Part shown: one piece after another, positions 1 through 64,000 of the stretch
Numbering within the stretch: position 1 is the stretch's first letter
Layout of the letters: the number at the start of each line of letters is the position of its first letter
Notes under the pieces: generated by a model
The model's database searches: none
Told to the model about the DNA's origin: nothing
The model's input: the letters and a program-made list of their open reading frames with translations, nothing else
NCBI RefSeq assembly: GCF_003610195.1
Contig: NZ_RAPO01000002.1
Coordinates: 806,001 to 870,000, forward strand
Reading direction: 5' to 3'
DNA from: Halopiger aswanensis
Lineage (GTDB): Archaea; Halobacteriota; Halobacteria; Halobacteriales; Natrialbaceae
DNA length: 64,000 nucleotides
Program-made: the position numbers and the translations under genes

Positions 1-3000
1 CGTGCCTGTTCCTTCGGAGAGCTTCTCGAAGATCTCCGTGAAGTGCGCGGAGATCGCCTCGTAGGCCTCCATGAACGTCTCCTTCTTGCGGGTCTCGTAC
101 TGCTCGATCCGGTCGCGGATGCCCTCGGCCTCCTCGACGAGCGTCGCCTTCGCGTCCTCGAGTTCCTCGAGATCCTCGCGGACCTCGTCGTACTCGTCGA
201 TCGCGAGCATGTTGACCGGCTCCATGGCCTCCATGTCGGCCTCGAGGAGGTCGATCATCTCGAGGACGGTGTCGTGATCGGGGACGTCCTCGGGGTCGTA
301 GTCGCCGACCTCCGACTCGAGACCCTCGATCTCCCACTCGAGGTCCTGGACGCGCTCGCGCTTGCTCTCGAGTTTGCTCTCGACGGCGTTGACGCGATCC
401 TGCTGCTGGTCGCGTTTCGTCCGCGCGTCCTCGAGGTCCTCGCGGAGCTCGTTGCGGTCTTCCTTGAGCTCGGCGAGTTCCTCCTCGAGTTCCTCGACGG
501 CTTCGCGCTTGTCCTCGAGTTCGGCTTCCTTCTCCTCGATCGTCGCCTCGCACTCCTCGATGCGGTCCTCGTGTTCGGCCTTCTTGTTCTGGGCCGCCTC
601 GATGTCGTCGTGGAGGTCTTCGATCGCGTCCTCGGCGTACTCCTTCTCGAGTTCGAGCTCGTTGAGCTTGCCGTCGATCTCGTCGATCTGGGCCTCGCGC
701 TCGTCGATCTCGCCCTCGAGTTCCTCGATCTGCTCGGTGAGTTCCGGAATCTTCGAGTCCTCGAGTTCGGCCTCGAGTTCGTCGATGTCCGACTGGATCT
801 CCTCGATCTCGGCGGTCTTCTCGTCGATCTCGCCGGCAATCTCGTTCATCCGCTCGTCGACCGACTCCCGCTCCTCGCGCAGGTCCTCGAGTTCGCTCTC
901 GAGCGTCTCGATCTCGCTCTCGATGGACTCGCGTTTCTCCTCGAGGCTCTCGATCTCGCTCTCGATCGAGCGCACCTCGTCGGCGGCGTCGGTCTTGCGG
1001 TCGCGGGCGTCGTCGAGTCGCTCCTCGACGCCCCGCAGGTCCTCGCGCAGCGACTCGCGCTCCTCCTGCAGGTCGGTGATCTGCTTGGCGACGCGCTCGA
1101 GTTGGCCCTCGCCGCCGCCGGTGAACGAATAGCGGGAACCGCTGCCGGAGCCGCCGGTCATCGCGCCGCTCTTCTCGACCAAGTCGCCGTCGAGGGTAAC
1201 CATCCGGTAGTCGCCCATGTACGAGCGGGCGGTCTCGATGTCCTCGACGACGAGCGTGTCGCCGAGCACGTAGGAGAAGACGCCGGCGTACTGGTCGTCG
1301 AAGTCGACGAGGTTGTACGCGAAGTCGACGACGCCCGGGTCGCTGGGGGCGTTGGGCAGTCGGCGCTGGCTCATGTCGGTCAGCGGCAGGAAGGTCGCAC
1401 GGCCCGCGTTGCGGGACTTGAGGTGCTCGATACACTGCTGGCCGACGACGTCGTCGTCGACGACCACGTTCGCGAGCCGGCCGCCCGCGGCGGTTTCACA
1501 GGCCACGGCGTACTCCCCCGGCACGTTCCCGAGCTGGGCGACCGCGCCGTGGACGCCGTCGATCCCCGAGTTGAGGATCGTCGTCACCGCGCGGCCGAAG
1601 GAGGAGTCGCCGCTCTCGCCGGCGTTGGCCTCGAGTTCGGCGTACTCCTGCTGTTTCGCCTGGATCTTATCGTCCAGTTCGTCGATGTCGGACTGGATGC
1701 GTCGCTTCTCGTCTTTCAGGTCGTCGACGACGCCCGCGATGTTCGCGCGGTTCTTCTTCGCCTTCTCCAGTTCGCGCTCTAAGTCGCTCTTGCGGCCCTC
1801 GAGTTCCGGAATCTCCTCGCGTCGGTCCTCGATCGTCTGCTCCTTCTCGCTGATCTCGTTCGAGCGCCGCCGGGCCTCGTCGAGCAGGCGGTCCTGCTCG
1901 CGCTGGAGGTCGTTCTTCTCGGTCTTGGCGTCCTCGAGTTCCTCCTTGCGCTCGGCGAGATCGGCCTTCAGTTCGTCGAACTCGGTGTCGACGGCTTCGA
2001 TTTCGGCCTCGAGTTGCTGCTTTTCCTGCTCGCGCTCTTGAATCTCGGTCTTGATCGAGGCCTTCTCGAGTTTGTGTTCGCGCATCTCGTCCTCGAGGTC
2101 CTCGATCTCCTCCTGCTTGCGGTCGATCTGGACGAACGCTTCCCGGCGCTTTCCTTCGGCCTCCTCGATCTGCTCCTCGCTGGCCTCGATCTTGTCCTCG
2201 AGCCGCGAGATGTCGCCCTTGATCTCCTCGATCTCGCTTTTGATGCGCAGTTGCTCGTCCTCGCCCTTGCGCTCGATCTCGGCGTTTAGGTCCTCGAGGT
2301 CCTCCTGTAAGCGGACGACCTTGCCCTGCCGTTCGTCGAGTTCGCGCTGGAGATCCTCGAGCTCCTCGCCGAGGTCGTCGACGTTCTCCTCGGCGGCGGC
2401 GAGTTCCTCGCGTTTCTCCTCGAGTTCGCTGGCCTTCTTGTAGCCCTCGTACTCCTCCTTCTCGTCGCGGAGGCGCCGATAGCGGAGGGCCGTACGGCGC
2501 TCGTCCTCGAGTTGTGCGAGCCGGTCGCGCTTCTCCTCGATGCGGAGTTCGGCCTCGTCGATCCGTTCTTGAACGGTCTCGAGTTCCTCGAAGGCGTCCT
2601 CCTTCTTGGCGTCGAACTCCGCCACGCCGGCGATCTCGTCGATGATCTCCCGCCGGGCGTGGGGCGTCATGTTGATGATCTCGGTGACGTCGCCCTGCAT
2701 GACGACGTTGTACCCCTCGGGCGTGACGCCGGCTTGGGCCAGCAGGTCCTGGATGTCCGAGAGGTTGACCGAGCGATCGTTCAAGTAGTAGTACGAGTAG
2801 TAGTTGTCCTCGGTTTCCTTGACCCGGCGGCGGATGCGGATCTCGTCGACGTCGCCGACGTCGTCGCTGCCGGCGGCGTTGACGACCTGCGAGCGGTCGA
2901 GGGTGCCGTCGCTGTTGTCGAGGACGACCTCCACGGTCGCCTCCCGGGGCCCGCTCGAGGACGAGCCGTCCTCGTGGCCGGGGTTGTAGATGAGGTCGGT

Positions 3001-3183
3001 TAGCTTCTCCGCGCGGATCCCGCGGGTGCGGGCGAGTCCGAGCGCGAAGAGAATCGAATCGATGATGTTGGACTTCCCGGAGCCGTTCGGGCCGGTGACG
3101 ACCGTGAAATCCTCGTAGAACGGGATCTTTGTCTTCCGGCCGAAGCTCTTGAAGTTGTCCAGAACGACTGCCTTGATGTGCAT
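1..3183 (-). CDS. smc: Chromosome segregation ATPase SMC (partial, C-terminus outside window)
   Basis: SMC forms ring-shaped ATPase dimers that organise and segregate the chromosome. The visible 1061 residues begin MHIKAVVLDNFKSFGRK and carry the Walker A P-loop GPNGSGKSN near residue 33. A long Glu/Lys/Arg heptad coiled coil follows, then a hinge near residues 520-680 with the GAMTGGSGSG stretch, then the returning coiled coil. The frame is still open at base 1, so the C-terminal ABC signature and Walker B (roughly 100-130 residues) lie outside. A GGAGGT ribosome-binding motif lies about 12 bases before the ATG. The coiled-coil Glu codons open long false frames on the plus strand. A small coiled-coil gene lies 109 bases upstream on the same strand. 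Family assignment is very secure. Confidence 0.97.
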   Translation of the reverse strand, partial: MHIKAVVLDNFKSFGRKTKIPFYEDFTVVTGPNGSGKSNIIDSILFALGLARTRGIRAEKLTDLIYNPGHEDGSSSSGPREATVEVVLDNSDGTLDRSQVVNAAGSDDVGDVDEIRIRRRVKETEDNYYSYYYLNDRSVNLSDIQDLLAQAGVTPEGYNVVMQGDVTEIINMTPHARREIIDEIAGVAEFDAKKEDAFEELETVQERIDEAELRIEEKRDRLAQLEDERRTALRYRRLRDEKEEYEGYKKASELEEKREELAAAEENVDDLGEELEDLQRELDERQGKVVRLQEDLEDLNAEIERKGEDEQLRIKSEIEEIKGDISRLEDKIEASEEQIEEAEGKRREAFVQIDRKQEEIEDLEDEMREHKLEKASIKTEIQEREQEKQQLEAEIEAVDTEFDELKADLAERKEELEDAKTEKNDLQREQDRLLDEARRRSNEISEKEQTIEDRREEIPELEGRKSDLERELEKAKKNRANIAGVVDDLKDEKRRIQSDIDELDDKIQAKQQEYAELEANAGESGDSSFGRAVTTILNSGIDGVHGAVAQLGNVPGEYAVACETAAGGRLANVVVDDDVVGQQCIEHLKSRNAGRATFLPLTDMSQRRLPNAPSDPGVVDFAYNLVDFDDQYAGVFSYVLGDTLVVEDIETARSYMGDYRMVTLDGDLVEKSGAMTGGSGSGSRYSFTGGGEGQLERVAKQITDLQEERESLREDLRGVEERLDDARDRKTDAADEVRSIESEIESLEEKRESIESEIETLESELEDLREERESVDERMNEIAGEIDEKTAEIEEIQSDIDELEAELEDSKIPELTEQIEELEGEIDEREAQIDEIDGKLNELELEKEYAEDAIEDLHDDIEAAQNKKAEHEDRIEECEATIEEKEAELEDKREAVEELEEELAELKEDRNELREDLEDARTKRDQQQDRVNAVESKLESKRERVQDLEWEIEGLESEVGDYDPEDVPDHDTVLEMIDLLEADMEAMEPVNMLAIDEYDEVREDLEELEDAKATLVEEAEGIRDRIEQYETRKKETFMEAYEAISAHFTEIFEKLSEGTGT

Positions 3184-3292
3184 TCCCTTCTCGAGACCTC
3201 CGTTCCGCGATGGTCAGCGCCGACGGCGAGAGACGGAGAGAGTCGGGGTCGCACGGACCCCGATTCGCCTGCCGTCGCTTCCCAGTGTGCAG

Positions 3293-3619
3293 TTACGCGA
3301 TAATGATGTCGTCGGTACCTGAGTCTTCCGCTTCGTCGCCGGACAGGTCCTCGTCGGCGTCCGTTTCGGCGTCGACGTTGGCGGCGTCGGCGGCCTCGGC
3401 AACTTCGTCCGGTGCCGCTTCCGTCGTCGTTGCGGTATCGTCCGTCTTGGCCTCGTCGCTCCGTCGCTCGGGGACGCGCGTCGGCGTTTCGGCATCGAGC
3501 TCCGCCTCGAGGACGCGGATGCGCTCTTTCGCTTCGATGAGCTCGTCCGTGAGTCCCTCTACCGTCGACTCGAGTTCCGCGACCGTCGATTCGAGCTGCT
3601 CGACGCGGTTGTTCGACAT
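3293..3619 (-). CDS. Small acidic coiled-coil protein upstream of smc (DUF7518-like)
   Basis: The 108-residue protein has an N-terminal heptad coiled coil (about residues 1-45, MSNNRVEQLESTVAELES) and a very acidic disordered tail ending in DDIIIA. No enzymatic motif is visible. I recall this architecture as a conserved haloarchaeal family commonly placed just before smc, named DUF7518 from memory. The start at 3619 is preferred over an in-frame ATG at 3646 because a TATA-like CGTTTATGG is centred about 28 bases before 3619, which fits a leaderless mRNA and would leave the upstream ATG untranscribed. It is probably co-transcribed with smc, and a role with SMC is inferred from position only. 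Confidence 0.75.
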   Translation of the reverse strand: MSNNRVEQLESTVAELESTVEGLTDELIEAKERIRVLEAELDAETPTRVPERRSDEAKTDDTATTTEAAPDEVAEAADAANVDAETDADEDLSGDEAEDSGTDDIIIA

Positions 3620-3814
3620 ATCCGCTAGGGCGACACCCTGAACCATAAACGTACGTCAGACAATGATACGTTCCCTGTCACGTGAACGCGACTCAATCGA
3701 GGGGTCGTTCCGAGTCACAGCGCGGATAGCTCGACGGACGGTGGGATTCGTCATTCCGTCGGGTTCGACCCCGCGTTTGATGGTTGGGTGTGATAAACAC
3801 ACAGTATTAGAACC
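3619..3814. promoter_or_regulatory. Divergent promoter region with inverted repeat GTGTG-N5-CACAC
   Basis: The region separates the smc-side gene from the acyl-CoA synthetase. On the minus side a TATA-like box covers 3643-3651. On the plus side a perfect 5-5-5 inverted repeat GTGTG-ATAAA-CACAC covers 3788-3802, only 12 bases before the ATG at 3815. Its spacer GATAAA is the best A/T-rich element near that start. A repressor site here could block transcription start; this is inferred from position. Confidence 0.45.
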
Positions 3815-5863
3815 ATGCCCGAGAACACCGACACCGATGCCGGAACTGACGGCGACAGCGGTCTCGAGGCCGTCGACGAGATCGTCCACGAGCCCGATCC
3901 CGCGTTCGTCGAGTCGACCAACGTCTACGCGTTCATGCGGGAGTACGGGATCGACGACTACGACGAACTGATCGAGCGAACGACGACTGACCTCGAGGGG
4001 GTCGAGGAATCGGGGCTCGAGTGGTTCTGGGACGAGGTGGTCGACTATCTCGGAATCGAGTTCGACGAGGACTACGACAGGGTACGGGACGACAGCGACG
4101 GCCCGCAGTTCTCCGACTGGTACGTCGGCGGCGAGCTCAACGTCGCCCACAACGCCGTCGACCGACACGCCGCCGTCGACGAGGAGCGGCGCAACAAAGT
4201 CGCGACCATCTGGGAGGGCGAGGACGGCGAGGTCCGCGAGGTAACCTACCACGAACTCCACCGGCAGGCGAATCAGGTCGCGAACGCCCTCGAGGAGCGC
4301 GGGATCGACACGGGCGACACCGTCGGACTCTACATGCCGATGGTACCGGAGGTCGTCTCGATTCTCTACGGCTGTCTCAAGGTCGGCGCGATCGCGGTGC
4401 CGATCTTCTCCGGCTTCGGCGTGGACGCGGTCGCGACCCGCCTCGAGGACGCCGAGTGCTCGGTGCTGTTCACGGGCGACGGGTTCTACCGACGCGGGGA
4501 TCCCGTCTTCCTCAAGTCGACGGCCGACAGGGCGATCGAACAGGCGGGCCGCGTCGAGCGCGCGATCGTCTTCGATCGATTGGGTTCCAGCGACCGGGCG
4601 AACGAACACGAAATTCCCTGGACCGACGACCGCGACGAGTGGTGGGGCGCGGCCGTCGACGCGCAAGACGACGCCTACGAGACGAAATCGCTGCCCTCGA
4701 GCCACGAGTCGATGCTCCTCTACTCGTCGGGGACGACCGGGAAGCCGAAGGGGATCGTCCAGACTCACGCGGGCGTGCAGGTTCAGTGTGCGAAGGAGGT
4801 CTACTTCGGGATGGACCTCAAGCCCGCGGATCGGTTCTTCTGGGTCTCGGACATCGGCTGGATGATGGGGCCGTGGACGCTGATCGGAACCCACACCTTC
4901 GGCGGCACGGTCTTCATGTACGAGGGCGCGCCCGACTACCCCGATCCCGACCGGTTCTGGTCGATGATCGACCGGCACAACCTGACGCAGTTCGGCATCT
5001 CTCCCACGGCGATCCGGGCGCTCCGCAAGCACGGGGACCAGTGGCTCGAGGACCACGACCTCTCCTCCCTTCGCGTACTGGGTTCGACGGGCGAGCCGTG
5101 GGATCCCGAATCCTGGCGCTGGTTCTACGAGAACGTGGGGAACGGCGAGTGCCCGATCATCAACATCTCCGGCGGCACGGAGATCTGTGGCTGTTTTCTG
5201 ATGCCGATGCCGATCCAGTCGCTCAAACCCTGCACGCTCGGCGGGCCCGGGCTCGGAATGGACATCGATATCGTCGACGAGAACGGTGACTCCGTGGCCG
5301 ACGAGCACGAGCGCGGCTACCTCGTCGCCCGCAGTTCCTGCCCCTCGATGACGAAGTCCCTGTGGTCCGGAGACGACCGCTATCTCGAGGAGTACTGGTC
5401 GACCTGGCCGGACCTGTGGGACCACGGCGATTGGGCCCAGCAGGACGAAGACGGGTTCTGGTTCCTCCACGGCCGGGCCGACGACGCCCTGAACGTCGCC
5501 GGGCGCAAGGTAGGGCCCGCCGAAGTCGAAGGCGCCTTGATCGACCACGACGCGGTCAACCAGGCCGCAGCGATCGGCGCACCGGACGAGACGACCGGAA
5601 CGGCGGTCGTTACCTACGTCGTTCTCGAGGACGGCTACGGGGAAAGCGACGAGTTACGCGAGGAACTGCGCGAGCAGGTCGGTGCCGAGTTGGGCAAGCC
5701 GTTCCGCCCGCGCGAGGTGCTGTTCGTCGACGAATTCCCCAAAACCCAGTCGGGTAAAATCATCCGCCGAGCCATCGAAGCGACCTACGCGGGCGACGAT
5801 CTGGGCGACCTGAGCAGCATCGAAAATCCGGAAGCGCTCGACGAACTCGAGGCGGCCCGATGA
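3815..5863 (+). CDS. AMP-forming acyl-CoA synthetase (acetyl-CoA synthetase-like)
   Basis: The 682-residue enzyme is an ANL-superfamily ligase that activates a short carboxylic acid with ATP and CoA through an acyl-adenylate. It has the ACS-type N-terminal domain (VGGELNVAHNAVDRH), the P-loop YSSGTTGKPKG near residue 305, the adenylate-binding motif ISGGTEICG near 451, the hinge HGRADDALNVAGRKVGPAEVE near 551, and the catalytic Lys in KTQSGKIIRR near 646. It differs from the canonical acetyl-CoA synthetase at 51113-53104, which has WWQTETGG, so the substrate may be propionate or another short acid. It stands alone and converges with the LUD gene 76 bases away. Proximity to the lactate genes suggests organic-acid use, but this is not proof of substrate. 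Confidence 0.88.
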   Translation: MPENTDTDAGTDGDSGLEAVDEIVHEPDPAFVESTNVYAFMREYGIDDYDELIERTTTDLEGVEESGLEWFWDEVVDYLGIEFDEDYDRVRDDSDGPQFSDWYVGGELNVAHNAVDRHAAVDEERRNKVATIWEGEDGEVREVTYHELHRQANQVANALEERGIDTGDTVGLYMPMVPEVVSILYGCLKVGAIAVPIFSGFGVDAVATRLEDAECSVLFTGDGFYRRGDPVFLKSTADRAIEQAGRVERAIVFDRLGSSDRANEHEIPWTDDRDEWWGAAVDAQDDAYETKSLPSSHESMLLYSSGTTGKPKGIVQTHAGVQVQCAKEVYFGMDLKPADRFFWVSDIGWMMGPWTLIGTHTFGGTVFMYEGAPDYPDPDRFWSMIDRHNLTQFGISPTAIRALRKHGDQWLEDHDLSSLRVLGSTGEPWDPESWRWFYENVGNGECPIINISGGTEICGCFLMPMPIQSLKPCTLGGPGLGMDIDIVDENGDSVADEHERGYLVARSSCPSMTKSLWSGDDRYLEEYWSTWPDLWDHGDWAQQDEDGFWFLHGRADDALNVAGRKVGPAEVEGALIDHDAVNQAAAIGAPDETTGTAVVTYVVLEDGYGESDELREELREQVGAELGKPFRPREVLFVDEFPKTQSGKIIRRAIEATYAGDDLGDLSSIENPEALDELEAAR

Positions 5864-5939
5864 CGGAGCGAGTTGGGTCGAGGCGGCCGCTCGTTCGCTT
5901 CTCCGGCGAGCCGGTGTCGGCAGTGCGACGTCGCTCCGC

Positions 5940-8171
5940 TCACTCGAGCCGGGAGCGCGACTGCGGATCGAGCACTTCGACCGGGTGCACCGCGTCTCGG
6001 GCGAGCAGGTCCCCTAACTGTTCTTCGCAGGACGTCCCGCTGGCGACGACGAGCCGCTCACGGGCCTCGGGCTCGGTGAACTGCTCTGCGAGGCGGTCGC
6101 CGACGTCCATACTCAGTTCGTAGTACTCGCGCTTGTAACCGAAACTGCCGGCCATGCCGCAACACTCGACGTCGCTTTCGATCACGTCGTACTCGAGTTC
6201 CTCCAGGACGGCGCGAGTGTACCGATCGAGGCCGAGCGTCCGCTGCTGGCAGTGGGAGTGGTAGGCGATCTCCGGTCCGCCGTCGCCGGTCCGGAGCCCC
6301 GTCCCGTCGGCCCCGTTCTCGAGCAGCCCGTAGACGTACTCGAGCACGTCGTAGCTTCTCTCCCGCAGCCGCTCGTATGACTGCTCGGGGAGTAGCTTCT
6401 CGTACTCGCTGCGGAACATCGCGAGGTCGCTGGGCTCGATCGCGACGACGTCCCGACCGGCGTCGACGTGTTCGGCCAGGGCGGCGTAGACGCGACTCGC
6501 CTTCTCGTCGGCCGTCTCGATCATCCCCTGCGAGAGCGGTGCGCGGCCGCTGCCTGGAACCGACGGGATCCGGACGTGAACGCCGAGGGACTCGAGGACG
6601 CGGACGGCTGCCTTTCCGCGCTCGACGTCGACGTAGTTCGTGTAGACGTCGGGGTAGAGGACGACCTCGCGGTCGGCGTCCCCAGCGGGGACGCGCGGCC
6701 CGCGGGCTTCGAACCAGTCGACGAGCGTCCGTCGCTCGAACTCGGGCAGTTCGCGCCGGCCGTCGATGCCGACGAGACGTTCCATGAGCGACCGAACGGG
6801 GCCGACGCTCGCCGTCCAGTTCGAGAGCGGCGCGGTCGCAGACCCGAGCTTCGCGAGCGTCTCGTAGTTGCCGAACAGCCGCTTTTGCAGGTCGAGGCCG
6901 GCCGGTTCCTCGTCGGGCGTGAGCCCCTCGACGAGGAACTCGAACCGCCCGTCGTCGCCCTCGCGGTTGATCCGGTCGCGGACGACGGTGTTGATCCACG
7001 GGATGTCGATCTTCACCGGACACGCCTCGACGCAACGCGAACAGCCCGTACAGAGGTCGTTGAACTCCGCGGCGCTGTCCTGACCGTGGACGCCGGCTTC
7101 CCAGCCGGTTGCGATGCCGCCGGTGTAAGTCTCGCCGCCGAAGGCGTGACCGCCGACCGACTGGAAGTTCGCGCACGTGTTGGCACAGGCCGAACACCGG
7201 ATACAGTAGAGGGTTTCGCGGAGGTGTTCGTCCTCGCGCAGCGCCGTCCGGCCGTTGTCGATCAACACGAGGTGAAACTCGCGGTCGTCGTCGCGGTCGG
7301 CGAACGCGACGTCGGGGTCGTCGAAGTCGACGACGGGCGAGTCGACCGGCGGCGTTAGCAAGGAGATGTAGGAGGTAATATCCTGGCCGGTTCCCGATCG
7401 GCCGATCAGTTCGATGAACGGCGCGAGGTCCTCCACGGAGGGCACGATCTTCTCGACGCCCGCGACCGCGACGTGCGTGTCGGGAACGACGGCCGACTTC
7501 CGAGCGTTGCCCTCGCTCGTGACCAGCATGATCGAGCCCGAATCGGCCGTGATAAAGTTCGCACCGGTCATGCCGACGTCAGCGTCGGCGATCAGTTCGC
7601 CCAGCCGCTCGCGCGCGAACATCGTCAACTCCTCGGCGGTCTCGAGCGGTTCCTCGGGGTCGAACTGCGTGTTGAAGAGTCGGGCTATCTCCTCGCGGGA
7701 CTTGTGGATCGCCGGCGCGACGATGTGGCTGGGCGCGTCGTCGGCGACCTGCAGCACCCACTCGCCGAGGTCGGTCTCGACGACATCGACGCCGTCGCGC
7801 TCGAGCGCCTCGTTGACTTCGAGTTCCTCGCTGGTCATCGACTTCGACTTCACCACTCGATCGGCCGATTTCTCGCTGGCAACCTCCCGAATGTAGCGAT
7901 TGGCGTCGGCAGCGTCGTCGGCGAGGTAGACCGTCCCGCCGTTTTCCTCGACTGCCGCCCGGACTTCGTCGATCAGTTCGGGGAGGCGCTCGATCGCGTC
8001 CTCCTTGATCGCGCGGGCCTCCGTTTTCAGCGCCTCGTAGTCCTCGAGTTCGGCGACCGACTCGTACCGGCCCCGATTGAAGCCGAGCGTGTTCGCCTCG
8101 ACGGCGTCGCCCTCGGTCTCGAGGAGGTGGCGAATTCGTTCGGCTTTCGCCTCGCGGTCGGCACTACTCAT
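5940..8171 (-). CDS. lutB: LUD domain / Fe-S / CCG fusion protein, L-lactate utilisation (LutB-LutA type)
   Basis: The 743-residue protein combines what is usually spread over two bacterial subunits. Residues 1-310 are a LutB-type LUD domain (TGANFITADSGSIMLV near 201). Two [4Fe-4S] motifs follow, CIRCSACANTC (323-333) and CTGCSRCVEACP (374-385). The C-terminal half is a GlpC/LutA-like cysteine-rich domain with HCQQR and CCGMAGSFGY near 671. In the family it oxidises L-lactate and passes electrons to the quinone pool. The ATG at 8171 overlaps the lutC end by 8 bases, so the pair is translationally coupled. An in-frame extension to 8291 would run through lutC and is rejected. The C-terminal region closely resembles that of the FAD dehydrogenase at 14335. 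Confidence 0.9.
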   Translation of the reverse strand: MSSADREAKAERIRHLLETEGDAVEANTLGFNRGRYESVAELEDYEALKTEARAIKEDAIERLPELIDEVRAAVEENGGTVYLADDAADANRYIREVASEKSADRVVKSKSMTSEELEVNEALERDGVDVVETDLGEWVLQVADDAPSHIVAPAIHKSREEIARLFNTQFDPEEPLETAEELTMFARERLGELIADADVGMTGANFITADSGSIMLVTSEGNARKSAVVPDTHVAVAGVEKIVPSVEDLAPFIELIGRSGTGQDITSYISLLTPPVDSPVVDFDDPDVAFADRDDDREFHLVLIDNGRTALREDEHLRETLYCIRCSACANTCANFQSVGGHAFGGETYTGGIATGWEAGVHGQDSAAEFNDLCTGCSRCVEACPVKIDIPWINTVVRDRINREGDDGRFEFLVEGLTPDEEPAGLDLQKRLFGNYETLAKLGSATAPLSNWTASVGPVRSLMERLVGIDGRRELPEFERRTLVDWFEARGPRVPAGDADREVVLYPDVYTNYVDVERGKAAVRVLESLGVHVRIPSVPGSGRAPLSQGMIETADEKASRVYAALAEHVDAGRDVVAIEPSDLAMFRSEYEKLLPEQSYERLRERSYDVLEYVYGLLENGADGTGLRTGDGGPEIAYHSHCQQRTLGLDRYTRAVLEELEYDVIESDVECCGMAGSFGYKREYYELSMDVGDRLAEQFTEPEARERLVVASGTSCEEQLGDLLARDAVHPVEVLDPQSRSRLE

Positions 8172-8706
8172 CCGTCTCACCCGCCGTTTCCGACTCGGTC
8201 CCTCGGAGAACGACGACGTGGACCTCCTTGGGCCCGTGTGCACCTTGCACGAGCGCGCCCATGTCGGCGGTTGCACTCGGTCCGGTCGCAACGATGGCGC
8301 TGCCCCCGTCGCGGAGGTGGGGACCCAGGCGATCGATCGCGGTTTGCATGTTCGGAACGATGTCCGCCAGGCGAACGACGGCGACGTGCAGATCCGGAAA
8401 GAGACTCACCTGTTCCGCTCCCTCGTCGGTCGCGGGCAGGACGACGCTTCCGTAGTCCGCGATCGCCATCGAGGCGGCCGTAATTCCCGTCTTCGCCGAC
8501 TCGAGACTCGTGGGCGTCGGATCCTCGTCGACCCACTCGGGGAGCGAGACCGATTCGAACGGGAGCGGCGTTCCGATCGCGGGGTCGCGGGCGATCGACC
8601 GTAGCGTGCGATCGAACGCCGTCGGTTCGGCGTACGTGACCGGTACGTCGAGGTCCGCGAGCGCGGCTTCGAACCGCTCAGAGGCGACTCCTGTGTCGAT
8701 ACTCAT
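8164..8706 (-). CDS. lutC: LUD domain protein LutC, lactate utilisation subunit C
   Basis: The 180-residue protein has a stand-alone LUD fold: the stretch TGITAASMAIADYGSVVLP near 90 and the LHVAVVRLADIVPNMQTAI segment near 125 are typical of LutC. Bacterial LutC joins LutA and LutB in the L-lactate oxidising complex. It is the first gene of the minus-strand lut operon and overlaps the following LUD/Fe-S fusion by 8 bases. A TATA-like TATTAT (8731-8736 on the plus strand) is centred 27 bases before the start, giving a leaderless transcript. A perfect inverted repeat sits directly upstream of that box. No separate lutA is visible, since its domain is fused to the LutB-like protein. Confidence 0.87.
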   Translation of the reverse strand: MSIDTGVASERFEAALADLDVPVTYAEPTAFDRTLRSIARDPAIGTPLPFESVSLPEWVDEDPTPTSLESAKTGITAASMAIADYGSVVLPATDEGAEQVSLFPDLHVAVVRLADIVPNMQTAIDRLGPHLRDGGSAIVATGPSATADMGALVQGAHGPKEVHVVVLRGTESETAGETDE

Positions 8707-8745
8707 AGAACGATGCTACCGTCGTGACCATATTATTGTTATGTT

Positions 8746-8760
8746 TGTTCACGTTGAACA
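8746..8760. promoter_or_regulatory. Inverted repeat TGTTC-ACGTT-GAACA, candidate operator
   Basis: This perfect 5-5-5 inverted repeat lies 40-54 bases upstream of the lutC ATG, immediately beyond its TATA box. That is where archaeal activators or repressors next to the BRE/TATA commonly bind. The regulator is unknown. Function is inferred from symmetry and position. Confidence 0.5.
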
Positions 8761-8923
8761 CACCATCACGCGCCGAAAGCTCGCCCTCCGACTCGCAACG
8801 ACCTTCGGACGGCGGAGCGCGCTGGCTGATTTCAGTGCCGGCTCGAACCGGAGCGATCCGACCCGCAAGAATTCGTCTCGGCGTCGAAGCGTGTGAGTCG
8901 TGAGCGCGCGCCAACCACCGTAA

Positions 8924-9027
8924 CCTCTACACACGAATGAAATACCCAGTTCGGACGACTGAATCACCTCTACACACGACTGAATCACCTCTACATTCGA
9001 CTGCAACCTCTCTACAGACGTGTAAAC
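8924..9027. repeat. Five tandem copies of a 21-bp repeat
   Basis: Copies start at 8924, 8946, 8967, 8988 and 9007, spaced 22, 21, 21 and 19 bases. The consensus begins CCTCTACACACGACTGAAT. Copies 3 and 4 are closest to consensus, copy 2 keeps the ACGACTGAATCA half, and copies 1 and 5 are degenerate. A 21-base period is two helical turns, so all copies would face the same side of the DNA. Confidence 0.7.
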
Positions 9028-9297
9028 AGGAATTGATGCACCGTCTTCAACCTGGTCGGCGGAGCGGTCGATTCTAAATTCGCCGCGAGAGCCCCGAAGA
9101 ATACGACACCAGGGCATTGTTGGCGAATGGCACGAAGGTTGCGTGAAGCGATCAGTGTAGGGATCGTAATACCGACGTGAAAGGCACTGAAGAGGCCTTT
9201 CGAGGCGTTTCAGCGGAATTATTGCTCTGCGATAGAAGCGGCTTATTATACGTCGAATCTAGCCCACTGGACGGACTAACCGACTCGAACGATCGAA

Positions 9298-9311
9298 GAT
9301 TATATATAATC
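9298..9311. promoter_or_regulatory. Palindromic TATA element of the lctP promoter
   Basis: GATTATATATAATC is a perfect 14-bp palindrome and the strongest A/T element before lctP. It would place transcription start near 9330 and leave a leader of about 80 bases carrying GAGGTGA before the ATG. Because it is symmetrical it could recruit TBP in either direction or bind a dimeric repressor. Confidence 0.5.
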
Positions 9312-9410
9312 GTTGTATGGTTCCCTCTCTCATGCCAGGTTCAATTCCACATGGCATCGACAGGGACCGCATATCACCGGCTTCCGTAGCGGGGTACAGA
9401 GGTGAGACCG

Positions 9411-11147
9411 ATGGCTAGCGGGCTCGAGATCGCGGCCGCAGCGTTGCCGCTCGTTCTGGCTGGCGTCCTCCTCGTTGGGCTGCTCTGGCCCGCCACGCGG
9501 TCGATGCCGATCGCCTACGTCACTGCAGTGGCTGTCGGGCTCGGCATCTGGGGGATGCCGGTCGATTACGTGGCCGCAGCGTCGATCGTCGGCGCCATGA
9601 CGGCGATACAGATCCTCTGGATCGTCTTCGGCGCGTTGCTCCTGCTATACACGCTGATGCAGGCCGGCGCGTTCGACCGCATCAACCAGGGGTTCGCAAC
9701 GATCAGCGACGATCGACGAGTACAGATCATTCTGCTCGGACTCTTCCTCGCCGCGTTCATCGAGGGGGCAGCTGGCTTCGGCACTCCGGCGGCGGTCGTC
9801 GCCCCGCTCTTACTGGCCCTCGGCTTCCCGGCGCTTGCCGCGGTGATCGCCGGACTGATCGGTCACATACTCGCGGTCACGTACGGGGCCGTCGGGACGC
9901 CGATTATCATCGGGATCGAAAACCCGCTGGCCTCGGCTGAGGCGACGAATACGGCGATCACCAACGCCGGGTTTACCGTTCAGGAGTACTCCCTCGAGGT
10001 CGCTGTGTGGGCGGCGACTTACCACACGCTCATCGGCTTCGTGATGCCGCTTTTCGCGGTCGGCATGGTCGTTTACTTCTTCGGCGACACCGAAGAACGG
10101 AGCCTCGAGCCAATGTGGGAAGTCGCACCGCTGTGTCTGTTTTCGGGAATCGCGTTCGTCGTCCCGTACTGGCTGTCGGCACAGATCAGTGCGGAGTTCC
10201 CAAGCTTGGTGGGTGCGATGGTCGGCGGTGCGATCGTCGTCAGCACGCTCAAAGCAGGCTACTTCACGCCTGACGAAGAGTGGGACTTCCCGCCCCGCGA
10301 GGAGTGGCCCGACCACTGGGTCGGAACGATCGAACCCGGCCAGTCCAGTTCGCCAGACGTGACCAGCGGCACCGGCGACCCTGCGGCTGCGGACGGCGGC
10401 GTCAGCTCGGCCAACATGTCGCTGCTCCGTGCCTGGACGCCGTACATTCTGCTGGTCGTCTTGCTCGTCGTCACGCGAGTCGTCGATCCGCTTCCGTCCA
10501 TCCTGCAGCAGTTCGGAACGCAGTGGACCAACATCCTCGGCACGGGACTCAGCGGCGGGATCGACTGGGTGTACGTCCCCGGCTTCTGGTTGGTGGTCTG
10601 TGCGCTGATCGCGATCCCCCTGTACGGGATGTCCGGACGGCAGGTCAAATCCGCCTTCGCGGAGACGGGGCAGAAACTCGTTTCACCGCTGATCGCGCTC
10701 GTGTTCGTCATCGCGATGGTCCAGGTGATGCTCCAGTCGGGCGCTCACGCGGAGAGCGCCGAGAGTATGATCTTCGTCCTCGCCCAGACGACTGCGGACA
10801 TCGTCGGTCCGGCCTATCCGTTCATCTCCGCGCTCATCGGCGCGCTCGGCGCGGCGATGGCCGGCTCGAACACGGTGTCGAACATCACCTTCGGCGGCTT
10901 CCAGTTCGAGGCCGCCCAACAGCTCGGGCTGCCGACGCAGATCATCGTCGGCGCCCAGGCCGTCGGCGGCGCCATCGGCAACCTCGTGGCGATCCACAAT
11001 GTCGTCGCCGCGCTCGCGACCGTCGGCCTCGTCGGTCAGGAAGGCCGCGTGATGCGGTTGAACCTGATCCCGCTGATCTACTACGCGACCGGGGTCGGGA
11101 TCGTCGCGACGCTGTTCAGCTACGTCCTCTTCCCCGGCCTCTTCTAG
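9411..11147 (+). CDS. lctP: L-lactate permease, LctP family (copy 1)
   Basis: The 578-residue polytopic membrane protein has a dozen or more hydrophobic segments, the LctP-type stretch IEGAAGFGTPAAVVAPLL near 123, and the C-terminal block GSNTVSNITFGGFQFEAA followed by AQAVGGAIGNLVAIHNVVAA. The family imports lactate (and often glycolate) by proton or sodium symport. The ATG at 9411 is chosen over a GTG at 9402 because GAGGTGA lies five bases before it and overlaps the GTG. It is divergent from lutC, which supports co-regulation with L-lactate oxidation. A close paralogue lies at 12470. The hydrophilic loop near residues 300-345 differs most between the two. Confidence 0.95.
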   Translation: MASGLEIAAAALPLVLAGVLLVGLLWPATRSMPIAYVTAVAVGLGIWGMPVDYVAAASIVGAMTAIQILWIVFGALLLLYTLMQAGAFDRINQGFATISDDRRVQIILLGLFLAAFIEGAAGFGTPAAVVAPLLLALGFPALAAVIAGLIGHILAVTYGAVGTPIIIGIENPLASAEATNTAITNAGFTVQEYSLEVAVWAATYHTLIGFVMPLFAVGMVVYFFGDTEERSLEPMWEVAPLCLFSGIAFVVPYWLSAQISAEFPSLVGAMVGGAIVVSTLKAGYFTPDEEWDFPPREEWPDHWVGTIEPGQSSSPDVTSGTGDPAAADGGVSSANMSLLRAWTPYILLVVLLVVTRVVDPLPSILQQFGTQWTNILGTGLSGGIDWVYVPGFWLVVCALIAIPLYGMSGRQVKSAFAETGQKLVSPLIALVFVIAMVQVMLQSGAHAESAESMIFVLAQTTADIVGPAYPFISALIGALGAAMAGSNTVSNITFGGFQFEAAQQLGLPTQIIVGAQAVGGAIGNLVAIHNVVAALATVGLVGQEGRVMRLNLIPLIYYATGVGIVATLFSYVLFPGLF

Positions 11148-11213
11148 GGCCGGGAAGGAGGGTTCCATTTCGACAACCGGAGATTCGACACAGGACGGGA
11201 CGTCACGAATCAG

Positions 11214-11540
11214 ATGAATACGGTGCTACTCGAGCGACGGACCGACGACGAACGGCTGGCCAGCGTCGCCATCGTCGACGGGCCCCGGCTACTCGAGGTC
11301 CCGGGCCCGGACGCGACGGTCGACGGACCCGAATTCGCGCTCGGCGAGCACGCCGCTCCCGAGGCGCGCGACGCGATCATCGCGGGCGGCACCGGCGACG
11401 GAGGCCGCGTCGGTTCTCGGTTCGTTCTCGCTCGAGGCGTATCGACTGGTCGTGACGAACGCCGGACGCGGACGACGCCGAACCCGTGAGCGACGAACTG
11501 TCGCCGCGCGGACCGGTTTCACCCGAGCGTCGGCGTGAAC
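11214..11540 (+). pseudogene. Possible decayed small gene (frameshifted hypothetical)
   Basis: An ATG at 11214 opens a 91-codon frame with protein-like sequence (MNTVLLERRTDDERLASVAI and GPEFALGEHAAPEARDAI) up to about 11395. The frame then turns into an Arg-rich low-quality stretch. The frame beginning at 11401 instead continues plausibly as EAASVLGSFSLEAYRLVVTN and runs to a stop at 11540. One inserted base, or two deleted, near 11395-11400 would explain this. No TATA element or known domain is seen. It could be a decayed gene, a sequencing error, or chance, since GC-rich DNA keeps all frames open. Confidence 0.3.
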
Positions 11541-12142
11541 CGATCGGGCCCGAGGAAGTTCCAGATGTGGCCGCGCTCTTCCGGCGGGTCGACGCCCGGC
11601 AACTCCTTCAGCGCGGGCTGGATCGCGTTCCACCAGCCCTCGTCCGTTTCGAACTCCGCGGGGTGATCCGGGTAGACGTTCTCGAGGAAGTCGGACTTTC
11701 TGGCGCTCGGGTTTTCGATGAGGTACTCGTAGGACGCGAGGAGGGCCTCCCGGCGGGCCTCGAGCGTCGCACCCGTGCCGGGGAGGTCGACCGCAGCCAT
11801 CGCTTCTCGGACCGCGGGCGGCGGGCTCTCCGTCTCGGATCGGGTCGCAGTCTGCTGATGTTCCAGATTCGGATCCGGGTCCGGGTCCGGATCGCCCTCG
11901 ATCGGGACCCACCAGACCCGTCCGCGAGCGCCGACCTTGCGCGTCTCGAGCGTTCCGTCCTCGACGAGGGCGTTGAGTTTGTTGTGCGCGGTCCGCCGCG
12001 AGCAGTCCAGGTGGTCCATGACGTCGTCCGCCGTCAGCGGGCGGCCGAGATCCTCCCGGTCGTCGAACGCCTCGAGGGCGGCCGTCGCCGGGATTCGGTC
12101 CGCGTACTGACCCTGGCCGTTTCGCTCACGATCGTCGCTCAT
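11519..12142 (-). CDS. Winged-helix DNA-binding regulator of the lactate region
   Basis: The 207-residue protein has an N-terminal winged helix-turn-helix at residues 20-80 (PLTADDVMDHLDCSRRTAHNKLNALVEDGTLETR is its core). A DPDPDPDPN linker and a C-terminal domain of unknown function, rich in Trp and Glu (EGWWNAIQPALKELPG), follow. It has no ligand-binding domain I recognise. The start at 12142 is favoured over 12181 because the palindrome GCATATGC, its likely TATA box, is centred 27 bases upstream. It lies between two lactate permease genes and is divergent from the second, so it is the best local candidate for control of lactate genes. Confidence 0.75.
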   Translation of the reverse strand: MSDDRERNGQGQYADRIPATAALEAFDDREDLGRPLTADDVMDHLDCSRRTAHNKLNALVEDGTLETRKVGARGRVWWVPIEGDPDPDPDPNLEHQQTATRSETESPPPAVREAMAAVDLPGTGATLEARREALLASYEYLIENPSARKSDFLENVYPDHPAEFETDEGWWNAIQPALKELPGVDPPEERGHIWNFLGPDRFTPTLG

Positions 12143-12469
12143 GCGAAAGACCTGCACACACGTCTGCATATGCCTTTGCATCTCGCCGAATACGGGTTAG
12201 CGACCGATCGGACGCGCCGATCGAGCGCGTTCGACGGTGCGAGTCGAGTGTCGCCGTCGGTACTCGCCGGACCCGACCGGCGACCATCGAGGGAGTCGCT
12301 CGCCGCGAGTGACCGCAGAGGCGTTCGCCGATCGTCCCGCGTTAGCCGAGCGAGAAGTCGTGCGAGACGTTCACTGGGTCCGGTAGCTATAAACGGTCGA
12401 TCTTCCCATGATATATTATGACATGATTAACTCGCGACGGTACTCGTGCACGGGGAAGAGGTGGAGTCG
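12143..12469. promoter_or_regulatory. Divergent promoter region between regulator and second lctP
   Basis: No gene is seen in these 327 bases. Near the regulator, TGCA recurs at 12153, 12165 and 12177, and the perfect palindrome GCATATGC (12166-12173) forms the TATA box of the leaderless regulator transcript. Near the permease, ATATATTATG (12411-12420) is the likely TATA box, followed by the ribosome-binding motif GAGGTGG at 12459-12465. The palindrome over the regulator's own promoter suggests autoregulation. Confidence 0.5.
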
Positions 12470-14251
12470 ATGGCTGAGTTGATCGCGGTCGCCCTCGCGG
12501 CGGTCCCGCTGATCGTCGTCAGCGTGCTCCTCGTCGGCTTCCTCTGGCCCGCCACGCGCGCGATGCCGATCGCTTGGCTCTCGGCGCTCGTCGTCGCCGC
12601 GTTCGGCTGGGGGATGCCCGTTAGATGGTTGGCCGCGGCGACCATCGAAGGGGTGTTGATCGCCGTCCAGATCCTCTTTATTGTCTTCGGGGCGCTCGTC
12701 CTGTTGTACACGATGCTTCGGGCGGGGGCGTTCGACGTACTCAACGCCGGATTCGCGCGAATCAGCGACGATCGTCGCGTCCAGATCGTCCTGATCGCGT
12801 TCTTCCTCTCGACGTTCATCGAGGGCGCGGCCGGCTTCGGGGCGCCGGCCGCGGTCGTTGCACCGCTGCTGCTCGGCCTGGGCTTCCCCGCGCTGGCCGC
12901 CGTCGTCGCCGCACTGATCGGCCACATCATCGCGGTTACCTACGGCGCAGTCGGGACGCCGATCATCGTGGGTATCAGGGAACCGATGGCGAACGTCTCC
13001 GGGATCGCGTCGGCGATCGAATCCGGCGGGCTGACGCCGAACGAGTTCGCGGTCAACGTCGCCGCGTGGGCCGCGACCTACCACCTGCTGGTCGGCTTCG
13101 TCATGCCGCTTTTCGTCGTCGGGATGGTCGTCTACTTCTTCGGCGACTCCGACGATCGATCGATCAGACCGGCGCTCGCGGTGTGGCCCCTCTGTCTGTT
13201 CGCCGGCCTGGCTTTCGTGGTTCCCTACTGGCTGTCCGCGTGGTTCATCAGCGCCGAATTCCCGGCGCTCGTGGGCTCGATGGTCGGTGCGGCGATCACG
13301 ATCGCCGCGCTCCGCGCGGGATACTTCCTCCCCGACGAGGAGTGGACCTTTCCCGACCAGAGCGAGTGGCCCGACCACTGGACCGGATCGATCCAGCCGA
13401 CGGACGCCAGGAGCGTCCTCGCCGGAACACACGATATCTCGCTCGCACGCGCCTGGTCTCCGTACCTCCTGCTGGTCGTGTTATTGATGTTCACCCGCCT
13501 CTTCGACCCGTTCCCGGCCCTGCTTCGCGGTGAGCAGGTGTCGCTTTTCGGGCGGCAAGTGTCGCTCGTGCTGGGAACGACCGCGACGGAGTTCGGCGAG
13601 TTCACCGTCGGCCTGTTCCTCTTCGAGTGGACGAACGTTCTCGGGACCGGTCTCGGAAGCGGCATCAACTTCGTTTCCGTCCCCGGCACCTGGCTGCTGG
13701 TGAGCGCGATCGTGGCGGTCAGCCTCTTCGATATGAATCGTCGGCAGATCGCGGAGGCGTGGGGCGGCGCGACCTCGAAGCTGATCTCGCCGCTGATCGC
13801 GCTGGTGTTCGTGCTCGCGATGGCGCAGGTGATGCTTCAATCGGGCTCGCACGCCGAAGGGACCGAGAGCATGATCGTCGTCCTCGGTACCGCGACGGCG
13901 AACGTGGTCGGGCCGGCTTACCCGATGGTCGCCGCGCTCATCGGCGCGCTCGGCGCCGCGCTCGTCGGATCGAACACCGTCTCGAACATCACGTTCGGCC
14001 CGTTCCAGTTCGTGGCGGCCCAGCGACTCGGCTTCTCGAAGGAACTGATCGTCGGCGCCCAGGCCGTCGGCGGCGCGATCGGCAATCTCGTGGCGATCCA
14101 CAACGTCGTCGCCGCACTCGCGACCGTCGACCTCATCGGCGAGGAGGGGCGCGTGATCCGACTCAATCTGGTCCCGCTCGTCTACTACACCGTGTTCGTC
14201 GGCTTCTGGGCGCTCCTGTTTACCTACGTGCTCTTCCCGGAGGTGTTCTAA
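12470..14251 (+). CDS. lctP: L-lactate permease, LctP family (copy 2)
   Basis: This 593-residue permease is paralogous to the one at 9411 along its length. It shares IEGAAGFGAPAAVVAPLL, the FVVPYWLSAWF segment, GSNTVSNITFGPFQFVAA and AQAVGGAIGNLVAIHNVVAA. It has a longer central loop near residues 330-380 (RGEQVSLFGRQVSLVLG). The ATG at 12470 follows GAGGTGG by four bases; a GTG at 12446 is less likely. It is followed 83 bases later by the FAD/Fe-S dehydrogenase on the same strand, so this copy probably serves D-lactate or glycolate uptake while copy 1 serves L-lactate. That division is inferred from gene order only. Confidence 0.95.
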   Translation: MAELIAVALAAVPLIVVSVLLVGFLWPATRAMPIAWLSALVVAAFGWGMPVRWLAAATIEGVLIAVQILFIVFGALVLLYTMLRAGAFDVLNAGFARISDDRRVQIVLIAFFLSTFIEGAAGFGAPAAVVAPLLLGLGFPALAAVVAALIGHIIAVTYGAVGTPIIVGIREPMANVSGIASAIESGGLTPNEFAVNVAAWAATYHLLVGFVMPLFVVGMVVYFFGDSDDRSIRPALAVWPLCLFAGLAFVVPYWLSAWFISAEFPALVGSMVGAAITIAALRAGYFLPDEEWTFPDQSEWPDHWTGSIQPTDARSVLAGTHDISLARAWSPYLLLVVLLMFTRLFDPFPALLRGEQVSLFGRQVSLVLGTTATEFGEFTVGLFLFEWTNVLGTGLGSGINFVSVPGTWLLVSAIVAVSLFDMNRRQIAEAWGGATSKLISPLIALVFVLAMAQVMLQSGSHAEGTESMIVVLGTATANVVGPAYPMVAALIGALGAALVGSNTVSNITFGPFQFVAAQRLGFSKELIVGAQAVGGAIGNLVAIHNVVAALATVDLIGEEGRVIRLNLVPLVYYTVFVGFWALLFTYVLFPEVF

Positions 14252-14334
14252 TCCGATGACCGAGAACGCGACCGTACCGTCCGACGACTACAGACGAACT
14301 GCAGCGACACGTAGCAACCGATCCAACCGAACAC

Positions 14335-17300
14335 ATGGCAACTGATCCAACTGATTCCACCGATCCGATCGTGTCGGCCGATCGACCGACGACAGACCAG
14401 GACCCTGCACTCGATCCGCAGGCGAACTACGACTACCGCAGCGACGATATCGATCGGCCGGAGCTGGTCGCCGACCTCGAGCGGCGGATCGCCGGCGAGG
14501 TCCGCGCTGACTCGTACTCACGTCAGCTGTACGCGACCGACGCGAGCATCTACGAGGTGACGCCGATCGGGGTCGTCTTCCCGCGATCGACCGAGGACGT
14601 CGCCGCCGTCGTCGAGTACTGCGCCGAGCGGGGGATTCCGGTGCTACCCCGCGGCGGCGGAACGAGCCTCGCCGGCCAGACCGTCAACGAGGCCGTCGTC
14701 CTCGATTTCACGAGAGACATGGACGGCGTCGTCGACGTCGATCCAGACGCGCGGCGGGCGACCGCCCAGACGGGGATCTACCTCGAGTCGCTTAACGAGG
14801 CGCTGGCACCCCACGGACTGAAGTTCGCGCCCGATCCCGCCTGGGGGGACAAGAGCGCGCTCGGCGGCGCGATCGGCAACAACTCGACCGGCGCTCACTC
14901 CCTGCAGTACGGGAAGACCGACGCCTACGTCGAGGAGGTCGAGGTCGTCCTCGCGGACGGCACCGTCACGACCTTCGGCGAGGTCGCCGTCGACGACCTG
15001 CCCGAGCTCGCCGACGGCGACGACCTCGAGGCGGCGATCTACGCCGAGGTGGCTCGCATTTTAGAGGAGCGGGGCGACCTGATCGAGGAGACCTATCCCG
15101 ACCTCAAGCGCAACGTCTCCGGCTACAACCTCGACTGGCTCGTCGAGGACGCTCGCGGTGCCGAGCGCGGGATCGGCGAACCCGACGCCGAGGGCGGCAC
15201 CGTCAACCTCGCGAAACTGCTCTGTGGCAGCGAGGGGACCCTGGCGATCGTCACCGAGGCGACGGTGTCGCTCGAGCCGATCCCCGAGGAAAAGAGCATG
15301 GCCCTGCTGGCCTACGAGTCGGTACTCGACGCGATGGACGACGTCGAGCCGATCGTCGACCACGATCCCGCCGCGGTCGAGGTGATCGACGACGTGATGA
15401 TCGACCTCGCCCGGAACACGCCCGAGTTCGCTCCCGTCACCGAGATGCTTCCGGACGGGACGGCCGCCGTGTTAGTCGTCGAGTTCTACGCCGACGACCT
15501 CGACGACGGCAAGCGGAAGGTCGCGAACCTGCTCGCCGATCGCTGCCCGACCGTCGATCCCGACGGCGAGGCCGACGACGAGACCGATCGAACGATCTCC
15601 GACGCCGACGAGCTCGCGTTCGACGCGATCGAGGCCTACGACGCGGACAGTCGGGCGAAGATCTGGAAGCTCCGCAAGTCCGGCCTGCCGATCCTCCTCT
15701 CGCGGACGACCGACGAGAAACACGTCGCGTTCATCGAGGACACCGGGATCCCGCCGGAAAACCTCCGGGCGTTCGTCGCGGACTTTCAGCGGGTCCTCGA
15801 GGATCACGACACCTACGCCAGCTTCTACGCCCACGCCGGCCCCGGCGTCCTCCACATTCGACCGCTCGTGAACACGAAGACGGAAGCGGGACTCGAAGCG
15901 ATGGAATCGATCGCCGACGCCGTGACGGACCTCGTCGTCGAGTACGACGGCTCGGTCTCGGGCGAACACGGCGACGGTCGCGCGCGCACCCAGTGGAACC
16001 GCAAGCTGTACGGCGAGGAGATGTGGGAGACGTTCCAGGAGCTGAAAACGGCGTTCGACCCCGACTGGCTCCTGAACCCGGGACAGGTCGTCTTCCGCGA
16101 CGACGATCCCACCGACATGACGGAGAACCACCGGTTCGGCCCCGACTACGCGTTCGACGCCGGATTCGATCCGCACCTCGAGTGGGACAACGACAACGGC
16201 TTCCAGGGGATGGCCGAGCTCTGTCACGGCTGTGGCGGCTGTCGGGGCGAGCAGTCCACGACGGGGGGCGTGATGTGTCCGACGTTCCGCGCCGAAGACG
16301 AGGAGATCCTCTCGACGCGAGGGCGAGCGAACGCCCTCAGACAGGCGATGAGCGGGAATCTCGATCCCGACGAACAGTTCAGCGACGAGTTCGTCGAGGA
16401 GGTACTGGATCTCTGTATCGGCTGCAAGGGCTGTAAGCACGACTGCCCGAGCGGGGTCGACATGGCCAAGATGAAGGCGGAACTCACCTACGAACACCAC
16501 AAGCGAGCGGGCACCTCGCTACGGGACCGCATGTTCGCCAACTTCGAGACGCTCGCGAAGCTGGGGTCGGCGACCGCGCCGCTCTCGAACTGGGCGACCG
16601 CGATCCCCGGCAGCGGCCTCGTCGCCGAGAAACTGCTCGGCATCTCGCGGGAGCGAGACCTGCCGACGTTCCGGCGAAACACGTTCGCAAAGCGCGTCGC
16701 GGACCACCGGCCAGCCGTCCCGGCGGCGGACGCCGAACGGCGAGTCGTCCTCGTCCCGGACGTCTACACCAACCACGAGTACCCCGAGGCCGGCGAGGCA
16801 GCCCTCGAGGTGCTCGAGGCCGCGGGGGTCCACGTCGAGGTCGCGGAGCCGCGCGACGTGGGCCGCCCCGCCTACTCGAAAGGGCTGCTCGACGAGGCCG
16901 CCGAAAACGCACAGCAGACCGTCCACGACCTGCTGCCCTACGTCGAGGACGGGTACGACGTGGTCCTGCTCGAGCCGTCCGACGCCGTCATGATCCAGTC
17001 GGATTACCGCGACCTGTTCGACCACGAGCAGGTCGAGGCGGTCGCGGAGAACACCTACGGCGTCTGCGAGTACCTCGATACGTTCCGTCTCGACGAGACG
17101 CTCGCGTTCGACGCACCCGACACCCACCTCGCCTATCACGGCCACTGCCACCAGAAGGCCCACGCCAAGGACCACCACGCCGTCGGGGTCCTCCGACGGG
17201 CGGGGTACGCGGTCGATCCGCTCGACTCGACGTGCTGCGGGATGGCCGGTTCGTTCGGCTACGAAGCCGAGCACTACTCGATGAGCAAGGCGATCGGGGA

Positions 17301-17448
17301 GGTGCTGTACGAGCAGGTCGACGACAGCGAGGGCGACCGCGTCGTCGCCCCCGGCGCGTCCTGTCGGACGCAGCTCGGAGACCGGTCCGACGCGGCCGAG
17401 GAGCCGCCGACGCCGATCGAAGTCGTCGCCGAGGCGCTCGCGGAGTAA
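14335..17448 (+). CDS. dld: FAD-binding and Fe-S dehydrogenase, D-lactate dehydrogenase / glycolate oxidase type (GlcD-GlpC fusion)
   Basis: This 1037-residue fusion oxidises a 2-hydroxy acid, probably D-lactate, and passes electrons through Fe-S clusters to the membrane. The FAD-binding type-4 domain has RGGGTSLAGQTV near 106 and NNSTGAHSLQYG near 182. The FAD-oxidase C-terminal domain ends with SGEHGDGRART near 540. Two Fe-S motifs follow, CHGCGGC from 630 and CIGCKGCKHDCP from 694, then a CCG domain with YHGHCHQKAH and CCGMAGSFGY near 967. It lies downstream of lctP copy 2, likely as one operon. The segment FETLAKLGSATAPLSNW near 728 recurs almost identically in the LUD fusion at 5940, so both share one C-terminal module. 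Confidence 0.92.
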   Translation: MATDPTDSTDPIVSADRPTTDQDPALDPQANYDYRSDDIDRPELVADLERRIAGEVRADSYSRQLYATDASIYEVTPIGVVFPRSTEDVAAVVEYCAERGIPVLPRGGGTSLAGQTVNEAVVLDFTRDMDGVVDVDPDARRATAQTGIYLESLNEALAPHGLKFAPDPAWGDKSALGGAIGNNSTGAHSLQYGKTDAYVEEVEVVLADGTVTTFGEVAVDDLPELADGDDLEAAIYAEVARILEERGDLIEETYPDLKRNVSGYNLDWLVEDARGAERGIGEPDAEGGTVNLAKLLCGSEGTLAIVTEATVSLEPIPEEKSMALLAYESVLDAMDDVEPIVDHDPAAVEVIDDVMIDLARNTPEFAPVTEMLPDGTAAVLVVEFYADDLDDGKRKVANLLADRCPTVDPDGEADDETDRTISDADELAFDAIEAYDADSRAKIWKLRKSGLPILLSRTTDEKHVAFIEDTGIPPENLRAFVADFQRVLEDHDTYASFYAHAGPGVLHIRPLVNTKTEAGLEAMESIADAVTDLVVEYDGSVSGEHGDGRARTQWNRKLYGEEMWETFQELKTAFDPDWLLNPGQVVFRDDDPTDMTENHRFGPDYAFDAGFDPHLEWDNDNGFQGMAELCHGCGGCRGEQSTTGGVMCPTFRAEDEEILSTRGRANALRQAMSGNLDPDEQFSDEFVEEVLDLCIGCKGCKHDCPSGVDMAKMKAELTYEHHKRAGTSLRDRMFANFETLAKLGSATAPLSNWATAIPGSGLVAEKLLGISRERDLPTFRRNTFAKRVADHRPAVPAADAERRVVLVPDVYTNHEYPEAGEAALEVLEAAGVHVEVAEPRDVGRPAYSKGLLDEAAENAQQTVHDLLPYVEDGYDVVLLEPSDAVMIQSDYRDLFDHEQVEAVAENTYGVCEYLDTFRLDETLAFDAPDTHLAYHGHCHQKAHAKDHHAVGVLRRAGYAVDPLDSTCCGMAGSFGYEAEHYSMSKAIGEVLYEQVDDSEGDRVVAPGASCRTQLGDRSDAAEEPPTPIEVVAEALAE

Positions 17449-17771
17449 CGCGGAGCGCGGACGCTCGGCGCGAGAGTGTCGGTGACCGTGACGTCCCCTC
17501 CACTCGAGTTGGTCACCGCCTGCGGCCGCGTCGTCCCGATCTCGAGCCACCTCGGGCGAACGCTCGAACTGTGGCACCGCGAACGGTAGCGTGATCAGTC
17601 CCGGATCGCCCGCGAGCGACGACCGCGGTGGCCTGCGCAGCACGAGAGTCCCGCGGCGCTCGAGAACCTGTTCGAGGCGGCCCGGTAGTCTGCGGAATTG
17701 AAACGGAAAATCGAAGCCGACCACGACCGCGGCGGCGTCGGGTCGCGGTCGGCTAGGAGCCGTGGAACCGC
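17449..17771. other. 323-bp intergenic region with no gene seen
   Basis: This separates two convergent units, the D-lactate dehydrogenase and the PGF-CTERM-like protein gene. No start with promoter-like sequence, RNA fold or repeat was recognised. A short A-rich stretch occurs near 17700-17715. Confidence 0.5.
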
Positions 17772-18557
17772 CTAGCGGCGACGAGACAGCCAGACGCCGC
17801 CGCCGATCGCCACCAGCGAGCCGACGACGCCGGGGCCGGGCAGGGAGTCGCCCGTTCCCTCGGCAGCCGTCCCGCCGTCGTCCGCCGGCTCGATCGCGGC
17901 CTCGTACCCCTCGAAGGAGGTGTTCGCGTCCCAGACCGCACGCTCGGCGGTCCGGTCGGCCGGTGTCGGATCGGACGCGGCGAGTTCGTACCCGTCCGGT
18001 AGCTCGAGGACGACCGGCCGATCGGCCGTGAATCCGCTGGCGAACGGCTCGGTCACGCGGAGGGTCCCGTCCGCCGTCGCCGCGAGGCCGCGCCAGTCGG
18101 CAGCCACGGAGACGACACCGCGGTCGCCCCCATCGACCGTCTCGAACGACGTGCGGACGTTTTCGACGGTCATCTCGCGCCCGGTTTCGGAAGCTGCCTC
18201 GGCGGCGATCGTCCGAAACCGCTGCTCGGTCCGCGCCTCGAGGCGGTCGCGCTTCGTTTCGTTCTCGCGCAGCGAGTCGAAGGCCGCTCGCTCGGCTTCG
18301 TCCGTCAGGTCGAACGCGACGCGGACGGTCACCGTCGCGTCGCCGTCGTCCTCGAGGGCGACGACGAATGCCTCGTCGGAGGCCGCCCGGTCGTCGCCCT
18401 GCTCGGCGCTTTGACCGGTACCGACGCCGGGGCTTGCGGCGGCGCCCCCGGTCGCGGCGACGGCGACGAGCGCGAGGGCGAGGAGCCACGCGGCGTACGT
18501 TCGCAGACGTCCCCGACCGCGATCAGTTCGTGGATTCGTCCGTTGTATCGGTCTCAT
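17772..18557 (-). CDS. Secreted protein with PGF-CTERM-like C-terminal sorting signal (DUF7345-like)
   Basis: The 261-residue protein has an N-terminal hydrophobic signal after a basic segment (RTYAAWLLALALVAVAA near 21-37) and an exported domain at about 55-215. It ends in a tripartite tail: PGPGV, a hydrophobic stretch and SRRR. This resembles the PGF-CTERM signal that archaeosortase A cleaves to lipid-anchor surface proteins, and artA is at 35272. The exported domain is paralogous to that of the protein at 20140: both have a ~20-residue Arg/Glu helix followed by a T(or S)GR.MT motif. The ATG at 18557 lies inside the end of the upstream gene, a 35-base overlap suggesting coupled translation. 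An in-frame upstream extension is only the shadow of the acidic tail there. Confidence 0.72.
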   Translation of the reverse strand: MRPIQRTNPRTDRGRGRLRTYAAWLLALALVAVAATGGAAASPGVGTGQSAEQGDDRAASDEAFVVALEDDGDATVTVRVAFDLTDEAERAAFDSLRENETKRDRLEARTEQRFRTIAAEAASETGREMTVENVRTSFETVDGGDRGVVSVAADWRGLAATADGTLRVTEPFASGFTADRPVVLELPDGYELAASDPTPADRTAERAVWDANTSFEGYEAAIEPADDGGTAAEGTGDSLPGPGVVGSLVAIGGGVWLSRRR

Positions 18558-19956
18558 TGTCGGTCTCGTCGTCTTCGTCGTCCTCGTCCGCGTCGTCTTC
18601 GTCGTCCGAATCGTCCCGTTCGTCACCATCCTCGCGGTCCGCGCCGTCCTCGGCACGGCGGTCGTCGTCCGCGAGATCGAGTTCGAGTTCGGCCTCGAGG
18701 TCGCCGTGGGTCACGTCGATCTCGAGTTCGTCCGCGCCGTCGGGGACCGCGAACGAGACGGTGCCGTCGTCGCCGGTGGTGCCGACGGACTCGTCGTTCG
18801 CGACGACGTCGGCTCCCGACACCGCACTGCCGTTGTGCGTCACCGTGACAGTCACGGTGCCGTTCTCGACGGTAGCGTCGGTCTCGAGCGCCCCGTCGTC
18901 GTCGCGGTCGGTCTCTCGTTCGTCGTCGTTCTCGCGCTCGCTTTCGTTTTCGCGTTCGTCTTCGTCCGCATCATCGTCATCCCGTTCGTCGATCTCCGGC
19001 GCTTCGGCGTCGTCAGCGTCGCCGGCGTCGGGCGCTTCGATCTCCTCCTCGAGTTCGAAGACGGTGCCCGTTTCGCCGTCGACGCTAATCTCGGCCTCGC
19101 CGGTCGCATTGCCGGTCAGGCTGAACTCGAACTCGTAGACGCCGTCGTCGGCGTCGCTCTCGCTTTCGTCGAGCGTCCAGTTGCCGTCGACGGCCGAGAG
19201 CGCGTCAGTTGCAGCCTCGCGTGCCTCGGACTGGGAGATGTCGAGGGAGCCGTCGCCGTCGCGCGGTCGCTCGAACTCGCGGCTCCGCTCGCCGTCCTCG
19301 GTTTCGGCTTCGATCGAGACGCCACCGCCGGTCTCGATCTCGATTTCGGCTTCGCCCTGCGCCTCGCCGGTGAACTGCCGGCGGAGCGCGTCGGTGCCCG
19401 TACTGGTCAGCTGGGCGACCGCGTCGCGCTGCTCGCGCAGTTCCGACGCGGACACGTTGGCCGCGTCGAGCGCGTCGGGCGAGACGTCGTCGGCTCGCTC
19501 GAGGAGCCGGTCGTAACTCGAGACGACGCCCTGTGCGCGGGCGTTCACCGACGCGAGCCGCTGGGCGTAGGTCGATTCGTCGATGTCGCCGGCCTCGTAG
19601 GCCGCGGTCGCCTCGTCGTACTCAGCCTGCAGCGTCGCGGATCGGTTCTCGAGGACCGCAGCACGGTCGGCGATCGCGGCCGCGCGGGCCTCGTCGTCGC
19701 TGTCGGTGCGTTCCAGCCGTTCCTCGAACGCCGCGTTTTCGAACTCCGTGCGCACCTCGTTGCTCGTCGCGGTGACGAGCGTCGAGAGCTGTGCGCCGGT
19801 CGTCACGGTGACGCTGTCGTTCGTCGTCGATTCGTTTTGGGTCTGGGTCGCCACACTGGCGCCGGTACCGGCACCGGCGCCGGCGACGACCGCCGGGCCG
19901 ATGGCGCTCGTACAGAGCAGTACAGCCAGGGAGGCGATCAGTAGTCGTCGGATCAT
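18523..19956 (-). CDS. Secreted acidic protein with PepSY-like and Ig-like domains (DUF7096-like)
   Basis: The 477-residue protein starts with a signal peptide or membrane anchor (MIRRLLIASLAVLLCTSAIG). Next comes a helical region at about 50-190, then a PepSY-like domain near 235-300 (SEAREAATDALSAVDGNWTL), an acidic linker, and a beta-rich carboxypeptidase-regulatory-like domain near 355-425 (GSAVSGADVVANDESVG). The extreme Asp/Glu tail has no sorting signal. I recall a haloarchaeal family DUF7096 with this layout. The start at 19956 is set by the signal peptide and a TATA-like GTTTATGG about 31 bases upstream. It overlaps the following PGF-CTERM-like gene by 35 bases. Function is unknown; extracellular sensing or adhesion is speculation. 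Confidence 0.72.
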   Translation of the reverse strand: MIRRLLIASLAVLLCTSAIGPAVVAGAGAGTGASVATQTQNESTTNDSVTVTTGAQLSTLVTATSNEVRTEFENAAFEERLERTDSDDEARAAAIADRAAVLENRSATLQAEYDEATAAYEAGDIDESTYAQRLASVNARAQGVVSSYDRLLERADDVSPDALDAANVSASELREQRDAVAQLTSTGTDALRRQFTGEAQGEAEIEIETGGGVSIEAETEDGERSREFERPRDGDGSLDISQSEAREAATDALSAVDGNWTLDESESDADDGVYEFEFSLTGNATGEAEISVDGETGTVFELEEEIEAPDAGDADDAEAPEIDERDDDDADEDERENESERENDDERETDRDDDGALETDATVENGTVTVTVTHNGSAVSGADVVANDESVGTTGDDGTVSFAVPDGADELEIDVTHGDLEAELELDLADDDRRAEDGADREDGDERDDSDDEDDADEDDEDDETDNETDTTDESTN

Positions 19957-20139
19957 CGTCGCTTGCGCATCGACGGGACGTCCCCATAAACGGGGTCGAT
20001 CATCGGGCCGATTTGCGGCGATTTGCACCGTTTGCGCGGATGCACGGGAGCCCGTTTGCACCGATTTGCATCGATTTTCTGTCTATTTTCTGCCCAGACA
20101 GTACGCTTATACGATAGCTCTCACAACAGCGGGGCACCC
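19957..20139. promoter_or_regulatory. Divergent promoter with 10-bp-phased direct repeats
   Basis: Between the two divergent envelope genes lie repeats of the type CGATTTGCAC starting at 20009, 20019, 20029, 20053, 20062 and 20072, with a weaker match near 20038. Spacings are about 10 bases, one helical turn. Flanking them are the minus TATA box (CCATAAAC at 19984-19991) and the plus TATA box (TTATAC at 20107-20112). The array lies exactly between the two core promoters and is likely a multi-subunit regulator site. Confidence 0.6.
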
Positions 20140-21315
20140 GTGAGAACCGTATTCGACTGCATCGTAACTGCACTATTTGTTGCTGTTCTTATACTATCGG
20201 CAGCGGTCGTTCCCGTCGGCGCGTCGACGGTGCCCGCCCAATCGGGTAGCGCGAGCGACGACACGTCCCTCATCGCAACGGCGGACCTCCCCGAAGCCGA
20301 CGCGACGGTCACGCGGATCGAACTCGAGGCGAACGGGACCGCCCGCTGGTCGATCTCGGTTCGGACGCGCCTCACGAACGAGTCCGACGTCGAGGACTAT
20401 CGGGCCTTTCAGGAGCAGTTTCGCGCCGACCGCGAGACCTACCGCGACCGGTTCGAGCAGCGGATGACCGGCGTCGTCTCGGGCGCGGCCGACGCGACCG
20501 GTCGGAACATGACCGCGTCGGCGTTTCGCGCGGAGACGTCGATCCAGGAACTGCCGCGGCGGTGGGGCGTCGTCACCTACTCGGTCACCTGGACGAACTT
20601 CGCCACGGTTGCGGACGACGCGGTCGTCGTCGGCGACGTGTTCGAGGGCGGCCTCTACCTCGGCGACGGCGACTACCTCGAGGTCGTGCCGCCCGCGGAG
20701 TACGAACCGACGGAGACGTCGCCGCCGCCGACCGAAACCGAAGGGCGGACGGTCGTCTGGACCGGGCCGGAGGAGTTCGCCGACCAGCAGCCGACGGTAC
20801 GGTTCGAACCCGCGGAATCGGACGCGACGGCCGCCGACGAGACGACCGCCTCGAGCGGGTCGTTCTCCCCGCCGCTCGTCGGCGTCGCGTCGATCGCCGC
20901 CCTCGCGCTCGTCCTCGGCGGTATCGCCGTCGCCGTCGTCTCGGACCGCAAACCCGTCGCGCGGATCCGCGCGAGACTCTCAGGTGCGTTCTCCTCCGCG
21001 AGCGGGCCGGCCGACTCGGCGGACGGAGAAGCGACCGGGGCGGCAACCGGCGTCGCCGACGACGGTGCAAGTTCGGCCGACGGAGCGGACTCCGCCTCCC
21101 CGCCGGATCCCGAACTCCTCACCGACGAGGACCGCGTCCGGCGCCTGCTCGAGCGAAACGGCGGTCGAATACGCCAGGCCGAGATCGCCGACGAACTCGA
21201 GTGGTCGGCCTCGAAGACCTCGCGGGTCGTCTCGGCGATGGCCGACGAGGGAACTGTCGAGAAGCTCCGGATCGGCCGCGAGAACGTGATCGATCTGCTC
21301 GAGGACTCCGAGTAG
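20140..21315 (+). CDS. Membrane-anchored protein with exported DUF7345-like domain and cytoplasmic winged helix
   Basis: The 391-residue protein looks like a one-component transmembrane regulator. Residues 6-28 are a signal or membrane segment (IVTALFVAVLILSAAVV). An exported domain at about 45-230 is paralogous to the secreted protein at 17772. Transmembrane residues 247-270 follow, then an Ala/Asp-rich linker. Residues 326-388 form a winged HTH (RIRQAEIADELEWSASKTSR). I recall the HTH as DUF7343-like. The GTG at 20140 is chosen because TTATAC is centred 30 bases upstream. Divergent from the secreted gene pair, it could sense an envelope signal and bind the phased repeats beside it; that is inference. 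Confidence 0.78.
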   Translation: MRTVFDCIVTALFVAVLILSAAVVPVGASTVPAQSGSASDDTSLIATADLPEADATVTRIELEANGTARWSISVRTRLTNESDVEDYRAFQEQFRADRETYRDRFEQRMTGVVSGAADATGRNMTASAFRAETSIQELPRRWGVVTYSVTWTNFATVADDAVVVGDVFEGGLYLGDGDYLEVVPPAEYEPTETSPPPTETEGRTVVWTGPEEFADQQPTVRFEPAESDATAADETTASSGSFSPPLVGVASIAALALVLGGIAVAVVSDRKPVARIRARLSGAFSSASGPADSADGEATGAATGVADDGASSADGADSASPPDPELLTDEDRVRRLLERNGGRIRQAEIADELEWSASKTSRVVSAMADEGTVEKLRIGRENVIDLLEDSE

Positions 21316-21399
21316 GGCTCGACTCGCGTACCGGCGGTCGGCGATCGATTCGGCGGGACGCCGACTGTCGCGCTCCCGACCGCCCCGAATCGCCCGCCG

Positions 21400-21405
21400 A
21401 AAAAA
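21400..21405 (-). terminator. T6 tract after the symporter gene
   Basis: Six adenines on the plus strand give TTTTTT on the minus strand, 19 bases past the stop of the symporter gene. Archaeal RNA polymerase terminates at such tracts. It also lies in the gap between convergent genes. Confidence 0.45.
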
Positions 21406-21423
21406 GCGAGCGGACCAGTGCAG

Positions 21424-22749
21424 TCAGTCGTCACCCGCGGCCGTGTCGCCGCCGACCTCGAGGCCCTGCGTCGGATCGGCCCACGAGCCGCTGGTAAAGT
21501 CGATCGCGTCGTTCCAGTGAGCGACGACCGTCGTCACCGCGAGGTCGCCGGTCACGTTCGTCATCGTCCGCAGGCGGTCGAGGATCGGGTCGACGCCGGC
21601 GACGAAGCCGACCACCTCGAGCGGCAGCCCCAGTTGCGTCAACACCAAGGTCAGCATGATCAGCCCGGTCCCGGGGACGCCGCCGGCGCCGATACTCGCG
21701 AGGACGGCGATGAGGACGACCGTCACCTGCTCGACGATCGTCAACTGGACGCCCACGAGGTTCGCCGCGAAGATGGCCACGACGCCCTGGTACATCGCCG
21801 TGCCGTCCATGTTGATCGTCGCACCCAGCGGGAGCGAGAACCCGTAGACGCTCTCGTCGATCCGCAAGTTCTCGTCGGCGTTGGACATCGTCACCGGCAG
21901 GGTCCCGCTCGAGGAACGGATCGAGAGCGCGGTGACGATCGCGTCCTTCGAGCCCGCGAGGAAGGCGACGGGGGACTGCCGGGTCAGCGCCATAATCAGC
22001 CCGCCGAGGTAGACGAGCCCGATGTGGAGCAAGATCGCGACGGTCAACGCGGCGATCAGCACCGCGAAGGAGGCGATGGCGTCGGCGCCGGCCTCGCCGA
22101 AGACGGCCGCCATCAGCGCGAAGACGCCGATGACGCCGTACTCCATGATGCCCCAGACGAGCTTGAACAGCGCCTCCGTCCCCGCCTCGACGATGTTGAA
22201 TATCGACTCGATTCCCGCCTGCACCGTCTCGTCGTCGCTCGACTCCTCGAGGTACAACAGCGCGAGTCCGAAGACGATCACGAAGAAGATCGTCGCGAGG
22301 ACGTCGCCCTCCGCCATCGCGCCGATCGGGTTCTCGGGGACGATGCCGACCAGCACCTCGACGAAGTCCGGCGTCTCCTCGGGTTCGAACTGGACGTCTT
22401 CGGCCAACGTCAGGCCCGTTCCCGGGTTCACCAGGTTGGCCACCGCCAGTCCGATGAAGACCGCGATCGCGGACATCGCGGCGTACAGCGCGATCACCTG
22501 GCCGCCGATCCGGCCCAGTTGCGCCGGCGAGATGCGTCTGATCCCCATCAACAGGGTAAAGACCACGATGGGGATGACGATCATGGACAGCAGCCGGACG
22601 AAGATATCGCCCAGCGGCTGGAGCACCGTCGCGGGCTGTCCGACCACCAGCCCGACGATCGATCCGAGGACGAACGCTGCACCGATCCGGTAGACGATCG
22701 GTACCGACCGGTACCGTTGCCAGTACGATTGGCTGTTTTGTGTTGACAT
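21424..22749 (-). CDS. Dicarboxylate/amino acid:cation symporter (DAACS family, GltP/DctA-like)
   Basis: The 441-residue polytopic protein couples uptake of an acidic amino acid or C4-dicarboxylate to sodium or protons. Family hallmarks are the re-entrant loop Ser-rich motif RSSSGTLPVT near 282, the unwound-helix motif NMDGTA near 318, the second re-entrant loop SIGAGGVPGTGL near 355, and DPILDRLRTMTNVTGD near 398 that binds the substrate amino group and carboxylates. A strong ribosome-binding site, TGGAGGTG, sits 7 bases before the ATG, so this mRNA is leadered. It is divergent from a frameshifted lipoprotein gene. Substrate cannot be decided from sequence alone. Confidence 0.92.
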   Translation of the reverse strand: MSTQNSQSYWQRYRSVPIVYRIGAAFVLGSIVGLVVGQPATVLQPLGDIFVRLLSMIVIPIVVFTLLMGIRRISPAQLGRIGGQVIALYAAMSAIAVFIGLAVANLVNPGTGLTLAEDVQFEPEETPDFVEVLVGIVPENPIGAMAEGDVLATIFFVIVFGLALLYLEESSDDETVQAGIESIFNIVEAGTEALFKLVWGIMEYGVIGVFALMAAVFGEAGADAIASFAVLIAALTVAILLHIGLVYLGGLIMALTRQSPVAFLAGSKDAIVTALSIRSSSGTLPVTMSNADENLRIDESVYGFSLPLGATINMDGTAMYQGVVAIFAANLVGVQLTIVEQVTVVLIAVLASIGAGGVPGTGLIMLTLVLTQLGLPLEVVGFVAGVDPILDRLRTMTNVTGDLAVTTVVAHWNDAIDFTSGSWADPTQGLEVGGDTAAGDD

Positions 22750-22884
22750 TCAGCACACCTCCAACTAACCCTTTCACAGCATCCGGCAAAAAGACCGGCG
22801 TCGTCCCGCAATCACCCCGAACGACTGGACGACCGTCAGTCCGGATCGTCCACCTATTTGTGCTGTCAATCATCTATGGGGTGT

Positions 22885-23351
22885 ATGCCCTCTCGAAGAC
22901 AGGTCCTCGCACTCGGCGGCGGGCTGAGCACGGTCGGACTGCCGGCTGTACGGCGCTTCGATCCGGCGGCAACTCCCTGACGCTGATTCTGCTGAACTTC
23001 GATTCCGAACCTCATACCCTAGCTGTCGAACTATCCCGTCCGAACGCCGACCGCTACTCCGAGGCCGTCGTGTTGCAAGAGCAGTACGACCTCGAGGCGC
23101 CGCCGGATGATCCCGATATCGTCGCGGGGAAACACCGGAAACCGGAGGTTCTCGAGAACGACCCGTATCACGTCAGGGTGCGTCTCGAGGACGCCCCCGC
23201 GATACACGGGACGTATCGGTACTATCCCGGGTGTCCGGACGACGAGGAGCCTGATTCGCTCTACATCGAAGTCCGGACCGAGTACGAGAGCGACGAGCGG
23301 TACATCCAGTTCACACAGGATCGCTGTAGCGGCAGTTCAGGCTGGTTCTAA
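22885..23351 (+). pseudogene. Tat lipoprotein gene broken by a single-base frameshift at the lipobox
   Basis: The ATG at 22885 starts MPSRRQVLALGGGLSTVGL, a twin-arginine signal, and a TATA-like CTATTTGT is centred 28 bases upstream. That frame stops at 22980. From 22941 the +2 frame continues as AGCTALRSGGNSLTLILLNF and runs to 23351. Inserting one base at 22939-22941 restores an L-A-G-C lipobox and a 155-residue lipoprotein with a small beta-rich domain and two late Cys. So this is either a recent deletion or a base-call error. The long plus-strand frame starting at 22740 lies over the symporter promoter and is not the real N-terminus. Function of the intact protein is unknown. Confidence 0.75.
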
Positions 23352-23462
23352 GTAACGTACTATCCGCCGGTCGTCTCGCGACGGGACCTACGTCCGCAAC
23401 CGCCGGCCGCCGTCGACCGCCAGTCGTTACGCTTTACCCCAACCAGCCCGAATCGGGGCCCA

Positions 23463-24953
23463 ATGACTGCCCAGACCGTCCAGCAGGGCGACCTCGTGAC
23501 CGTCATCGGGCTCGAGGTCCACGTCCAGCTGGAGACCGACACGAAGATCTTCTGTGGCTGTTCGACCGAGCCGACCGACGAGCCCAACGAGAACGTCTGC
23601 CCGGTCTGTCTCGGCCTACCGGGCGCGCTGCCCGTCCTCAACGAGGCCGCCGTCGAGGCCGCCGTCAAGATCGGCAAGGCCATCGACGCGGACATCCCCG
23701 AGGAGACCCGGTTCCACCGCAAGAACTACTACTACCCCGACCTGCCCAAGAACTTCCAGATCACCCAGTACGACGAGCCGATCTGCGCCGACGGCGAACT
23801 CGAGGTTTCCGTCGAGGGCACCCGCCGCTCGGTGACGATCGAACGGGCCCACTTAGAGGAGGACCCGGGGAGCCTCCAGCACGTCGGCGGCGGGATCGAC
23901 ACCGCCGACTACACGCTGGTCGACTACAACCGCGCCGGCACGCCGCTGATGGAGATCGTCACGGCGCCGGACTTCCGGAGTCCCTCCGAAGTGCGCGCGT
24001 TCCTCGCCGAACTCGAGGAAGTCCTCGAGTACCTGGGCGTCTTCAACGCCGAGCGCGACGGCAGCCTCCGTATCGACGCCAACCTCTCGATCATCCCCGA
24101 GGACGAAATCGACGGCGACGGCGTCGACGAGATCGGCGAGGACGCCCTCGCGGCTGCCAACCGCACCGAGGTCAAGAACATCTCGAGCCACAAGGGCGCT
24201 GAAAAGGCCCTCGCGTACGAGGAAACCCGACAGAAGAACGCGATCCAGCGCGGCCGCGCGGTCGAGCAGGAGACCCGCCACTGGGACGAATCGCGGGGCA
24301 TCACGGTCTCGATGCGCTCGAAGGAAGAGGAGAAAGATTACCGGTACTTCGAGGAGGCCGACCTGCCGCCGCTTCGCGTCTCCCACTGGAAGGAAGAAAT
24401 CGCCATTCCGGAACTGCCCTCCGCCCGCCGCGAGCGGTTCCAGGAGGAGTACGGTCTGAGCGAGGAGGCCGCCTCCAAGCTCACCTCGACCAAGCAGGTC
24501 GCGGACTTCTACGAGAACGTCGCACAGGAGTTCGACCCCGACCTCGCGGCGACGTGGGTCGCGGACAACCTGCTCGGCGAACTCAACTACCGCGACATGG
24601 AGATTACGGAGATCGAGGGCCGCCTCGAGGAGGTCACGCGGCTCGTCGAACTCGTCGCCGAAGACGAGATCACAGCCAAGAACGCCCGCGAGACGGTGCT
24701 GCGCTCGATGCTGGACGACGGCCGCACGCCGGACGAGGTCGTCAAGGAGGAAGGACTGGGCAAGACCGGCGAAGACGAGGTCCAGCAGGCAGTCGTCGAG
24801 GCGATCGATGAGAACCCCGGTGCCGTCGAGGACTACGAATCCGGCGACGACGGCGCGATCAACTTCCTCGTCGGCCAGGTCATGCAGAAGACCGGCGGCA
24901 GCGCCGACCCCGGCGACGTGAACCAGTTGCTCCGGGCCGAACTCGAGGGGTAA
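23463..24953 (+). CDS. gatB: Aspartyl/glutamyl-tRNA amidotransferase subunit B
   Basis: GatB, with GatA and GatC, converts Glu-tRNA(Gln) and/or Asp-tRNA(Asn) to Gln- and Asn-tRNA. Its kinase domain activates the misacylated acid with ATP. The 496 residues start with VIGLEVHVQLETDTKIFCGC and include CPVCLGLPGALPVLN, the two halves of the zinc-binding region, then HRKNYYYPDLPKNFQITQYD. The C-terminal YqeY-like helical tail ends DVNQLLRAELEG. A TATA-like GCTTTACC is centred 28 bases before the ATG, so the gene appears leaderless and monocistronic. gatA and gatC are not in the window. Confidence 0.97.
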   Translation: MTAQTVQQGDLVTVIGLEVHVQLETDTKIFCGCSTEPTDEPNENVCPVCLGLPGALPVLNEAAVEAAVKIGKAIDADIPEETRFHRKNYYYPDLPKNFQITQYDEPICADGELEVSVEGTRRSVTIERAHLEEDPGSLQHVGGGIDTADYTLVDYNRAGTPLMEIVTAPDFRSPSEVRAFLAELEEVLEYLGVFNAERDGSLRIDANLSIIPEDEIDGDGVDEIGEDALAAANRTEVKNISSHKGAEKALAYEETRQKNAIQRGRAVEQETRHWDESRGITVSMRSKEEEKDYRYFEEADLPPLRVSHWKEEIAIPELPSARRERFQEEYGLSEEAASKLTSTKQVADFYENVAQEFDPDLAATWVADNLLGELNYRDMEITEIEGRLEEVTRLVELVAEDEITAKNARETVLRSMLDDGRTPDEVVKEEGLGKTGEDEVQQAVVEAIDENPGAVEDYESGDDGAINFLVGQVMQKTGGSADPGDVNQLLRAELEG

Positions 24954-25101
24954 CCGCCGCACCGACGTTCTATCGACCACCGGTAGCGTACCGGTAGGCG
25001 CTGTCTCGGTTGGACTTTTGCCGCGGACCACAAGACCGTAGTTTCGTTCGAGTAGTAGTAAGAACCATCAGTTGATACTGCGACTAGTCACCGACAGCGA
25101 C

Positions 25102-25620
25102 ATGCTCGACCGGATTCCAGTCGGCGAACTCTCGTTGCTGATCGCGCTCGTCGCCGCTCTGCCGTATCTGATCAAACTCTGCCTGTATTACGGCTGGCAG
25201 CCAGCGATCGACGTCTCGTACGATACCGTTCTGAAGATACGGAACGGCTCTAACGTCCGGGTTCATGCGACGACTGAATACCATCTCGACCCGCAGATCC
25301 ACGAGCGAGCGGTTTCGGAACTGGCAACAAACCGACGCCGGGAGCCGCTGTTCGAGTCGGAGAAGCTGGTCATCGAGGACGAGGAATCCCGACTCGTCCC
25401 GGGGACGACGAACGGCATCCCGCTTACGCTCGAGCCGGACACCTCGCTCCGGCTCCGCCTCTATCCACGCGTGCATCTGTCTGAATTCGGACTGCCGCGG
25501 TTCTACGGCGACGTCGAACTTCGACCGCTCGAGTACACGATCGAGGCCACGCACTCGCGGGACGACGAGGACGGCACAGCGCGGCGATCCGAGGACGTCA
25601 TCGAGTCCGGACCGCAGTAG
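25102..25620 (+). CDS. Hypothetical single-span membrane protein
   Basis: The 172-residue protein has one N-terminal membrane segment (about 10-32, LSLLIALVAALPYLIKLCLY) followed by a soluble beta-rich domain with alternating charged strands. No family is recognised. The ATG at 25102 is preferred over a TTG at 25072 because a TATA-like TTGATACTG overlaps the TTG and is centred 26 bases before 25102. It stands between gatB and a metallo-hydrolase gene with its own promoter. The extracytoplasmic or cytoplasmic side of the soluble part is not clear. Confidence 0.6.
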   Translation: MLDRIPVGELSLLIALVAALPYLIKLCLYYGWQPAIDVSYDTVLKIRNGSNVRVHATTEYHLDPQIHERAVSELATNRRREPLFESEKLVIEDEESRLVPGTTNGIPLTLEPDTSLRLRLYPRVHLSEFGLPRFYGDVELRPLEYTIEATHSRDDEDGTARRSEDVIESGPQ

Positions 25621-25706
25621 CAGCGGTCGCGGCGAAAGGCCCGAAATCCGGACGGTTCGTTCCGCGACCCGTCGAATTATGGCCGTTCGGCGAATGGTGT
25701 CCCGAT

Positions 25707-26744
25707 ATGGACAGGATCACGCTGGACAACGAGGAGTTCGAGGGGCGCAATAACGCGTACGTCCTCGCCGACGAGAGCGCCGCCGGGGATGACGACCTCG
25801 CGCTCGTCGATACCGGCATCGCGACCACGGACGCGCGAACGCAACTCCGCGAGGGGCTCGCCGAGCGCGGCTACGACTTTACGGACGTCGACGCGGTCGT
25901 TCTGACGCACTTCCACCCGGACCACGCGGGACTGGCCGGCGAGATTCAGGCCGCCGGGGACGCGACCGTCTACGTCCACGAAGCCGACGCCCCGCTGGTC
26001 GAACAGGAGCCGGACGCCGTCGAGGACTTCGAACGACGCCGCCGCGAGTCACTCGAGCGGTGGGGCGTCCCTGACGAGCCCCGCGACGAACTGCTGGGAT
26101 TCCTCGCGGCCGCGGACGGTATCACGGGTGAGCCGGCCGACGTGACGCCGATCGAAGACGGCGACGTGCTCGAAGTCGGCGGCCATCGCCTCGAGACGAT
26201 CCACGCGCCCGGACACGCGGCGGGACTGTGTTGTTTCGAACCGCTCGAGGGCGAGGGTGACGACGCCACCGAGGCGTTCGTCGGCGACGCCGTCCTCCCC
26301 GTCTACACGCCCAACGTCGGCGGCGCGGACGTCCGCGTCGAGCGCCCCCTCGAGAAGTACCTCGCAACCCTTCGGCGGATCGCCGACCGCAACTACGACC
26401 GTGTCTGGCCCGGCCACCGGGATCCGATCGAGGACCCGACCGACCGCGCGCTGACGATCGCCGCTCACCACCGCGAGCGGACCGAAAACGTCCTCGAGGT
26501 TCTTCGGGAGCACGGACAGGCCGACCCGTGGACCGTCAGCGCTCACCTGTTCGGCGACCTCGCGGGTATTCACATCCTCCACGGCCCCGGCGAGGCCTAC
26601 GCGCACCTCGATCACCTCCGCCACGAGGGCGTCGTCGCGCTCGAGGACGGCGAGTACCGGCTGGTGGAACCAGATCGAGCGTTCGATCTCGACGATCTCG
26701 TCCCCGTACCCGTGCCCGATTCCGAAACGACGAGCGACGTGTAG
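25707..26744 (+). CDS. MBL-fold metallo-hydrolase
   Basis: The 345-residue protein has the full metallo-beta-lactamase signature: THFHPDHAG near 71-79 for two metals, APGHAAGLCC near 168, GDAVLP near 194 and PGHRDPI near 234. A C-terminal winged-helix-like domain from about 265 (HLFGDLAGIHILHGPGEAYAHLDHLRHEGVV) resembles the LACTB2/glyoxalase-II-like group. It likely hydrolyses a thioester or phosphodiester, but the substrate is unknown. A TATA-like GAATTATGG is centred about 29 bases before the ATG. It precedes the thioredoxin-like lipoprotein by 72 bases, which has its own promoter. Confidence 0.85.
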   Translation: MDRITLDNEEFEGRNNAYVLADESAAGDDDLALVDTGIATTDARTQLREGLAERGYDFTDVDAVVLTHFHPDHAGLAGEIQAAGDATVYVHEADAPLVEQEPDAVEDFERRRRESLERWGVPDEPRDELLGFLAAADGITGEPADVTPIEDGDVLEVGGHRLETIHAPGHAAGLCCFEPLEGEGDDATEAFVGDAVLPVYTPNVGGADVRVERPLEKYLATLRRIADRNYDRVWPGHRDPIEDPTDRALTIAAHHRERTENVLEVLREHGQADPWTVSAHLFGDLAGIHILHGPGEAYAHLDHLRHEGVVALEDGEYRLVEPDRAFDLDDLVPVPVPDSETTSDV

Positions 26745-26816
26745 CCCGGTAGGAACGACCGTATCGACGGTCGTACCACAACTGTTGTATTCGTTCAGGC
26801 CGAACTAGTTACCAGT

Positions 26817-27419
26817 ATGGCTGATCGTAGCGAGGGGACGGTCGACCGACGGACGCTGCTTCGGGGCCTGGGTGCCGGCTCGATCGTCACTCTCGCGGGG
26901 TGTGCCGCGGGTGACGACGGCAACGGGGGAAGCAGCGAGGATGGCAACGGTGACGACGAATCGATCGAGCCCAAACCGGTCGACGTCGACGAAAGCGCAA
27001 CCTGGCGCACGGCGACGCTCGAGGACGTGCTGACCGGCGAGGAGTTCGCGATCGAGGAGTTCGACCGGCCGGCGGTGGTGCACACGTTCGCGGTCGGCTG
27101 CGCAGTGTGTCACAGCCAGCACAGGCAGTTCGTCGACCTACAGGCGAGCGAGACGGACGTCGCCCTCGTCGATCTCACGATCGATCCGGACTACCCTCCC
27201 GAGCGGGTCAGCGAGCACGCGACGGACGAGGGCTTCGACTGGCGGTTCAGCGTCTCGCCGGAGGACGTCACGAGTAGCCTCGTCGACGACTTCGGGCAGG
27301 AGGTCACCGTCAGCGCCTCCTCGCCGCTCGTCCTCGTCTACCCCGACGGCGACACGTACCGCCTCGAGAAAATTGTAGACGCGGGGCCGCTCGCGTCGGT
27401 TATCGAGGAGTACCGGTGA
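26817..27419 (+). CDS. Tat lipoprotein with thioredoxin-like (TlpA/SCO1-type) domain
   Basis: The 200-residue exported protein has a twin-arginine signal (RRTLLRGLGAG) and an L-A-G-C lipobox near 26-29, so it is probably anchored to the outer face of the membrane by lipid. The thioredoxin-like domain has its redox pair in FAVGCAVCHSQH (CAVC near 92-95). Its C-terminal SPLVLVYPDGDTYRL matches the cis-Pro strand region of TlpA/ResA-like proteins. A TATA-like GTTGTATTC lies about 28 bases before the ATG. The CcdA-like gene 121 bases downstream supplies a plausible electron source, making a two-part thiol relay for cytochrome or cupredoxin maturation. Confidence 0.85.
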   Translation: MADRSEGTVDRRTLLRGLGAGSIVTLAGCAAGDDGNGGSSEDGNGDDESIEPKPVDVDESATWRTATLEDVLTGEEFAIEEFDRPAVVHTFAVGCAVCHSQHRQFVDLQASETDVALVDLTIDPDYPPERVSEHATDEGFDWRFSVSPEDVTSSLVDDFGQEVTVSASSPLVLVYPDGDTYRLEKIVDAGPLASVIEEYR

Positions 27420-27540
27420 TCGGGCGTCCCTCGGCTTCGTTTTCTCTCGCCAACCGCCGTCGTCACCGAATCCGGGGCGCGGTCGACGGCAGCACCCACA
27501 CCGAACTCGTCCGACAGACTGCACTCGCGCCACAGCCACG

Positions 27541-28266
27541 ATGACGGTCCCACCCACCGCCGCCGCGCTACTCGAGTTCTTCCTGCTGGGTCTCGCGACG
27601 CCGCTGACCGCGACCTGCGTCGTGCCGCTGTATCCGAGCTTCATCGCGTATTTGGCGTCCGTCGGCGGACAGGACGAGAGCGGCGGTGCGGACGGCGCGG
27701 ACGGTCCGTCGGCCATCCTGCTCGGCCTGCTGGTGGTCGCGGGTGTGCTCGCGTTCATGGTCGCCCTCGGCGTGGTATGGACGACCGTCCTGCAGCGATC
27801 GATCTCGGACGCCGTCACCGCCCTCTCGCCGCTGGCGTTCGCCGTCCTGGCCGTCGTCGGCGCCGTCCTCCTCGTCGCGCCGAACGGCTTCGCCCGTTTG
27901 CCGACGATCGAACCACCCCACAGTCGGTATCCGACGCTGTCGGCGTTCGCCTACGGCTTCTTCTTCGGAACGATCGTTATCCCCTGTAATCCCGGCCTGA
28001 TCGCGCTCTTTCTCGGCCGCTCGACCGTCGCTTTCCCCGCCTTCGATTCGCAACTCGAGGTCCTGTTGGGGTTCCTCGCGTTCGGTCTGGGGATCGGGAC
28101 GCCGCTGCTGGCGCTCGCGGTCGTCTCCCAATCTGCCGGCCGGCGCGCGACGCGGACCTTGGCGCGGTACAGCGGCGCGATCAACCGCCTCGTGGGAGTC
28201 GTGCTAGTTGCGGTCTCGCTGTACTATCTGATCGTCGTCTTCGAGGTCGTCCCGGTGCTGAACTAG
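27541..28266 (+). CDS. ccdA: CcdA-type thiol-disulfide membrane transporter
   Basis: The 241-residue membrane protein has about six transmembrane segments and the two conserved Cys of the CcdA/DsbD-beta family: TPLTATCVVPLYP near 26 and IVIPCNPGLI near 149. The family moves reducing equivalents from cytoplasmic thioredoxin to exported thioredoxin-like proteins. Its neighbour upstream, the CAVC lipoprotein, is the likely partner. The gene ends 10 bases before the convergent AHL-lactonase-like gene. A loop near 40-55 is rich in Gly and Asp, typical of haloarchaeal adaptation. Confidence 0.88.
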   Translation: MTVPPTAAALLEFFLLGLATPLTATCVVPLYPSFIAYLASVGGQDESGGADGADGPSAILLGLLVVAGVLAFMVALGVVWTTVLQRSISDAVTALSPLAFAVLAVVGAVLLVAPNGFARLPTIEPPHSRYPTLSAFAYGFFFGTIVIPCNPGLIALFLGRSTVAFPAFDSQLEVLLGFLAFGLGIGTPLLALAVVSQSAGRRATRTLARYSGAINRLVGVVLVAVSLYYLIVVFEVVPVLN

Positions 28267-28276
28267 CTCGGACGGT

Positions 28277-29068
28277 CTACAGCGACCGCAGTCGCTCGAG
28301 GTCCTCCCCGTCGTGCCCGCAGATCACGGCGGCGTCTCGTCGGCGCTCGAGGTCCTTGAGGAATCGCAGGCTCTCGAGCCAGTGGCGCTTGCTCCAGAGG
28401 AGGCCGCCGCCCATCGGGTGCTCGTCGTGGTAGTTCGCGCGGACGTAGGCCTGGTCGCCGGCGAGAACGACGGTGCCGGCGCTCTCGAGTTCGAGGACGA
28501 CGCCGAGCAGCCCCGGCGTGTGGCCGGGCAGGTGGACGAACTCCACCCCTTCGAAAGCGTACTCGCGGTCGCCGTGGACGATTTCCCACTCGAGGTCGCG
28601 GTCGAAGTCGCCGGCGAGGTAGGCGACGTCGCCCTGGTCGGTCTTGGCGCTGTAGTACGCGTGCTTCAGTTCGCGCTCGTGGACGTAGATCGGCGTCTCC
28701 GTTCCCTCGAAGGCGTACAGCCCGCCCGCGTGATCGAGGTGGAGGTGCGTCTGGATCACGTAGTCGATGTCGCCCACGTCGTAGCCCGCGTCGTCGAGGT
28801 CGTCCTCGAGCGGTCGCAGGCCGGTGTGTTCGAAGGCGGCGTACAGGTCGTCGGGCCAGTGACCCGCGTCGGCGTCGGGGTGGGACCCGGTATCCCAGAG
28901 GATCGTCCCCTCGGGGTGGTCGATCACGACGTTGTAGACCGGTTCCTCGATCAGTTCGGTCTCGGGGTTCGGATCGTCGGCCGTCCCGAGCCGCGCGCCC
29001 TCGAGAAGGTTGTTCACGTCGGCGGTGATCGTCCCGCGCTGGATCGGCGTGAGGGTAGCCTCGACCAT
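28277..29068 (-). CDS. N-acyl homoserine lactonase-like MBL-fold hydrolase
   Basis: The 263-residue protein fits the AiiA-like lactonase subgroup. The metal motif QTHLHLDHAGG lies near 105-114, LPGHTPGLLG near 183, GDQAY near 206 and ICGHDGEDL near 251. A twelve-residue-plus N-terminal cap (MVEATLTPIQRGT) precedes the core. In bacteria such enzymes open acyl-homoserine lactone rings; haloarchaeal substrates are unproven and could be other lactones. The ATG at 29068 is chosen because the upstream in-frame extension to 29161 lacks family character. It is convergent with ccdA. Confidence 0.82.
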   Translation of the reverse strand: MVEATLTPIQRGTITADVNNLLEGARLGTADDPNPETELIEEPVYNVVIDHPEGTILWDTGSHPDADAGHWPDDLYAAFEHTGLRPLEDDLDDAGYDVGDIDYVIQTHLHLDHAGGLYAFEGTETPIYVHERELKHAYYSAKTDQGDVAYLAGDFDRDLEWEIVHGDREYAFEGVEFVHLPGHTPGLLGVVLELESAGTVVLAGDQAYVRANYHDEHPMGGGLLWSKRHWLESLRFLKDLERRRDAAVICGHDGEDLERLRSL

Positions 29069-29181
29069 GCTCTCGAGAACGGGCGGCCGACAGTTAGGCG
29101 TGACTGACGCGCCATCGTCCCTTTTCCGCGGGCTGGCAATGCCGGCCGTACCGATACCCATCGTCGCGTCGACACGTCGAC

Positions 29182-29316
29182 ATGGTCAAGTTCTCCACGA
29201 TCGTGATCCTCGTCGGGATCGGCCTGCTGTTCGTCCCGATTCCGCCGATCGCAACGGTGCTCGGAATCATCGTCATTCTCGTCGGAATCGCTCTCAGGGT
29301 ACTCTTCGACGTCTAA
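29182..29316 (+). CDS. 44-residue membrane peptide
   Basis: This short frame encodes MVKFSTIVILVGIGLLFVPI, then PPIATVLGIIVILVGIALRVLFDV in sense: two hydrophobic spans joined by a Pro-Pro turn, with a Lys at residue 3 and Arg near the C-terminus. Almost every residue is membrane-compatible and the codons are normal for this genome. I recall small transport-like membrane peptides of this kind in haloarchaea but no function. It lies between the divergent lactonase gene and a second small membrane-protein gene. No clear TATA box was assigned. Confidence 0.6.
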   Translation: MVKFSTIVILVGIGLLFVPIPPIATVLGIIVILVGIALRVLFDV

Positions 29317-29597
29317 GGCGGCAAAAAGACCGCGATTCGCGACTCGAGCCGTCGCAGGTTCGAGACGGCGCCTCCCAGTGGTCGGGAAGCCGGGTTCGTT
29401 ACTCGGCGGTACCCGCGAAACTCGGGCTCAGTATCGGTCGTGTCGGTATCGGTGTCGGCGCACAATTCCATCGCTTCGAGCGGTGTCACGGCCTGCCGAC
29501 TACGGAGTGCTGAACAGAGCGCACGGAGAGGAGCAACTCGAAGCTGGAAGTGAGAAGTGACAGTAGATCTATTAGTTGGGGTGTGTTCGGGGATACC

Positions 29598-29870
29598 ATG
29601 GACGCAGGCATGGACGGGAGCGAAGCGGATAGCGAACTGGTCAATAACACCATTGAACTCGAGGAGGATCCGTCGGATTCCGGAGCTGCAGTTCTCGAGT
29701 CGATGGGATACGTCGATAGTGACGCCGGAACGCCAAGGACGGACGACCACTTCACCGGTTCGAAGACGTCGATTCTCAAGTCAATCGTGATTTTAGCGGT
29801 CGCAGCCGTCTTCGTGTCCAGTCTGCTGTACTACGTCGTCTCGAGCATACTGGTAGTGATTAGCATATAG
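29598..29870 (+). CDS. Small C-terminal-anchored membrane protein, hypothetical
   Basis: The 90-residue protein is acidic over residues 1-55 and ends in one hydrophobic span (about 62-88, SIVILAVAAVFVSSLLYYVV), so it is probably tail-anchored. No family is recognised. The ATG at 29598 is chosen over upstream in-frame ATG because TCTATTAG is centred 27 bases before it, fitting a leaderless mRNA. It is followed 98 bases later by the convergent GMC dehydrogenase gene. Confidence 0.55.
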   Translation: MDAGMDGSEADSELVNNTIELEEDPSDSGAAVLESMGYVDSDAGTPRTDDHFTGSKTSILKSIVILAVAAVFVSSLLYYVVSSILVVISI

Positions 29871-29968
29871 CAGGAGTGAGCAGTTCGATGTGGGAGAGCT
29901 ACACACGTACAGAGCACCGGAGTCAGTTTCGCTCGGCGTTCTAACTGAAAAATGCGCTCCGATCCTTG

Positions 29969-31741
29969 TTACGAGGACGGATCGGCGAGCATCTCCGGCT
30001 CGTCGAGATATTCTTGAATTCCCTCGGCCGCGCGGAAGGCCAGCGCCCCGACCGTGCCGGTCGGGTTGTAGCCGCTGTTGTGCGCGAACGCCGACGCGCC
30101 GGGGATGAAGAGGTTCGACGCGTCCCAGCACTGCAGGTAGTTGTTCACGACCGACTCCTCGGGGTCGGCACCCATGACCGCGCCGCCGGTGTTGTGCGTC
30201 GACTGATAGGGCGTGATGTCGAAACTGCCGTCGAGGCTCGTACTTGCGTCGACCTGGTCGGCGCCCATCTCCTGCATGAGTTCCTCGAGTTGCGGACCGA
30301 TGTGTTCGACGAGGTTGCGGTCCTGCTCGCGCCAGTCGAAGGTCATCCGCAGCAGGGGCTGGCCGTACTGGTCGGTGTAGTTGGGGTCGAGGTCGAGGTA
30401 GTTCTCGCGGAACGGCAGGACGGCTCCCTGCGCCGAGACCGTCACCGAACTGTGGTAGTACTCGAGGCTCTGCTCCTTGAACTCCGAGCCCCACGCCGGC
30501 GTGTCCTCGGGGATGGGGTTGTTGGCGATCGGTCGGTCGCCGGTCTGGTTCAGCGCGACGTTACCGCCGTGGAGGAAGTCCAGGTCGGAGTGGTCGAAGT
30601 TGTCGCCGTTCAGGTCGTCGAAGGAGGCCCCGAGCGCGCCGGCGCCCATGTAGAGGTTCCACTCCTCGTCGTCGAAGAAGCCGGTCGCGCTGGCCTGGAA
30701 GTTCTGGTAACAGTAGTTCTTTCCGACGGTTCCCTCGCCCGTCTCGGGGTCGTAGGGCTCGCCGATGTCCGACAGCAGGAGGAGCCGAACGTTGTTCAGC
30801 ACGTACGCGGTCAGCGCGACGACGTCGGCCGGCTGTTCGTACACCTCGTCGGTACGTCGATCCACGTAGCGGACGCCCTCGACCTGCTCCTCGTCCTCGT
30901 CGTACAGCAACTCGACGACGTCCGAGTGGGTCCGCAGTTCGAAGTTGCCCGTCTCCTGTGCGGCGGGCAGGACGGTCGTGATCGGCGAGGCCTTCGCGCC
31001 CCACTCGCAGCCGAACCGCTCGCAGTAGCCGCAGTACTGACACTGGCCCTGCTGGACGCCGTCCGGATTGGTGTACTGCTCGGTCAGGTTCGCGGACGGG
31101 GCCTGAAACGGTTCGTACCCCATGTCGTCGGCCGTCTCCTTGAACAGTTCCAGCACCGGCGAGTCCACCATCGGCGGCAGCGGGTAGTCCCGCGAGCGCG
31201 GCCCTTCGTAGGGGTTGCCGTCGTCCTGAATCTCGCCCTCGATGTTCCCCGCCGCGCCCGCGATGCCGGCGGTGTACTCGAACGTGTCGTAGTAGGGCTC
31301 GAGTTCCTCGTAGCTGATCCCCCAGTCCTGCAGTTGCATGTTCTCGGGAATCTTCTCCTCGCCGTACTCGTCGATCGTCCGCGACTCGATTTCGAAGTCG
31401 TAGGGGAGGAAGCGCCACGTTTGGCCGTTCCAGTGGACGCCCGCGCCGCCCTCGCCCGAGCCGGGGAGGAACGCGCCGTAGCGCCGCATCGGGAGGGCGG
31501 GTTCGTCGACGTTGTTGCGGAAGGTGATCGTCTCCTTCGAGAGGTCCTGCATCAGCTTGTACCGCAGCGCGTAGCCGAGCTCGTCGTGGACCGTGAAGAA
31601 GTCTTCCGTCTCCCGCTCGCCGCCGCGCTCGAGGCTCACGACCTGATAGTCGTTCTGCGCGAGTTCCTTCGCCACGATGCCGCCGGTCCAGCCCGCACCG
31701 ACGGTGACGACGTCGACCGGCTCGAGTTCTTGCACCATCAC
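29969..31741 (-). CDS. GMC-family FAD dehydrogenase (gluconate 2-dehydrogenase large-subunit-like)
   Basis: The 590-residue flavoprotein has the FAD-binding VTVGAGWTGG near 13-21, GSGEGGAGVHWNG near 94-106, ALTAYVLNNVRLLLLSD near 325, and the GMC C-terminal block THNTGGAVMG near 508 with NPTGTVGALAF near 560. It probably oxidises a sugar, sugar acid or polyol outside the cell. A four-Cys motif C-x2-C-x2-C-x4-C at 234-245 could bind an Fe-S cluster. It overlaps the upstream Tat-exported small subunit by 4 bases (ATGA). It has no signal of its own and is likely exported by hitch-hiking on that partner. No cytochrome c subunit gene is adjacent. Confidence 0.85.
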   Translation of the reverse strand: MMVQELEPVDVVTVGAGWTGGIVAKELAQNDYQVVSLERGGERETEDFFTVHDELGYALRYKLMQDLSKETITFRNNVDEPALPMRRYGAFLPGSGEGGAGVHWNGQTWRFLPYDFEIESRTIDEYGEEKIPENMQLQDWGISYEELEPYYDTFEYTAGIAGAAGNIEGEIQDDGNPYEGPRSRDYPLPPMVDSPVLELFKETADDMGYEPFQAPSANLTEQYTNPDGVQQGQCQYCGYCERFGCEWGAKASPITTVLPAAQETGNFELRTHSDVVELLYDEDEEQVEGVRYVDRRTDEVYEQPADVVALTAYVLNNVRLLLLSDIGEPYDPETGEGTVGKNYCYQNFQASATGFFDDEEWNLYMGAGALGASFDDLNGDNFDHSDLDFLHGGNVALNQTGDRPIANNPIPEDTPAWGSEFKEQSLEYYHSSVTVSAQGAVLPFRENYLDLDPNYTDQYGQPLLRMTFDWREQDRNLVEHIGPQLEELMQEMGADQVDASTSLDGSFDITPYQSTHNTGGAVMGADPEESVVNNYLQCWDASNLFIPGASAFAHNSGYNPTGTVGALAFRAAEGIQEYLDEPEMLADPSS

Positions 31742-32871
31742 CGATCACCTCCCTCGTCCGCGAGGGTGTCGTCGAGATCGCCGTCGCCCTCGCCGTCAGC
31801 GTCCGCGTCACCGTCCAAGCTCGCTCGGGTAATCCCATCCTCTTCCTCGTCGATCGCGTCGGTCTCGCCGCGTGCGGCCGCCTCGTCGACGATGTTCGGA
31901 TAGTCCGCCTCCGCGGCGTCGTGGACGTGGGCGTGGCCCTCCTCGCTCTGTGCGTTCGCCGGTTCGTCGTTCTCGCCGTCGATGCCGAGCGACTCGACGT
32001 CGTCCGCGAGTTTGCGGTAGTCGCCCTCCTCGAGTTCGACGTACTCGTCCTCCTCGATCATCTCGCGGTAGCTGCCCAGCGCGCCGGGCGTCCCGGGGAA
32101 CCCCTTGAGCCGCCAGCCGACCATCTCGCGGTTGCCGCCGTACATCGGGTCGCTGAACATCCCCTCGAGGGTGTTCTGCCGAACCAGCAGGAAGAACCCG
32201 TCCGGATCGATGTCGCTGTCCTCGAACGTCTCCACCTCGCCCTCCTCGAGGGCTTCGATGACCTCGTCTTGCTGTTCGTCCTCGAGTCCGGTGAACGAGT
32301 CGGCGTCGTACTCGGCCTGGACGTACTCCTCGACGGCGTGGATGCCCTGGTCGTAGGCCTCGTTGGGCGTCAGGGCGTACTGCCAGCCCTGCGTCTCGGA
32401 CGGATTCGTCTCCGCCCAGGGCACTCTCGGGCTCTCGTCGATGTCCGCGGGTTCTTCCGCATCCTCCTCGAACGGATCGGTCGGATCCTTGCCGGCGAAG
32501 GGACCCTGCATGTACCACCGCTCGCCGCGGCCCCACGCCGAGTTCATCTGGCCGTCGATGAAGTAGACGACGCCGGCCTCGGGCGCACCCGGTCCGTTAT
32601 CGTCCGAGGGGTAGATCCGCGCCGTCATGTCGTGGACGACCCGCGCCTGGCGAATGGTGAAGTACTCGAGGCCCTGCTCCTCGACCTCGACTTCGTCCAT
32701 CTCCTGTAGCCGCGCAACGTCGAAGTCCTCCGCGTTAAAGGATCCCTGTGCCGGTGCAGCGATACCGAAGACGGCCAACCCGCCGCCGGTTCGCATCAGC
32801 CGCCGTCGTGAGACATCGCGCGTGAAGTCGAATCGCGGTTCGTCACCGTCTGGCGTGTCACCATCGGGCAT
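31738..32871 (-). CDS. Gluconate 2-dehydrogenase subunit 3 family protein with Tat signal
   Basis: The 377-residue protein begins with a twin-arginine signal at residues 22-40 (SRRRLMRTGGGLAVFG). The core domain at 50-270 has features of the subunit-3 (gamma) family: MTARIYPSDDNGPGAPEAGVVYFID and MFSDPMYGGNREMVGW near 235. A long acidic C-terminal tail (290-377) is probably halophilic adaptation. The family escorts the FAD subunit through the Tat pore and stabilises it. The next gene overlaps by 4 bases, so the subunits are co-translated. A TATA-like GTAAATACC lies about 56 bases upstream, implying a short leader. Confidence 0.82.
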   Translation of the reverse strand: MPDGDTPDGDEPRFDFTRDVSRRRLMRTGGGLAVFGIAAPAQGSFNAEDFDVARLQEMDEVEVEEQGLEYFTIRQARVVHDMTARIYPSDDNGPGAPEAGVVYFIDGQMNSAWGRGERWYMQGPFAGKDPTDPFEEDAEEPADIDESPRVPWAETNPSETQGWQYALTPNEAYDQGIHAVEEYVQAEYDADSFTGLEDEQQDEVIEALEEGEVETFEDSDIDPDGFFLLVRQNTLEGMFSDPMYGGNREMVGWRLKGFPGTPGALGSYREMIEEDEYVELEEGDYRKLADDVESLGIDGENDEPANAQSEEGHAHVHDAAEADYPNIVDEAAARGETDAIDEEEDGITRASLDGDADADGEGDGDLDDTLADEGGDR

Positions 32872-33062
32872 GGGCTTCGGATGGCGAGAAGTCCGTTAGT
32901 GCGTCCCCCTGCAGAGGACTGGGGTATTTACGAACCGAACAACTTCCGGAGAAAATGGGATCGAGCGACGGGGCTGCTGTGGGCCGTCACAGTCGAACCG
33001 GATATAGTGTTCCTTGCACTGTTAGGTCACCGGTTTTACTCGTCGCTGACCGATTTCCGCGT

Positions 33063-34382
33063 ATGCAGTCGACACCGCAGGTACTCGTCGTCGGCGGAGG
33101 GCTCGCCGGCCTCGTCGCAGCCCGGCATCTCGCCGCCGGCGGCGTCGACGTCACGGTGCTCGAGCGCGAGGAAACGGTCGGCGGCCGCGTTCGGACCACC
33201 GAACGCGACGGCTACCGATTCGATCGGGGGTTTCAGGTGCTGTTCACCGCCTACCCCGCCGTAAAGCGGGAACTGGACCTCGAGACGCTCGACCTGCGCC
33301 GGTTCGCGCCGGGGGCGACGATCGCCCGACCGAACCACCGGTCGACGCTGGCCGATCCGCGACGGGAACCCCGGACGTTGCCGGCGACACTGTTCAATCC
33401 GGATGTTTCGACGGGTGACAAACTCCGCGCACTCGCACTCTGGTGGGACCTGCGCAACGAGGATCCGGCAGCGATCTTCGACGGCGATGACGACGCGTCG
33501 ATCGCCCAGTATCTCCGCGACCGGGGTTTCTCCGACCGGTTTCTCGAGAACTTCGTGGGGCCGTTCTACGGCGGGATCACGCTCGACCGGTCGCTGTCGA
33601 CCTCGAAGCGCGTCTTCGAGTACACCTTCCGCACGCTCGCGGCGGGCGCGACCGCCGTCCCGGCGGCGGGGATGGGCGCGATCCCGGCGCAACTCGCCGA
33701 CCGGGCTCGAGAAGCCGGCGCGACGATCGAAACCGGGGTGGCGGTCGAGTCGGTTGCAGCTACGTCGGACGCCCCTTCGAGCGACACACCGGCGAGTACG
33801 GACCGGGGCGCGACCGTGGACACTGCCGGCGCCGACGCCCTCGAGGCCGACGCCGTCGTCGTCGCGACCGATCCGCCGACCGCCCGCGAGTTGACGGGCG
33901 TCGACGCGATTCCGACGGACGCGCGGGCGTGCGTGACCCAGTACTACCGCCTGTCCGGCGAGGCGGCGATCGGCGCCGACCGCCGCCTCCTGTTGAACGC
34001 CGGCGAGGAGGGGCCGAACCACGTCGTTCCCCACAGCGCGGTCGCCCCCGAGTACGCGCCCGCCGGCCAGACGCTGCTGAGCGCGACCTACCTCGGGGAG
34101 CGCGAGGAAAGCGACGCGGAACTGGCCGCCCGAACTCGAGAGACGCTCGAGTCGTGGTTCCCCGAGCGCGTTTTCGACGACTTCGAACGCCTCCACACTG
34201 ACCGGATCGAGTTCGCGCAGTTCGACCAGCCGCCGGGGATCCACGTGGGGCTGCCGGACGCCCGCGATCCGGTCGGGCCGGTCTACCTGGCCGGCGACTA
34301 CACGCAGTGGTCCTCGATCCAGGGCGCGATGGACAGCGGCCGCGAGGCGGCAAAGGCGGTGCTCGAGGATCTGTCTGGGTGA
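33063..34382 (+). CDS. FAD-dependent amine oxidase / desaturase-like oxidoreductase
   Basis: The 439-residue flavoprotein has the dinucleotide motif VLVVGGGLAGLVAARHLA at 7-24 and the second FAD motif GGRVRTTERDGYRFDRGFQV near 40. The family C-terminal motif VYLAGDYTQWSSIQGAMDSG near 406 is also present, as in protoporphyrinogen-oxidase, phytoene-desaturase and monoamine-oxidase relatives. The substrate is unknown; carotenoid or quinone-like lipids are possible. The ATG at 33063 is supported by GTTTTACTC about 26 bases upstream. A Thr/Asp-rich loop near residues 235-260 looks like an insertion. It is a single gene, divergent from the GMC operon. Confidence 0.82.
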   Translation: MQSTPQVLVVGGGLAGLVAARHLAAGGVDVTVLEREETVGGRVRTTERDGYRFDRGFQVLFTAYPAVKRELDLETLDLRRFAPGATIARPNHRSTLADPRREPRTLPATLFNPDVSTGDKLRALALWWDLRNEDPAAIFDGDDDASIAQYLRDRGFSDRFLENFVGPFYGGITLDRSLSTSKRVFEYTFRTLAAGATAVPAAGMGAIPAQLADRAREAGATIETGVAVESVAATSDAPSSDTPASTDRGATVDTAGADALEADAVVVATDPPTARELTGVDAIPTDARACVTQYYRLSGEAAIGADRRLLLNAGEEGPNHVVPHSAVAPEYAPAGQTLLSATYLGEREESDAELAARTRETLESWFPERVFDDFERLHTDRIEFAQFDQPPGIHVGLPDARDPVGPVYLAGDYTQWSSIQGAMDSGREAAKAVLEDLSG

Positions 34383-34425
34383 TCTTGCGTCTCGAAAGTC
34401 GACTGCGGAATCGGCGGCGAAAGCC

Positions 34426-35229
34426 CTACAGCAGCCGCCGACACTGCCCGAGCGGCGGGAACCACAGCGATTCCTCACGCTCGCCGTCCCAGACGGCCGG
34501 GTAGAAGGCGTCCGCGTCGGCGACAAGCGGCGACTGGAAGTCTCGAGCGCGCATGCCGTTGACGGTGGCGCCGCCGGCGAGTCGGGTGAACGCGGGGAGG
34601 ACGAGTACGTCCGCAGGGTCGCCCGTGCCGGTGTCGGACTCGTAGACGCCAGGACCGTAGAGGAAACACGGCCGTTTGCGTCCCTCGATCGACAGCGCGG
34701 GGTGGTCGTGGCCGACGACGTACCGTTTCGCGTCGGCGGTCGGGCGCTCGTGGCCGTGACAGACGATCGTCTCGCCGTCCGCGAGTCGGTACTCGTCGAC
34801 GACCGCGCCGTCGAACGCCTCGACTTCCGCGAGCATCGTATCGTGGTTGCCCGGCGTCACCACGAAATCGGCATCGGCTGCGGCGACCGCCGACTCGAGG
34901 GCGGATAGGTCTTGCGCGACGCCGTGAGGAATTCGATCGAACGAGTGCAGGAGGTCGCCGGCGACGACGACCGTTCCCGCACCGGTCCGCTCGAGCAGGG
35001 CGGCCAGTCGCTCCCGGACGTCGGCGCCGTCGTCGATCGGCGCGTCGACGCTCGAGGCCGCGGCGCGACCGAGGTGGAGATCGGCGACGAGCAGTGCGTC
35101 GGCGTCGGGAAGGTAGGCGGCGCGCTCGAGCGGCGAGACGGGAACGTCGACATCGACGTCGACGCCGCCGTCGGTGACGATGGCGGCGTCAGCGTCGGGT
35201 TCGCTGAGGGGAGTGTCGGAGCAGTTCAC
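34426..35229 (-). CDS. Metallophosphoesterase (PdeM/MJ0037-like)
   Basis: The 267-residue enzyme carries all calcineurin-like phosphoesterase motifs: VADLHLG near 49-55, VAGDLLHS near 88, TPGNHDTM near 124, CHGHE near 157 and VGHDHP near 171. This spacing matches the DNA-repair-associated PdeM/MJ0037 group, whose members hydrolyse phosphodiesters with two metals. No helicase (Lhr) gene is adjacent, so the repair link is not shown here. It lies on the minus strand 42 bases after the end of artA, so the two may share a transcript. Substrate is not determined. Confidence 0.85.
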   Translation of the reverse strand: MNCSDTPLSEPDADAAIVTDGGVDVDVDVPVSPLERAAYLPDADALLVADLHLGRAAASSVDAPIDDGADVRERLAALLERTGAGTVVVAGDLLHSFDRIPHGVAQDLSALESAVAAADADFVVTPGNHDTMLAEVEAFDGAVVDEYRLADGETIVCHGHERPTADAKRYVVGHDHPALSIEGRKRPCFLYGPGVYESDTGTGDPADVLVLPAFTRLAGGATVNGMRARDFQSPLVADADAFYPAVWDGEREESLWFPPLGQCRRLL

Positions 35230-35271
35230 GGATGCTGGTCGAGTTGACGATAGTAACGGACGCGGACGGTA

Positions 35272-36288
35272 TCAGTCGTCGGGTTGCCGGCCGCCGTCGG
35301 CGCGAACCTCGTCCACGCCGAGCGCGTCGAAGAGGTCGTAGTCGTTGCCCGTGAGGACGAACAGGACATCCTCGAGCGGCGCGAGCACCTCGGGGACGAT
35401 CTTGACGACGAGGTAGGTGATCCCGATCAGCGCGAAGACCGACAGCGTCTGGGCGATGTAGTTGTGCGAGACGAGGAAGGAGACCCGACTGGGTTCGGCG
35501 CCGAGGTAGGTCGTCATCAGAGAGACGAGCCAGTCCTGCTGGAACCAACCGAGCGGCGACGCGAGGCCGATGAAGACGTTCCGAATCAGGTTGAGGAACC
35601 AGATGACGCCGATCGCCAGCGCGAAGGCCGACAGTTTCCGCTTGAGCGGGGCCGAGACGGCGGCGATCAGTCCGCCGAAGATGGCCATGCTCCCGAGACC
35701 GGTACAGGAGAGCACGATGTAGGTCGTCCGCCCCGTCGCCGTCTCGTTCGGGTCGAAGTCGAACCGGCTCAGATAGCCGTTTGCGCCCTCGCTGAGGCCG
35801 GGACTGTGGCCGAGTAGTTCCATCCCGAAGTGCGTCTGGGCCGCGGTCGTCTCGATCAGCCACTCGCGGACGAACGGAATCGTCTCCGCGGGTAGGTAGA
35901 TCAGTCCCATGAACGCCACCGCCTTCGTCAGGAGGAACAGCGATCGGCGGTCCTGTAGCATGAGATAGCCGGTGTAGGCACAGAGCGGGAGGGCGGCAAG
36001 CGACAGCAGCGTCTCGAGGGGGCTCTGCATCTCGTAGTAGAAGTACGGGACCATCGTCAGCCAGAAGGTCCCGAACGCGAGCCACCCGCCCGCAGCGGTC
36101 AGCCGCGCCGGGCGGTCCGCGCCGCGCCATTTGAGGAGCAGCGCCGCGAAGAACGCGCCGATTGCGATCCAGACGATCGCGTCCGACAGCCCGCCGCCGG
36201 TGCTCGAAGCGAGCGGCACGGGTGCTGTGGACGCGAGGCCGGCGACCGAAACCGAACCGCTCCCGATCGCCGCGGATAGGGTCGGCAT
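35272..36288 (-). CDS. artA: Archaeosortase A
   Basis: ArtA is the membrane transpeptidase that removes the PGF-CTERM tail of surface proteins, including the S-layer glycoprotein in Haloferax, and couples them to lipid. The 338 residues form about eight transmembrane segments. Conserved active-site features are Cys195 in IVLSCTGLGS and Arg236 in NLIRNVF, with the third conserved position in the Arg268-His275 segment (PSRVSFLVSHN). The C-terminal EVLAPLEDVLFVLTGND is typical of this family. A metallophosphoesterase gene follows on the same strand. A PGF-CTERM-like protein that may be a substrate is encoded at 17772-18557. Confidence 0.9.
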   Translation of the reverse strand: MPTLSAAIGSGSVSVAGLASTAPVPLASSTGGGLSDAIVWIAIGAFFAALLLKWRGADRPARLTAAGGWLAFGTFWLTMVPYFYYEMQSPLETLLSLAALPLCAYTGYLMLQDRRSLFLLTKAVAFMGLIYLPAETIPFVREWLIETTAAQTHFGMELLGHSPGLSEGANGYLSRFDFDPNETATGRTTYIVLSCTGLGSMAIFGGLIAAVSAPLKRKLSAFALAIGVIWFLNLIRNVFIGLASPLGWFQQDWLVSLMTTYLGAEPSRVSFLVSHNYIAQTLSVFALIGITYLVVKIVPEVLAPLEDVLFVLTGNDYDLFDALGVDEVRADGGRQPDD

Positions 36289-36393
36289 ATTCAGGCCGAA
36301 CCGAAGGACTCTCGCGCTATCAACTTGACGCCTCGCAGACGACCGGCGGCGACGAAACAGTTAAATAGATACTGGTGCTTGGTAACATCACAC

Positions 36394-36630
36394 ATGGCCT
36401 TCAGTGAACTGTCCGCAGGTGAGCCCTTGGGCCGCCACCTGACGGTACGCCGCGTCGAATCCGTCGAGTCAACCGCGACCGTCCGTCACGTCGATCAACT
36501 CGAGACGGACGAGTTACAGGCGTTCTACGACCTGCTCGAGGACGGACAGCCGCTGCCAGCCGAAGAGACAGCCCTCGAAGCCGGCGATATCGTCGTCTTC
36601 ACCGACTATTTCCGCGTCGAAGCGATCTGA
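36394..36630 (+). CDS. Small haloarchaeal hypothetical protein (78 residues)
   Basis: The protein MAFSELSAGEPLGRHLTVRR... is acidic and compact, with no signal or membrane segment. It looks like a small mixed alpha/beta domain, ending FTDYFRVEAI. It is not a family I can name. Start choice is firm: TTAAATAG at 36361-36368 is centred 29 bases upstream, which fits a leaderless transcript. It is divergent from artA and followed 90 bases later by the DUF7124-like gene. Confidence 0.6.
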   Translation: MAFSELSAGEPLGRHLTVRRVESVESTATVRHVDQLETDELQAFYDLLEDGQPLPAEETALEAGDIVVFTDYFRVEAI

Positions 36631-36720
36631 AGGCCACTCGGTGCGGCGAGCGGAAGCGACCGATCCCGGTCAACTGGAAGTATCGAAGCCGTTTTCCCCA
36701 GCGGGACCGTTCTGCCCGGT

Positions 36721-37131
36721 ATGAACGGCGATACGGACATGACCCTGGCGTTCGAACTCGAGGCGCTGAAGGAACTCGCCTCGCCCGAGAGCGTCTTCGA
36801 GGACGCCAGAGGCTGGACCGAGTACATCGGCGTCGTCTCCGAGAAACCGACCTACGTCGTCACGAACTTCACCCGGAAGAACCGCATCCGGCAGGACTTC
36901 TTCTCCGGCCCCCGCGGCAAGGCCGAGAGCCTCGACGGCGTCAAGGACCAGTTCGATACGGAACGGTACGTCTACATCGGCGCCAGCGACGAGGACGAGA
37001 AGTTAGCCGGCCGCGTCGGCTGGGAGTATCTCGACGTCGAGGAGGCCGCCGAGGCGGCCGACTGGGTCCTCGCGACCAGCGTCGAGGACGAGGAAGACGA
37101 CGCCGAACCGGTCCGGGACGACTGGCCCTGA
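36721..37131 (+). CDS. Haloarchaeal conserved protein (DUF7124-like)
   Basis: The 136-residue protein is cytoplasmic, with an N-terminal helix (MTLAFELEALKELASPE) and a core containing WTEYIGVVSEKPTYVVTNF and RIRQDFFSGPRGKAESLDGV. An acidic tail (EDEEDDAEPVRDDWP) follows. I recall this as a conserved haloarchaeal family, DUF7124 from memory, of unknown function. The basic RKNRIRQDF patch may bind nucleic acid, which is speculation. A TATA-like CGTTTTCCC about 27 bases upstream supports this start. Confidence 0.62.
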   Translation: MNGDTDMTLAFELEALKELASPESVFEDARGWTEYIGVVSEKPTYVVTNFTRKNRIRQDFFSGPRGKAESLDGVKDQFDTERYVYIGASDEDEKLAGRVGWEYLDVEEAAEAADWVLATSVEDEEDDAEPVRDDWP

Positions 37132-37232
37132 ATCGACGGCCGCTTTTCTATCCACAGCATCGCGGCGCCGACGCCGCCGCCTCGAGTCCTCGAGCGCCGA
37201 CACTTATGTACGATCTCCCCTAGACGTTCGGT

Positions 37233-38117
37233 ATGGAAACTCGTCCCCTCGGCGACACCGGACACGAGAGCACCGTCGCGACGTTCGGCGCGATCGCGCT
37301 CAACTGGCTCGAGCAGGCGGGCGCGAATCAGATGGTCGAGCAGGTCCTCGACTACGGCGTCAACCACTTCGACGTGGCGCCGACCTACGGCGACGCGGAG
37401 CTCAAACTCGGTCCGAAACTCCGCCAGCACCGCGAGGAGATCTACCTCGGCTGCAAGACCCAGGAGCGCGAGTACGAGGGCGCGCGCCGCAAACTCGAGC
37501 GCTCGCTCGACCGCCTCGGAATCGACCACATCGACCTCTACCAGATCCACGGCCTCGAGTACGAGCACGAACTCGAGACGATCACGGGCGAAGGCGGCGC
37601 GCTCGAGGCGTTCCGGGACGCCCGGGACGAGGGCCTGATCGGCGACATCGGCCTGACGAGCCACGGGAACCCGCAACTCATCCTCGACGCGATCGACCGA
37701 ATTGACGACCTCTCGACGGTGATGTTCCCGCTAAACCCCGTCGTGGCCGGCAAGGACGGCGACGAGTACGACTACGAGGCCGTCCTCGAGCGCGCCGAGG
37801 AGGAAGGGATCGGAACGCTCGGCATCAAGGCCTTCGCGAAGGGGTCGTGGCCCCCGACGGACGAACTGCCGGAGGACGACCGCCCCTACGCGAACTGGTA
37901 CGAACCGGTCGACCGACCGGACGAAATCAGAGAGCGATTCGACTTCGCGGCGTCGCAGGGGCTGACGACCGTCGTCACGCCCGGCGATCCGAAACTCGTG
38001 GCGATGGTGCTCGACGCCGCCGACCGCTACGAGGAACTGAGCGAGAGCGAACAGCGCTCGCTGATCGAGCAAGCGCGCCACGACGAGAGTCCGGTTCCAG
38101 AACAGCTTCACCACTAG
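37233..38117 (+). CDS. Aldo/keto reductase family oxidoreductase
   Basis: The 294-residue NAD(P)-dependent reductase has the AKR catalytic set: Asp in NHFDVAPTYGDAE near 47, Tyr in the same stretch near 52, Lys in YLGCKTQ near 78, and His in LYQIHGLE near 108. The fold's C-terminal helices include LEQARH-type residues. The physiological carbonyl substrate is not known. CTTATGTA is centred 27 bases before the ATG, so it is leaderless. The methyltransferase gene 30 bases downstream has no promoter of its own that I see, so the two probably form an operon. Confidence 0.85.
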   Translation: METRPLGDTGHESTVATFGAIALNWLEQAGANQMVEQVLDYGVNHFDVAPTYGDAELKLGPKLRQHREEIYLGCKTQEREYEGARRKLERSLDRLGIDHIDLYQIHGLEYEHELETITGEGGALEAFRDARDEGLIGDIGLTSHGNPQLILDAIDRIDDLSTVMFPLNPVVAGKDGDEYDYEAVLERAEEEGIGTLGIKAFAKGSWPPTDELPEDDRPYANWYEPVDRPDEIRERFDFAASQGLTTVVTPGDPKLVAMVLDAADRYEELSESEQRSLIEQARHDESPVPEQLHH

Positions 38118-38147
38118 ATCGGTTTCCGTCCGCTCGAGACCCGCACG

Positions 38148-38906
38148 ATGGATATCCCGAAAACAGTCACGACCGCCCTCGAAGACCGACCGGTCGAGGA
38201 TGCGGTCTGTCTGGAAGCCGGTGCCGGCGCCGGGAATACGACCGCCGGCCTACTCGCCGGCGGTGCGGCCCGCGTCTACGCCGTCACGAACGACCGCGAG
38301 CACGCGCACACGACCGTCGACCGGTTGTTCGCGGACGGGGACGATAGCGGGAGCGGCAGGGCGGACGATCGGCGCGGTCGGGTCGCCGTCCTCGAGGCCG
38401 ACCTCCGGCAGATTCCCCTCCCGGACGATTCGGTCGATCTTATCACCGCCCACGGGCTATTCAACGTGCTCTCGCCGGCCGATCTCGAGGCCGTCGCCGA
38501 GGAGTTGACCCGCGTCGCCGCACCGGGCTGTCACCTCGTGGTCGACGACTACGAACCGCTACCCGACGGCGCCGCCGTCCGGAAGCTGTTCGCCCTCGAG
38601 AACGCGGCCGCGGAGCTGGCGGCCGGCCGGCCAGCGCTGACCTTCTACCCCGCGGCGGTGCTCCGTCGCCTGTTCGCCGGCTACGGCTGGGAATTCGATC
38701 GACGGCGGACGCTGCTCGAGCCGGTGCCCTGGACCGACAAACACCTCGCGGCCCACGCCGCCGTCGTCCGCGAGCAGACGGAGCGGCTCCCGGACTCGAG
38801 CGAGACGGGAAAAATACTCGGCGAGCGCGCCGACCAACTCGCGGACTCGATCGGCTCGGAGTCGGTCGGCGAGATGTACAGCGTCGCGATGCGGCTGCCG
38901 ACCTAA
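38148..38906 (+). CDS. Class I SAM-dependent methyltransferase
   Basis: The 252-residue enzyme has the Rossmann-type SAM-binding motif I CLEAGAGAGNTTAGLL at 22-37, motif II-like VYAVTNDREHA near 44, and the acidic loop VAVLEADLRQIPLPDDSVDLITAHG near 80-104, followed by the family's core strands. A C-terminal cap domain includes TFYPAAVLRRLFAGYGWEFD. The methyl acceptor cannot be told. It follows the aldo/keto reductase with a 30-base gap, so they are likely co-transcribed. Confidence 0.82.
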   Translation: MDIPKTVTTALEDRPVEDAVCLEAGAGAGNTTAGLLAGGAARVYAVTNDREHAHTTVDRLFADGDDSGSGRADDRRGRVAVLEADLRQIPLPDDSVDLITAHGLFNVLSPADLEAVAEELTRVAAPGCHLVVDDYEPLPDGAAVRKLFALENAAAELAAGRPALTFYPAAVLRRLFAGYGWEFDRRRTLLEPVPWTDKHLAAHAAVVREQTERLPDSSETGKILGERADQLADSIGSESVGEMYSVAMRLPT

Positions 38907-38995
38907 GGCGGGCGACTCGTGTCGGTACGGCGCCTCGAACGCCCGCGAGCCCGCAAGTCGTCGCCCTTATGCCCGCGCCGGCCGAACACGGACCA

Positions 38996-39532
38996 ATGGC
39001 AGAGCCCCGCGTCCCGGGTTCCGGCACCGAACGGCAGCTCGAGCTTCCCTGCGGGGAGACGATGGATCCCCACGACGTCCATCTGGGGATGCGTGATTAC
39101 ACCTGCGCGTGTGGCGACGACCACGCCGTCGTCACCGACGCCCACCCGCCGTCGCGGTTCTTTCCGGAATCGCTCGTGGCCGTCCTTCAGGAGACGATCG
39201 AGACCGACGACGAGTTCGATCGGTTCGGCACGCCCCACCTCATGGGCGTCGTTCTGGAGGAGTTCCCCGAGAAGGTCGTCACCTACGACGCCAGCGACGA
39301 CGGCGCCGTCGGCTACGCAATGTTGTGGGTCACCGACTTCGACTCGCGGCGGCTCCACGAGATCATCGTCGAACTAGTTGTCGAGCTCATGGAGCACGCG
39401 ATCAGCCACGCCGACGACGACGCTGCGATTTCGGAATTCGAAACGCAGATGCTCGAGTTCGACGTGGGCGAGTTCGTCGAGCAGTACCGCGCCCAGCGGA
39501 ATTTCGAAAGCGAGCACGATCGAGCGATCTGA
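38996..39532 (+). CDS. Haloarchaeal DUF5815 family protein
   Basis: The 178-residue acidic protein begins MAEPRVPGSGTERQLELPCG and contains a CAC motif in MRDYTCACGDDHAVV (near 37-41) that might bind metal together with Cys19. The later part is helical and acidic, with a HLMGVVLEEFPEKV segment. I recall it as DUF5815, conserved in Halobacteria with unknown function. CCTTATGC is centred 28 bases before the ATG at 38996, which supports that start over one nine codons earlier. Confidence 0.75.
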   Translation: MAEPRVPGSGTERQLELPCGETMDPHDVHLGMRDYTCACGDDHAVVTDAHPPSRFFPESLVAVLQETIETDDEFDRFGTPHLMGVVLEEFPEKVVTYDASDDGAVGYAMLWVTDFDSRRLHEIIVELVVELMEHAISHADDDAAISEFETQMLEFDVGEFVEQYRAQRNFESEHDRAI

Positions 39533-39783
39533 GCCGGGCCGTCGATCGACGCCGGTTCCGGATCCAACCCATTCTCTCCGATTTCTTCTATAGCTCGAGA
39601 TTTGATACGTTTTGAGACGTCGCGCCTACTTACCACAGATTGCACCGGTCAGCGCGACGGCAGTATCCGGCGATCGGGCTCGAGGAGGAATTTCACGAAT
39701 GGACGTATCAGCGCCCCATGACCTCGTTCTCGCGGCGTGGAACGAACCGTGTCCGTTATCCGTCGCTGGTCCTGAAAGGTACT

Positions 39784-39984
39784 GTGACATCCCCCGATAC
39801 CCCATCGGATCCCGAGACACCGGTACCGGCACCTGATACGAGCCAGGAACTGACGGCTCACGGCTACCGGATCACCGTCGACGATGGACGGGATACGTTC
39901 TACGCGATTCGGCTCAGCGAACCCGACAGCGATACGGCCTGGATCATGTCCGATACCGTCCGATCGCCGCGCGAGATGCGGTAG
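39784..39984 (+). CDS. Small haloarchaeal protein, GTG start (66 residues)
   Basis: The frame starts at GTG 39784 and encodes VTSPDTPSDPETPVPAPDTS followed by a short beta-hairpin-like segment GYRITVDDGRDTFYAIRLSE and ends DTAWIMSDTVRSPREMR. The ending resembles small haloarchaeal proteins with an AW-x-SD motif, but I cannot name the family. A TATA-like GTTATCC at 39755-39761 is centred 27 bases upstream, which is the main support for the GTG. It has no neighbours in operon and faces carB 295 bases downstream. Confidence 0.5.
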   Translation: MTSPDTPSDPETPVPAPDTSQELTAHGYRITVDDGRDTFYAIRLSEPDSDTAWIMSDTVRSPREMR

Positions 39985-40242
39985 CAGCGCAGTACCGCGA
40001 TAGGACGTCTCGACCAGTAGCCTGTTCCTGTCTCGTTCTCCGCGCGTAACGGCCGAGAGCCGTCGCTGGCGCGCTCGAGTGGTTTCGTCCGGACCGTCGA
40101 TTCGATCGGCCCTCGTCGCGGATCCGTCGACGTCTCTCCTCTGAGTCCCGATCAGTGGTCAATTTTCCCGCCGTTCGCTCGAGGGTGGGGCCTGAGTTCG
40201 AAATTCGAAAATCCGTTTCGAGATTCGCACTGTATCGTGGGG

Positions 40243-40250
40243 CTTATTAC
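40243..40250 (+). promoter_or_regulatory. TATA box of carB
   Basis: CTTATTAC is centred about 33 bases before the carB ATG, so transcription would begin about 7 bases before the start codon, giving a near-leaderless mRNA. No attenuator-like or pyrimidine-regulated element was recognised. The rest of the 295 bases before carB holds no gene that I can support. Confidence 0.5.
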
Positions 40251-40279
40251 GATGTACGAACTCCGGGAGAACAAGACCA

Positions 40280-43200
40280 ATGAGTACGGACACTACAGAC
40301 CGTGCAGGGGACGGACGCAAAATCCTCCTGATCGGGAGCGGCCCGATCCAGATCGGACAGGCCGCCGAATTCGACTACTCCGGCGCACAGGCCTGCCGGG
40401 CGCTTCAGGAGGAGGGTGCGGAGGTCGTCCTCGTCAACTCCAATCCGGCGACGATCATGACGGACCCGGAGATGGCCGACGAGGTGTACATCGAGCCGAT
40501 CACGACCGACGCCATCGCCGAGATCATCAAGAAGGAGAACCCCGACGGCGTCATCGCCGGCCTCGGCGGCCAGACCGGGCTCAACGTCACCGCCGAGCTC
40601 GCCGAGGAGGGCGTCCTCGACGAGTACGACGTCGACATCATGGGGACGCCGCTGGACACCATCTACGCGACCGAGGACCGCGACCTCTTCCGCCAGCGCA
40701 TGGAGAAGATCGGCCAGCCGGTCCCCGGCTCGACCACCATCTCGCTCGAGGAAGGCGAGGAGGTCTCGGAACTGACCGAGGAGGACCTCCGCGAACGCGT
40801 GCAGGCCGCTGTCGACGAGGTCGGCGGGCTGCCGGTCATCGCTCGCACCACCTACACGCTGGGCGGCTCCGGCTCGGGCGTCGTCCACGACTTCGATGAA
40901 CTCCTCCAGCGCGTCCGCAAGGGGCTGCGCCTCTCGCGTAACAGCGAGGTGCTGATCACCGAGTCGATCGCGGGCTGGGTCGAGTACGAGTACGAGGTCA
41001 TGCGCGACGCCGACGACTCCTGTATCATCATCTGCAACATGGAGAACATCGACCCGATGGGCATCCACACCGGGGAGTCGACGGTCGTCACGCCCTCGCA
41101 GATCGTCCCCGACGAGGGTCACCAGGAGATGCGCACCGCCGCGCTCGAGGTCATCCGGGAACTCGGCATTCAGGGCGGCTGTAACATCCAGTTCGCCTGG
41201 CGCGACGACGGCACCCCCGGCGGCGAGTACCGCGTCGTCGAGGTCAACCCGCGCGTCTCCCGTTCCTCCGCGCTGGCCTCCAAGGCGACCGGCTACCCGA
41301 TCGCCCGCGTGACCGCGAAGGTTGCCCTGGGCAAGCGCCTCCACGAGATCGAGAACGAGATTACCGGCGAGACCACCGCGGCGTTCGAGCCCGCGATCGA
41401 CTACGTCGTCACGAAGGTCCCGCGCTGGCCCAAAGACAAGTTCGACGACGTCGACTTCGAACTGACGACGGCGATGAAGTCGACCGGCGAGGCGATGGCC
41501 ATCGGCCGCACCTTCGAGGAGTCGCTGTTGAAGGCGCTTCGCTCCTCAGAATATGAGCCGGACGTCGACTGGGCCGACGTCTCGGACGAGGAACTCGAGG
41601 AGCAGTATCTCGAGCGTCCCTCGCCGGACCGTCCCTACGCGATGTTCGAGGCCTTCGAGCGCGGCTACACCACCGAGGAAGTCGTCGAACTGACGGGCAT
41701 CTTCGAGTGGTACACCGAGCGCTACAAGCGCATCGCGGAGTCCACCCGCGCGGCCCAGGAGGGCGACTTCACCGAGGCCGCGATCGCCGGCCGCACCAAC
41801 GCCACGATCGCCGCCGCAGCGGGCGCCGACGTCGACACCGTCGAGCAGGAGGTTCCGGGCCGCACCTACAAGCAGGTCGACACCTGCGCCGGCGAGTTCG
41901 AGGCCGAGACGCCGTACTACTACTCCTCGCGCAAGAACGAGTTCGAGTCCGGCCCGCTGAAGGGCGACGCCGCCGCGGGCGAACTCGAGGTCGACCGCGA
42001 CGTCGAGAGCGTGATCGTCGTCGGCGGCGGCCCGATCCGCATCGGGCAGGGCGTGGAGTTCGACTACTGTTCGGTCCACGCGGTCCGCGCGCTCAGGGAG
42101 TTGGGTATCGACGCCCACGTCGTCAACAACAACCCCGAGACGGTCTCGACGGACTACGACACCTCCGACGGGCTGTTCTTCGAACCCATCACCGCCGAGG
42201 AGGTCGCCGACGTCGCCGAAGCAACCGGCGCCGACGGCGTGATGGTCCAGTTCGGCGGCCAGACGTCGGTCAACATCGGCGAACCGCTCGAGGACGAACT
42301 CGAGCGCCGCGGGCTCGACTGCGAGATCATGGGCACCTCCGTCGAGGCGATGGACTTAGCGGAGGACCGCGACCGCTTCAACGCCCTGATGGACGAACTC
42401 GAGATCTCTCAGCCCGACGGCGGGACCGCCTTCTCGAAGGAGGAGGCGCTGCAACTGGCCCACGACATCGGCTACCCCGTCCTCGTCCGTCCCTCCTACG
42501 TGCTGGGCGGCCGCGCGATGGACATCGTCTACAGCGACGAGGAACTCGAGACCTACATCGAGGAGGCCGTCCGCGTCTCCCCGGACAAGCCGATCCTCGT
42601 GGACGACTTCCTCGAGGACGCCGTCGAACTTGACGTCGACGCCGTCTCGGACGGCCGCGACGTGCTCATCGGCGGCATCATGGAACACGTCGAGAGCGCG
42701 GGCGTCCACTCCGGCGACTCCGCCTGTATGATCCCGCCGCGCTCGCTCGACGCGGACACGCTGGCCCGCGTCCGCGAAGTCACGGAGGACATCGCCGAGG
42801 GGCTCAAGACGAAGGGCCTGCTGAACGTCCAGCTCGCCGTTACCGGCGTTCACGACCCCGACGCGGAGCCCGAGGTGTTCGTCCTCGAGGCGAACCCGCG
42901 CTCCTCGCGCACCGTGCCCTACGTCTCGAAGGCGACCGGCGTCCCGATCGCCAAGCTCGCGGCGAAGGTCATGGCCGGCGAGACCCTCAGCAGTCTCGAG
43001 GCCCAGGAGCAGATCCCCGAGCACACCTCGATCAAGGAGGTCGTCCTGCCCTTCGACCGCCTGCCGGGTTCGGACCCGCGTCTCGGTCCGGAGATGAAGT
43101 CCACCGGCGAGGTCATGGGTACGGCCAGCGACTTCGGCACGGCCTACTGGAAGGCCCAGCAGGCCGCCCACAACGACGTCAGCGGCGGGACCGCGGTCGT

Positions 43201-43477
43201 CGACTTGGACGTCGACGGCTTCGAGGACCACTTCGAGATCGCCGAGTTCGACGACGTGCCCCAGGCGATCCGCGAGGGCAAGGTCGACTTCGTCGTCAGC
43301 CGCGACCGCGATAGCCTCGAGATGGCCGTCGAAGAGGAGATTCCGTACCTCTCGACGGAAGCCAGCGCCACGGCCTACGTCGAGGCGCTCGAGAGTTTTG
43401 ACGGCGACCTCGAGGTCGACACCGTCAGCGACCGCCCGAAGCGCGTCGCCGAGTGGGGCGGCGGCGAACTGCAGTAA
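40280..43477 (+). CDS. carB: Carbamoyl-phosphate synthase large subunit
   Basis: CarB makes carbamoyl phosphate from bicarbonate, ATP and ammonia delivered by CarA, feeding arginine and pyrimidine synthesis. The 1065 residues have the expected two-fold symmetry. The first half opens with KILLIGSGPIQIGQAAEFDYSG near 15, the second with VIVVGGGPIRIGQGVEFDYCS near 575, each followed by an ATP-grasp domain (IEVNPRVSRSSALASKATGYP-type and LEANPRSSRTVPYVSKATG). The C-terminal allosteric MGS-like domain is short. Length is normal for the family. carA is not in the window, so the two subunits are encoded apart. The gene stands alone. Confidence 0.97.
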   Translation: MSTDTTDRAGDGRKILLIGSGPIQIGQAAEFDYSGAQACRALQEEGAEVVLVNSNPATIMTDPEMADEVYIEPITTDAIAEIIKKENPDGVIAGLGGQTGLNVTAELAEEGVLDEYDVDIMGTPLDTIYATEDRDLFRQRMEKIGQPVPGSTTISLEEGEEVSELTEEDLRERVQAAVDEVGGLPVIARTTYTLGGSGSGVVHDFDELLQRVRKGLRLSRNSEVLITESIAGWVEYEYEVMRDADDSCIIICNMENIDPMGIHTGESTVVTPSQIVPDEGHQEMRTAALEVIRELGIQGGCNIQFAWRDDGTPGGEYRVVEVNPRVSRSSALASKATGYPIARVTAKVALGKRLHEIENEITGETTAAFEPAIDYVVTKVPRWPKDKFDDVDFELTTAMKSTGEAMAIGRTFEESLLKALRSSEYEPDVDWADVSDEELEEQYLERPSPDRPYAMFEAFERGYTTEEVVELTGIFEWYTERYKRIAESTRAAQEGDFTEAAIAGRTNATIAAAAGADVDTVEQEVPGRTYKQVDTCAGEFEAETPYYYSSRKNEFESGPLKGDAAAGELEVDRDVESVIVVGGGPIRIGQGVEFDYCSVHAVRALRELGIDAHVVNNNPETVSTDYDTSDGLFFEPITAEEVADVAEATGADGVMVQFGGQTSVNIGEPLEDELERRGLDCEIMGTSVEAMDLAEDRDRFNALMDELEISQPDGGTAFSKEEALQLAHDIGYPVLVRPSYVLGGRAMDIVYSDEELETYIEEAVRVSPDKPILVDDFLEDAVELDVDAVSDGRDVLIGGIMEHVESAGVHSGDSACMIPPRSLDADTLARVREVTEDIAEGLKTKGLLNVQLAVTGVHDPDAEPEVFVLEANPRSSRTVPYVSKATGVPIAKLAAKVMAGETLSSLEAQEQIPEHTSIKEVVLPFDRLPGSDPRLGPEMKSTGEVMGTASDFGTAYWKAQQAAHNDVSGGTAVVDLDVDGFEDHFEIAEFDDVPQAIREGKVDFVVSRDRDSLEMAVEEEIPYLSTEASATAYVEALESFDGDLEVDTVSDRPKRVAEWGGGELQ

Positions 43478-43730
43478 GCGACCGGCGTCGCCGGGGTCGC
43501 GCTCATATCCGGTCCGTACTCACTGTTTCCGTTCGGTCGCTTCGAGCGGCTGTCGACCGATTGTGACGTTTTCTCCTCGTTTTCGACTCCCCTCGCTCGA
43601 GTTACTACGCTCTAGCGGTACTGCGCTCCGCTGGCATTCTGTCCGCGACAGGTCGCCGGTATTCGCCGGTCGAACCTTCAACCGTCGGGGCGTCGTAGCC
43701 GTCGCAAGCGCATTCGCGTGGAGATTTACG

Positions 43731-44585
43731 ATGTCAGAGGACCCAGATCACGACCTGACGGCGGAACTGCCGGGAGCGGACGAAGAGCGTCTCGAGGAAC
43801 TGACCGACCAAGCACCGATCGATCCCGAGGCGGCGAAAGACGTCGTCACCGGCATCGACGTCCCCGCGGGGACGCTGTCGCTCGCCGGCGGCGGGCTCTT
43901 GCTGCTCTCCGCGCTCCGATCGGCGGGTCGCGGACAGCTGCGCGCGATTCCGAAAGGGATCGCCGCCGCCGGACTGCTCAGCTACGGGCTCGGCAAGCGC
44001 GACGCGGACGGCGAGTTTGGACTGCAGTCGAGCACCGGGCTCGGACTCCGGTCGGACGAGGACGAGTCGTCGACGTTCGATCCGAGCAGCGTCGAGGGCG
44101 TCGAGAGCGGTACCGAGGGAAAGGAGACATCCGACGCGGCCGCCGCGGCGGCCACCCGACCCGACCTCAGCCAGCAGTCGGAGATCGATCCCGACACCGG
44201 CGAGATCGAGGAGTCCCCGACCATCGACGCGGACGAGGACGGCGGCTCGGAGATCGAGTTCACCGAAGACGCCGACGGCTCAAAGGGCGAACTCGAGGCC
44301 GAAGACGACGATCCGCGGCGCGATACGGCGGACGACGACGAGCCCCTCGAGATCGACGTCTCCGATTCGGCGATGGCTGACGAAGCATCAGAGGCCACGG
44401 GACCGGACCCGGAGCAGGCCCAGCCGGCCCAGACCGACGCGACAGAACCGGAGGAAACCCCCGACGAGGATGCGTCGGACATGAAGGTAGAGCCGGACGA
44501 CGAGGAGGATATCGTCGACGGGACTGACGAGGAACCGGATGACGATGGGAGCGACTCCGAAGCCGACAACGAAGAAAGCGAGTAG
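43731..44585 (+). CDS. Acidic hypothetical protein with hydrophobic segment
   Basis: The 284-residue protein has an acidic N-terminus (MSEDPDHDLTAELPGADEER), a Gly/Ala/Leu-rich hydrophobic patch near 45-85 (GTLSLAGGGLLLLSALRSAG), and a long disordered tail of Asp/Glu, Ser and Thr. It is probably membrane-associated with a cytoplasmic acidic domain. No domain is recognised. The ATG at 43731 is the first one preceding the protein-like sequence; the preceding in-frame Arg/Ser-rich stretch is not real. No clear TATA box was assigned, so the start is less secure. Confidence 0.5.
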   Translation: MSEDPDHDLTAELPGADEERLEELTDQAPIDPEAAKDVVTGIDVPAGTLSLAGGGLLLLSALRSAGRGQLRAIPKGIAAAGLLSYGLGKRDADGEFGLQSSTGLGLRSDEDESSTFDPSSVEGVESGTEGKETSDAAAAAATRPDLSQQSEIDPDTGEIEESPTIDADEDGGSEIEFTEDADGSKGELEAEDDDPRRDTADDDEPLEIDVSDSAMADEASEATGPDPEQAQPAQTDATEPEETPDEDASDMKVEPDDEEDIVDGTDEEPDDDGSDSEADNEESE

Positions 44586-44606
44586 GGAAGACTGCAGCGC
44601 AGCCGG

Positions 44607-45590
44607 TTAGAAGAGGTGCTCGTCCTCGTCGAGCAGGCGCGCGGGGCCGCCGACGTCCCAGATGGTCGTCGAGACGCCGCAGTCGGAAATCTCCTCCTCG
44701 ACGTACTCGGCGTGTTCCTCGGTGGTGTTGACGTAGACGCTGGCGCCGGTGTCGGTCGAGAAGTAGACCGGAATGTCCTCCTCCTCGCGCAGTTCGCGCA
44801 CGCGGTTGAAGATCGCGATGGTGGCCGGCTGCCAGTAGACCCACCCCTCCGGGCCGGTCATCGTGGTCGCGGCCAGCGAGAGCGAGTCGTGCTCGGCGAG
44901 TTCGAACGCCGCGTCGAAGTCGTCGTTCCGGAGGGCGTCGCGCATCTTCGCGATCTGTCCGTGGATGTGGGCGTTGCGCGCCTGGAACATGTGGCTCTCG
45001 GCGGCCTCGTCGTGGGCGTCCTCGGTCTCCTTGTGGTAGGGAACCAGGCCGACGATAATTTTGAGGTCCTCGTGGAGGTCGCTCGGCACCCGCCGCGAGC
45101 GGCAGTCCTCGTCGTTCATCCCCGTGTGGAGCTGCGAGAACGCGCCCGTCACCGCGCGGGCGGCCGACGCGGAGCCGACGCGCGCGATGGTCGAGATTTC
45201 CTCGCGCGAGGCGTCGAGTTCGGCGGCCTCCGCGAGCGCCATCGCCGCCGCCGCGAAGCCCGAGGAAGAGGAGCCCAGCCCGACGTTCGTCGGGAAGCTG
45301 TTCTCGCTCTCGAGGCGTACCGGGTAGACCGTGTGCGCGGCGTCGGATCGCGAGCGAGCCTTCTCGACGACGGCCTCGACGCGCTCTTTGGCTCGCCCCT
45401 CGAGTTCCTCGCCGTCGACGACGAAGGTGTCCTCGTCGTAGTCCATCGAGAACTCGACGGTGGTTCGCGTGTGGCTCGGCGCGGTACAGACGCTGATACT
45501 GTCGTGGTAGGGAAGCCGCTCGATGTCGTCGCGCATCCCGTGATACTTGACCAACCCCTGGATCGGGTGGGCCATCGCGGTCGCTTTCAT
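44607..45590 (-). CDS. mvaD: Phosphomevalonate decarboxylase (archaeal mevalonate pathway)
   Basis: The 327-residue GHMP-family enzyme belongs to the haloarchaeal group that decarboxylates phosphomevalonate to isopentenyl phosphate, the variant route to archaeal lipids. It starts MKATAMAHPIQGLVKYHGMR and has the GHMP ATP-binding motif NVGLGSSSSGFAAAAMALAE near 97. The decarboxylase-type residues lie in AARAVTGAFSQLHTGM near 143 and YWQPATIAIF near 256. CTTTAAG on the minus strand is centred 28 bases before the ATG at 45590, confirming that start; the frame could extend upstream across the nth gene, but is not translated there. It is divergent from nth. Confidence 0.88.
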   Translation of the reverse strand: MKATAMAHPIQGLVKYHGMRDDIERLPYHDSISVCTAPSHTRTTVEFSMDYDEDTFVVDGEELEGRAKERVEAVVEKARSRSDAAHTVYPVRLESENSFPTNVGLGSSSSGFAAAAMALAEAAELDASREEISTIARVGSASAARAVTGAFSQLHTGMNDEDCRSRRVPSDLHEDLKIIVGLVPYHKETEDAHDEAAESHMFQARNAHIHGQIAKMRDALRNDDFDAAFELAEHDSLSLAATTMTGPEGWVYWQPATIAIFNRVRELREEEDIPVYFSTDTGASVYVNTTEEHAEYVEEEISDCGVSTTIWDVGGPARLLDEDEHLF

Positions 45591-45737
45591 ACCCAGACAC
45601 GGGTGTGACGGTCGCTTAAAGTTCACGACCTCGTACCGAACGGCTGACGGCCGACCGACGAGCGATTGACGACCGACCGACAACCGATGGCACCGCAAAT
45701 CCGAACGCTGAAACGCCGAGCCTCCCACCACTTCCCT

Positions 45738-46421
45738 ATGGGAACCCCACGCGAGACGAGAGCCGAGCAGGCCGAGGAGGTGATCGAGCGACTCGAGGCG
45801 GAGTATCCCGACTCGACGATTTCGCTGCGCTACTCGAACCGCCTCGAGTTGCTGATCGCGGTGATCCTCTCGGCTCAGTGTACCGACGAGCGGGTGAACA
45901 AGGAGACCGAGCACCTCTTCGAGAAGTACGACGGCCCCGAGGACTACGCCAACGTACCCGAGGAGGAGCTCGCGGAGGACCTGAACTCGATCACCTACTA
46001 CAACAGCAAGGCGGGCTACATCAAGAGCTCCTGCGAGACGATCCTCGAGGAGCACGACGGCGAGGTGCCGGACACGATGGACGAACTGACGGAGCTGTCG
46101 GGCGTCGGCCGGAAGACGGCCAACGTCGTCCTCCAGCACGGCCACGACGTCGTCGAGGGGATCGTCGTCGACACGCACGTCCAGCGGCTCACCCGGCGGC
46201 TCGGCCTGACCGAGGAGGAGCGCCCGGAGGCGATCGAGCAGGACCTGATGGAGATCGTCCCCGAGGGCTACTGGCAGCAGTTCACCCACCTCTGTATCGA
46301 CCACGGGCGGGCGACCTGTACGGCTCGGAATCCCGACTGTGCGGAGTGCGTGCTCGCGGACATCTGTCCCTCCGCAAAGGGCGACGGCGAAATCGACCTC
46401 GCGTCCGGCGACCCCTGGTAA
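45738..46421 (+). CDS. nth: Endonuclease III, DNA glycosylase/AP lyase
   Basis: Nth removes oxidised pyrimidines from DNA and cuts at the abasic site. The 227-residue protein has the helix-hairpin-helix with its catalytic Lys, ELSGVGRKTANVVL near 116-129. The active-site Asp is in VDTHVQRLTRRLGL near 145. The [4Fe-4S] cluster motif C-x6-C-x2-C-x5-C is CTARNPDCAECVLADIC near 194-210. The ATG at 45738 precedes GTPRETRAEQAEEVIERL, the natural N-terminus; upstream ATGs would add an unusual His/Arg-rich segment. It lies 148 bases from divergent mvaD. Confidence 0.94.
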   Translation: MGTPRETRAEQAEEVIERLEAEYPDSTISLRYSNRLELLIAVILSAQCTDERVNKETEHLFEKYDGPEDYANVPEEELAEDLNSITYYNSKAGYIKSSCETILEEHDGEVPDTMDELTELSGVGRKTANVVLQHGHDVVEGIVVDTHVQRLTRRLGLTEEERPEAIEQDLMEIVPEGYWQQFTHLCIDHGRATCTARNPDCAECVLADICPSAKGDGEIDLASGDPW

Positions 46422-46521
46422 CTCGGCCATCGGCACTCGAGACGGGCGATATATCGAGACGCCGACTGTCGCAAGCCCAACGTCTTTTCAGGGACCGGCG
46501 GTACACCCACTCGGGATCACT

Positions 46522-46788
46522 ATGTCCGATACCGACGATCAGCCCGAACGCGACAACACCGGCAAGGACGAACACGGGCGGGACGTCCAACTCGAGCAGG
46601 AGCAAACAGACCCCGAGGAGGCGCGCGACGGTGAGGAACTCACCGAAGAGGAGAAAGAAGCCCGCGAGCGAGCCGACGAGGAGGAGCGCAAGCAGGACAT
46701 CGAGGGCAAATCCGTACAGCGAGAAGCCGACGCCCTCGAGCAGGAGAATCCGGACAACCACCGGGACGAAGAGCCGTACAACAGCTGA
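46522..46788 (+). CDS. Small highly charged hypothetical protein
   Basis: The 88-residue protein (MSDTDDQPERDNTGKDEHGR...) is almost entirely charged, with a predicted helix EELTEEEKEARERADEEERK in the middle and no hydrophobic core. It is probably intrinsically disordered or a single coiled coil. No family or function can be given. It follows nth by 100 bases on the same strand. A T-rich stretch about 45 bases after its stop (near 46830-46843) could end transcription. Confidence 0.5.
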   Translation: MSDTDDQPERDNTGKDEHGRDVQLEQEQTDPEEARDGEELTEEEKEARERADEEERKQDIEGKSVQREADALEQENPDNHRDEEPYNS

Positions 46789-46878
46789 TCACCGTTCCGT
46801 CTCAGAACGTCCTGCCGGGGAATCGTACCTTTCACTCTTTTCGCCGTTCGTAACGCGGCTCCGCTCGAGTCCGATCCG

Positions 46879-47700
46879 TTAGCCGTCCGCGAGGAACTCG
46901 TCCGAAACGACCAGCGTCGATAGCGCATCCTCGACCGAGATCGTGACGTCCGTCCCGAGTGACACGGCGCCGATCTCCCGCTCGTCGGCGACGACGGTGA
47001 CGGCGCCCTCGTCGCGCTCGACCGCGAGCCGGAGGTCGTCGTCGGGGAGCACCCACCGCTGGGTCCGCGTGACGAACGGCGCGATCGGACTGACGGCGAC
47101 GGCGTCGACGGCCGACGAGAGCTGTGGCCCCTCGACCGCGGCGGCGTAGCCGTGGCTCCCGGCCGGCGTCGCGACGACGACGCCGTCGGCGCGAAAGGTC
47201 GCGACGCGGTCGCCGCGACACCGGACGCTGTACTCGGAGATACTGGCCGGCTCCGCCGTGACGAGCGTCACGTCGAACAGTGCCCGCTCGCGGACGGGAG
47301 CCTCGTCCTCGCCCTCGTCTTCGTCGCCGGGGCTGATTTCGACCGTCAGCAACCCACGGTCACGCTCACGGGCGTCCCCCTCGAGTGCGGCCGCGAGCGC
47401 GTCCGGCAGCCGCTTCGGGGCGACCGATTCGATGCCGGCAACGCTGCCAGCCGGAAGGACGGGGGCGTCGGCCCGTGCTCGAGCTACCGCCGAGAGAGAC
47501 CGTTCGCCGACCGTGACGAGTAGCGCGGGATCGGCCGCGAGGACGGTCTCGAGGTCGCCGCGTTCGATCGCGGCCGCGACGCCGCGGGAGTCGAGGGTGG
47601 CTTCGAGGTCTCGAGGGACGTCGACGCCGTCGGTATCGCGGTCGACGACGCCGACGACGGCCCCGGTCTCGTCCCCTCCACTCCGCCCGGCGGAATCCAT
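46879..47700 (-). CDS. NAD kinase-like protein with degenerate catalytic motif
   Basis: The 273-residue protein has the C-terminal NAD kinase fold: DGVVVATPAGSHGYAAAVEG at 172-191 matches the conserved DGL-V-TPTGSTAY segment, and VSPIAPF near 206 matches the following strand. But the N-terminal GGDGT that binds phosphate and catalyses transfer is replaced by VGERSL (64-69), and the NE motif is absent. So it is unlikely to phosphorylate NAD in the usual way; a regulatory or altered-substrate role is possible. TTCAAAAGC, minus-strand GCTTTTGAA, is centred 27 bases before the start and supports it. A genuine NAD kinase should be elsewhere in the genome. Confidence 0.75.
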   Translation of the reverse strand: MDSAGRSGGDETGAVVGVVDRDTDGVDVPRDLEATLDSRGVAAAIERGDLETVLAADPALLVTVGERSLSAVARARADAPVLPAGSVAGIESVAPKRLPDALAAALEGDARERDRGLLTVEISPGDEDEGEDEAPVRERALFDVTLVTAEPASISEYSVRCRGDRVATFRADGVVVATPAGSHGYAAAVEGPQLSSAVDAVAVSPIAPFVTRTQRWVLPDDDLRLAVERDEGAVTVVADEREIGAVSLGTDVTISVEDALSTLVVSDEFLADG

Positions 47701-47782
47701 GTCGGGCAGTTAACGCGGCCGATTCAAAAGCGTACGGTTGTCCGTCGGCGCCGGGCCAGTGTGATCGATCAATCGGCAGCCG

Positions 47783-49099
47783 TCAGTCGTCGTACGGCCA
47801 GTCGCCCGTAATCCGCATTCCTTCCGCGAGGTCCTGCGCTTCCAGCTCCGCGGCGATCGCCTCCGGATCGCGGTGCTCGACGGCTCGATCCGCGCTCGCG
47901 AGATCGACGACGAGTTCGGTCAGCAAGATCGCCTGCTCGCGCAGCGTCCGCCGCTCGAGTTTCTCGAGCGTGTCGGCGAAGGTGTGGCCCCAGCCGCGGC
48001 CGACATCGTCGGACGTCGACTTGACGTGGTAGCCGGGGACGCCCCGCTGGACGAACGGCCAGTGGTCGCTGTGCGGGCCGAGTTTCGGGACCGTCTCGAT
48101 CGGGTGGTCGTAACGGTCCGCGACCGCGTCCACCGCGGCCTCGAGGCCGTCGAACCCGTGAGTTACCAGCGACAGCGTGCGGCCGCGAACGACGCCGTCG
48201 TTGTTGACCACCGCCTCGATCGAGTCGCGGTCGGTTTCCGCGGCGTAGTGTGCGGAGCCGGTGAGCCCGACTTCTTCGGCGCCGAAGGCGACGAACTCGA
48301 CGCGCGTCTCGAGTTCGTCTTCCCGTTTGGCAAGTGCGTTCGCGAGTTCGACGACCATCGCGGTGCCGGCGCCGTTGTCCAGCGCGCCCTCTGCGATGTC
48401 GTGGGCGTCGACGTGGCTCGTCACGAGTACGCGCTCGTCGGTGTCGGGCCCGAGTTCCGCGTGGACGTTCTGACTCGTGGCCTCGTGGACCTCTGCGTCG
48501 ACGGCGAGTTCGATTTCTTCGCCGTCGAAACGGCGGGCGAGCCGGGCCCCCGCTTCGCTCGAGACGCCGACGGCCGGAATCTCGCCGATGGGATCGTCTT
48601 CAGTTCCGACGCTGCCCGTCGGCGGGAGACACCCTTCGACGTGGTTGCGGTAGACGAACCCGGCCGCGCCCTGCTCGACCGCGTGGTAGTACTTCTCCCG
48701 GCGGTGGATGTACCGCTCGTAGTAGTCCGGAATGTCGCTGCGGACCATGACGATCCGGCCCTCGAGTTCGCGCTCCTCGAAATCCTCGGGGAGGCCGTAG
48801 CCGAGATCGACCAGCGGCGCTTCGACGCGGTCGGCCGGACTGCGCGGAAGCGCGATGCAGTTGCCGCCGACCGCGTCGCCGTTCGCTCGGATCGCACTCG
48901 AGCCACGGGTCCAACCCTGAATCCCGAAGGGGTCGAGGCGGGCGTTTCGCGCGCCGGCCTCGGCGAGGGCGTCGCGAGTTCGCTCGGCAGCCCGCCGTTC
49001 GCCGTCGCTGCCGGCCATCCGGTTGCCGATATCGACCAGGTCCTCGAGGTGGTCCCAGCCGACGTCGCTCGTGAAGACGTCACCGATCCAGTCGGTCAT
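47783..49099 (-). CDS. M28 family zinc metallopeptidase with PA domain
   Basis: The 438-residue protein has a PA (protease-associated) insert near 95-190 and an M28 aminopeptidase domain. The zinc-binding series is visible: SHVDAHD near 228, DNGAGT near 241, the catalytic GAEEVGLTGS near 274, an Asp in VVNNDGV near 298, and GWGHTFADT near 380. No signal peptide is visible at MTDWIGDVFTSDVGWDH, so it seems cytoplasmic. It probably trims peptides from their N-termini. The start at 49099 is preferred because a TATA-like TAGAATTAC lies about 30 bases upstream and the extension to 49201 is basic and not family-like. Confidence 0.87.
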   Translation of the reverse strand: MTDWIGDVFTSDVGWDHLEDLVDIGNRMAGSDGERRAAERTRDALAEAGARNARLDPFGIQGWTRGSSAIRANGDAVGGNCIALPRSPADRVEAPLVDLGYGLPEDFEERELEGRIVMVRSDIPDYYERYIHRREKYYHAVEQGAAGFVYRNHVEGCLPPTGSVGTEDDPIGEIPAVGVSSEAGARLARRFDGEEIELAVDAEVHEATSQNVHAELGPDTDERVLVTSHVDAHDIAEGALDNGAGTAMVVELANALAKREDELETRVEFVAFGAEEVGLTGSAHYAAETDRDSIEAVVNNDGVVRGRTLSLVTHGFDGLEAAVDAVADRYDHPIETVPKLGPHSDHWPFVQRGVPGYHVKSTSDDVGRGWGHTFADTLEKLERRTLREQAILLTELVVDLASADRAVEHRDPEAIAAELEAQDLAEGMRITGDWPYDD

Positions 49100-49281
49100 G
49101 CGGGTCACGTGGACGGGCCGGCGGGTAATTCTACCGTTCGCGGTCGATGGCGGGCTGCCGTCAGGAGGGTGTGATGGGAACCCTGCGCATCGATCGGCCA
49201 TAGAGTGACCGTCTATTGATTCGAAACGTTTCGTCCACGAAGAACTGAATCTTTTTTACCTCGCTCGCTCTCGGGAGGAGT

Positions 49282-50346
49282 ATGCGGGAGACGCTTGCCG
49301 AGTGGCGGCCGCTGGTCGACGAGGCCATCGCTGACCTCGTCCCACGGGAGATCGACGCCGACTACCTCGAGACGTTCTTCGGCGGGCCGACCTACGAGTA
49401 CGATCCGGACGGCATCCAGCGCGCGCTGGCCGAGCCGCTCTGGGACCTGCTCGATCGGGGCGGCAAACGCTGGCGCGCCGTGCTCTTTCTGGTCTTCATC
49501 GAGGGATTCGGCGAGGATCCGGCGGAGTACCTTCGGTACGCCTGCATTCCGGAGATTCTCCACAACGGGACGATCATCGTCGACGACGTCGAGGACGAGG
49601 CGACGAAGCGCCGGGGGGAGCCAGCGCTACACCACATCTACGGGCAGGATATCGCACTGAACGCGGGCAACGCGATGTATTTCCTGCCGCTGAAGATTCT
49701 CACGCAGGAGCAGACCGACCTCCCGGCCGACCGGCGGCTGGCCGCCTACGAGATGCTCATGGACGAACTCAACCGGACCCACCTCGGGCAGGGAATGGAC
49801 ATCCACTGGCACAACGAGCGCGACGTGGAAATTACGCCCGAGCAGTACCTCGAGATGTGCGCGTGCAAGACGGGCTGTCTCGGCCGGATCGTCGCCCGGC
49901 TCGCCGCCATCCTGACCGACCAGCCGCCCGAAGTCGAGCGCGCCGTCGCCACCTACGCCGAACTGACCGCCGTCGCCTTCCAAATCGGCGACGACATTTT
50001 GGACATCGAAAACTCGCTGGGCCGGGCCGGCGAATTCGGCAAGGAGTTCGGCAACGACGTCCGCGAGGGGAAGAAGACGCTCCTGGTCATCCACGCGCTG
50101 AAGGAAAGCGACCCCGAGACGGCCGAGCGACTCCGGGAGATTCTGGCCGCCGCCGAGAACACCGACGAGGAGGTGCTCGAGGCGCTGTCGATCCTCGAAG
50201 ACGCCGGCAGCATCGACTACGCCCGCGAGCGGGCCCTCGAGTTGGCCGCCGAGGCACGCGCGGCGATCGACGGCCTCGAGTTCGACGAGGAAACCGATCG
50301 GAAACTCCGCGAGTTCACGAAGTTCGTCATCGAACGCGACGTCTGA
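49282..50346 (+). CDS. Polyprenyl diphosphate synthase
   Basis: The 354-residue all-helical trans-prenyltransferase elongates isoprenoid diphosphates with isopentenyl diphosphate, for ether lipids, carotenoids or quinones. It has the first Asp-rich motif DDVED near 99 (HNGTIIVDDVEDEATKRRG) and the second, DDILD near 236, plus GKKTLLVIHALK near 267. The pre-FARM residues that set chain length are NGTIIV; length of product cannot be read reliably. A TATA-like CTTTTTTACC is centred 27 bases before the ATG, although GGAGGAG lies only one base before it. It joins mvaD in the isoprenoid theme of this region. Confidence 0.92.
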   Translation: MRETLAEWRPLVDEAIADLVPREIDADYLETFFGGPTYEYDPDGIQRALAEPLWDLLDRGGKRWRAVLFLVFIEGFGEDPAEYLRYACIPEILHNGTIIVDDVEDEATKRRGEPALHHIYGQDIALNAGNAMYFLPLKILTQEQTDLPADRRLAAYEMLMDELNRTHLGQGMDIHWHNERDVEITPEQYLEMCACKTGCLGRIVARLAAILTDQPPEVERAVATYAELTAVAFQIGDDILDIENSLGRAGEFGKEFGNDVREGKKTLLVIHALKESDPETAERLREILAAAENTDEEVLEALSILEDAGSIDYARERALELAAEARAAIDGLEFDEETDRKLREFTKFVIERDV

Positions 50347-50389
50347 GTCCGGATTGTCCCAACTCGAGGACGACCGCCCGAAACGCACT

Positions 50390-50992
50390 TTAGGGAAGTC
50401 CGAGGTCGTCCCTGAGATCGCCCGTTCCGATGTCGATCCGTCCGTCCCGGTACACGGTGATCCCGTAGCCGAGCAGGTCGATCTCGAGAAGGACATCTGT
50501 CCCCGAGCCGCCGTCGCTTCTGGTCGGCTCCTCGACCGCGAACGTGATCGTCGCCAGCGTCGGTTCCGACGACGCGTCGGTGAGCGACTCGAGCGTCTCC
50601 GCCGGCACGTCCGTGATCGCGCCTTCGACGGTGAACGCGATCGCTCCCGGTTCGGTGTCGCTCGTCTCGGAGTCGTCATCCGTCGACGACTGGAGCGTGT
50701 CCATCCCCGGGGAAAGGTCCCCGGTGTCCGGCGTTTCGATGCCGACGTCGACCGTCTCGAGACGAAGCGACGCTGTCTCCGAGAGGTCGACGGCGACAGT
50801 CTCGGCGTCCGCGACCGCGAGTTCGATCTCGGCCGGTTGCAAGGACGTACCCTCGAAGCGCTCCAGTAGCTCCGACGTCATCGTGATCGTTCCTTCGGCG
50901 GCGAATTCGACCTGACTCGGCGGAGCCGTTCCGACGAGCTGCTCGGTCACCCTGATGTTCTGATTCTCGTCCACGTTAACTGTGATACTCAT
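50390..50992 (-). CDS. Hypothetical beta-rich acidic protein
   Basis: The 200-residue protein MSITVNVDENQNIRVTEQLV... has a repetitive strand pattern: two halves with similar TxTMTSELLERFEG / DVPAETLESLTD segments, and an acidic Ser/Thr/Asp linker near 95-115. No signal peptide or known domain is seen. It ends DLRDDLGLP. The gene lies between the prenyl synthase and acs, on the minus strand downstream of acs with 120 bases between. I cannot assign a function. Confidence 0.5.
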   Translation of the reverse strand: MSITVNVDENQNIRVTEQLVGTAPPSQVEFAAEGTITMTSELLERFEGTSLQPAEIELAVADAETVAVDLSETASLRLETVDVGIETPDTGDLSPGMDTLQSSTDDDSETSDTEPGAIAFTVEGAITDVPAETLESLTDASSEPTLATITFAVEEPTRSDGGSGTDVLLEIDLLGYGITVYRDGRIDIGTGDLRDDLGLP

Positions 50993-51112
50993 CGTGTCCC
51001 CCCGTATCCCGGGCTACGAGGGACGAGGGGGAAACGGTGTCGGGTACTTCGAGACGTAGCGGTCGCCGAAAAGCAGACGTGGTGCGTGCAGTCGGGTCGT
51101 CGCGCCGATGCG

Positions 51113-53104
51113 TTACTCGGACTCGGTTTCGATCCCCTCGGCGATCTCCTCGACGATTTCGGGATTGCGCAGCGTCGAGGTGTCGCCGAGGTCGTTGCCG
51201 CTGGCGATGTCCTCGAGGAGGCGACGCATGATTTTGCCCGAGCGCGTCTTGGGCAGTTCGGGCGTGAAGAGTACTTCCTCGGGCCGGGCGATCGGCCCGA
51301 TCGCGTCCTCGACGGCCGCGACGATTCGGTCGCGCATGTCCTCGCTCGGCTCCTGCTCGTCCTCGAGGATGACGTAGGCGTAGACCGCCTCGCCCTTGAC
51401 GTCGTGGTCGCCGCCGACGACGGCGGCCTCGGCGACGCCGGAGACGCCGACGATCGCCGACTCGATCTCCATCGTGCCGAGGCGGTGGCCGGAGACGTTG
51501 ATCACGTCGTCGACGCGCCCGAGGATCGTGATGTAGCCGTCGTCGTCGATCTTCGCCCCGTCCTCGGGGAAGTAGACCCACTCATCCGCGTCTTCGTCGG
51601 AGTATTCGGTCCAGTACTCCTCTATGAACCGGTCGTCGTTGTTGTACAGCGTCCGGAGCATGCCGGGCCACGGTTTGTCGACCGTGACGTAGCCGGCTTC
51701 GCCGGCCTCGACTTCCTCGCCCGCAGCGTCGACGACGTTGGCGCTAACGCCCGGCAGCGGCGGTCCGGCGGAGCCAGGTTTCATGGTGTTGATCGCCGGC
51801 AGCGTCGTGATCATCATGCCGCCGGTCTCGGTTTGCCACCAGGTGTCGACGATCGGACACGCCTCGCCGCCGATGTGCTTGTAGTACCACTTCCACGCCC
51901 GCGGGTTGATCGGCTCGCCCACGGTTCCCAGCAGCCGCAGCGAGGAGAGGTCGTGTTCTTCGGGGTACTGCGAGCCCCACTTCATGAACGCGCGGATCGC
52001 CGTTGGCGCCGTGTAGAACACGTCGACGCGGTTCTTCTCGATGATCTCCCAGAGCCGATCGCGTTCCGGGTAGTCGGGCGTCCCCTCGTACATCACCGTC
52101 GTCGTCCCCAGCGCGAGCGGGCCGTAGACGATGTAGGAGTGGCCGGTAATCCACCCGATATCGGCCGAACACCAGTAGGTGTCTTCGGGCTTTAAGTCCA
52201 GCACCGCGTGGCTCGTCCAGGTCGTGTACGCGAGGTAGCCGCCCGTGGTGTGCTTGACGCCCTTCGGTTCGCCCGTCGTCCCCGAGGTGTACATGAGGAA
52301 CAGCATATCCTCGGCGTCTCGAGAGACGGGATCGACCGACGCGCCCTCGTGCTCGGCGACGAGGTCGTCGTAGTCGCGGGCGTCGTTGCCGAGGAAGTGC
52401 GTGAGTTCCTCGCCGAGTCGGTCGACGACGACGCTGGTGACGTCATGTTCGACGCTTCGGAGGCCCTTATCGGCCTTCTCCTTGTGATTGAGCGCGTCGC
52501 CGCGGCGGTAGTAGCCGTCGCAGGTGACCAGATACTCGCTCTCCGCGGCGTTCATACGCGTCGCGAGCGCGTCGGCAGAGAAGCCGGCGAAAACGACGCT
52601 GTGGGGCGCGCCGATGCGGGCACAGGCGAGCATCGCGATCGGCAACTCGGGGATCATCGGCAGATAGAGGGTGACGACGTCGTCTTCCTCGACGCCGAGG
52701 TCCCGCAAGGACGCGGCGAACGCTTCGACCTCGTTCAGCAGGTCGCCGTAGGTGTAGGTCCGGGTTTCCCCCTTCTCGCCTTCCCACTTGATCGCCGCAC
52801 GATTCTTCGCGCCGTTCTCGACGTGCCTGTCGAGGCAGTTGTACGAGGCGTTTAACTTCCCGTCAGTGAACCACTCGTAGAAGGGCGCGTCCTCGTCGTT
52901 CAGGACCGCGTCGTACTCCTCCTCCCACGAGAGGAGGTCCGCCGCCCGCTCCCAACACTCCGGCCAGTTCTCCTCGAACTCCTCGTAGATGCCCTCGTCG
53001 GTGACGTTCGCCTGCTCGACGAACGATTCCGGTGGGTCGAACGCTTCCTGTTCCGCCAGGCGCGCCTCGAGTTCGACGTCGCCGTCGTTGGTTTCCTCGC
53101 TCAT
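51113..53104 (-). CDS. acs: Acetyl-CoA synthetase, AMP-forming
   Basis: The 663-residue enzyme makes acetyl-CoA from acetate, ATP and CoA. It shows canonical Acs motifs: P-loop YTSGTTGEPKGVKHTTGG near 270, WWQTETGGMM near 417, the hinge GRVDDVINVSGHRLGTMEIE near 523, and the catalytic Lys in KTRSGKIMRRLL near 615, the residue acetylated in regulated bacterial homologues. GTTTATCC (minus strand, near 53134) is centred 30 bases before 53104 and downstream of the in-frame ATG at 53125, so the shorter start is used. The gene is separate from the acyl-CoA synthetase at 3815. Confidence 0.95.
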   Translation of the reverse strand: MSEETNDGDVELEARLAEQEAFDPPESFVEQANVTDEGIYEEFEENWPECWERAADLLSWEEEYDAVLNDEDAPFYEWFTDGKLNASYNCLDRHVENGAKNRAAIKWEGEKGETRTYTYGDLLNEVEAFAASLRDLGVEEDDVVTLYLPMIPELPIAMLACARIGAPHSVVFAGFSADALATRMNAAESEYLVTCDGYYRRGDALNHKEKADKGLRSVEHDVTSVVVDRLGEELTHFLGNDARDYDDLVAEHEGASVDPVSRDAEDMLFLMYTSGTTGEPKGVKHTTGGYLAYTTWTSHAVLDLKPEDTYWCSADIGWITGHSYIVYGPLALGTTTVMYEGTPDYPERDRLWEIIEKNRVDVFYTAPTAIRAFMKWGSQYPEEHDLSSLRLLGTVGEPINPRAWKWYYKHIGGEACPIVDTWWQTETGGMMITTLPAINTMKPGSAGPPLPGVSANVVDAAGEEVEAGEAGYVTVDKPWPGMLRTLYNNDDRFIEEYWTEYSDEDADEWVYFPEDGAKIDDDGYITILGRVDDVINVSGHRLGTMEIESAIVGVSGVAEAAVVGGDHDVKGEAVYAYVILEDEQEPSEDMRDRIVAAVEDAIGPIARPEEVLFTPELPKTRSGKIMRRLLEDIASGNDLGDTSTLRNPEIVEEIAEGIETESE

Positions 53105-53217
53105 GATACCGGAACCATCGGGCATAACCGGGATAAACGTTCCCCCGATTCTCGATGTAATCCGCCTCGAGTCGGGCGGTTTTCTTATCAGTTGGCAGTC
53201 GACGCGCGGACGGCGAG

Positions 53218-53991
53218 CTACGGTTGCATTCGATCCCGATCCGCCTCGATCCGGTCGAACGCCCAGTCGATATCGACGACGTTCGTCGGAGTCTCGGCGA
53301 GGCCGTCCCGGCTGACGACCTCGAGGGTTCGGTTTTCGGCGTCGGGGGTGAACGGCGCGGCGGCCATGAGCCGCGCGACGTCGGCCCGCGGGACCGACCC
53401 GGCAACGGAGTCGCCGCCCTCGCCGACGACGAGGTCATCGCGAGGCGGCGCGTTCGTGAGTCTTCCCGGACGGACGATCGTGTACGCGAGTCCCGATCGA
53501 CGAAGCGCGGCTTCGGCGTCCTGCTTGGCCCGCAGCGAACCGCGAATGAGCAGTCGTGCAGGCAGTGACAACCCGCTCTTCGAACTGCCGACGCCGATGG
53601 CGCTCTGGTGGACGAAAAAGGAGACCTTAGTTCCCAGTGCGGCCGTCACGAGATTGATAACGCCCGTCCGATCGACCAGTTTCCCGCCGATAGTGTGGCG
53701 GTAGCTCGGCGGCGTCCCGACCGCGCAGTAAACGATGTCACAGTCCCGGACCGCCGCGACGGCGTCCCTGGGCTCGAAGAAATCGGCGACGGCGACCTCA
53801 TCGGCACCGTGCCGCTCGAGGGTGTCGACCTTGGCGTACGAGCGGGTCGTCGCGCGAACGGTGAGATCGGTCGGCCGCAACACCGACAGGAGTTCGATGC
53901 CGGTCTGGCCGCTCGCGCCGGCGACGAGGACGCGGGTCGCGTCGGCCGCCGGTCCGGATGGCGTCGTTCCGTCAGGTCCAGTCGCAGTCAT
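53218..53991 (-). CDS. Atypical SDR / NAD(P)-binding oxidoreductase
   Basis: The 257-residue Rossmann protein begins with the dinucleotide motif RVLVAGASGQTGIELLSVLR near 20, fitting the atypical SDR / NmrA-like group. Further features are DIVYCAVGTPPSYRH near 86, HQSAIGVGSSKSG near 129, and AYTIVRPGRLTN near 171, the last typical of nucleotide-sugar epimerase-like folds. The canonical YxxxK catalytic pair is not clear, so it may act as a reductase of a quinone or flavin or as a sensor. The start at 53991 is set by AATTATCC about 27 bases upstream. Confidence 0.8.
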   Translation of the reverse strand: MTATGPDGTTPSGPAADATRVLVAGASGQTGIELLSVLRPTDLTVRATTRSYAKVDTLERHGADEVAVADFFEPRDAVAAVRDCDIVYCAVGTPPSYRHTIGGKLVDRTGVINLVTAALGTKVSFFVHQSAIGVGSSKSGLSLPARLLIRGSLRAKQDAEAALRRSGLAYTIVRPGRLTNAPPRDDLVVGEGGDSVAGSVPRADVARLMAAAPFTPDAENRTLEVVSRDGLAETPTNVVDIDWAFDRIEADRDRMQP

Positions 53992-54063
53992 CGAGCGGAG
54001 TACTTCGCCCGAACGGATAATTGTGTACCCGACAGTCACCGGCCCCGACCGATCGGCGCCGCG

Positions 54064-54879
54064 CTACTCGTCGGACTGGAGCCGCTTCGTCGTCTGGACC
54101 AGCGGATGGCGCGCGTAGTCGACGACCTCGATGTCGTCGATCCGCTCGAGATTTTCCTTTTCGGCGGTCCGGGCCATTCCGAGATCGACGCCGTCCTCGC
54201 GGTCGATCACGATGACGTAGGCGTCCATCTCGTCGATTCCGAGTCGATCCGACGCGAGCACGCGGTGGTGGCCGTCCGCGAGCAACAGCGTGCCGGCGTT
54301 GTCGATAACGACCAGCGGCTCGGCCAACCCGCGCTCGAGTTCGTAGCGTCGCCCCTCGAGTTCGTCGGCGTAGACCCGGCCCTGGGTCGGCGTCAGGTCC
54401 GCCAACGGGACGGTACGCCGTTCCTGCTCGAGTTCGACGTCGTGGATCTGCTCCAAGGTGCGCATCAGTTTCCCCACCTTCTCGGGGGTGGCCCGCTCGA
54501 TCTGGCTGCGGATCACGTCGGCGTTGGAGATGATACCGACGAGGTTCCCCGCGTCGTCGACGACGGGGAGTTTCTGGATGCCAGATCGGAGAATGACCCG
54601 CGCCGCGTCGGTGACTTTCATCTCGGGGTGGGCGACGAGCAGGTCCGTCGTCATCACCTTGAAGATGGGCTCGTCCGGATCGGCCAGCAGGAGATCGCTG
54701 GCGCTGACGAACCCCTCGACGCGGCGCCGCTCGCAGACGGGAAAGCCGCTGTGGGCTTCGCTTTCGGCAATGCGGGCCGCAACGTCGCCGACCGTCGCGT
54801 CCGGGGAGACCGTCACCACGTCGCGGGTCATGTACTCCTCGACCTGTGGTTTTCTCCGGTCCGACAGTATCTCCTCCAT
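54064..54879 (-). CDS. CBS pair fused to a ParB/sulfiredoxin-like domain
   Basis: The 271-residue protein has two CBS motifs (about 15-75, TRDVVTVSPDATVGDVAARI, and 80-135, VMTTDLLVAHPEMKV) that together bind adenosine nucleotides. A linker follows, then a ParB-N/sulfiredoxin-like domain with the signature VIDNAGTLLLADGHHRVLAS near 200-219. Such a fusion suggests an adenylate-controlled phosphotransfer or DNA-related activity, but I know no proven function. CTTTTGC (minus strand) lies about 27 bases before the ATG at 54879, supporting that start. It is divergent to nothing nearby and followed by the SDR gene on the same strand. Confidence 0.82.
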   Translation of the reverse strand: MEEILSDRRKPQVEEYMTRDVVTVSPDATVGDVAARIAESEAHSGFPVCERRRVEGFVSASDLLLADPDEPIFKVMTTDLLVAHPEMKVTDAARVILRSGIQKLPVVDDAGNLVGIISNADVIRSQIERATPEKVGKLMRTLEQIHDVELEQERRTVPLADLTPTQGRVYADELEGRRYELERGLAEPLVVIDNAGTLLLADGHHRVLASDRLGIDEMDAYVIVIDREDGVDLGMARTAEKENLERIDDIEVVDYARHPLVQTTKRLQSDE

Positions 54880-54968
54880 AGCCAACCGTAACGGGGCCGC
54901 GCGCAAAAGAACTGTCTTCGGGAGCGATTCGTTCGCTCACCGATGCTCGATCGCCGACTGTGTGTTAG

Positions 54969-55094
54969 TCAGGTCACTTTCTCCTGCTTCCAGTAGTGGT
55001 CGCAGGCGCGGCAGCCGAACTGGATGAACGTCGCCCGTTCCTCGAGCCAGACGTCGTCCGCACCGCAGTGGGGACACGACTCCCGGGACGTCAT
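54969..55094 (-). CDS. 41-residue zinc-knuckle micro-protein
   Basis: This short frame encodes MTSRESCPHCGADDVWLEER then ATFIQFGCRACDHYWKQEKVT in sense. It has two C-x2-C pairs, CPHC at 7-10 and CRAC at 28-31, the pattern of a four-Cys zinc ribbon. Small CPxCG proteins of this kind are widespread in haloarchaea and some affect biofilm or motility in Haloferax. It is between the CBS-ParB gene and the RCK-DHH gene on the same strand. It was found by reading the minus strand directly, as it is too short for usual length cut-offs. Confidence 0.75.
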   Translation of the reverse strand: MTSRESCPHCGADDVWLEERATFIQFGCRACDHYWKQEKVT

Positions 55095-55218
55095 AGGCGA
55101 ACGTACCTCGTCGACGCCCTTGAGCGCTCTGCCGGCGCGTTCCTCACGACTCCAGGGTTCAGGGGCGTCGTGGCAGAGAGCGAGGAGGTGACGGACGACG
55201 AGACGGAGAGACGAGAAA

Positions 55219-56694
55219 TCACTCCTCGAGCGTAAACAGCCACTCGCTGGTCTGGGTGTAGGTGCCGACCGCCGTACCGGGCCGGGACTCGATCGCCTCG
55301 AAGAACCGCTTGGTGATCACTTCCTCGACGACGCTGACGATCGACTCGACCTCGTCCTCGTCGTCGGCGCTCGCGAGGATCCCGATCTCGAGTTGGGCGC
55401 CGGCCATGTCGGCGTGGCCGCCGGCGCTGCCGATGCGGGCGAACGCGTCGCGGAGCGTCTCGCCGAGGTCGACGTCGTTGGCCCGCGAGCGGGCCGACAG
55501 GTACGCCATTTCGTCGCGGAAGCCGAAGACGAGCGTCGTCTCGACGCCCTCCATCGCGAGCAACTGGTCGGCGGCTTGCGGTAAGGCGTCCCGGTTGTTG
55601 ATCCGGCCGACGCTCGCGACGGCGACGGAATCGCGCCGTTCCCGGTTCTTGATCGCCCGCGCGATCGTCTCTAGGGTGTCGCCCTCGATCGTCGGCTGCT
55701 CGATCTGCTGGAGCAGGGAGACGTCGGCGTGGGGCCGAAGGATCGATGCCGCTCGAAAGTCCGCCGGCGCGACCTCCCGCGTGAAGTCGTTCGTGTCGAC
55801 GCGAATCCCGTACAGCAGCGCCGTCGCCGTCGAGCGATCGAAGCCAATGTTGAACCGCTCGACGTACTCCGCGAGGACGGTGCTGGTCGCGCCGGCCTCC
55901 TCCCGCAGTTCGACGAACGCGCCGGGCACCGGGCCCCGCGGCGGGTGGTGGTCGATGACGATGTCGACGTCGAGGGTCTCCGGCAGCCCGTCGTTGACGC
56001 CGGGCCGAGAGTGGTCGACCAGCGCGAACGCCCCGTACTCCTCGAGCGAGTCCTCGGGCGCCAGATTTCGCAACTCGAGCTCGAGCAGGTTGACCATCGC
56101 CCGGTTCTCCTGGTGGGAGATTTCCCCGAAGTAGCAGGCCTCGGCGTCGACACCGACCGATTCGGCGATCTTGACGAGCGCGACCGCGCTCGCGATCGCG
56201 TCGGGATCGGGGTTGTCGTGGGTGACGACCGCGAGCGGGCCGTCGATCGACGCCAGCTCCTGGCGCAGCCCGATCGCGGCCTCGGCCGACCGACTCGCGG
56301 TTTCGTCGATCACCCGTTCGACGATCGCGCTGTCGGCGTCAACGACGTGGTCCGCGAGGCCGCCGAAGGTCGTCCGGTCGGTCAGCGTCGGGTTCCCGCC
56401 CAGCGAGGCGACGATCGACGCGTGCGGAAAGCGGTCGCGGGCGTGCTCGAGGGCGCTGCGGTTGACGTCGGTGCGATCGCCGCCGACGAAGATGACGTCC
56501 GGCCGATCGATATTCGCGAGCGTCGCCGGATCGCTCGGATCGGCGTGGCGCGCCGGGATGCTCTCCTCGCGGAGCGTCTCGACGACGGCCTCGTCGCTCG
56601 TCACGACCAGCAGGCGGCCGTCCCTGCGCTCGGCCACCCGCTCCGCGACGTGGCGACCGACGGTGCCACAGCCGAGCACGAGCCGGAAAACCAT
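55219..56694 (-). CDS. RCK-N/TrkA-N fused to DHH phosphoesterase
   Basis: The 491-residue protein joins a nucleotide-binding RCK/TrkA-N domain (LGCGTVG at 7-13, VTSDEAVVETLREE) to a DHH phosphoesterase domain: HDNPDPDAIASAVAL from 159, VDHSRPG near 227, and the DHH motif IDHHPPRG near 247. A DHHA1 domain follows with GSAGGHADMAGAQ near 424. The family includes nano-RNases and c-di-AMP phosphodiesterases, and the RCK part could sense NAD or a cyclic dinucleotide. The start at 56694 is backed by a TATA-like GCTTTTAC about 29 bases upstream. It follows the complex I operon by 109 bases on the same strand. Confidence 0.85.
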   Translation of the reverse strand: MVFRLVLGCGTVGRHVAERVAERRDGRLLVVTSDEAVVETLREESIPARHADPSDPATLANIDRPDVIFVGGDRTDVNRSALEHARDRFPHASIVASLGGNPTLTDRTTFGGLADHVVDADSAIVERVIDETASRSAEAAIGLRQELASIDGPLAVVTHDNPDPDAIASAVALVKIAESVGVDAEACYFGEISHQENRAMVNLLELELRNLAPEDSLEEYGAFALVDHSRPGVNDGLPETLDVDIVIDHHPPRGPVPGAFVELREEAGATSTVLAEYVERFNIGFDRSTATALLYGIRVDTNDFTREVAPADFRAASILRPHADVSLLQQIEQPTIEGDTLETIARAIKNRERRDSVAVASVGRINNRDALPQAADQLLAMEGVETTLVFGFRDEMAYLSARSRANDVDLGETLRDAFARIGSAGGHADMAGAQLEIGILASADDEDEVESIVSVVEEVITKRFFEAIESRPGTAVGTYTQTSEWLFTLEE

Positions 56695-56803
56695 GTATCG
56701 CCGGTTGCGACTCCGAGCGGTAAAAGCTACCGGGTTACGCGAGGAAAGCGGACGAACGGCGAGAACGGAACCGAGAAAAGCGGAATCGAAGCGTCCGATC
56801 CGG

Positions 56804-58333
56804 TCAGGCGATGACCGCAGCAGCCGCGTCGACTGCCGCGTCAACGACCGGCCCGAAGCCGGGCAACAGCAGTGCGGTCATCACGGCCGCGAAGACGATC
56901 GCGGCGTACAGCCCGGTCGGCTGGGCCAGCGTATCCCGATCGACGACCGGGTCCTCGATCCAGACGGCCTTGACCAGCCGCGAGTAGTAGTACAGCGACA
57001 GCGCGCTGTTGACGACCAGCGCGGCGGCGACGATCACCAGCCCGGCGTCGAGCGCCGCGGTGAACAGGAAGTACTTGCTCCAGAAGCCGCCGAAGGGCGG
57101 GATGCCGGCCAGACTGAACATGAAGATCGCCAGCGCGGCGCAGGCGACCGGCGCCTGATTCGAGAGCCCGTTGTAGTCCTCGAAGGTTCGGCCGACGCCC
57201 CAGTACTCCGCCAGGGCGACGAACAGGAACGCGCCGGTGTTCATGAAGCCGTAGACCAGCAGGTGCATCATCGCCGCCCCCATCACGAGCTCGCCGCCGT
57301 CGGCCGACAGCCCGGCCAGCCCGATCAGCGCGTAGCCGGCGTGGCCGATCGAGGAGTAGGCGAGCATCCGCTTGACGTTGCGCTGGGTCGCGGCCGCGAA
57401 GTTCCCCAGCGTCATCGTGACGATCGCGAGGATGACGAAGGCCAGCGTCCAGTCGACGCCGACGAGATCGCTCGTCACCTCGAGCGGGAACGCGGTCGTG
57501 AACACGCGGAACGTGATCACGAAGCCGGCCGCCTTCGAGGCCGACGAGAGGAACGCGCTGATCGGCGCGGGCGCACCCTCGTAGGCCTCCGGCGCCCAGA
57601 AGTGGAACGGGACGCTGGCGGTCTTGTACGCGAAGCCGCCCAGCAGCATCAGGATACCCAGCCCGAGCAGCCCGTCGTAGGCGAACTCGCCGCCGGCAGC
57701 GGCGCTCTCCTCGAGCGCGGCTGCGATGGCGTCGAGTTGCATGACGCCGGTCGCGCCGTAGACCAGCGAGATGCCGTAGACGAACACGGCCGAGGACAGC
57801 GCGCCGATCAGGAAGTACTTCAGGCCGGCTTCGACGCTGCCGCGGTTGTCCTTCAGGATCGAGACCAGGGCGTACGACGGCAGGCTCGAGAGCTCGAGGG
57901 CGATGAAGATCGTCACGAGGCTGTTGGCGGCCGCCATCGTCGACATGCCGGTCGCCGCGAGGACGACCAGCGAGTAGTACTCGGCCTGGTAGGCGTGATC
58001 CTGCAGGTAGTCGTAGCTCGCGACCGACACCAGGGCGGTGACGACCGCGACGACGATCATGAAGTACAGCGCCAACTGGTCGACGACGAACTGGCCGTCG
58101 AACAGTTCGATGACGCCGTGGCCGCCCTCCATGCCGGGGGTACCGACGCCGGCGGTGATGAACCAGACGGCGGCGGCCAGCGAGGCCAGCGCGCCGGTGG
58201 CGGCGGTGCCGGAAAGCAGGGCGCGGTTCGTCGACCGCGGCGAGATGCTGTCGACGAGGAACAGCGCGACGGCCGTCGCAGCCATGATCAGCACGGGTGC
58301 GAGGCCGGCCCACGCGGGCAGTTCCACCGCCAT
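56804..58333 (-). CDS. nuoN: Complex I subunit N (NuoN-like), proton-pumping membrane subunit
   Basis: The 509-residue subunit has about 14 transmembrane segments and is one of the three antiporter-like proton channels of complex I. Characteristic stretches are ELSSLPSYALVSILKDNRGSVEAGLKYFL near 145 with the conserved Glu, and RNVKRMLAYSSIGHAGYALIGL near 318 with the Lys-His pair. A Pro/Trp-rich loop (FHFWAPEAYEGAPAPISAFL) is also seen. Its start codon shares one base with the stop of nuoM (58333). It is the last gene of the operon, followed by the DHH gene after 109 bases. Confidence 0.95.
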   Translation of the reverse strand: MAVELPAWAGLAPVLIMAATAVALFLVDSISPRSTNRALLSGTAATGALASLAAAVWFITAGVGTPGMEGGHGVIELFDGQFVVDQLALYFMIVVAVVTALVSVASYDYLQDHAYQAEYYSLVVLAATGMSTMAAANSLVTIFIALELSSLPSYALVSILKDNRGSVEAGLKYFLIGALSSAVFVYGISLVYGATGVMQLDAIAAALEESAAAGGEFAYDGLLGLGILMLLGGFAYKTASVPFHFWAPEAYEGAPAPISAFLSSASKAAGFVITFRVFTTAFPLEVTSDLVGVDWTLAFVILAIVTMTLGNFAAATQRNVKRMLAYSSIGHAGYALIGLAGLSADGGELVMGAAMMHLLVYGFMNTGAFLFVALAEYWGVGRTFEDYNGLSNQAPVACAALAIFMFSLAGIPPFGGFWSKYFLFTAALDAGLVIVAAALVVNSALSLYYYSRLVKAVWIEDPVVDRDTLAQPTGLYAAIVFAAVMTALLLPGFGPVVDAAVDAAAAVIA

Positions 58334-59859
58334 TACAGCTCACCTCCGGTCTCTAAGATCGGGTTGACTGCGTCGGTAATCATCTCGAAGATCAGGTCGG
58401 GAGCCACGCCCAGCAGGATGATGAGTCCCAGCAGCACGAACATCGGGGCGACGTCGTGCAGCGGGGCGCGGCCGAGGTCGTAGTCGGTTTCCAGCCGGTA
58501 CGGACCGAAGACGGTGCGTTGCAGCGCAAAGAGCAGGTAGCCCGCGACGATGACGATGCCGAACATCGCCGCCGCCGTAAAGAGGGGCGCGTAGGCGAGT
58601 TGCTCGGACTGGAACGCGCCGAAGAAGATCGTGAACTCGCCGTAGAAGCCGCTCATCAGCGGCAGCCCCATGTAGCCGAACGCGCCGGCGATCAGGATGC
58701 CGACGGCGATGGGCATCCGGTCGGCGAGCCCGGACATGTCCGTGACCATCCGGGTGTGGGTCGCGTTGTAGATGACGCCGACCGCCATGAACATCAGCCC
58801 CGAGATCAGGCCGTGGCTCACCATCTGGAACGTTGCGCCGCCGACCCCGAACTGCGTGTACGCGATCAGGCCGAGGATGACGTAGCCCATCGACGACACG
58901 GAGGAGTAAGCGACGATCCGTTTGAGGTCCGTCTGGGCCAGCGCGAGCATCGCGCCGTAGATGACGCTGATGACCGCGATAGCCGCGATCGGCACCGCGT
59001 ACGCGGCGACCTGCTCCGGGAACATCGTGAAGTTGAACCGGAGCAGGGCGTAGGTCCCCATCTTCAGCAGGACGCCCGCCAGCAGCACCGACGCGGGCGT
59101 CGGCGCCTCGACGTGGGCGTCCGGCAGCCACGTGTGGAACGGGACGACCGGGACCTTCACTGCAAACCCGAGGAACATCGCGACGAACACGACCGAGGCT
59201 AACGCGGACCCGCTAAGCCCGAACAGGCCGTCGGGACCGCCCTCGAGCATCGCGTCGGCGATCTCGGGCAGCGCGAAACTGGTGACGTCACCCAGCCCGA
59301 ACACGAGCGTGATGAAGGCACCGAACATCAGCAGCGAGGCGACGTTCGTGTAGACGAAGAACTTGATCGCCGCGTACTTCCGGCGCGGGCCGCCCCAGAT
59401 CCCGATCAGCAGGTACATCGGGATCAGCACGGCCTCCCAGAAGATGAACCAAGCGAAAAAGTCCAGCGCGGCGAAGACGCCGATGAGGTTCGCCTCGATG
59501 AAGAGCACGAGCCCGTAGAACTGGGACTCGCGCTCGTCGATCGGCGTCCACGAGCTCAGGATCGCCAGCGAACAGAGGATCGTCGTCAGCACCACGAGCG
59601 GGAGACTGATCCCGTCGAGACCGACGAACCACGAGATCGTGTAGTCGCCCAGCTGGATCCACTCGAACTGCGACTCGAAGGCGAGTTCGCCGTCGAGCAA
59701 GGCGTTCCCGCTGCCGTCGAAGGCCGAGAACAGCCACAGGCTGAGCGCGGCCGGCACGAGGCTGATCGCGAACGCCAGTTTGCCGGCGATACGGTTCGGC
59801 GCGACGAACGTGACGAGCGCGCCGAGCAGTGCGACCGCGATCAGTGCTTCGATCATCAT
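58333..59859 (-). CDS. nuoM: Complex I subunit M (NuoM-like), proton-pumping membrane subunit
   Basis: The 508-residue subunit is a second antiporter-like channel of complex I. Landmarks are FWEAVLIPMYLLIGIWGGPRRKYAAIKFF near 141 and PFHTWLPDAHVEAPTPASVLLAGVLLKMG near 230 with the catalytic Lys. TDLKRIVAYSSVSSMGYVILG near 312 is also conserved. The start MMIEALIAVALL at 59859 overlaps the nuoL stop as ATGA, the typical coupled arrangement. A further in-frame ATG at 59868 is less likely. Subunits nuoL, M and N are encoded in complex-typical order. Confidence 0.95.
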   Translation of the reverse strand: MMIEALIAVALLGALVTFVAPNRIAGKLAFAISLVPAALSLWLFSAFDGSGNALLDGELAFESQFEWIQLGDYTISWFVGLDGISLPLVVLTTILCSLAILSSWTPIDERESQFYGLVLFIEANLIGVFAALDFFAWFIFWEAVLIPMYLLIGIWGGPRRKYAAIKFFVYTNVASLLMFGAFITLVFGLGDVTSFALPEIADAMLEGGPDGLFGLSGSALASVVFVAMFLGFAVKVPVVPFHTWLPDAHVEAPTPASVLLAGVLLKMGTYALLRFNFTMFPEQVAAYAVPIAAIAVISVIYGAMLALAQTDLKRIVAYSSVSSMGYVILGLIAYTQFGVGGATFQMVSHGLISGLMFMAVGVIYNATHTRMVTDMSGLADRMPIAVGILIAGAFGYMGLPLMSGFYGEFTIFFGAFQSEQLAYAPLFTAAAMFGIVIVAGYLLFALQRTVFGPYRLETDYDLGRAPLHDVAPMFVLLGLIILLGVAPDLIFEMITDAVNPILETGGEL

Positions 59860-61898
59860 AGGAACCACCCCCCGCTAATGCCGAGGATCAACAGTAAGCC
59901 GATGAACCCGGCCACGAGCAGGGCCGCGTAGTTCGTCACGATACCGGTCTGAATGCGCTTGACGCGACTCCCGCTGAACAGGCTCGCCGCCGAGACGCCG
60001 TCGACGACGCCGTCGATGACGGTCTGGTCGAACCGGTCGGCGGCTCGAGCCAGCGGCAGCGCGAAGCCTTCCGCGAGCCAGACCTGGAACTCGTCCTGGT
60101 AGTAGTTGCTGCGCAGCAGGGTGTACACGCCGCCGAGCTTCTGCGTGTGGCGAGCGGGCTCGGGGACGGCGTACAGCGAGTACGCCAGGAGCGCACCGCC
60201 GAGCGCGAGTCCGACCGACAGCGCTGCGGACAGCAGCATGGTGGTCGTCTCGGAGCTAATGTAGCCCTCCTCGAAGGCCACCATCTCGTGGTAGTGGTGG
60301 TAGGTCAGCCCCTCGACGTAGCCGTACTCGCCGTCGAGCCAGTGCTCGAGGAACGTGATGTCCGCGCCGGTCAGCTTCGCGACGGGCGCGAGGTTGGCGA
60401 CGCCCGCAAGCAGCGCGAGCAGCCCCAGCACGATCAGGGGCACCTTGATCGACCAGCCGACCGGGTGTGGGTTCTCGGCCGTCTCGGACCGGGGGTCGCC
60501 GTGGAAGGTCAGGAAGACCATCCGGAAGGTGTAGAAGCCGGTGAAGAACACGGCCACGAGCCCCATCGCGTAGGCCGCGAGGATGACCGGGTTCTCGAGG
60601 CCGACGATCAGCGCGTCGAACAGGACCTCGTCCTTCGACCAGAAGCCGGAGAACGGCACGATGCCCGCGAGCGCGAGCGCGCCGGCGAGGAACGTGTAGT
60701 AGGTGACGGGCGCCTTGTCCTTCAGACCGCCCATCTTCCACATGTCCTGTTCGTGGTGCATGAGAACGATGACGGCACCGGAGCCGAGGAAGAGTAGCGC
60801 CTTGAAGAAGGCGTGGTTCATCAGGTGGAAGACCCCGGCGACGTAGCCGCCGACGCCGAGGCCCAGCATCATGTAGCCGTACTGGCTGATCGTCGAGTAG
60901 GCCAGCACCTGCTTGATGTCGTCCTTGACGACGCCCATCGTCGCCGCGAACAAGGCGGTGAAGCCGCCGACGAAGGCGATGACCGCCAGCGCGGTCGGCG
61001 ACTGGGCGTAGTAGCCGAACATTCGGGCGACCAGATAGACGCCGGCCGCGACCATCGTCGCCGCGTGGATGAGCGCCGACACCGTCGTGGGGCCCTCCAT
61101 CGCGTCGGGCAGCCACGTGTGCAGCGGGAACTGCGCGGACTTGCCGATGACCCCGCCCAGCACGAGCAGTCCGGTGATCGTCACCCACGTCTGGGCGCCG
61201 AAGCCGAACAGCGTCTCGCCCTCTTCGATGGCGGTCTCGGCGGCGACGACGAACGACTCGTCGCCGGCGAACGCGACCGTGCCGAAGGTCGCCGCGATGG
61301 CGACGACACCCAACAGGAAGAAGTAGTCACCGAAGCGGGTGACCAGGAACGCTTTCTTCGCCGCCGACGGGGCAGATTCCGTGCGGAACCAGAACCCGAT
61401 CAGCAGGTACGAACACAGGCCCACCAGCTCGAAGAACATGAACGCCATCAGCAGGTTGTCCGCGTAGACGAACGCGAGCATGCTGAACGTAAAGAGCCCG
61501 AGCTCGGCGTAGTAGCGCGGCAGCCCGGTCTCGCCCTCGTCGTTCATGTATCCGAGGCTGAAAATGTGGACCAGCAGGGCCACGAGCGAGACGATGACCA
61601 GCATCAGCGCCGACAGCGGGTCGATCAGGATCCCGAAGGAGAAGACGATCTCCTCGAGTCCGGTCGACTCGGCCGCGGTCAGCACGTCGCCGGCCGCCCA
61701 CTCGTAGACCGTCTGGTGATACGTTTCGCCGCCCGCGACGGCCGCGAGCATCGCGAGCGAGAGCAGCAGGGAACCGCCCGTCGCAGCGATGCCCGCGAGC
61801 GCGCCCTTCTTCGGCATGGACCGGCCGAAGACGAGCGCGACGACGAATGCCACGAGCGGGAACAGCGCGATCGCCGGTGCGTAGTCGAATACAGCCAT
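59856..61898 (-). CDS. nuoL: Complex I subunit L (NuoL-like), proton-pumping membrane subunit
   Basis: The 680-residue subunit has about 16 transmembrane segments. The first 500 residues are an antiporter-like channel: FFELVGLCSYLLIGFWFRTESAPSAAKKAF near 146 with the catalytic Glu, PLHTWLPDAMEGPTTVSALIHAATMVAAG near 252, and KDDIKQVLAYSTISQYGYMMLG near 318. The C-terminal lateral helix region (from about 560) ends with QTVIDGVVDGVSAASLFSG. It starts three bases after the nuoK stop. Protein length is normal for this subunit. Confidence 0.95.
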   Translation of the reverse strand: MAVFDYAPAIALFPLVAFVVALVFGRSMPKKGALAGIAATGGSLLLSLAMLAAVAGGETYHQTVYEWAAGDVLTAAESTGLEEIVFSFGILIDPLSALMLVIVSLVALLVHIFSLGYMNDEGETGLPRYYAELGLFTFSMLAFVYADNLLMAFMFFELVGLCSYLLIGFWFRTESAPSAAKKAFLVTRFGDYFFLLGVVAIAATFGTVAFAGDESFVVAAETAIEEGETLFGFGAQTWVTITGLLVLGGVIGKSAQFPLHTWLPDAMEGPTTVSALIHAATMVAAGVYLVARMFGYYAQSPTALAVIAFVGGFTALFAATMGVVKDDIKQVLAYSTISQYGYMMLGLGVGGYVAGVFHLMNHAFFKALLFLGSGAVIVLMHHEQDMWKMGGLKDKAPVTYYTFLAGALALAGIVPFSGFWSKDEVLFDALIVGLENPVILAAYAMGLVAVFFTGFYTFRMVFLTFHGDPRSETAENPHPVGWSIKVPLIVLGLLALLAGVANLAPVAKLTGADITFLEHWLDGEYGYVEGLTYHHYHEMVAFEEGYISSETTTMLLSAALSVGLALGGALLAYSLYAVPEPARHTQKLGGVYTLLRSNYYQDEFQVWLAEGFALPLARAADRFDQTVIDGVVDGVSAASLFSGSRVKRIQTGIVTNYAALLVAGFIGLLLILGISGGWFL

Positions 61899-61901
61899 CT
61901 C

Positions 61902-62207
61902 TTACCACCTCATCGTCGTTGGAACCGTGACGTCGACGTCACGGAAGTTGCGGTACAGTACGAGGATGATCCCGAGTCCGACGGCGACCTCGGCGGCGGC
62001 CAGCGCCATCGTAAACAGCGCGAACACCTGGCCGGTGAGGTTGCCCTGGTAGAACGAGAACGCGATCAGGTTGATGTTGGCCGCGTTCAGCATGAGTTCG
62101 ACGGACATCAGGAACATCAGCGCGTTCCGACGGGTGAGGATGCCAAAGAGCCCGGTGCAGAACAGGGCCATCGACAGCAGCACGTAGTACTGCACTTCGA
62201 CTGCCAT
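61902..62207 (-). CDS. nuoK: Complex I subunit K (NuoK-like)
   Basis: The 101-residue membrane subunit has three transmembrane segments. The second holds the conserved Glu in MSVELMLNAANINLIAF near 35 and the third the pattern TMALAAAEVAVGLGIILVL near 66-84. In complex I this subunit carries a buried Glu pair in the proton pathway. Its start shares a base with the stop of the second nuoJ part, and nuoL follows three bases on. MvhA-type or Mrp relatives are not favoured because the whole complex I order is present. Confidence 0.94.
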   Translation of the reverse strand: MAVEVQYYVLLSMALFCTGLFGILTRRNALMFLMSVELMLNAANINLIAFSFYQGNLTGQVFALFTMALAAAEVAVGLGIILVLYRNFRDVDVTVPTTMRW

Positions 62208-62662
62208 CAGGCCTCACCTCCGTCGTCCGTTTCTCGGCCGGTCGTGCCGCCGTCGGTCGCGGTCCGCGACGGTTCGGCGGCCGTACTCGTCTCCGCGCCG
62301 CCGGCCGTATCGGAACCGCGAGCGGCCAGCGCCGCCACCGGCTCGCCCGACTCCTCGCGCTTTGCCAGCACGAGCGAGGCGTCGAGCGCCGCGTCAAGCG
62401 TCAGCGCGATCAGCAGGAACGCGGCGAGGAACGGCTCGGTTCCCGCGACGCCGCCGGCCGACTGCAACGGCTCGAGGTCGAACAGCGCGTAGCCGATCGC
62501 GGCGGTGATCGAGGCGACCTCGAACCCGCCGTCGGCCATCGGCTCGAACGGCGTGTTCAGGACGACCAGCGCCATCAGCACGAAGAGGCCGACGGCGAGC
62601 AGCCCCGGCGCGAGCGCCGCGCCGGAACTGAGTCGAAGTTGCGGTCGATTGCGTTTGCTCAT
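62207..62662 (-). CDS. nuoJ2: Complex I subunit J, C-terminal half (NuoJ2)
   Basis: The 151-residue protein holds what corresponds to the C-terminal part of NuoJ. It has a few hydrophobic segments (GLLAVGLFVLMALVVLN near 20-36, and one at 65-95 with TEPFLAAFLLIALTLDAALDAS). A haloarchaeal acidic tail of about 50 residues rich in Thr, Glu and Ala is unlike bacterial NuoJ. It overlaps the N-terminal half gene by 4 bases. Splitting of NuoJ into two genes is a recognised haloarchaeal arrangement, so this is the second part, not a frameshift. Confidence 0.85.
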   Translation of the reverse strand: MSKRNRPQLRLSSGAALAPGLLAVGLFVLMALVVLNTPFEPMADGGFEVASITAAIGYALFDLEPLQSAGGVAGTEPFLAAFLLIALTLDAALDASLVLAKREESGEPVAALAARGSDTAGGAETSTAAEPSRTATDGGTTGRETDDGGEA

Positions 62663-62943
62663 GCCTGTACCACCTCGTCGGAGTCCGCGTCAGCGTCCGC
62701 GTCCTCGCGCTGGGTCAGCATGACGGCGAACGTGATGAGGATGAGCACCCCGCCGACGTAGACGAGGATCTGCATCATGGCGACGAACTCGGCCGCCAGC
62801 ATCACGAAGTGGACCGCCATGCTCATCAGCGCCACGCCGAGCATGAGCGCCGAATGCCAGGGGTCCCGCAGGAGGACCACGCCCAGCGCGCTGCCGATCG
62901 TGACGAACGCGAACAGCGCGAATGCGATTTGCTCTGGTGTCAT
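62659..62943 (-). CDS. nuoJ1: Complex I subunit J, N-terminal half (NuoJ1)
   Basis: The 94-residue membrane protein matches the first part of NuoJ: FALFAFVTIGSALGVVLLRDPWHSALMLG, then VHFVMLAAEFVAMMQILVYVGGVLILITFAVML, which carries the conserved QILVYVGGVLILI core of this subunit. It ends with a short acidic tail (DADADADSDEVVQA) that stops where the second part, encoded by the next gene, begins. The 4-base ATGA overlap indicates coupled translation. A 94-base gap to nuoI lies upstream. Confidence 0.9.
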   Translation of the reverse strand: MTPEQIAFALFAFVTIGSALGVVLLRDPWHSALMLGVALMSMAVHFVMLAAEFVAMMQILVYVGGVLILITFAVMLTQREDADADADSDEVVQA

Positions 62944-63037
62944 AGATGTCCTGTCGCTCGTACGCGTGTGCGTGTTACTGCTGTTCGTACCGGTCGCTCG
63001 TCTCGAGACCGTCGATGCCGTCGGGACCGAGCGCCCG

Positions 63038-63499
63038 TCACTGGTAATCGACCTCCCCTTCGCCTTCGCCGATCCACGCGCCCCGGTCGGGTTCGCGCGA
63101 CTCGAGCGGGTCGATGTCCTTGTACCACGGGACCGACTTCAGCTGCTCCTTGTTGTACACCAAGTCGTGTTTGGTGTCGCCGGTGAACTCGAAGTTCTGG
63201 GTGAGCAGGATGGCGTCGGTCGGGCACACCTCCTCGCAGAGCCGGCAGTAGACGCACTGCCCGATGTGGAGGTTGTACTGTTCGCCGTTGCGCTTGTCGT
63301 CCATCACGATCTGGATCGTATCGTTCGGACAGACGTTCTCGCACTGGCGACACCAGATACACCGCTCCTGGCTCCACTTGTGGACGCCGCGGAACCGCGG
63401 CGACACGTCGGGTGCCGTCTTCGGGTACTCCACCGTGAAGGTGGAGCCGTCCAGCGCGTGCTTCATCGTCGTTGCCATTGATTTGAGTAGTCCGATCAT
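63038..63499 (-). CDS. nuoI: Complex I subunit I (NuoI), 2x[4Fe-4S] ferredoxin subunit
   Basis: The 153-residue subunit carries two [4Fe-4S] clusters, N6a and N6b in the family, and passes electrons to the quinone site. Motifs are CIWCRQCENVCPND near 47-60 and CVYCRLCEEVCPTD near 86-99. The N-terminal MIGLLKSMATTMKHALDG is the amphipathic helix typical for membrane docking. The ATG at 63499 overlaps the nuoH stop by 4 bases (ATGA); longer in-frame starts lie inside nuoH. It is followed by a 94-base gap and nuoJ1. Confidence 0.95.
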   Translation of the reverse strand: MIGLLKSMATTMKHALDGSTFTVEYPKTAPDVSPRFRGVHKWSQERCIWCRQCENVCPNDTIQIVMDDKRNGEQYNLHIGQCVYCRLCEEVCPTDAILLTQNFEFTGDTKHDLVYNKEQLKSVPWYKDIDPLESREPDRGAWIGEGEGEVDYQ

Positions 63500-64000
63500 G
63501 CGATCACCCCAACGATTGCCGCAGTCAGTCCGAGGTTCGCAAAGGAAAGGACCAGCAGTCCCTTCCAGCCGATTTCGATCAGTTGGTCGATGCGGACGCG
63601 CGGGATGGCCGATCGCAGCCACTGGGTCAGCAGGAACGCCGCCCAGATCTTCACGATGAACCAAACGATACCCAGCCCCTCGGGGCCCGGTCCGGCCGGC
63701 CCGCCGAGGAAGATCGTCGCGATGATCGCCCCGCCGAGGAAGATGTGGAGGAACTCGCCGAGGTAGACGAGCACGAAGTACACAGAGGAGTACTCGGTCT
63801 GGTACCCCGCGATGAGTTCCGCCGGCGCCTCGGGCATGTCGAACGGGTTCCGGCCGACCTCAGCGAAGTTCGCGATCAGGAACAGCACGAACGCGAACGG
63901 GTTCACCAGCGCGAACCACGCCGGAATCCCCCACTCGAGGCCGGGGATCGTAAACAGCGTCGTCTGGTTCTGGACGGCGACGATCTCGCTCATGCGCAGC
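63496..64000 (-). CDS. nuoH: Complex I subunit H (NuoH), C-terminal half, partial at window edge
   Basis: NuoH is the membrane subunit that forms part of the quinone-binding chamber at the interface with the peripheral arm. The frame stays open at base 64000 and covers the last 168 or so of roughly 350 residues. The conserved segment NPFDMPEAPAELIAGYQTEYS and FALVNPFAFVLFLIANFAEVGR confirm identity, as does the ending WKGLLVLSFANLGLTAAIVG. An ATG at 63993 is internal, since the upstream codons continue the frame. It overlaps nuoI by 4 bases. Confidence 0.93.
   Translation of the reverse strand, partial: LRMSEIVAVQNQTTLFTIPGLEWGIPAWFALVNPFAFVLFLIANFAEVGRNPFDMPEAPAELIAGYQTEYSSVYFVLVYLGEFLHIFLGGAIIATIFLGGPAGPGPEGLGIVWFIVKIWAAFLLTQWLRSAIPRVRIDQLIEIGWKGLLVLSFANLGLTAAIVGVIA

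Follow-up and report, generated by a model that had tools for sequence, protein, structure and literature searches.

What does a haloarchaeon gain by keeping, side by side, a secreted protein and a membrane protein that share an exported domain, when the second runs on through the membrane into a DNA-binding domain? The question is raised by three genes, here called A, B and C, in a 64,000-nucleotide stretch of Halopiger aswanensis DNA (the window). Haloarchaeal cell-surface sensing is little understood, and studies of membrane-bound transcription factors in archaea are few. Our analysis indicates that C is most likely a membrane-tethered one-component regulator that would bind DNA at the locus from which it is encoded and would have B and A for extracellular partners.

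Organization of the locus

The three genes are flanked by a gene for an FAD/Fe-S oxidase and a symporter-like gene (Table 1). B lies on the same strand as A, with a 35-nt overlap at the start of A, and C is divergent from both; a preliminary description of this DNA, wrong or unclear on this point, had B divergent from A. The shared strand and the overlap point to a B-A operon that is divergent from C.

Table 1. Features of the A/B/C locus, in positions of the window
Feature	Position	Strand	Details
FAD/Fe-S oxidase gene	14335-17448		flanking
Gene A	17772-18557	-	261 aa, ATG at 18557; secreted
A, PGF-CTERM-like tail	~17775-17840	-	degenerate
A, DUF7345	17988-18362	-	
Gene B	18523-19956	-	477 aa; secreted acidic protein
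B, C-terminal tail	~18526-18669	-	Asp/Glu-rich
B, Ig/macroglobulin-like domain	~18703-18915	-	
B, PepSY/cystatin-like domain	~19054-19239	-	
B, DUF7096-like domain	19405-19935	-	helical
Putative TATA box, B-A operon	19984-19992	-	consensus only
Operator-like array	20010-20091	+	TTTGCA-type sites at 20012, 20022, 20031, 20055, 20065; whole array helically phased
Degenerate TTTTCT sites of the array (two)	near 20075 and 20086	+	part of the array
Putative TATA box, gene C	20106-20114	+	consensus only
Gene C	20140-21315	+	GTG start, 391 aa; predicted membrane-tethered regulator
C, DUF7345	20314-20703	+	outside
C, TM helix	~20884-20943	+	
C, DUF7343 winged helix	~21115-21297	+	inside
Symporter-like gene	21424-22749		flanking; label assigned by eye

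Domain architecture of the three proteins

Protein C, whose GTG start is kept in relatives, comprises a signal sequence, a DUF7345 domain (E 4.7e-30, 104.9 bits; cut-off 27.5), a single TM helix at residues 249-268 and a winged helix of family DUF7343 (E 1.9e-29, 101.7 bits; cut-off 27.6), in agreement with the earlier proposal that it runs through the membrane into a winged helix. In its AlphaFold model, pLDDT values are mostly at least 90 in the winged helix (about 97) and in the outer domain, and helix 249-268 lies between the two. The modelled winged helix superposes on MarR/ArsR-type and Z-alpha winged helices with Z-scores of about 10 and, in most of the top matches, an rmsd of 1.3-2.4 Å. 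A sequence search of the PDB with C returned spurious matches only. N-glycosylation sequons can be read from the sequence of the outer part. Glycopeptides have been detected for Haloferax volcanii HVO_0306 and HVO_1944, each described as a "transmembrane glycoprotein/HTH domain protein" (PMC8241124); together, the sequons and the glycopeptides are consistent with an N-terminal part outside the cell.

By Foldseek, the best matches to the modelled outer domain were the FMO protein (E 3e-6) and LppM of Mycobacterium tuberculosis (E 2e-3, prob 1.0). LppM has been reported to bind phosphatidylmyoinositol mannoside (PMC6151718), but its likeness to C is a match of fold to the model only, with 10% identity and a modest superposition, and it is not a regulator. 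No function can be read from this match, since the FMO protein, with a different function, is better by E-value; as the superpositions were poor, we dropped the idea of deriving a function for C from either fold.

Protein A has a signal peptide and a DUF7345 domain at residues 66-190 (PF24036, E 9.5e-23, 81.2 bits; cut-off 27.5). A thus belongs to Pfam family DUF7345, and C to DUF7345 and DUF7343, all above curated cut-offs. A and C also align directly by BLASTP (E 2e-13, 28% identity), so that the exported domain which the preliminary description had seen in both is indeed common to them. Its assignment of a PGF-CTERM tail to A did not hold for the window copy: the C-terminus reads PGPG, followed by a hydrophobic stretch and RRR, and no PGF-CTERM model matched it, which leaves this copy outside the PGF-CTERM class of archaeosortase substrates. 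In homologues of A, PGF is nearly invariant, and PF18204 matched four rows of the alignment used for the PGF-CTERM test of protein A (A4).

Protein B, as had been suggested, is an acidic secreted protein with an Ig-like domain. Behind a signal peptide it has a helical DUF7096-like domain; an alpha/beta domain, a macroglobulin/Ig-like domain and an Asp/Glu-rich tail follow. The window copy matched DUF7096, PepSY and Fn3_arc at 7.7e-5, 1.1e-4 and 1.2e-4, each just under the curated cut-off; for DUF7096, hmmscan gave 23.1 bits (cut-off 27), and the genome search, in which frame neighbours were included, gave 30.7 bits. Across the alignment of B, DUF7096 was matched by all 21 members (E <= 0.01; best 6.7e-15) and Fn3_arc by 19, and PepSY by the window's own protein only (22.9 bits against a cut-off of 24). 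In the model, the middle alpha/beta domain has a cystatin-fold match (Z 7.8), and the predicted fold of the macroglobulin/Ig-like domain superposes on Escherichia coli alpha-2-macroglobulin with a Z-score of 11.5 and an rmsd of 1.6 Å. Sensors of the Spy/CpxP type were absent from the structural matches to the helical domain, a helical bundle that discriminates poorly.

Conservation and origin of the module

The module occurs in two arrangements within the window's family. In type I, to which the window belongs, a long B and then A are read away from a divergent C; in type II, C, a short B′ and A′ follow one another on one strand. With B as the bait, named genomes yielded 22 loci from about ten genera, and a divergent C adjoined B in every one of them, bearing out strongly the expectation that the neighbourhood would be conserved in other haloarchaea. 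A lay downstream of B at 16 of these loci and was missing from six. They come from Natrinema, Halorubrum, Halorientalis, Halobellus, Haloglomus, Halomarina, Salinibaculum, Halosegnis, Halomicroarcula, Natronorubrum and other Halobacteriales, with genes called by a simple codon-usage script and hence approximate starts. A plasmid of Halobaculum roseum carries a complete A/B/C set, annotated under three unrelated names.

A core two-gene form, in which a DUF7096 gene is divergent from a DUF7345-DUF7343 gene, is older than the three-gene set; the two genes adjoin in 76 of 79 haloarchaeal genomes (42 genera sampled). In H. aswanensis itself, the core pair adjoins V-type ATPase genes; the DUF7096 protein of this pair is built as DUF7096-DUF7094-Fn3_arc, a plan that B shares. 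We saw no secreted DUF7345 gene beside this pair, and A was absent from the core pairs examined. From gene order, and not from a sequence match, we take HVO_0306/HVO_0307 of H. volcanii to be, probably, the core pair of that species. Beyond the order to which H. aswanensis belongs, the DUF7345 domain was present in 13 of the genomes sampled from the phylum.

In a tree of DUF7345, the A proteins all group in a single clade (SH-aLRT 99), and the C proteins of type I, type II and the core pairs each fall on one side of a branch. The single clade indicates that A, the secreted paralogue, originated a single time and has since remained in the module, in company with the regulator C.

A helically phased array between B and C

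The gap between B and C measures 183 bp and holds a tandem array whose sites lie 27, 37, 46, 70 and 80 bp from the putative TATA box of B (TATA boxes were called by consensus alone). In orthologous gaps, sites recur at +27/+37/+47 and +69/+79/+89 from this box, while the rest of the sequence drifts. Compared with shuffles generated as first-order Markov sequences, the array exceeded expectation in 11 of 12 family loci and in 13 of 19 loci of a further set that has some species in common with the first. When 905 kb were searched on both strands, all 15 runs of at least three sites at 9-11 bp spacing fell in a B|C intergenic region. Of the 15 type I gaps tested, 14 showed ten-bp periodicity (lag 10; P <= 0.02), which was seen in no type II promoter (of 11) and no core promoter (of 13), and we therefore rejected the notion of one operator common to all DUF7345 regulators. 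As far as counts of exact pairs can tell, we likewise rejected the array as the mark of a wide regulon: across the genome such pairs are rare, and rarer than the reversed control, with the exact pair TTTGCNNNNNTTTGC occurring five times in H. aswanensis, twice at the B|C array. An array that is both locus-specific and helically phased makes a regulatory role much more likely than it first seemed.

The motif varies with the recognition helix of C. Type I C proteins with a W-S-A/P-S helix go with TTTGCA arrays, and those with W-S-K-S (Halorubrum, Halobellus and Natronorubrum thiooxidans) go with arrays that are periodic and drifted (TTTCG, TTTCAC). At one locus (L131), where the helix reads S-A-S, B and C are far apart and no array was found. 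Such co-variation would be expected of a binder and its site, but the W-S-K-S proteins are related, essentially one clade, and it may therefore amount to one evolutionary event.

A model for the module

We propose that C is a transmembrane one-component regulator acting on the array, with B as co-sensor and A as a feedback copy, a model that, taken whole, we hold to be slightly better than an even bet. From sequence and the structural model, C has its DUF7345 domain outside the cell, one helix across the membrane and its C-terminal winged helix inside, and several membrane-tethered C molecules would bind the tandem TTTGCA array. The spacing of one helical turn puts all sites on the same side of the DNA, which suits a membrane-held protein. 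As the array lies between the divergent promoters, upstream of the B TATA box, binding of C would most likely activate the B-A operon, and perhaps C too. Exported B, a divergent copy of the DUF7096 protein, most likely contacts the outer domain of C as a co-sensor; the linkage of DUF7096 and DUF7345 almost everywhere makes B a likely extracellular partner. A, as a cell-surface copy of the sensing domain, could share the ligand or partner of C and so feed back on its output. In the weakest step of the model, what the loop would sense is either the condition of the cell surface or a ligand outside the cell, possibly a hydrophobic one. The stronger claim, that a tethered transcription factor governs a copy of its receptor domain that is secreted and anchored at the surface, as decoy or co-receptor, and assembles on a phased operator that keeps its protomers facing the membrane, is one to which we give little credence; such a prokaryotic loop might be likened to the soluble decoy receptors of animals.

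B and A might instead be plain envelope proteins, serving adhesion, S-layer maintenance, or cation or lipid binding, with C as their dedicated regulator, which would make them targets and not parts of a sensor. The adhesion-like Ig and poly-acidic parts of B, the surface-anchoring PGF tail on A in most relatives and the position of the array upstream of B all agree with this, but it leaves unexplained why a target should share the sensing domain of its regulator, and why the linkage of DUF7096 to DUF7345 regulators is nearly universal in haloarchaea and extends to forms that have no A; we think it doubtful. It is also unlikely that A serves as a decoy, its DUF7345 domain, released or surface-anchored, titrating the ligand (or B) from C in a negative feedback by paralogue competition, of the kind suggested in the preliminary description. 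A and C do have the domain in common, A is co-transcribed with B from the array-bearing promoter, and A, with its single origin, has been kept with the module through the split into types I and II, but their identity is low, and neither the six loci noted above nor the core pairs seen have A at all. Since those six loci keep B and C, the module does not depend on a competing paralogue. Lastly, a promoter region could host any factor, but that another regulator binds the array while C acts elsewhere in the genome is very improbable, as the array is confined to the B|C locus, was found upstream of neither type II nor core relatives, and has a motif that tracks the recognition helix of C.

As a tethered regulator with exported partners, the module may represent a general haloarchaeal route for reading the state of the S-layer or membrane. 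We found no functional paper on DUF7345, DUF7343, DUF7096 or COG2512, and the papers that we did find assign no function to the DUF7096/DUF7345 pair, present in nearly every haloarchaeon sampled. To this pair the module adds a secreted sensor copy and a sharply defined candidate operator, which opens the DNA target as well as the extracellular partners to direct tests.

Comparison with known systems

The pair that is probably HVO_0306/HVO_0307 in H. volcanii has the same Pfam domains (DUF7345, DUF7343 and DUF7096) and is uncharacterised; unlike the type I set, the core DUF7096/DUF7345 pairs examined are without a TTTGCA array. With ArnR/ArnR1 of Sulfolobus, C has in common that it is an archaeal, membrane-bound one-component regulator (PMC6396743). 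ArnR carries an HTH at its N-terminus, a HAMP-like/sensing domain and, C-terminally, two TM helices, and is not known to have a secreted paralogue; C, with the opposite domain order and one TM helix, is not of the ArnR type.

Like C, ToxR and CadC are tethered winged-helix proteins with a single pass through the membrane, and the partner ToxS is encoded alongside ToxR (PMC7496328, PMC5430869). The ToxR operator is a direct repeat with a 10-bp period, TNAAA-N5-TNAAT (PMC7496328). ToxR-like receptors have an N-terminal cytoplasmic winged helix of the OmpR type, a single TM helix and a C-terminal sensor outside, whereas C has an N-terminal sensor and a C-terminal, IclR/MarR-like DUF7343, with both its partner and its twin exported. 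By analogy, then, C would work like ToxR/ToxS, yet it is not ToxR-like, as domain order and winged-helix type differ. C does fall within the transmembrane transcription regulators, which combine a DNA-binding domain and a membrane helix in one protein with no kinase (PMC10269533), as C does with its DUF7343 winged helix and TM helix. That class is defined by architecture; what is new in the A/B/C set is that the sensor has a secreted copy, that an exported partner is conserved with it and that the locus has a phased, operator-like array of its own.

Related gene pairs and modules

The older two-gene form, a DUF7096 gene divergent from a DUF7345-DUF7343 gene, occurs in the H. aswanensis genome itself, adjoining V-ATPase genes, and its promoter carries a GTTTTAT...GATGGAAAGnGTTTT element that is retained across families. 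Elsewhere in this genome, a gene for a secreted 984-aa protein, with DUF7282 and a weakly DUF7096-like N-terminal start, adjoins that of a short DUF7343 protein lacking DUF7345, and is a further regulator/secreted-protein pair. An additional DUF7345-DUF7343 regulator gene, divergent from a metallo-hydrolase-like gene (L012 and L109), is arranged alike in the H. aswanensis genome and on a Natrinema thermotolerans plasmid. In the type II modules (L090-L094, L096-L104), B' is short, and no array with 10-bp spacing was found.

Within the window, an FAD/Fe-S oxidase gene follows the permease genes, with which it likely forms a lactate/glycolate utilisation cluster.

Coordinates of related loci and neighbouring genes
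Feature	Locus	Position
DUF7096-DUF7094-Fn3_arc/DUF7345-DUF7343, divergent	L010 (G000:C3:54000-67000)	4725-7495
DUF7282 protein/short DUF7343 protein	L014 (G000:C1:363000-374000)	2863-6507
Additional DUF7345-DUF7343 regulator, divergent from metallo-hydrolase-like gene	L012	5711-7893
As above	L109	5159-7122
Type II, C-B'-A', single direction	L090-L094, L096-L104	
Similar lactate-permease-like genes (by eye)	window	9411-11147; 12446-14251
Between the permease genes	window	11214-12169

In Haloferax volcanii, the transmembrane glycoprotein/HTH protein HVO_1944, listed like ftsZ1 as a CdrS binding target (PMC8406309), may be a member of the DUF7345-DUF7343 regulator family.

Follow-up and report, generated by a model that had tools for sequence, protein, structure and literature searches.

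A helically phased direct-repeat array marks a divergent haloarchaeal gene pair encoding a predicted membrane-anchored winged-helix protein and a secreted partner

Regulators of the ToxR/CadC type are membrane-anchored proteins with a sensor outside the membrane and an N-terminal winged helix, and ToxR is associated with heptad repeats. The protein considered here, encoded by a gene that we call A, shares with them a predicted membrane-anchored winged helix and a putative outside sensor, but has its winged helix at the C-terminus (residues 326-386), after a signal-peptide-like start, and so falls outside the ToxR-like type. In transmembrane transcription regulators (TTRs) one polypeptide both spans the membrane and binds DNA through a dedicated domain (PMC10269533), as is predicted for A. 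ArnR and ArnR1 of Sulfolobus are likewise archaeal membrane-bound HTH proteins, reported to be activators with sites upstream of BRE/TATA and with two boxes that are needed together (PMC6396743); the HTH of ArnR is described as N-terminal (PMC13286277), whilst the winged helix of A is C-terminal. ArnR boxes are given as inverted repeats, TCGAC-N5-GTCGA (PMC6396743), whereas the array described below consists of direct repeats every 10 bp, all on one strand, and therefore resembles neither an ArnR box nor a semi-palindromic operator. The sites of archaeal regulators have been described as almost invariably semi-palindromic (PMC6085418 citing Peeters 2013).

The locus lies in a window (the whole stretch of DNA that was analysed, 64,000 nucleotides from Halopiger aswanensis; G000:C2:806001-870000 in its own genome) and comprises the following features, given in window positions.
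17772..18539 (start codon provisional), minus strand: gene C, downstream of B, with DUF7345 and a hydrophobic helix at the C-terminus but no winged helix.
18523..19956, minus strand: gene B, secreted, with a signal peptide, DUF7096-like, PepSY-like and Fn3_arc-like regions and a hyperacidic C-terminal tail; it is the main target proposed for the regulator.
19984..19990, minus strand: TATA-like box of gene B, CCATAAA (minus-strand reading TTTATGG), ATAAA being invariant in the three genera aligned.
20009..20039, plus strand: left array, CGATTTGCGG / CGATTTGCAC / CGTTTGCGCG, which abuts the core promoter of gene B and has counterparts at the same place in two other genera.
20053..20092, plus strand: right array, CGTTTGCAC / CGATTTGCAT / CGATTTTCTG and the weak CTATTTTCTG, upstream of the gene A TATA and conserved in close orthologs.
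20106..20112, plus strand: TATA-like box of gene A, CTTATAC, with CTTATA invariant across three genera.
20140..21315, plus strand: gene A, with a signal-peptide-like N-terminus, DUF7345 (residues 59-188), a membrane helix at about 247-268 and a DUF7343 winged helix at 326-386 (Pfam and model).
21115..21297, plus strand: winged-helix domain of gene A, with the predicted recognition helix around WSASKTSRVV.

The intergenic gap between B and A is 183 bp long, and a short word occurs in it seven times. A first-pass annotation had listed six units, at 20009, 20019, 20029, 20053, 20062 and 20072, lying between TATA boxes at 19984 and 20107; all six positions were verified in the sequence and both boxes were found (CCATAAA at 19984; CTTATA at 20106/20107), together with a seventh, weaker unit that it had missed, at 20083-20092. 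With TTKC (K = G or T) as the anchor, at 20013, 20023, 20032, 20056, 20066, 20076 and 20087, the seven units follow one another in steps of 10, 9, 24, 10, 10 and 11. The further claim that they share one helical face holds because their phases at 10.5 bp/turn are near zero (0, -0.05, -0.19, +0.10, +0.05, 0 and +0.05 turn), which puts all seven within 0.2 turn. At a shift of 10, the segment 20005-20079 is identical to itself at 35 of 65 positions, which is the top score among 63,926 75-bp windows, with the runner-up locus at 31, and shifts adjoining 10 give nothing at the array. The words CGTTTGC or CGATTTGC occur 10 times on the plus strand of the 64-kb window, five of these within the array, where the frequency in the remaining sequence predicts 0.006 per 73 bp, and once on the minus strand of the window. 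Searching the window for Rfam families and tRNAs gave no match. Positions 1-4000 of the window have a strong AT skew (-0.316) relative to the remainder.

Gene A carries DUF7345 (104.9 bits; cut-off 27.5) and DUF7343 (101.7 bits; cut-off 27.6) in one protein, both above the curated cut-off, and so belongs to the DUF7345-DUF7343 family; proteins of this type had a match in 60 of the 61 haloarchaeal genomes sampled. The C-terminal winged helix that had been proposed for the 20140 protein is present according to both Pfam, with matches to DUF7343, IclR and MarR-type domains, and an AlphaFold model, in which residues 330-386 reach a pLDDT near 90. Apart from the winged helix the full-length model is of low confidence (mean pLDDT 50), and it has a helix at 250-263 that sits in a hydrophobic stretch with basic residues after it. 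The predicted topology places DUF7345 outside, followed by one membrane helix and the DUF7343 winged helix inside, and a DNA-binding domain joined to a predicted membrane segment in a single polypeptide is what defines a TTR. Structure searching with the model gave generic winged-helix matches only (AspA, CadC/ArsR, MarR), none with an E-value <=0.001, and no mention of DUF7345, DUF7343 or DUF7096 was found in the literature searched. The A orthologs of G284 and G374 were considered as natural losses of the winged helix and rejected, the domain being present in both. In gene B all three Pfam matches (DUF7096, PepSY, Fn3_arc) fall under the curated cut-off, and its orthologs in part exceed it for DUF7096, Fn3_arc or PepSY. 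A strong 9-bp periodicity at 18566-18640 of the window is coding for the acidic Glu/Asp tail of B, the length of which differs widely among orthologs. A tblastn search provisionally placed gene C after B in 14 of the 19 loci of the first round, and in distant loci the start codons of B and C are provisional. Gene C is possibly a co-receptor or decoy of A.

The haloarchaeal relatives returned by the protein search include Natrinema, and the scan of named genomes returned four loci only. Among 125 genomes of the family, A orthologs (>300 bits; next match 234 bits) occur in 16, and B (E<=1e-20) occurs in exactly those 16 and in no others. Extending the search to 392 genomes of the order yielded further A orthologs, of which 48 regions and two more were examined. 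These 50 orthologs span eight families (f1, f3, f4, f5, f7, f8, f10 and f12), and B lies divergently beside A in 49 of them, in G068 as fragments, with G327 as the exception. The other genome of the host's genus that was compared (G001) lacks both B and any A match above 300 bits, and the distribution of the module is therefore patchy. Alignment of the intergenic region in related genomes, a check that the first-pass annotation had put forward, found that species keeping the A-B genes keep the arrays, and with two other genera both arrays stand at matching places. This is refined by the wider set, in which an array lies beside B nearly everywhere and one beside the A promoter is seen in a close clade; the array looks to track gene B, with autoregulation of gene A secondary. 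In G327 and G247, whose A-like genes lack B, no array was detected upstream of A. G068 has the module divided over two loci: the one at C1:268960 retains A with only fragments of B, and the one at C1:4.67 Mb retains B and C with only a fragment of A.
G068, C1:263000-274000 (L122): first split locus, with phased units.
G068, C1:4667000-4678500 (L210): second split locus, with phased units.
At the second locus the array by B is intact, with three units exactly 10 bp apart (TGATTTGCGG ACGTTTGCAC TCATTTGCAC), and the array can be said to accompany B because this locus keeps it beside a degenerate A.

The periodicity recurs in other species. Among the 19 intergenic regions that were taken first, pairs of TTGC exactly 10 bp apart numbered 30 against 0.07 expected, and the spacings of TTGC peaked at 10, 20, 32, 42 and 52 bp, the further peaks corresponding to 2, 3, 4 and 5 turns, so that unit spacing in related genomes equals whole turns, as in a helically phased operator. 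Removal of G327, which has no B, from the 48 group-I loci left 47 A orthologs for the periodicity test, and upstream of B in these loci the best self-match had a mean z of 3.76 at shift 10 and 2.21 at shift 20, with the remaining shifts from 7 to 21 between -0.74 and 0.52. Compared with dinucleotide shuffles, the 10-bp periodicity was significant at p<=0.05 in 41 of the 47 loci and at p<=0.01 in 37, the six loci above 0.05 being G068, G063, G140, G038, G376 and G388; the p values of the loci are not independent (shared ancestry), and with the first-listed locus per genus 21 of 25 genera were still at p<=0.05. Controls reached that level in 1 of 40 promoters of paralogous A' genes and 3 of 147 random windows, and in two of six gatB upstream regions (mean z 1.22), a small set. 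The unit word varies whilst the 10-bp step is constant, GTTTGCA being the usual form, with GTTTCAC in G382 and GTTCCCG in G398. Two loci, L181 (G273) and L187 (G343), have seven gapless consecutive 10-bp units of another word, GTTCTGG/GATTCTA. A unit model was trained on the loci that it lists, with held-out fits computed separately, and the held-out loci G284 and G374 match it at p<1/200. What computation shows is that the arrays exist, how they are phased and conserved, and that they are coupled to the A-B module.

Because this arrangement recurs beside the same genes across many genera, the array very probably serves as the binding strip for the membrane-anchored regulator encoded alongside it. 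Judging from sequence, protomers of the gene A protein probably line up head-to-tail on the units, one to each helical turn, and control B(-C). In most loci, measured from B's TATA-like box, array starts cluster at approximately 14, 24, 44 and 65 nt, and in 45 of the 47 loci (G038 and G338 were dropped, their array not lying downstream of the called TATA) the start offsets gave a Rayleigh R of 0.84 at 10.5 bp, 0.72 at 10 and 0.67 at 11, 10.5 bp being the best among the periods tried with relatedness among loci left in; TATA calls in this and the unit-model analysis are heuristic. By these offsets the first unit starts just beyond the BRE, a position at which binding has been reported for the archaeal activators EarA and Ptr2 (PMC5512572). 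The gene A protein would occupy one DNA face directly upstream of the BRE/TATA of B, and array-bound A would most likely help TFB/TBP onto the B promoter, by which the envelope operon B(-C) would be controlled. At the second array, found in the host and its closest relatives, A may act likewise on its own promoter (autoregulation), and the outside DUF7345 domains of A and C together with secreted B may form the sensing/feedback side. We infer the head-to-tail mode, activation over repression and the sensing loop. If A is a head-to-tail binder, activation seems likelier than repression, about twice as likely, as judged from position. The opposite outcome, in which a filament of the same binder on the same operator would keep B (and A) repressed until released by a signal from the envelope, is possible but somewhat doubtful: head-to-tail winged-helix proteins can act negatively, RdfS repressing its own promoter (PMC11963761), but the array starts after the BRE and leaves the TATA and start site uncovered, in the position of the activators EarA and Ptr2 (PMC5512572).

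Whether A itself is the binder can be approached from its paralogs. A' proteins are approximately 33-41% identical to A, and B' often lies directly downstream in tandem (group II), with C' also present in two inspected A'-B' cases; DUF7345 genes resembling C follow B' in the modules L201 and L202. From 32 hits, two duplicates and seven others (group-I loci and L018) were excluded, and the 23 remaining group-II loci combined gave a mean z of 2.28 at shift 10, the next being shift 9 at 0.86. Group II is weaker, with 14 of 23 loci at p<=0.05 and no array in L035 or L036. Six further non-training group-II loci each fitted the model at p<1/200, two of the six also passing the plain shift test. The units upstream of B' are TAATCCGTCT-TAATCGGGCT-TAATCGTCGG in L033 and CGTTGAACGG-CGTTAACCGT-CGTTGAATCC in L085, and the A'-B' module of the host genome (L002) has GCTGTTTGCC GCCGATTTCG ACGCGTTGCC GACGGTTTCG, with a plain shift test p of 0.27. 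By the shift test there are no arrays upstream of the A' genes themselves; the arrays precede B' instead. The unit word is near CGWTTAAC in group II (on the strand opposite B') and CGWTTGCA in group I, and the recognition helix changes in parallel, reading WTDAKTSKV in group II and WSASKTSRV in group I. Within WSxSKTSRV, units comprised 74 TTGY, 15 TTTC and 21 other where x is A (110 units, 25 loci), and 19 TTGY, 19 TTTC and 27 other where x is K (65 units, 14 loci), an association that is suggestive and confounded by phylogeny, as the lysine loci are largely one clade.

The word is also largely specific to the module in A-bearing genomes. In the host genome TTTGCNNCGNTTTGC occurs exactly three times, twice within the array, and allowing <=1 mismatch it has 17 matches compared with 28 for a reversed control, with no enrichment elsewhere that would indicate a wider regulon in that genome. 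The lone exact match off the locus (G000:C1:657329-657343, L038) has two units upstream of another gene and may be chance. In the 16 A-bearing genomes, TTTGCANCGNTTTGCA with <=1 mismatch has 23 matches, 18 of them at the module (in 11 of the 16 genomes), and there are 33 in the other 109 genomes; the pattern TTGCN6TTGCN6TTGC has 11 matches, 10 at modules, with 15 in the other 109. The first-pass annotation had suggested searching for the unit elsewhere, and neither whole-genome pattern scans nor control promoters had it at a similar density. Neither of the two observations that the annotation had named as refuting was made, and its reading, cooperative binding by an oligomeric regulator that is plausibly the winged helix of the 20140 protein, is supported. 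Near confinement of the word to the module in A-bearing genomes makes the regulator look dedicated to the locus.

We infer A as the binder from the co-occurrence of A and B, the absence of arrays without B, the A'-B' arrays and the recognition-helix trend; the parallel change of word and helix and the coupling of the array to the A-B pair point to A. Haloarchaea have many winged-helix regulators, and the case for binding by A is one of sequence, so that a different, soluble regulator could bind a real operator and have A and B merely in its regulon. This is unlikely, as 10 of 11 strict matches in A-bearing genomes are at modules, the array is absent without B, A and B co-occur perfectly, and the A'-B' modules have a related but different word, a history that any independent regulator would need to have in common.

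Helically phased T-runs are able to bend DNA and to position histone-like proteins, and the periodic TT steps might be a DNA-bending or chromatin-positioning signal of this kind with no protein-specific operator. Such a signal is a very improbable account of the arrays, since the units exceed TT, with C/G before and GC plus a purine after, the T-runs are only 2-4 long, TTGC is strand-asymmetric (80 on the A strand vs 10 on the opposite strand in the 19 regions), and control promoters lack the units. Chance or a compositional artefact of a GC-rich genome, in which 9- and 12-bp coding periodicities are common, has a negligible probability given the 30 TTGC pairs against 0.07, the 41 of 47 significant loci and the best score of 63,926 windows. 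Spacing counts, shuffles and controls led us to reject, or to rank low, chance, coding periodicity and DNA curvature.

The host locus is one example of a regulatory architecture that extends across the order, in which a putative regulator family unnamed in the searched literature is tied to direct-repeat operators in two paralogous kinds of module, giving a likely DNA target for DUF proteins of most haloarchaeal genomes sampled. More tentatively, and as a possibility short of an even chance, binding by A would extend to a widespread haloarchaeal signalling family, in which DUF7345-DUF7343 proteins would form filaments on TATA-phased 10-bp operators, unit number would tune the response, the word would co-evolve with the helix, and C and B would close an envelope-sensing loop. 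Across the loci, array length and word vary naturally, which could help in asking how a membrane-held protein gets to DNA and reads it.

Set against known systems, the array is placed similarly to the sites of EarA of Methanococcus, an activator with multiple short sites that directly precede the BRE (PMC5512572), but EarA has 6-bp sites and belongs to another family, and the passages describing it mention neither membrane binding nor helical spacing (PMC5512572). BldC and RdfS/Xis are head-to-tail winged helices, with one DNA turn between BldC protomers (PMC11963761), and the DNA spacing of the array fits, by analogy, a BldC-type head-to-tail filament. These proteins are, however, soluble, bacterial and without a membrane anchor, RdfS being described as having no consensus motif (PMC11963761), and gene A stands outside the BldC/Xis (MerR-like) sequence family, with no MerR or Xis Pfam match. 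The passages of the TTR survey (PMC10269533) contain no DUF7345/DUF7343 group, and to the TTR plan A adds partner genes and an iterated operator. Each ingredient thus has precedents, whilst their combination appears undescribed in the literature searched, and the signalling family, if true, would break the rule of semi-palindromic archaeal operators.
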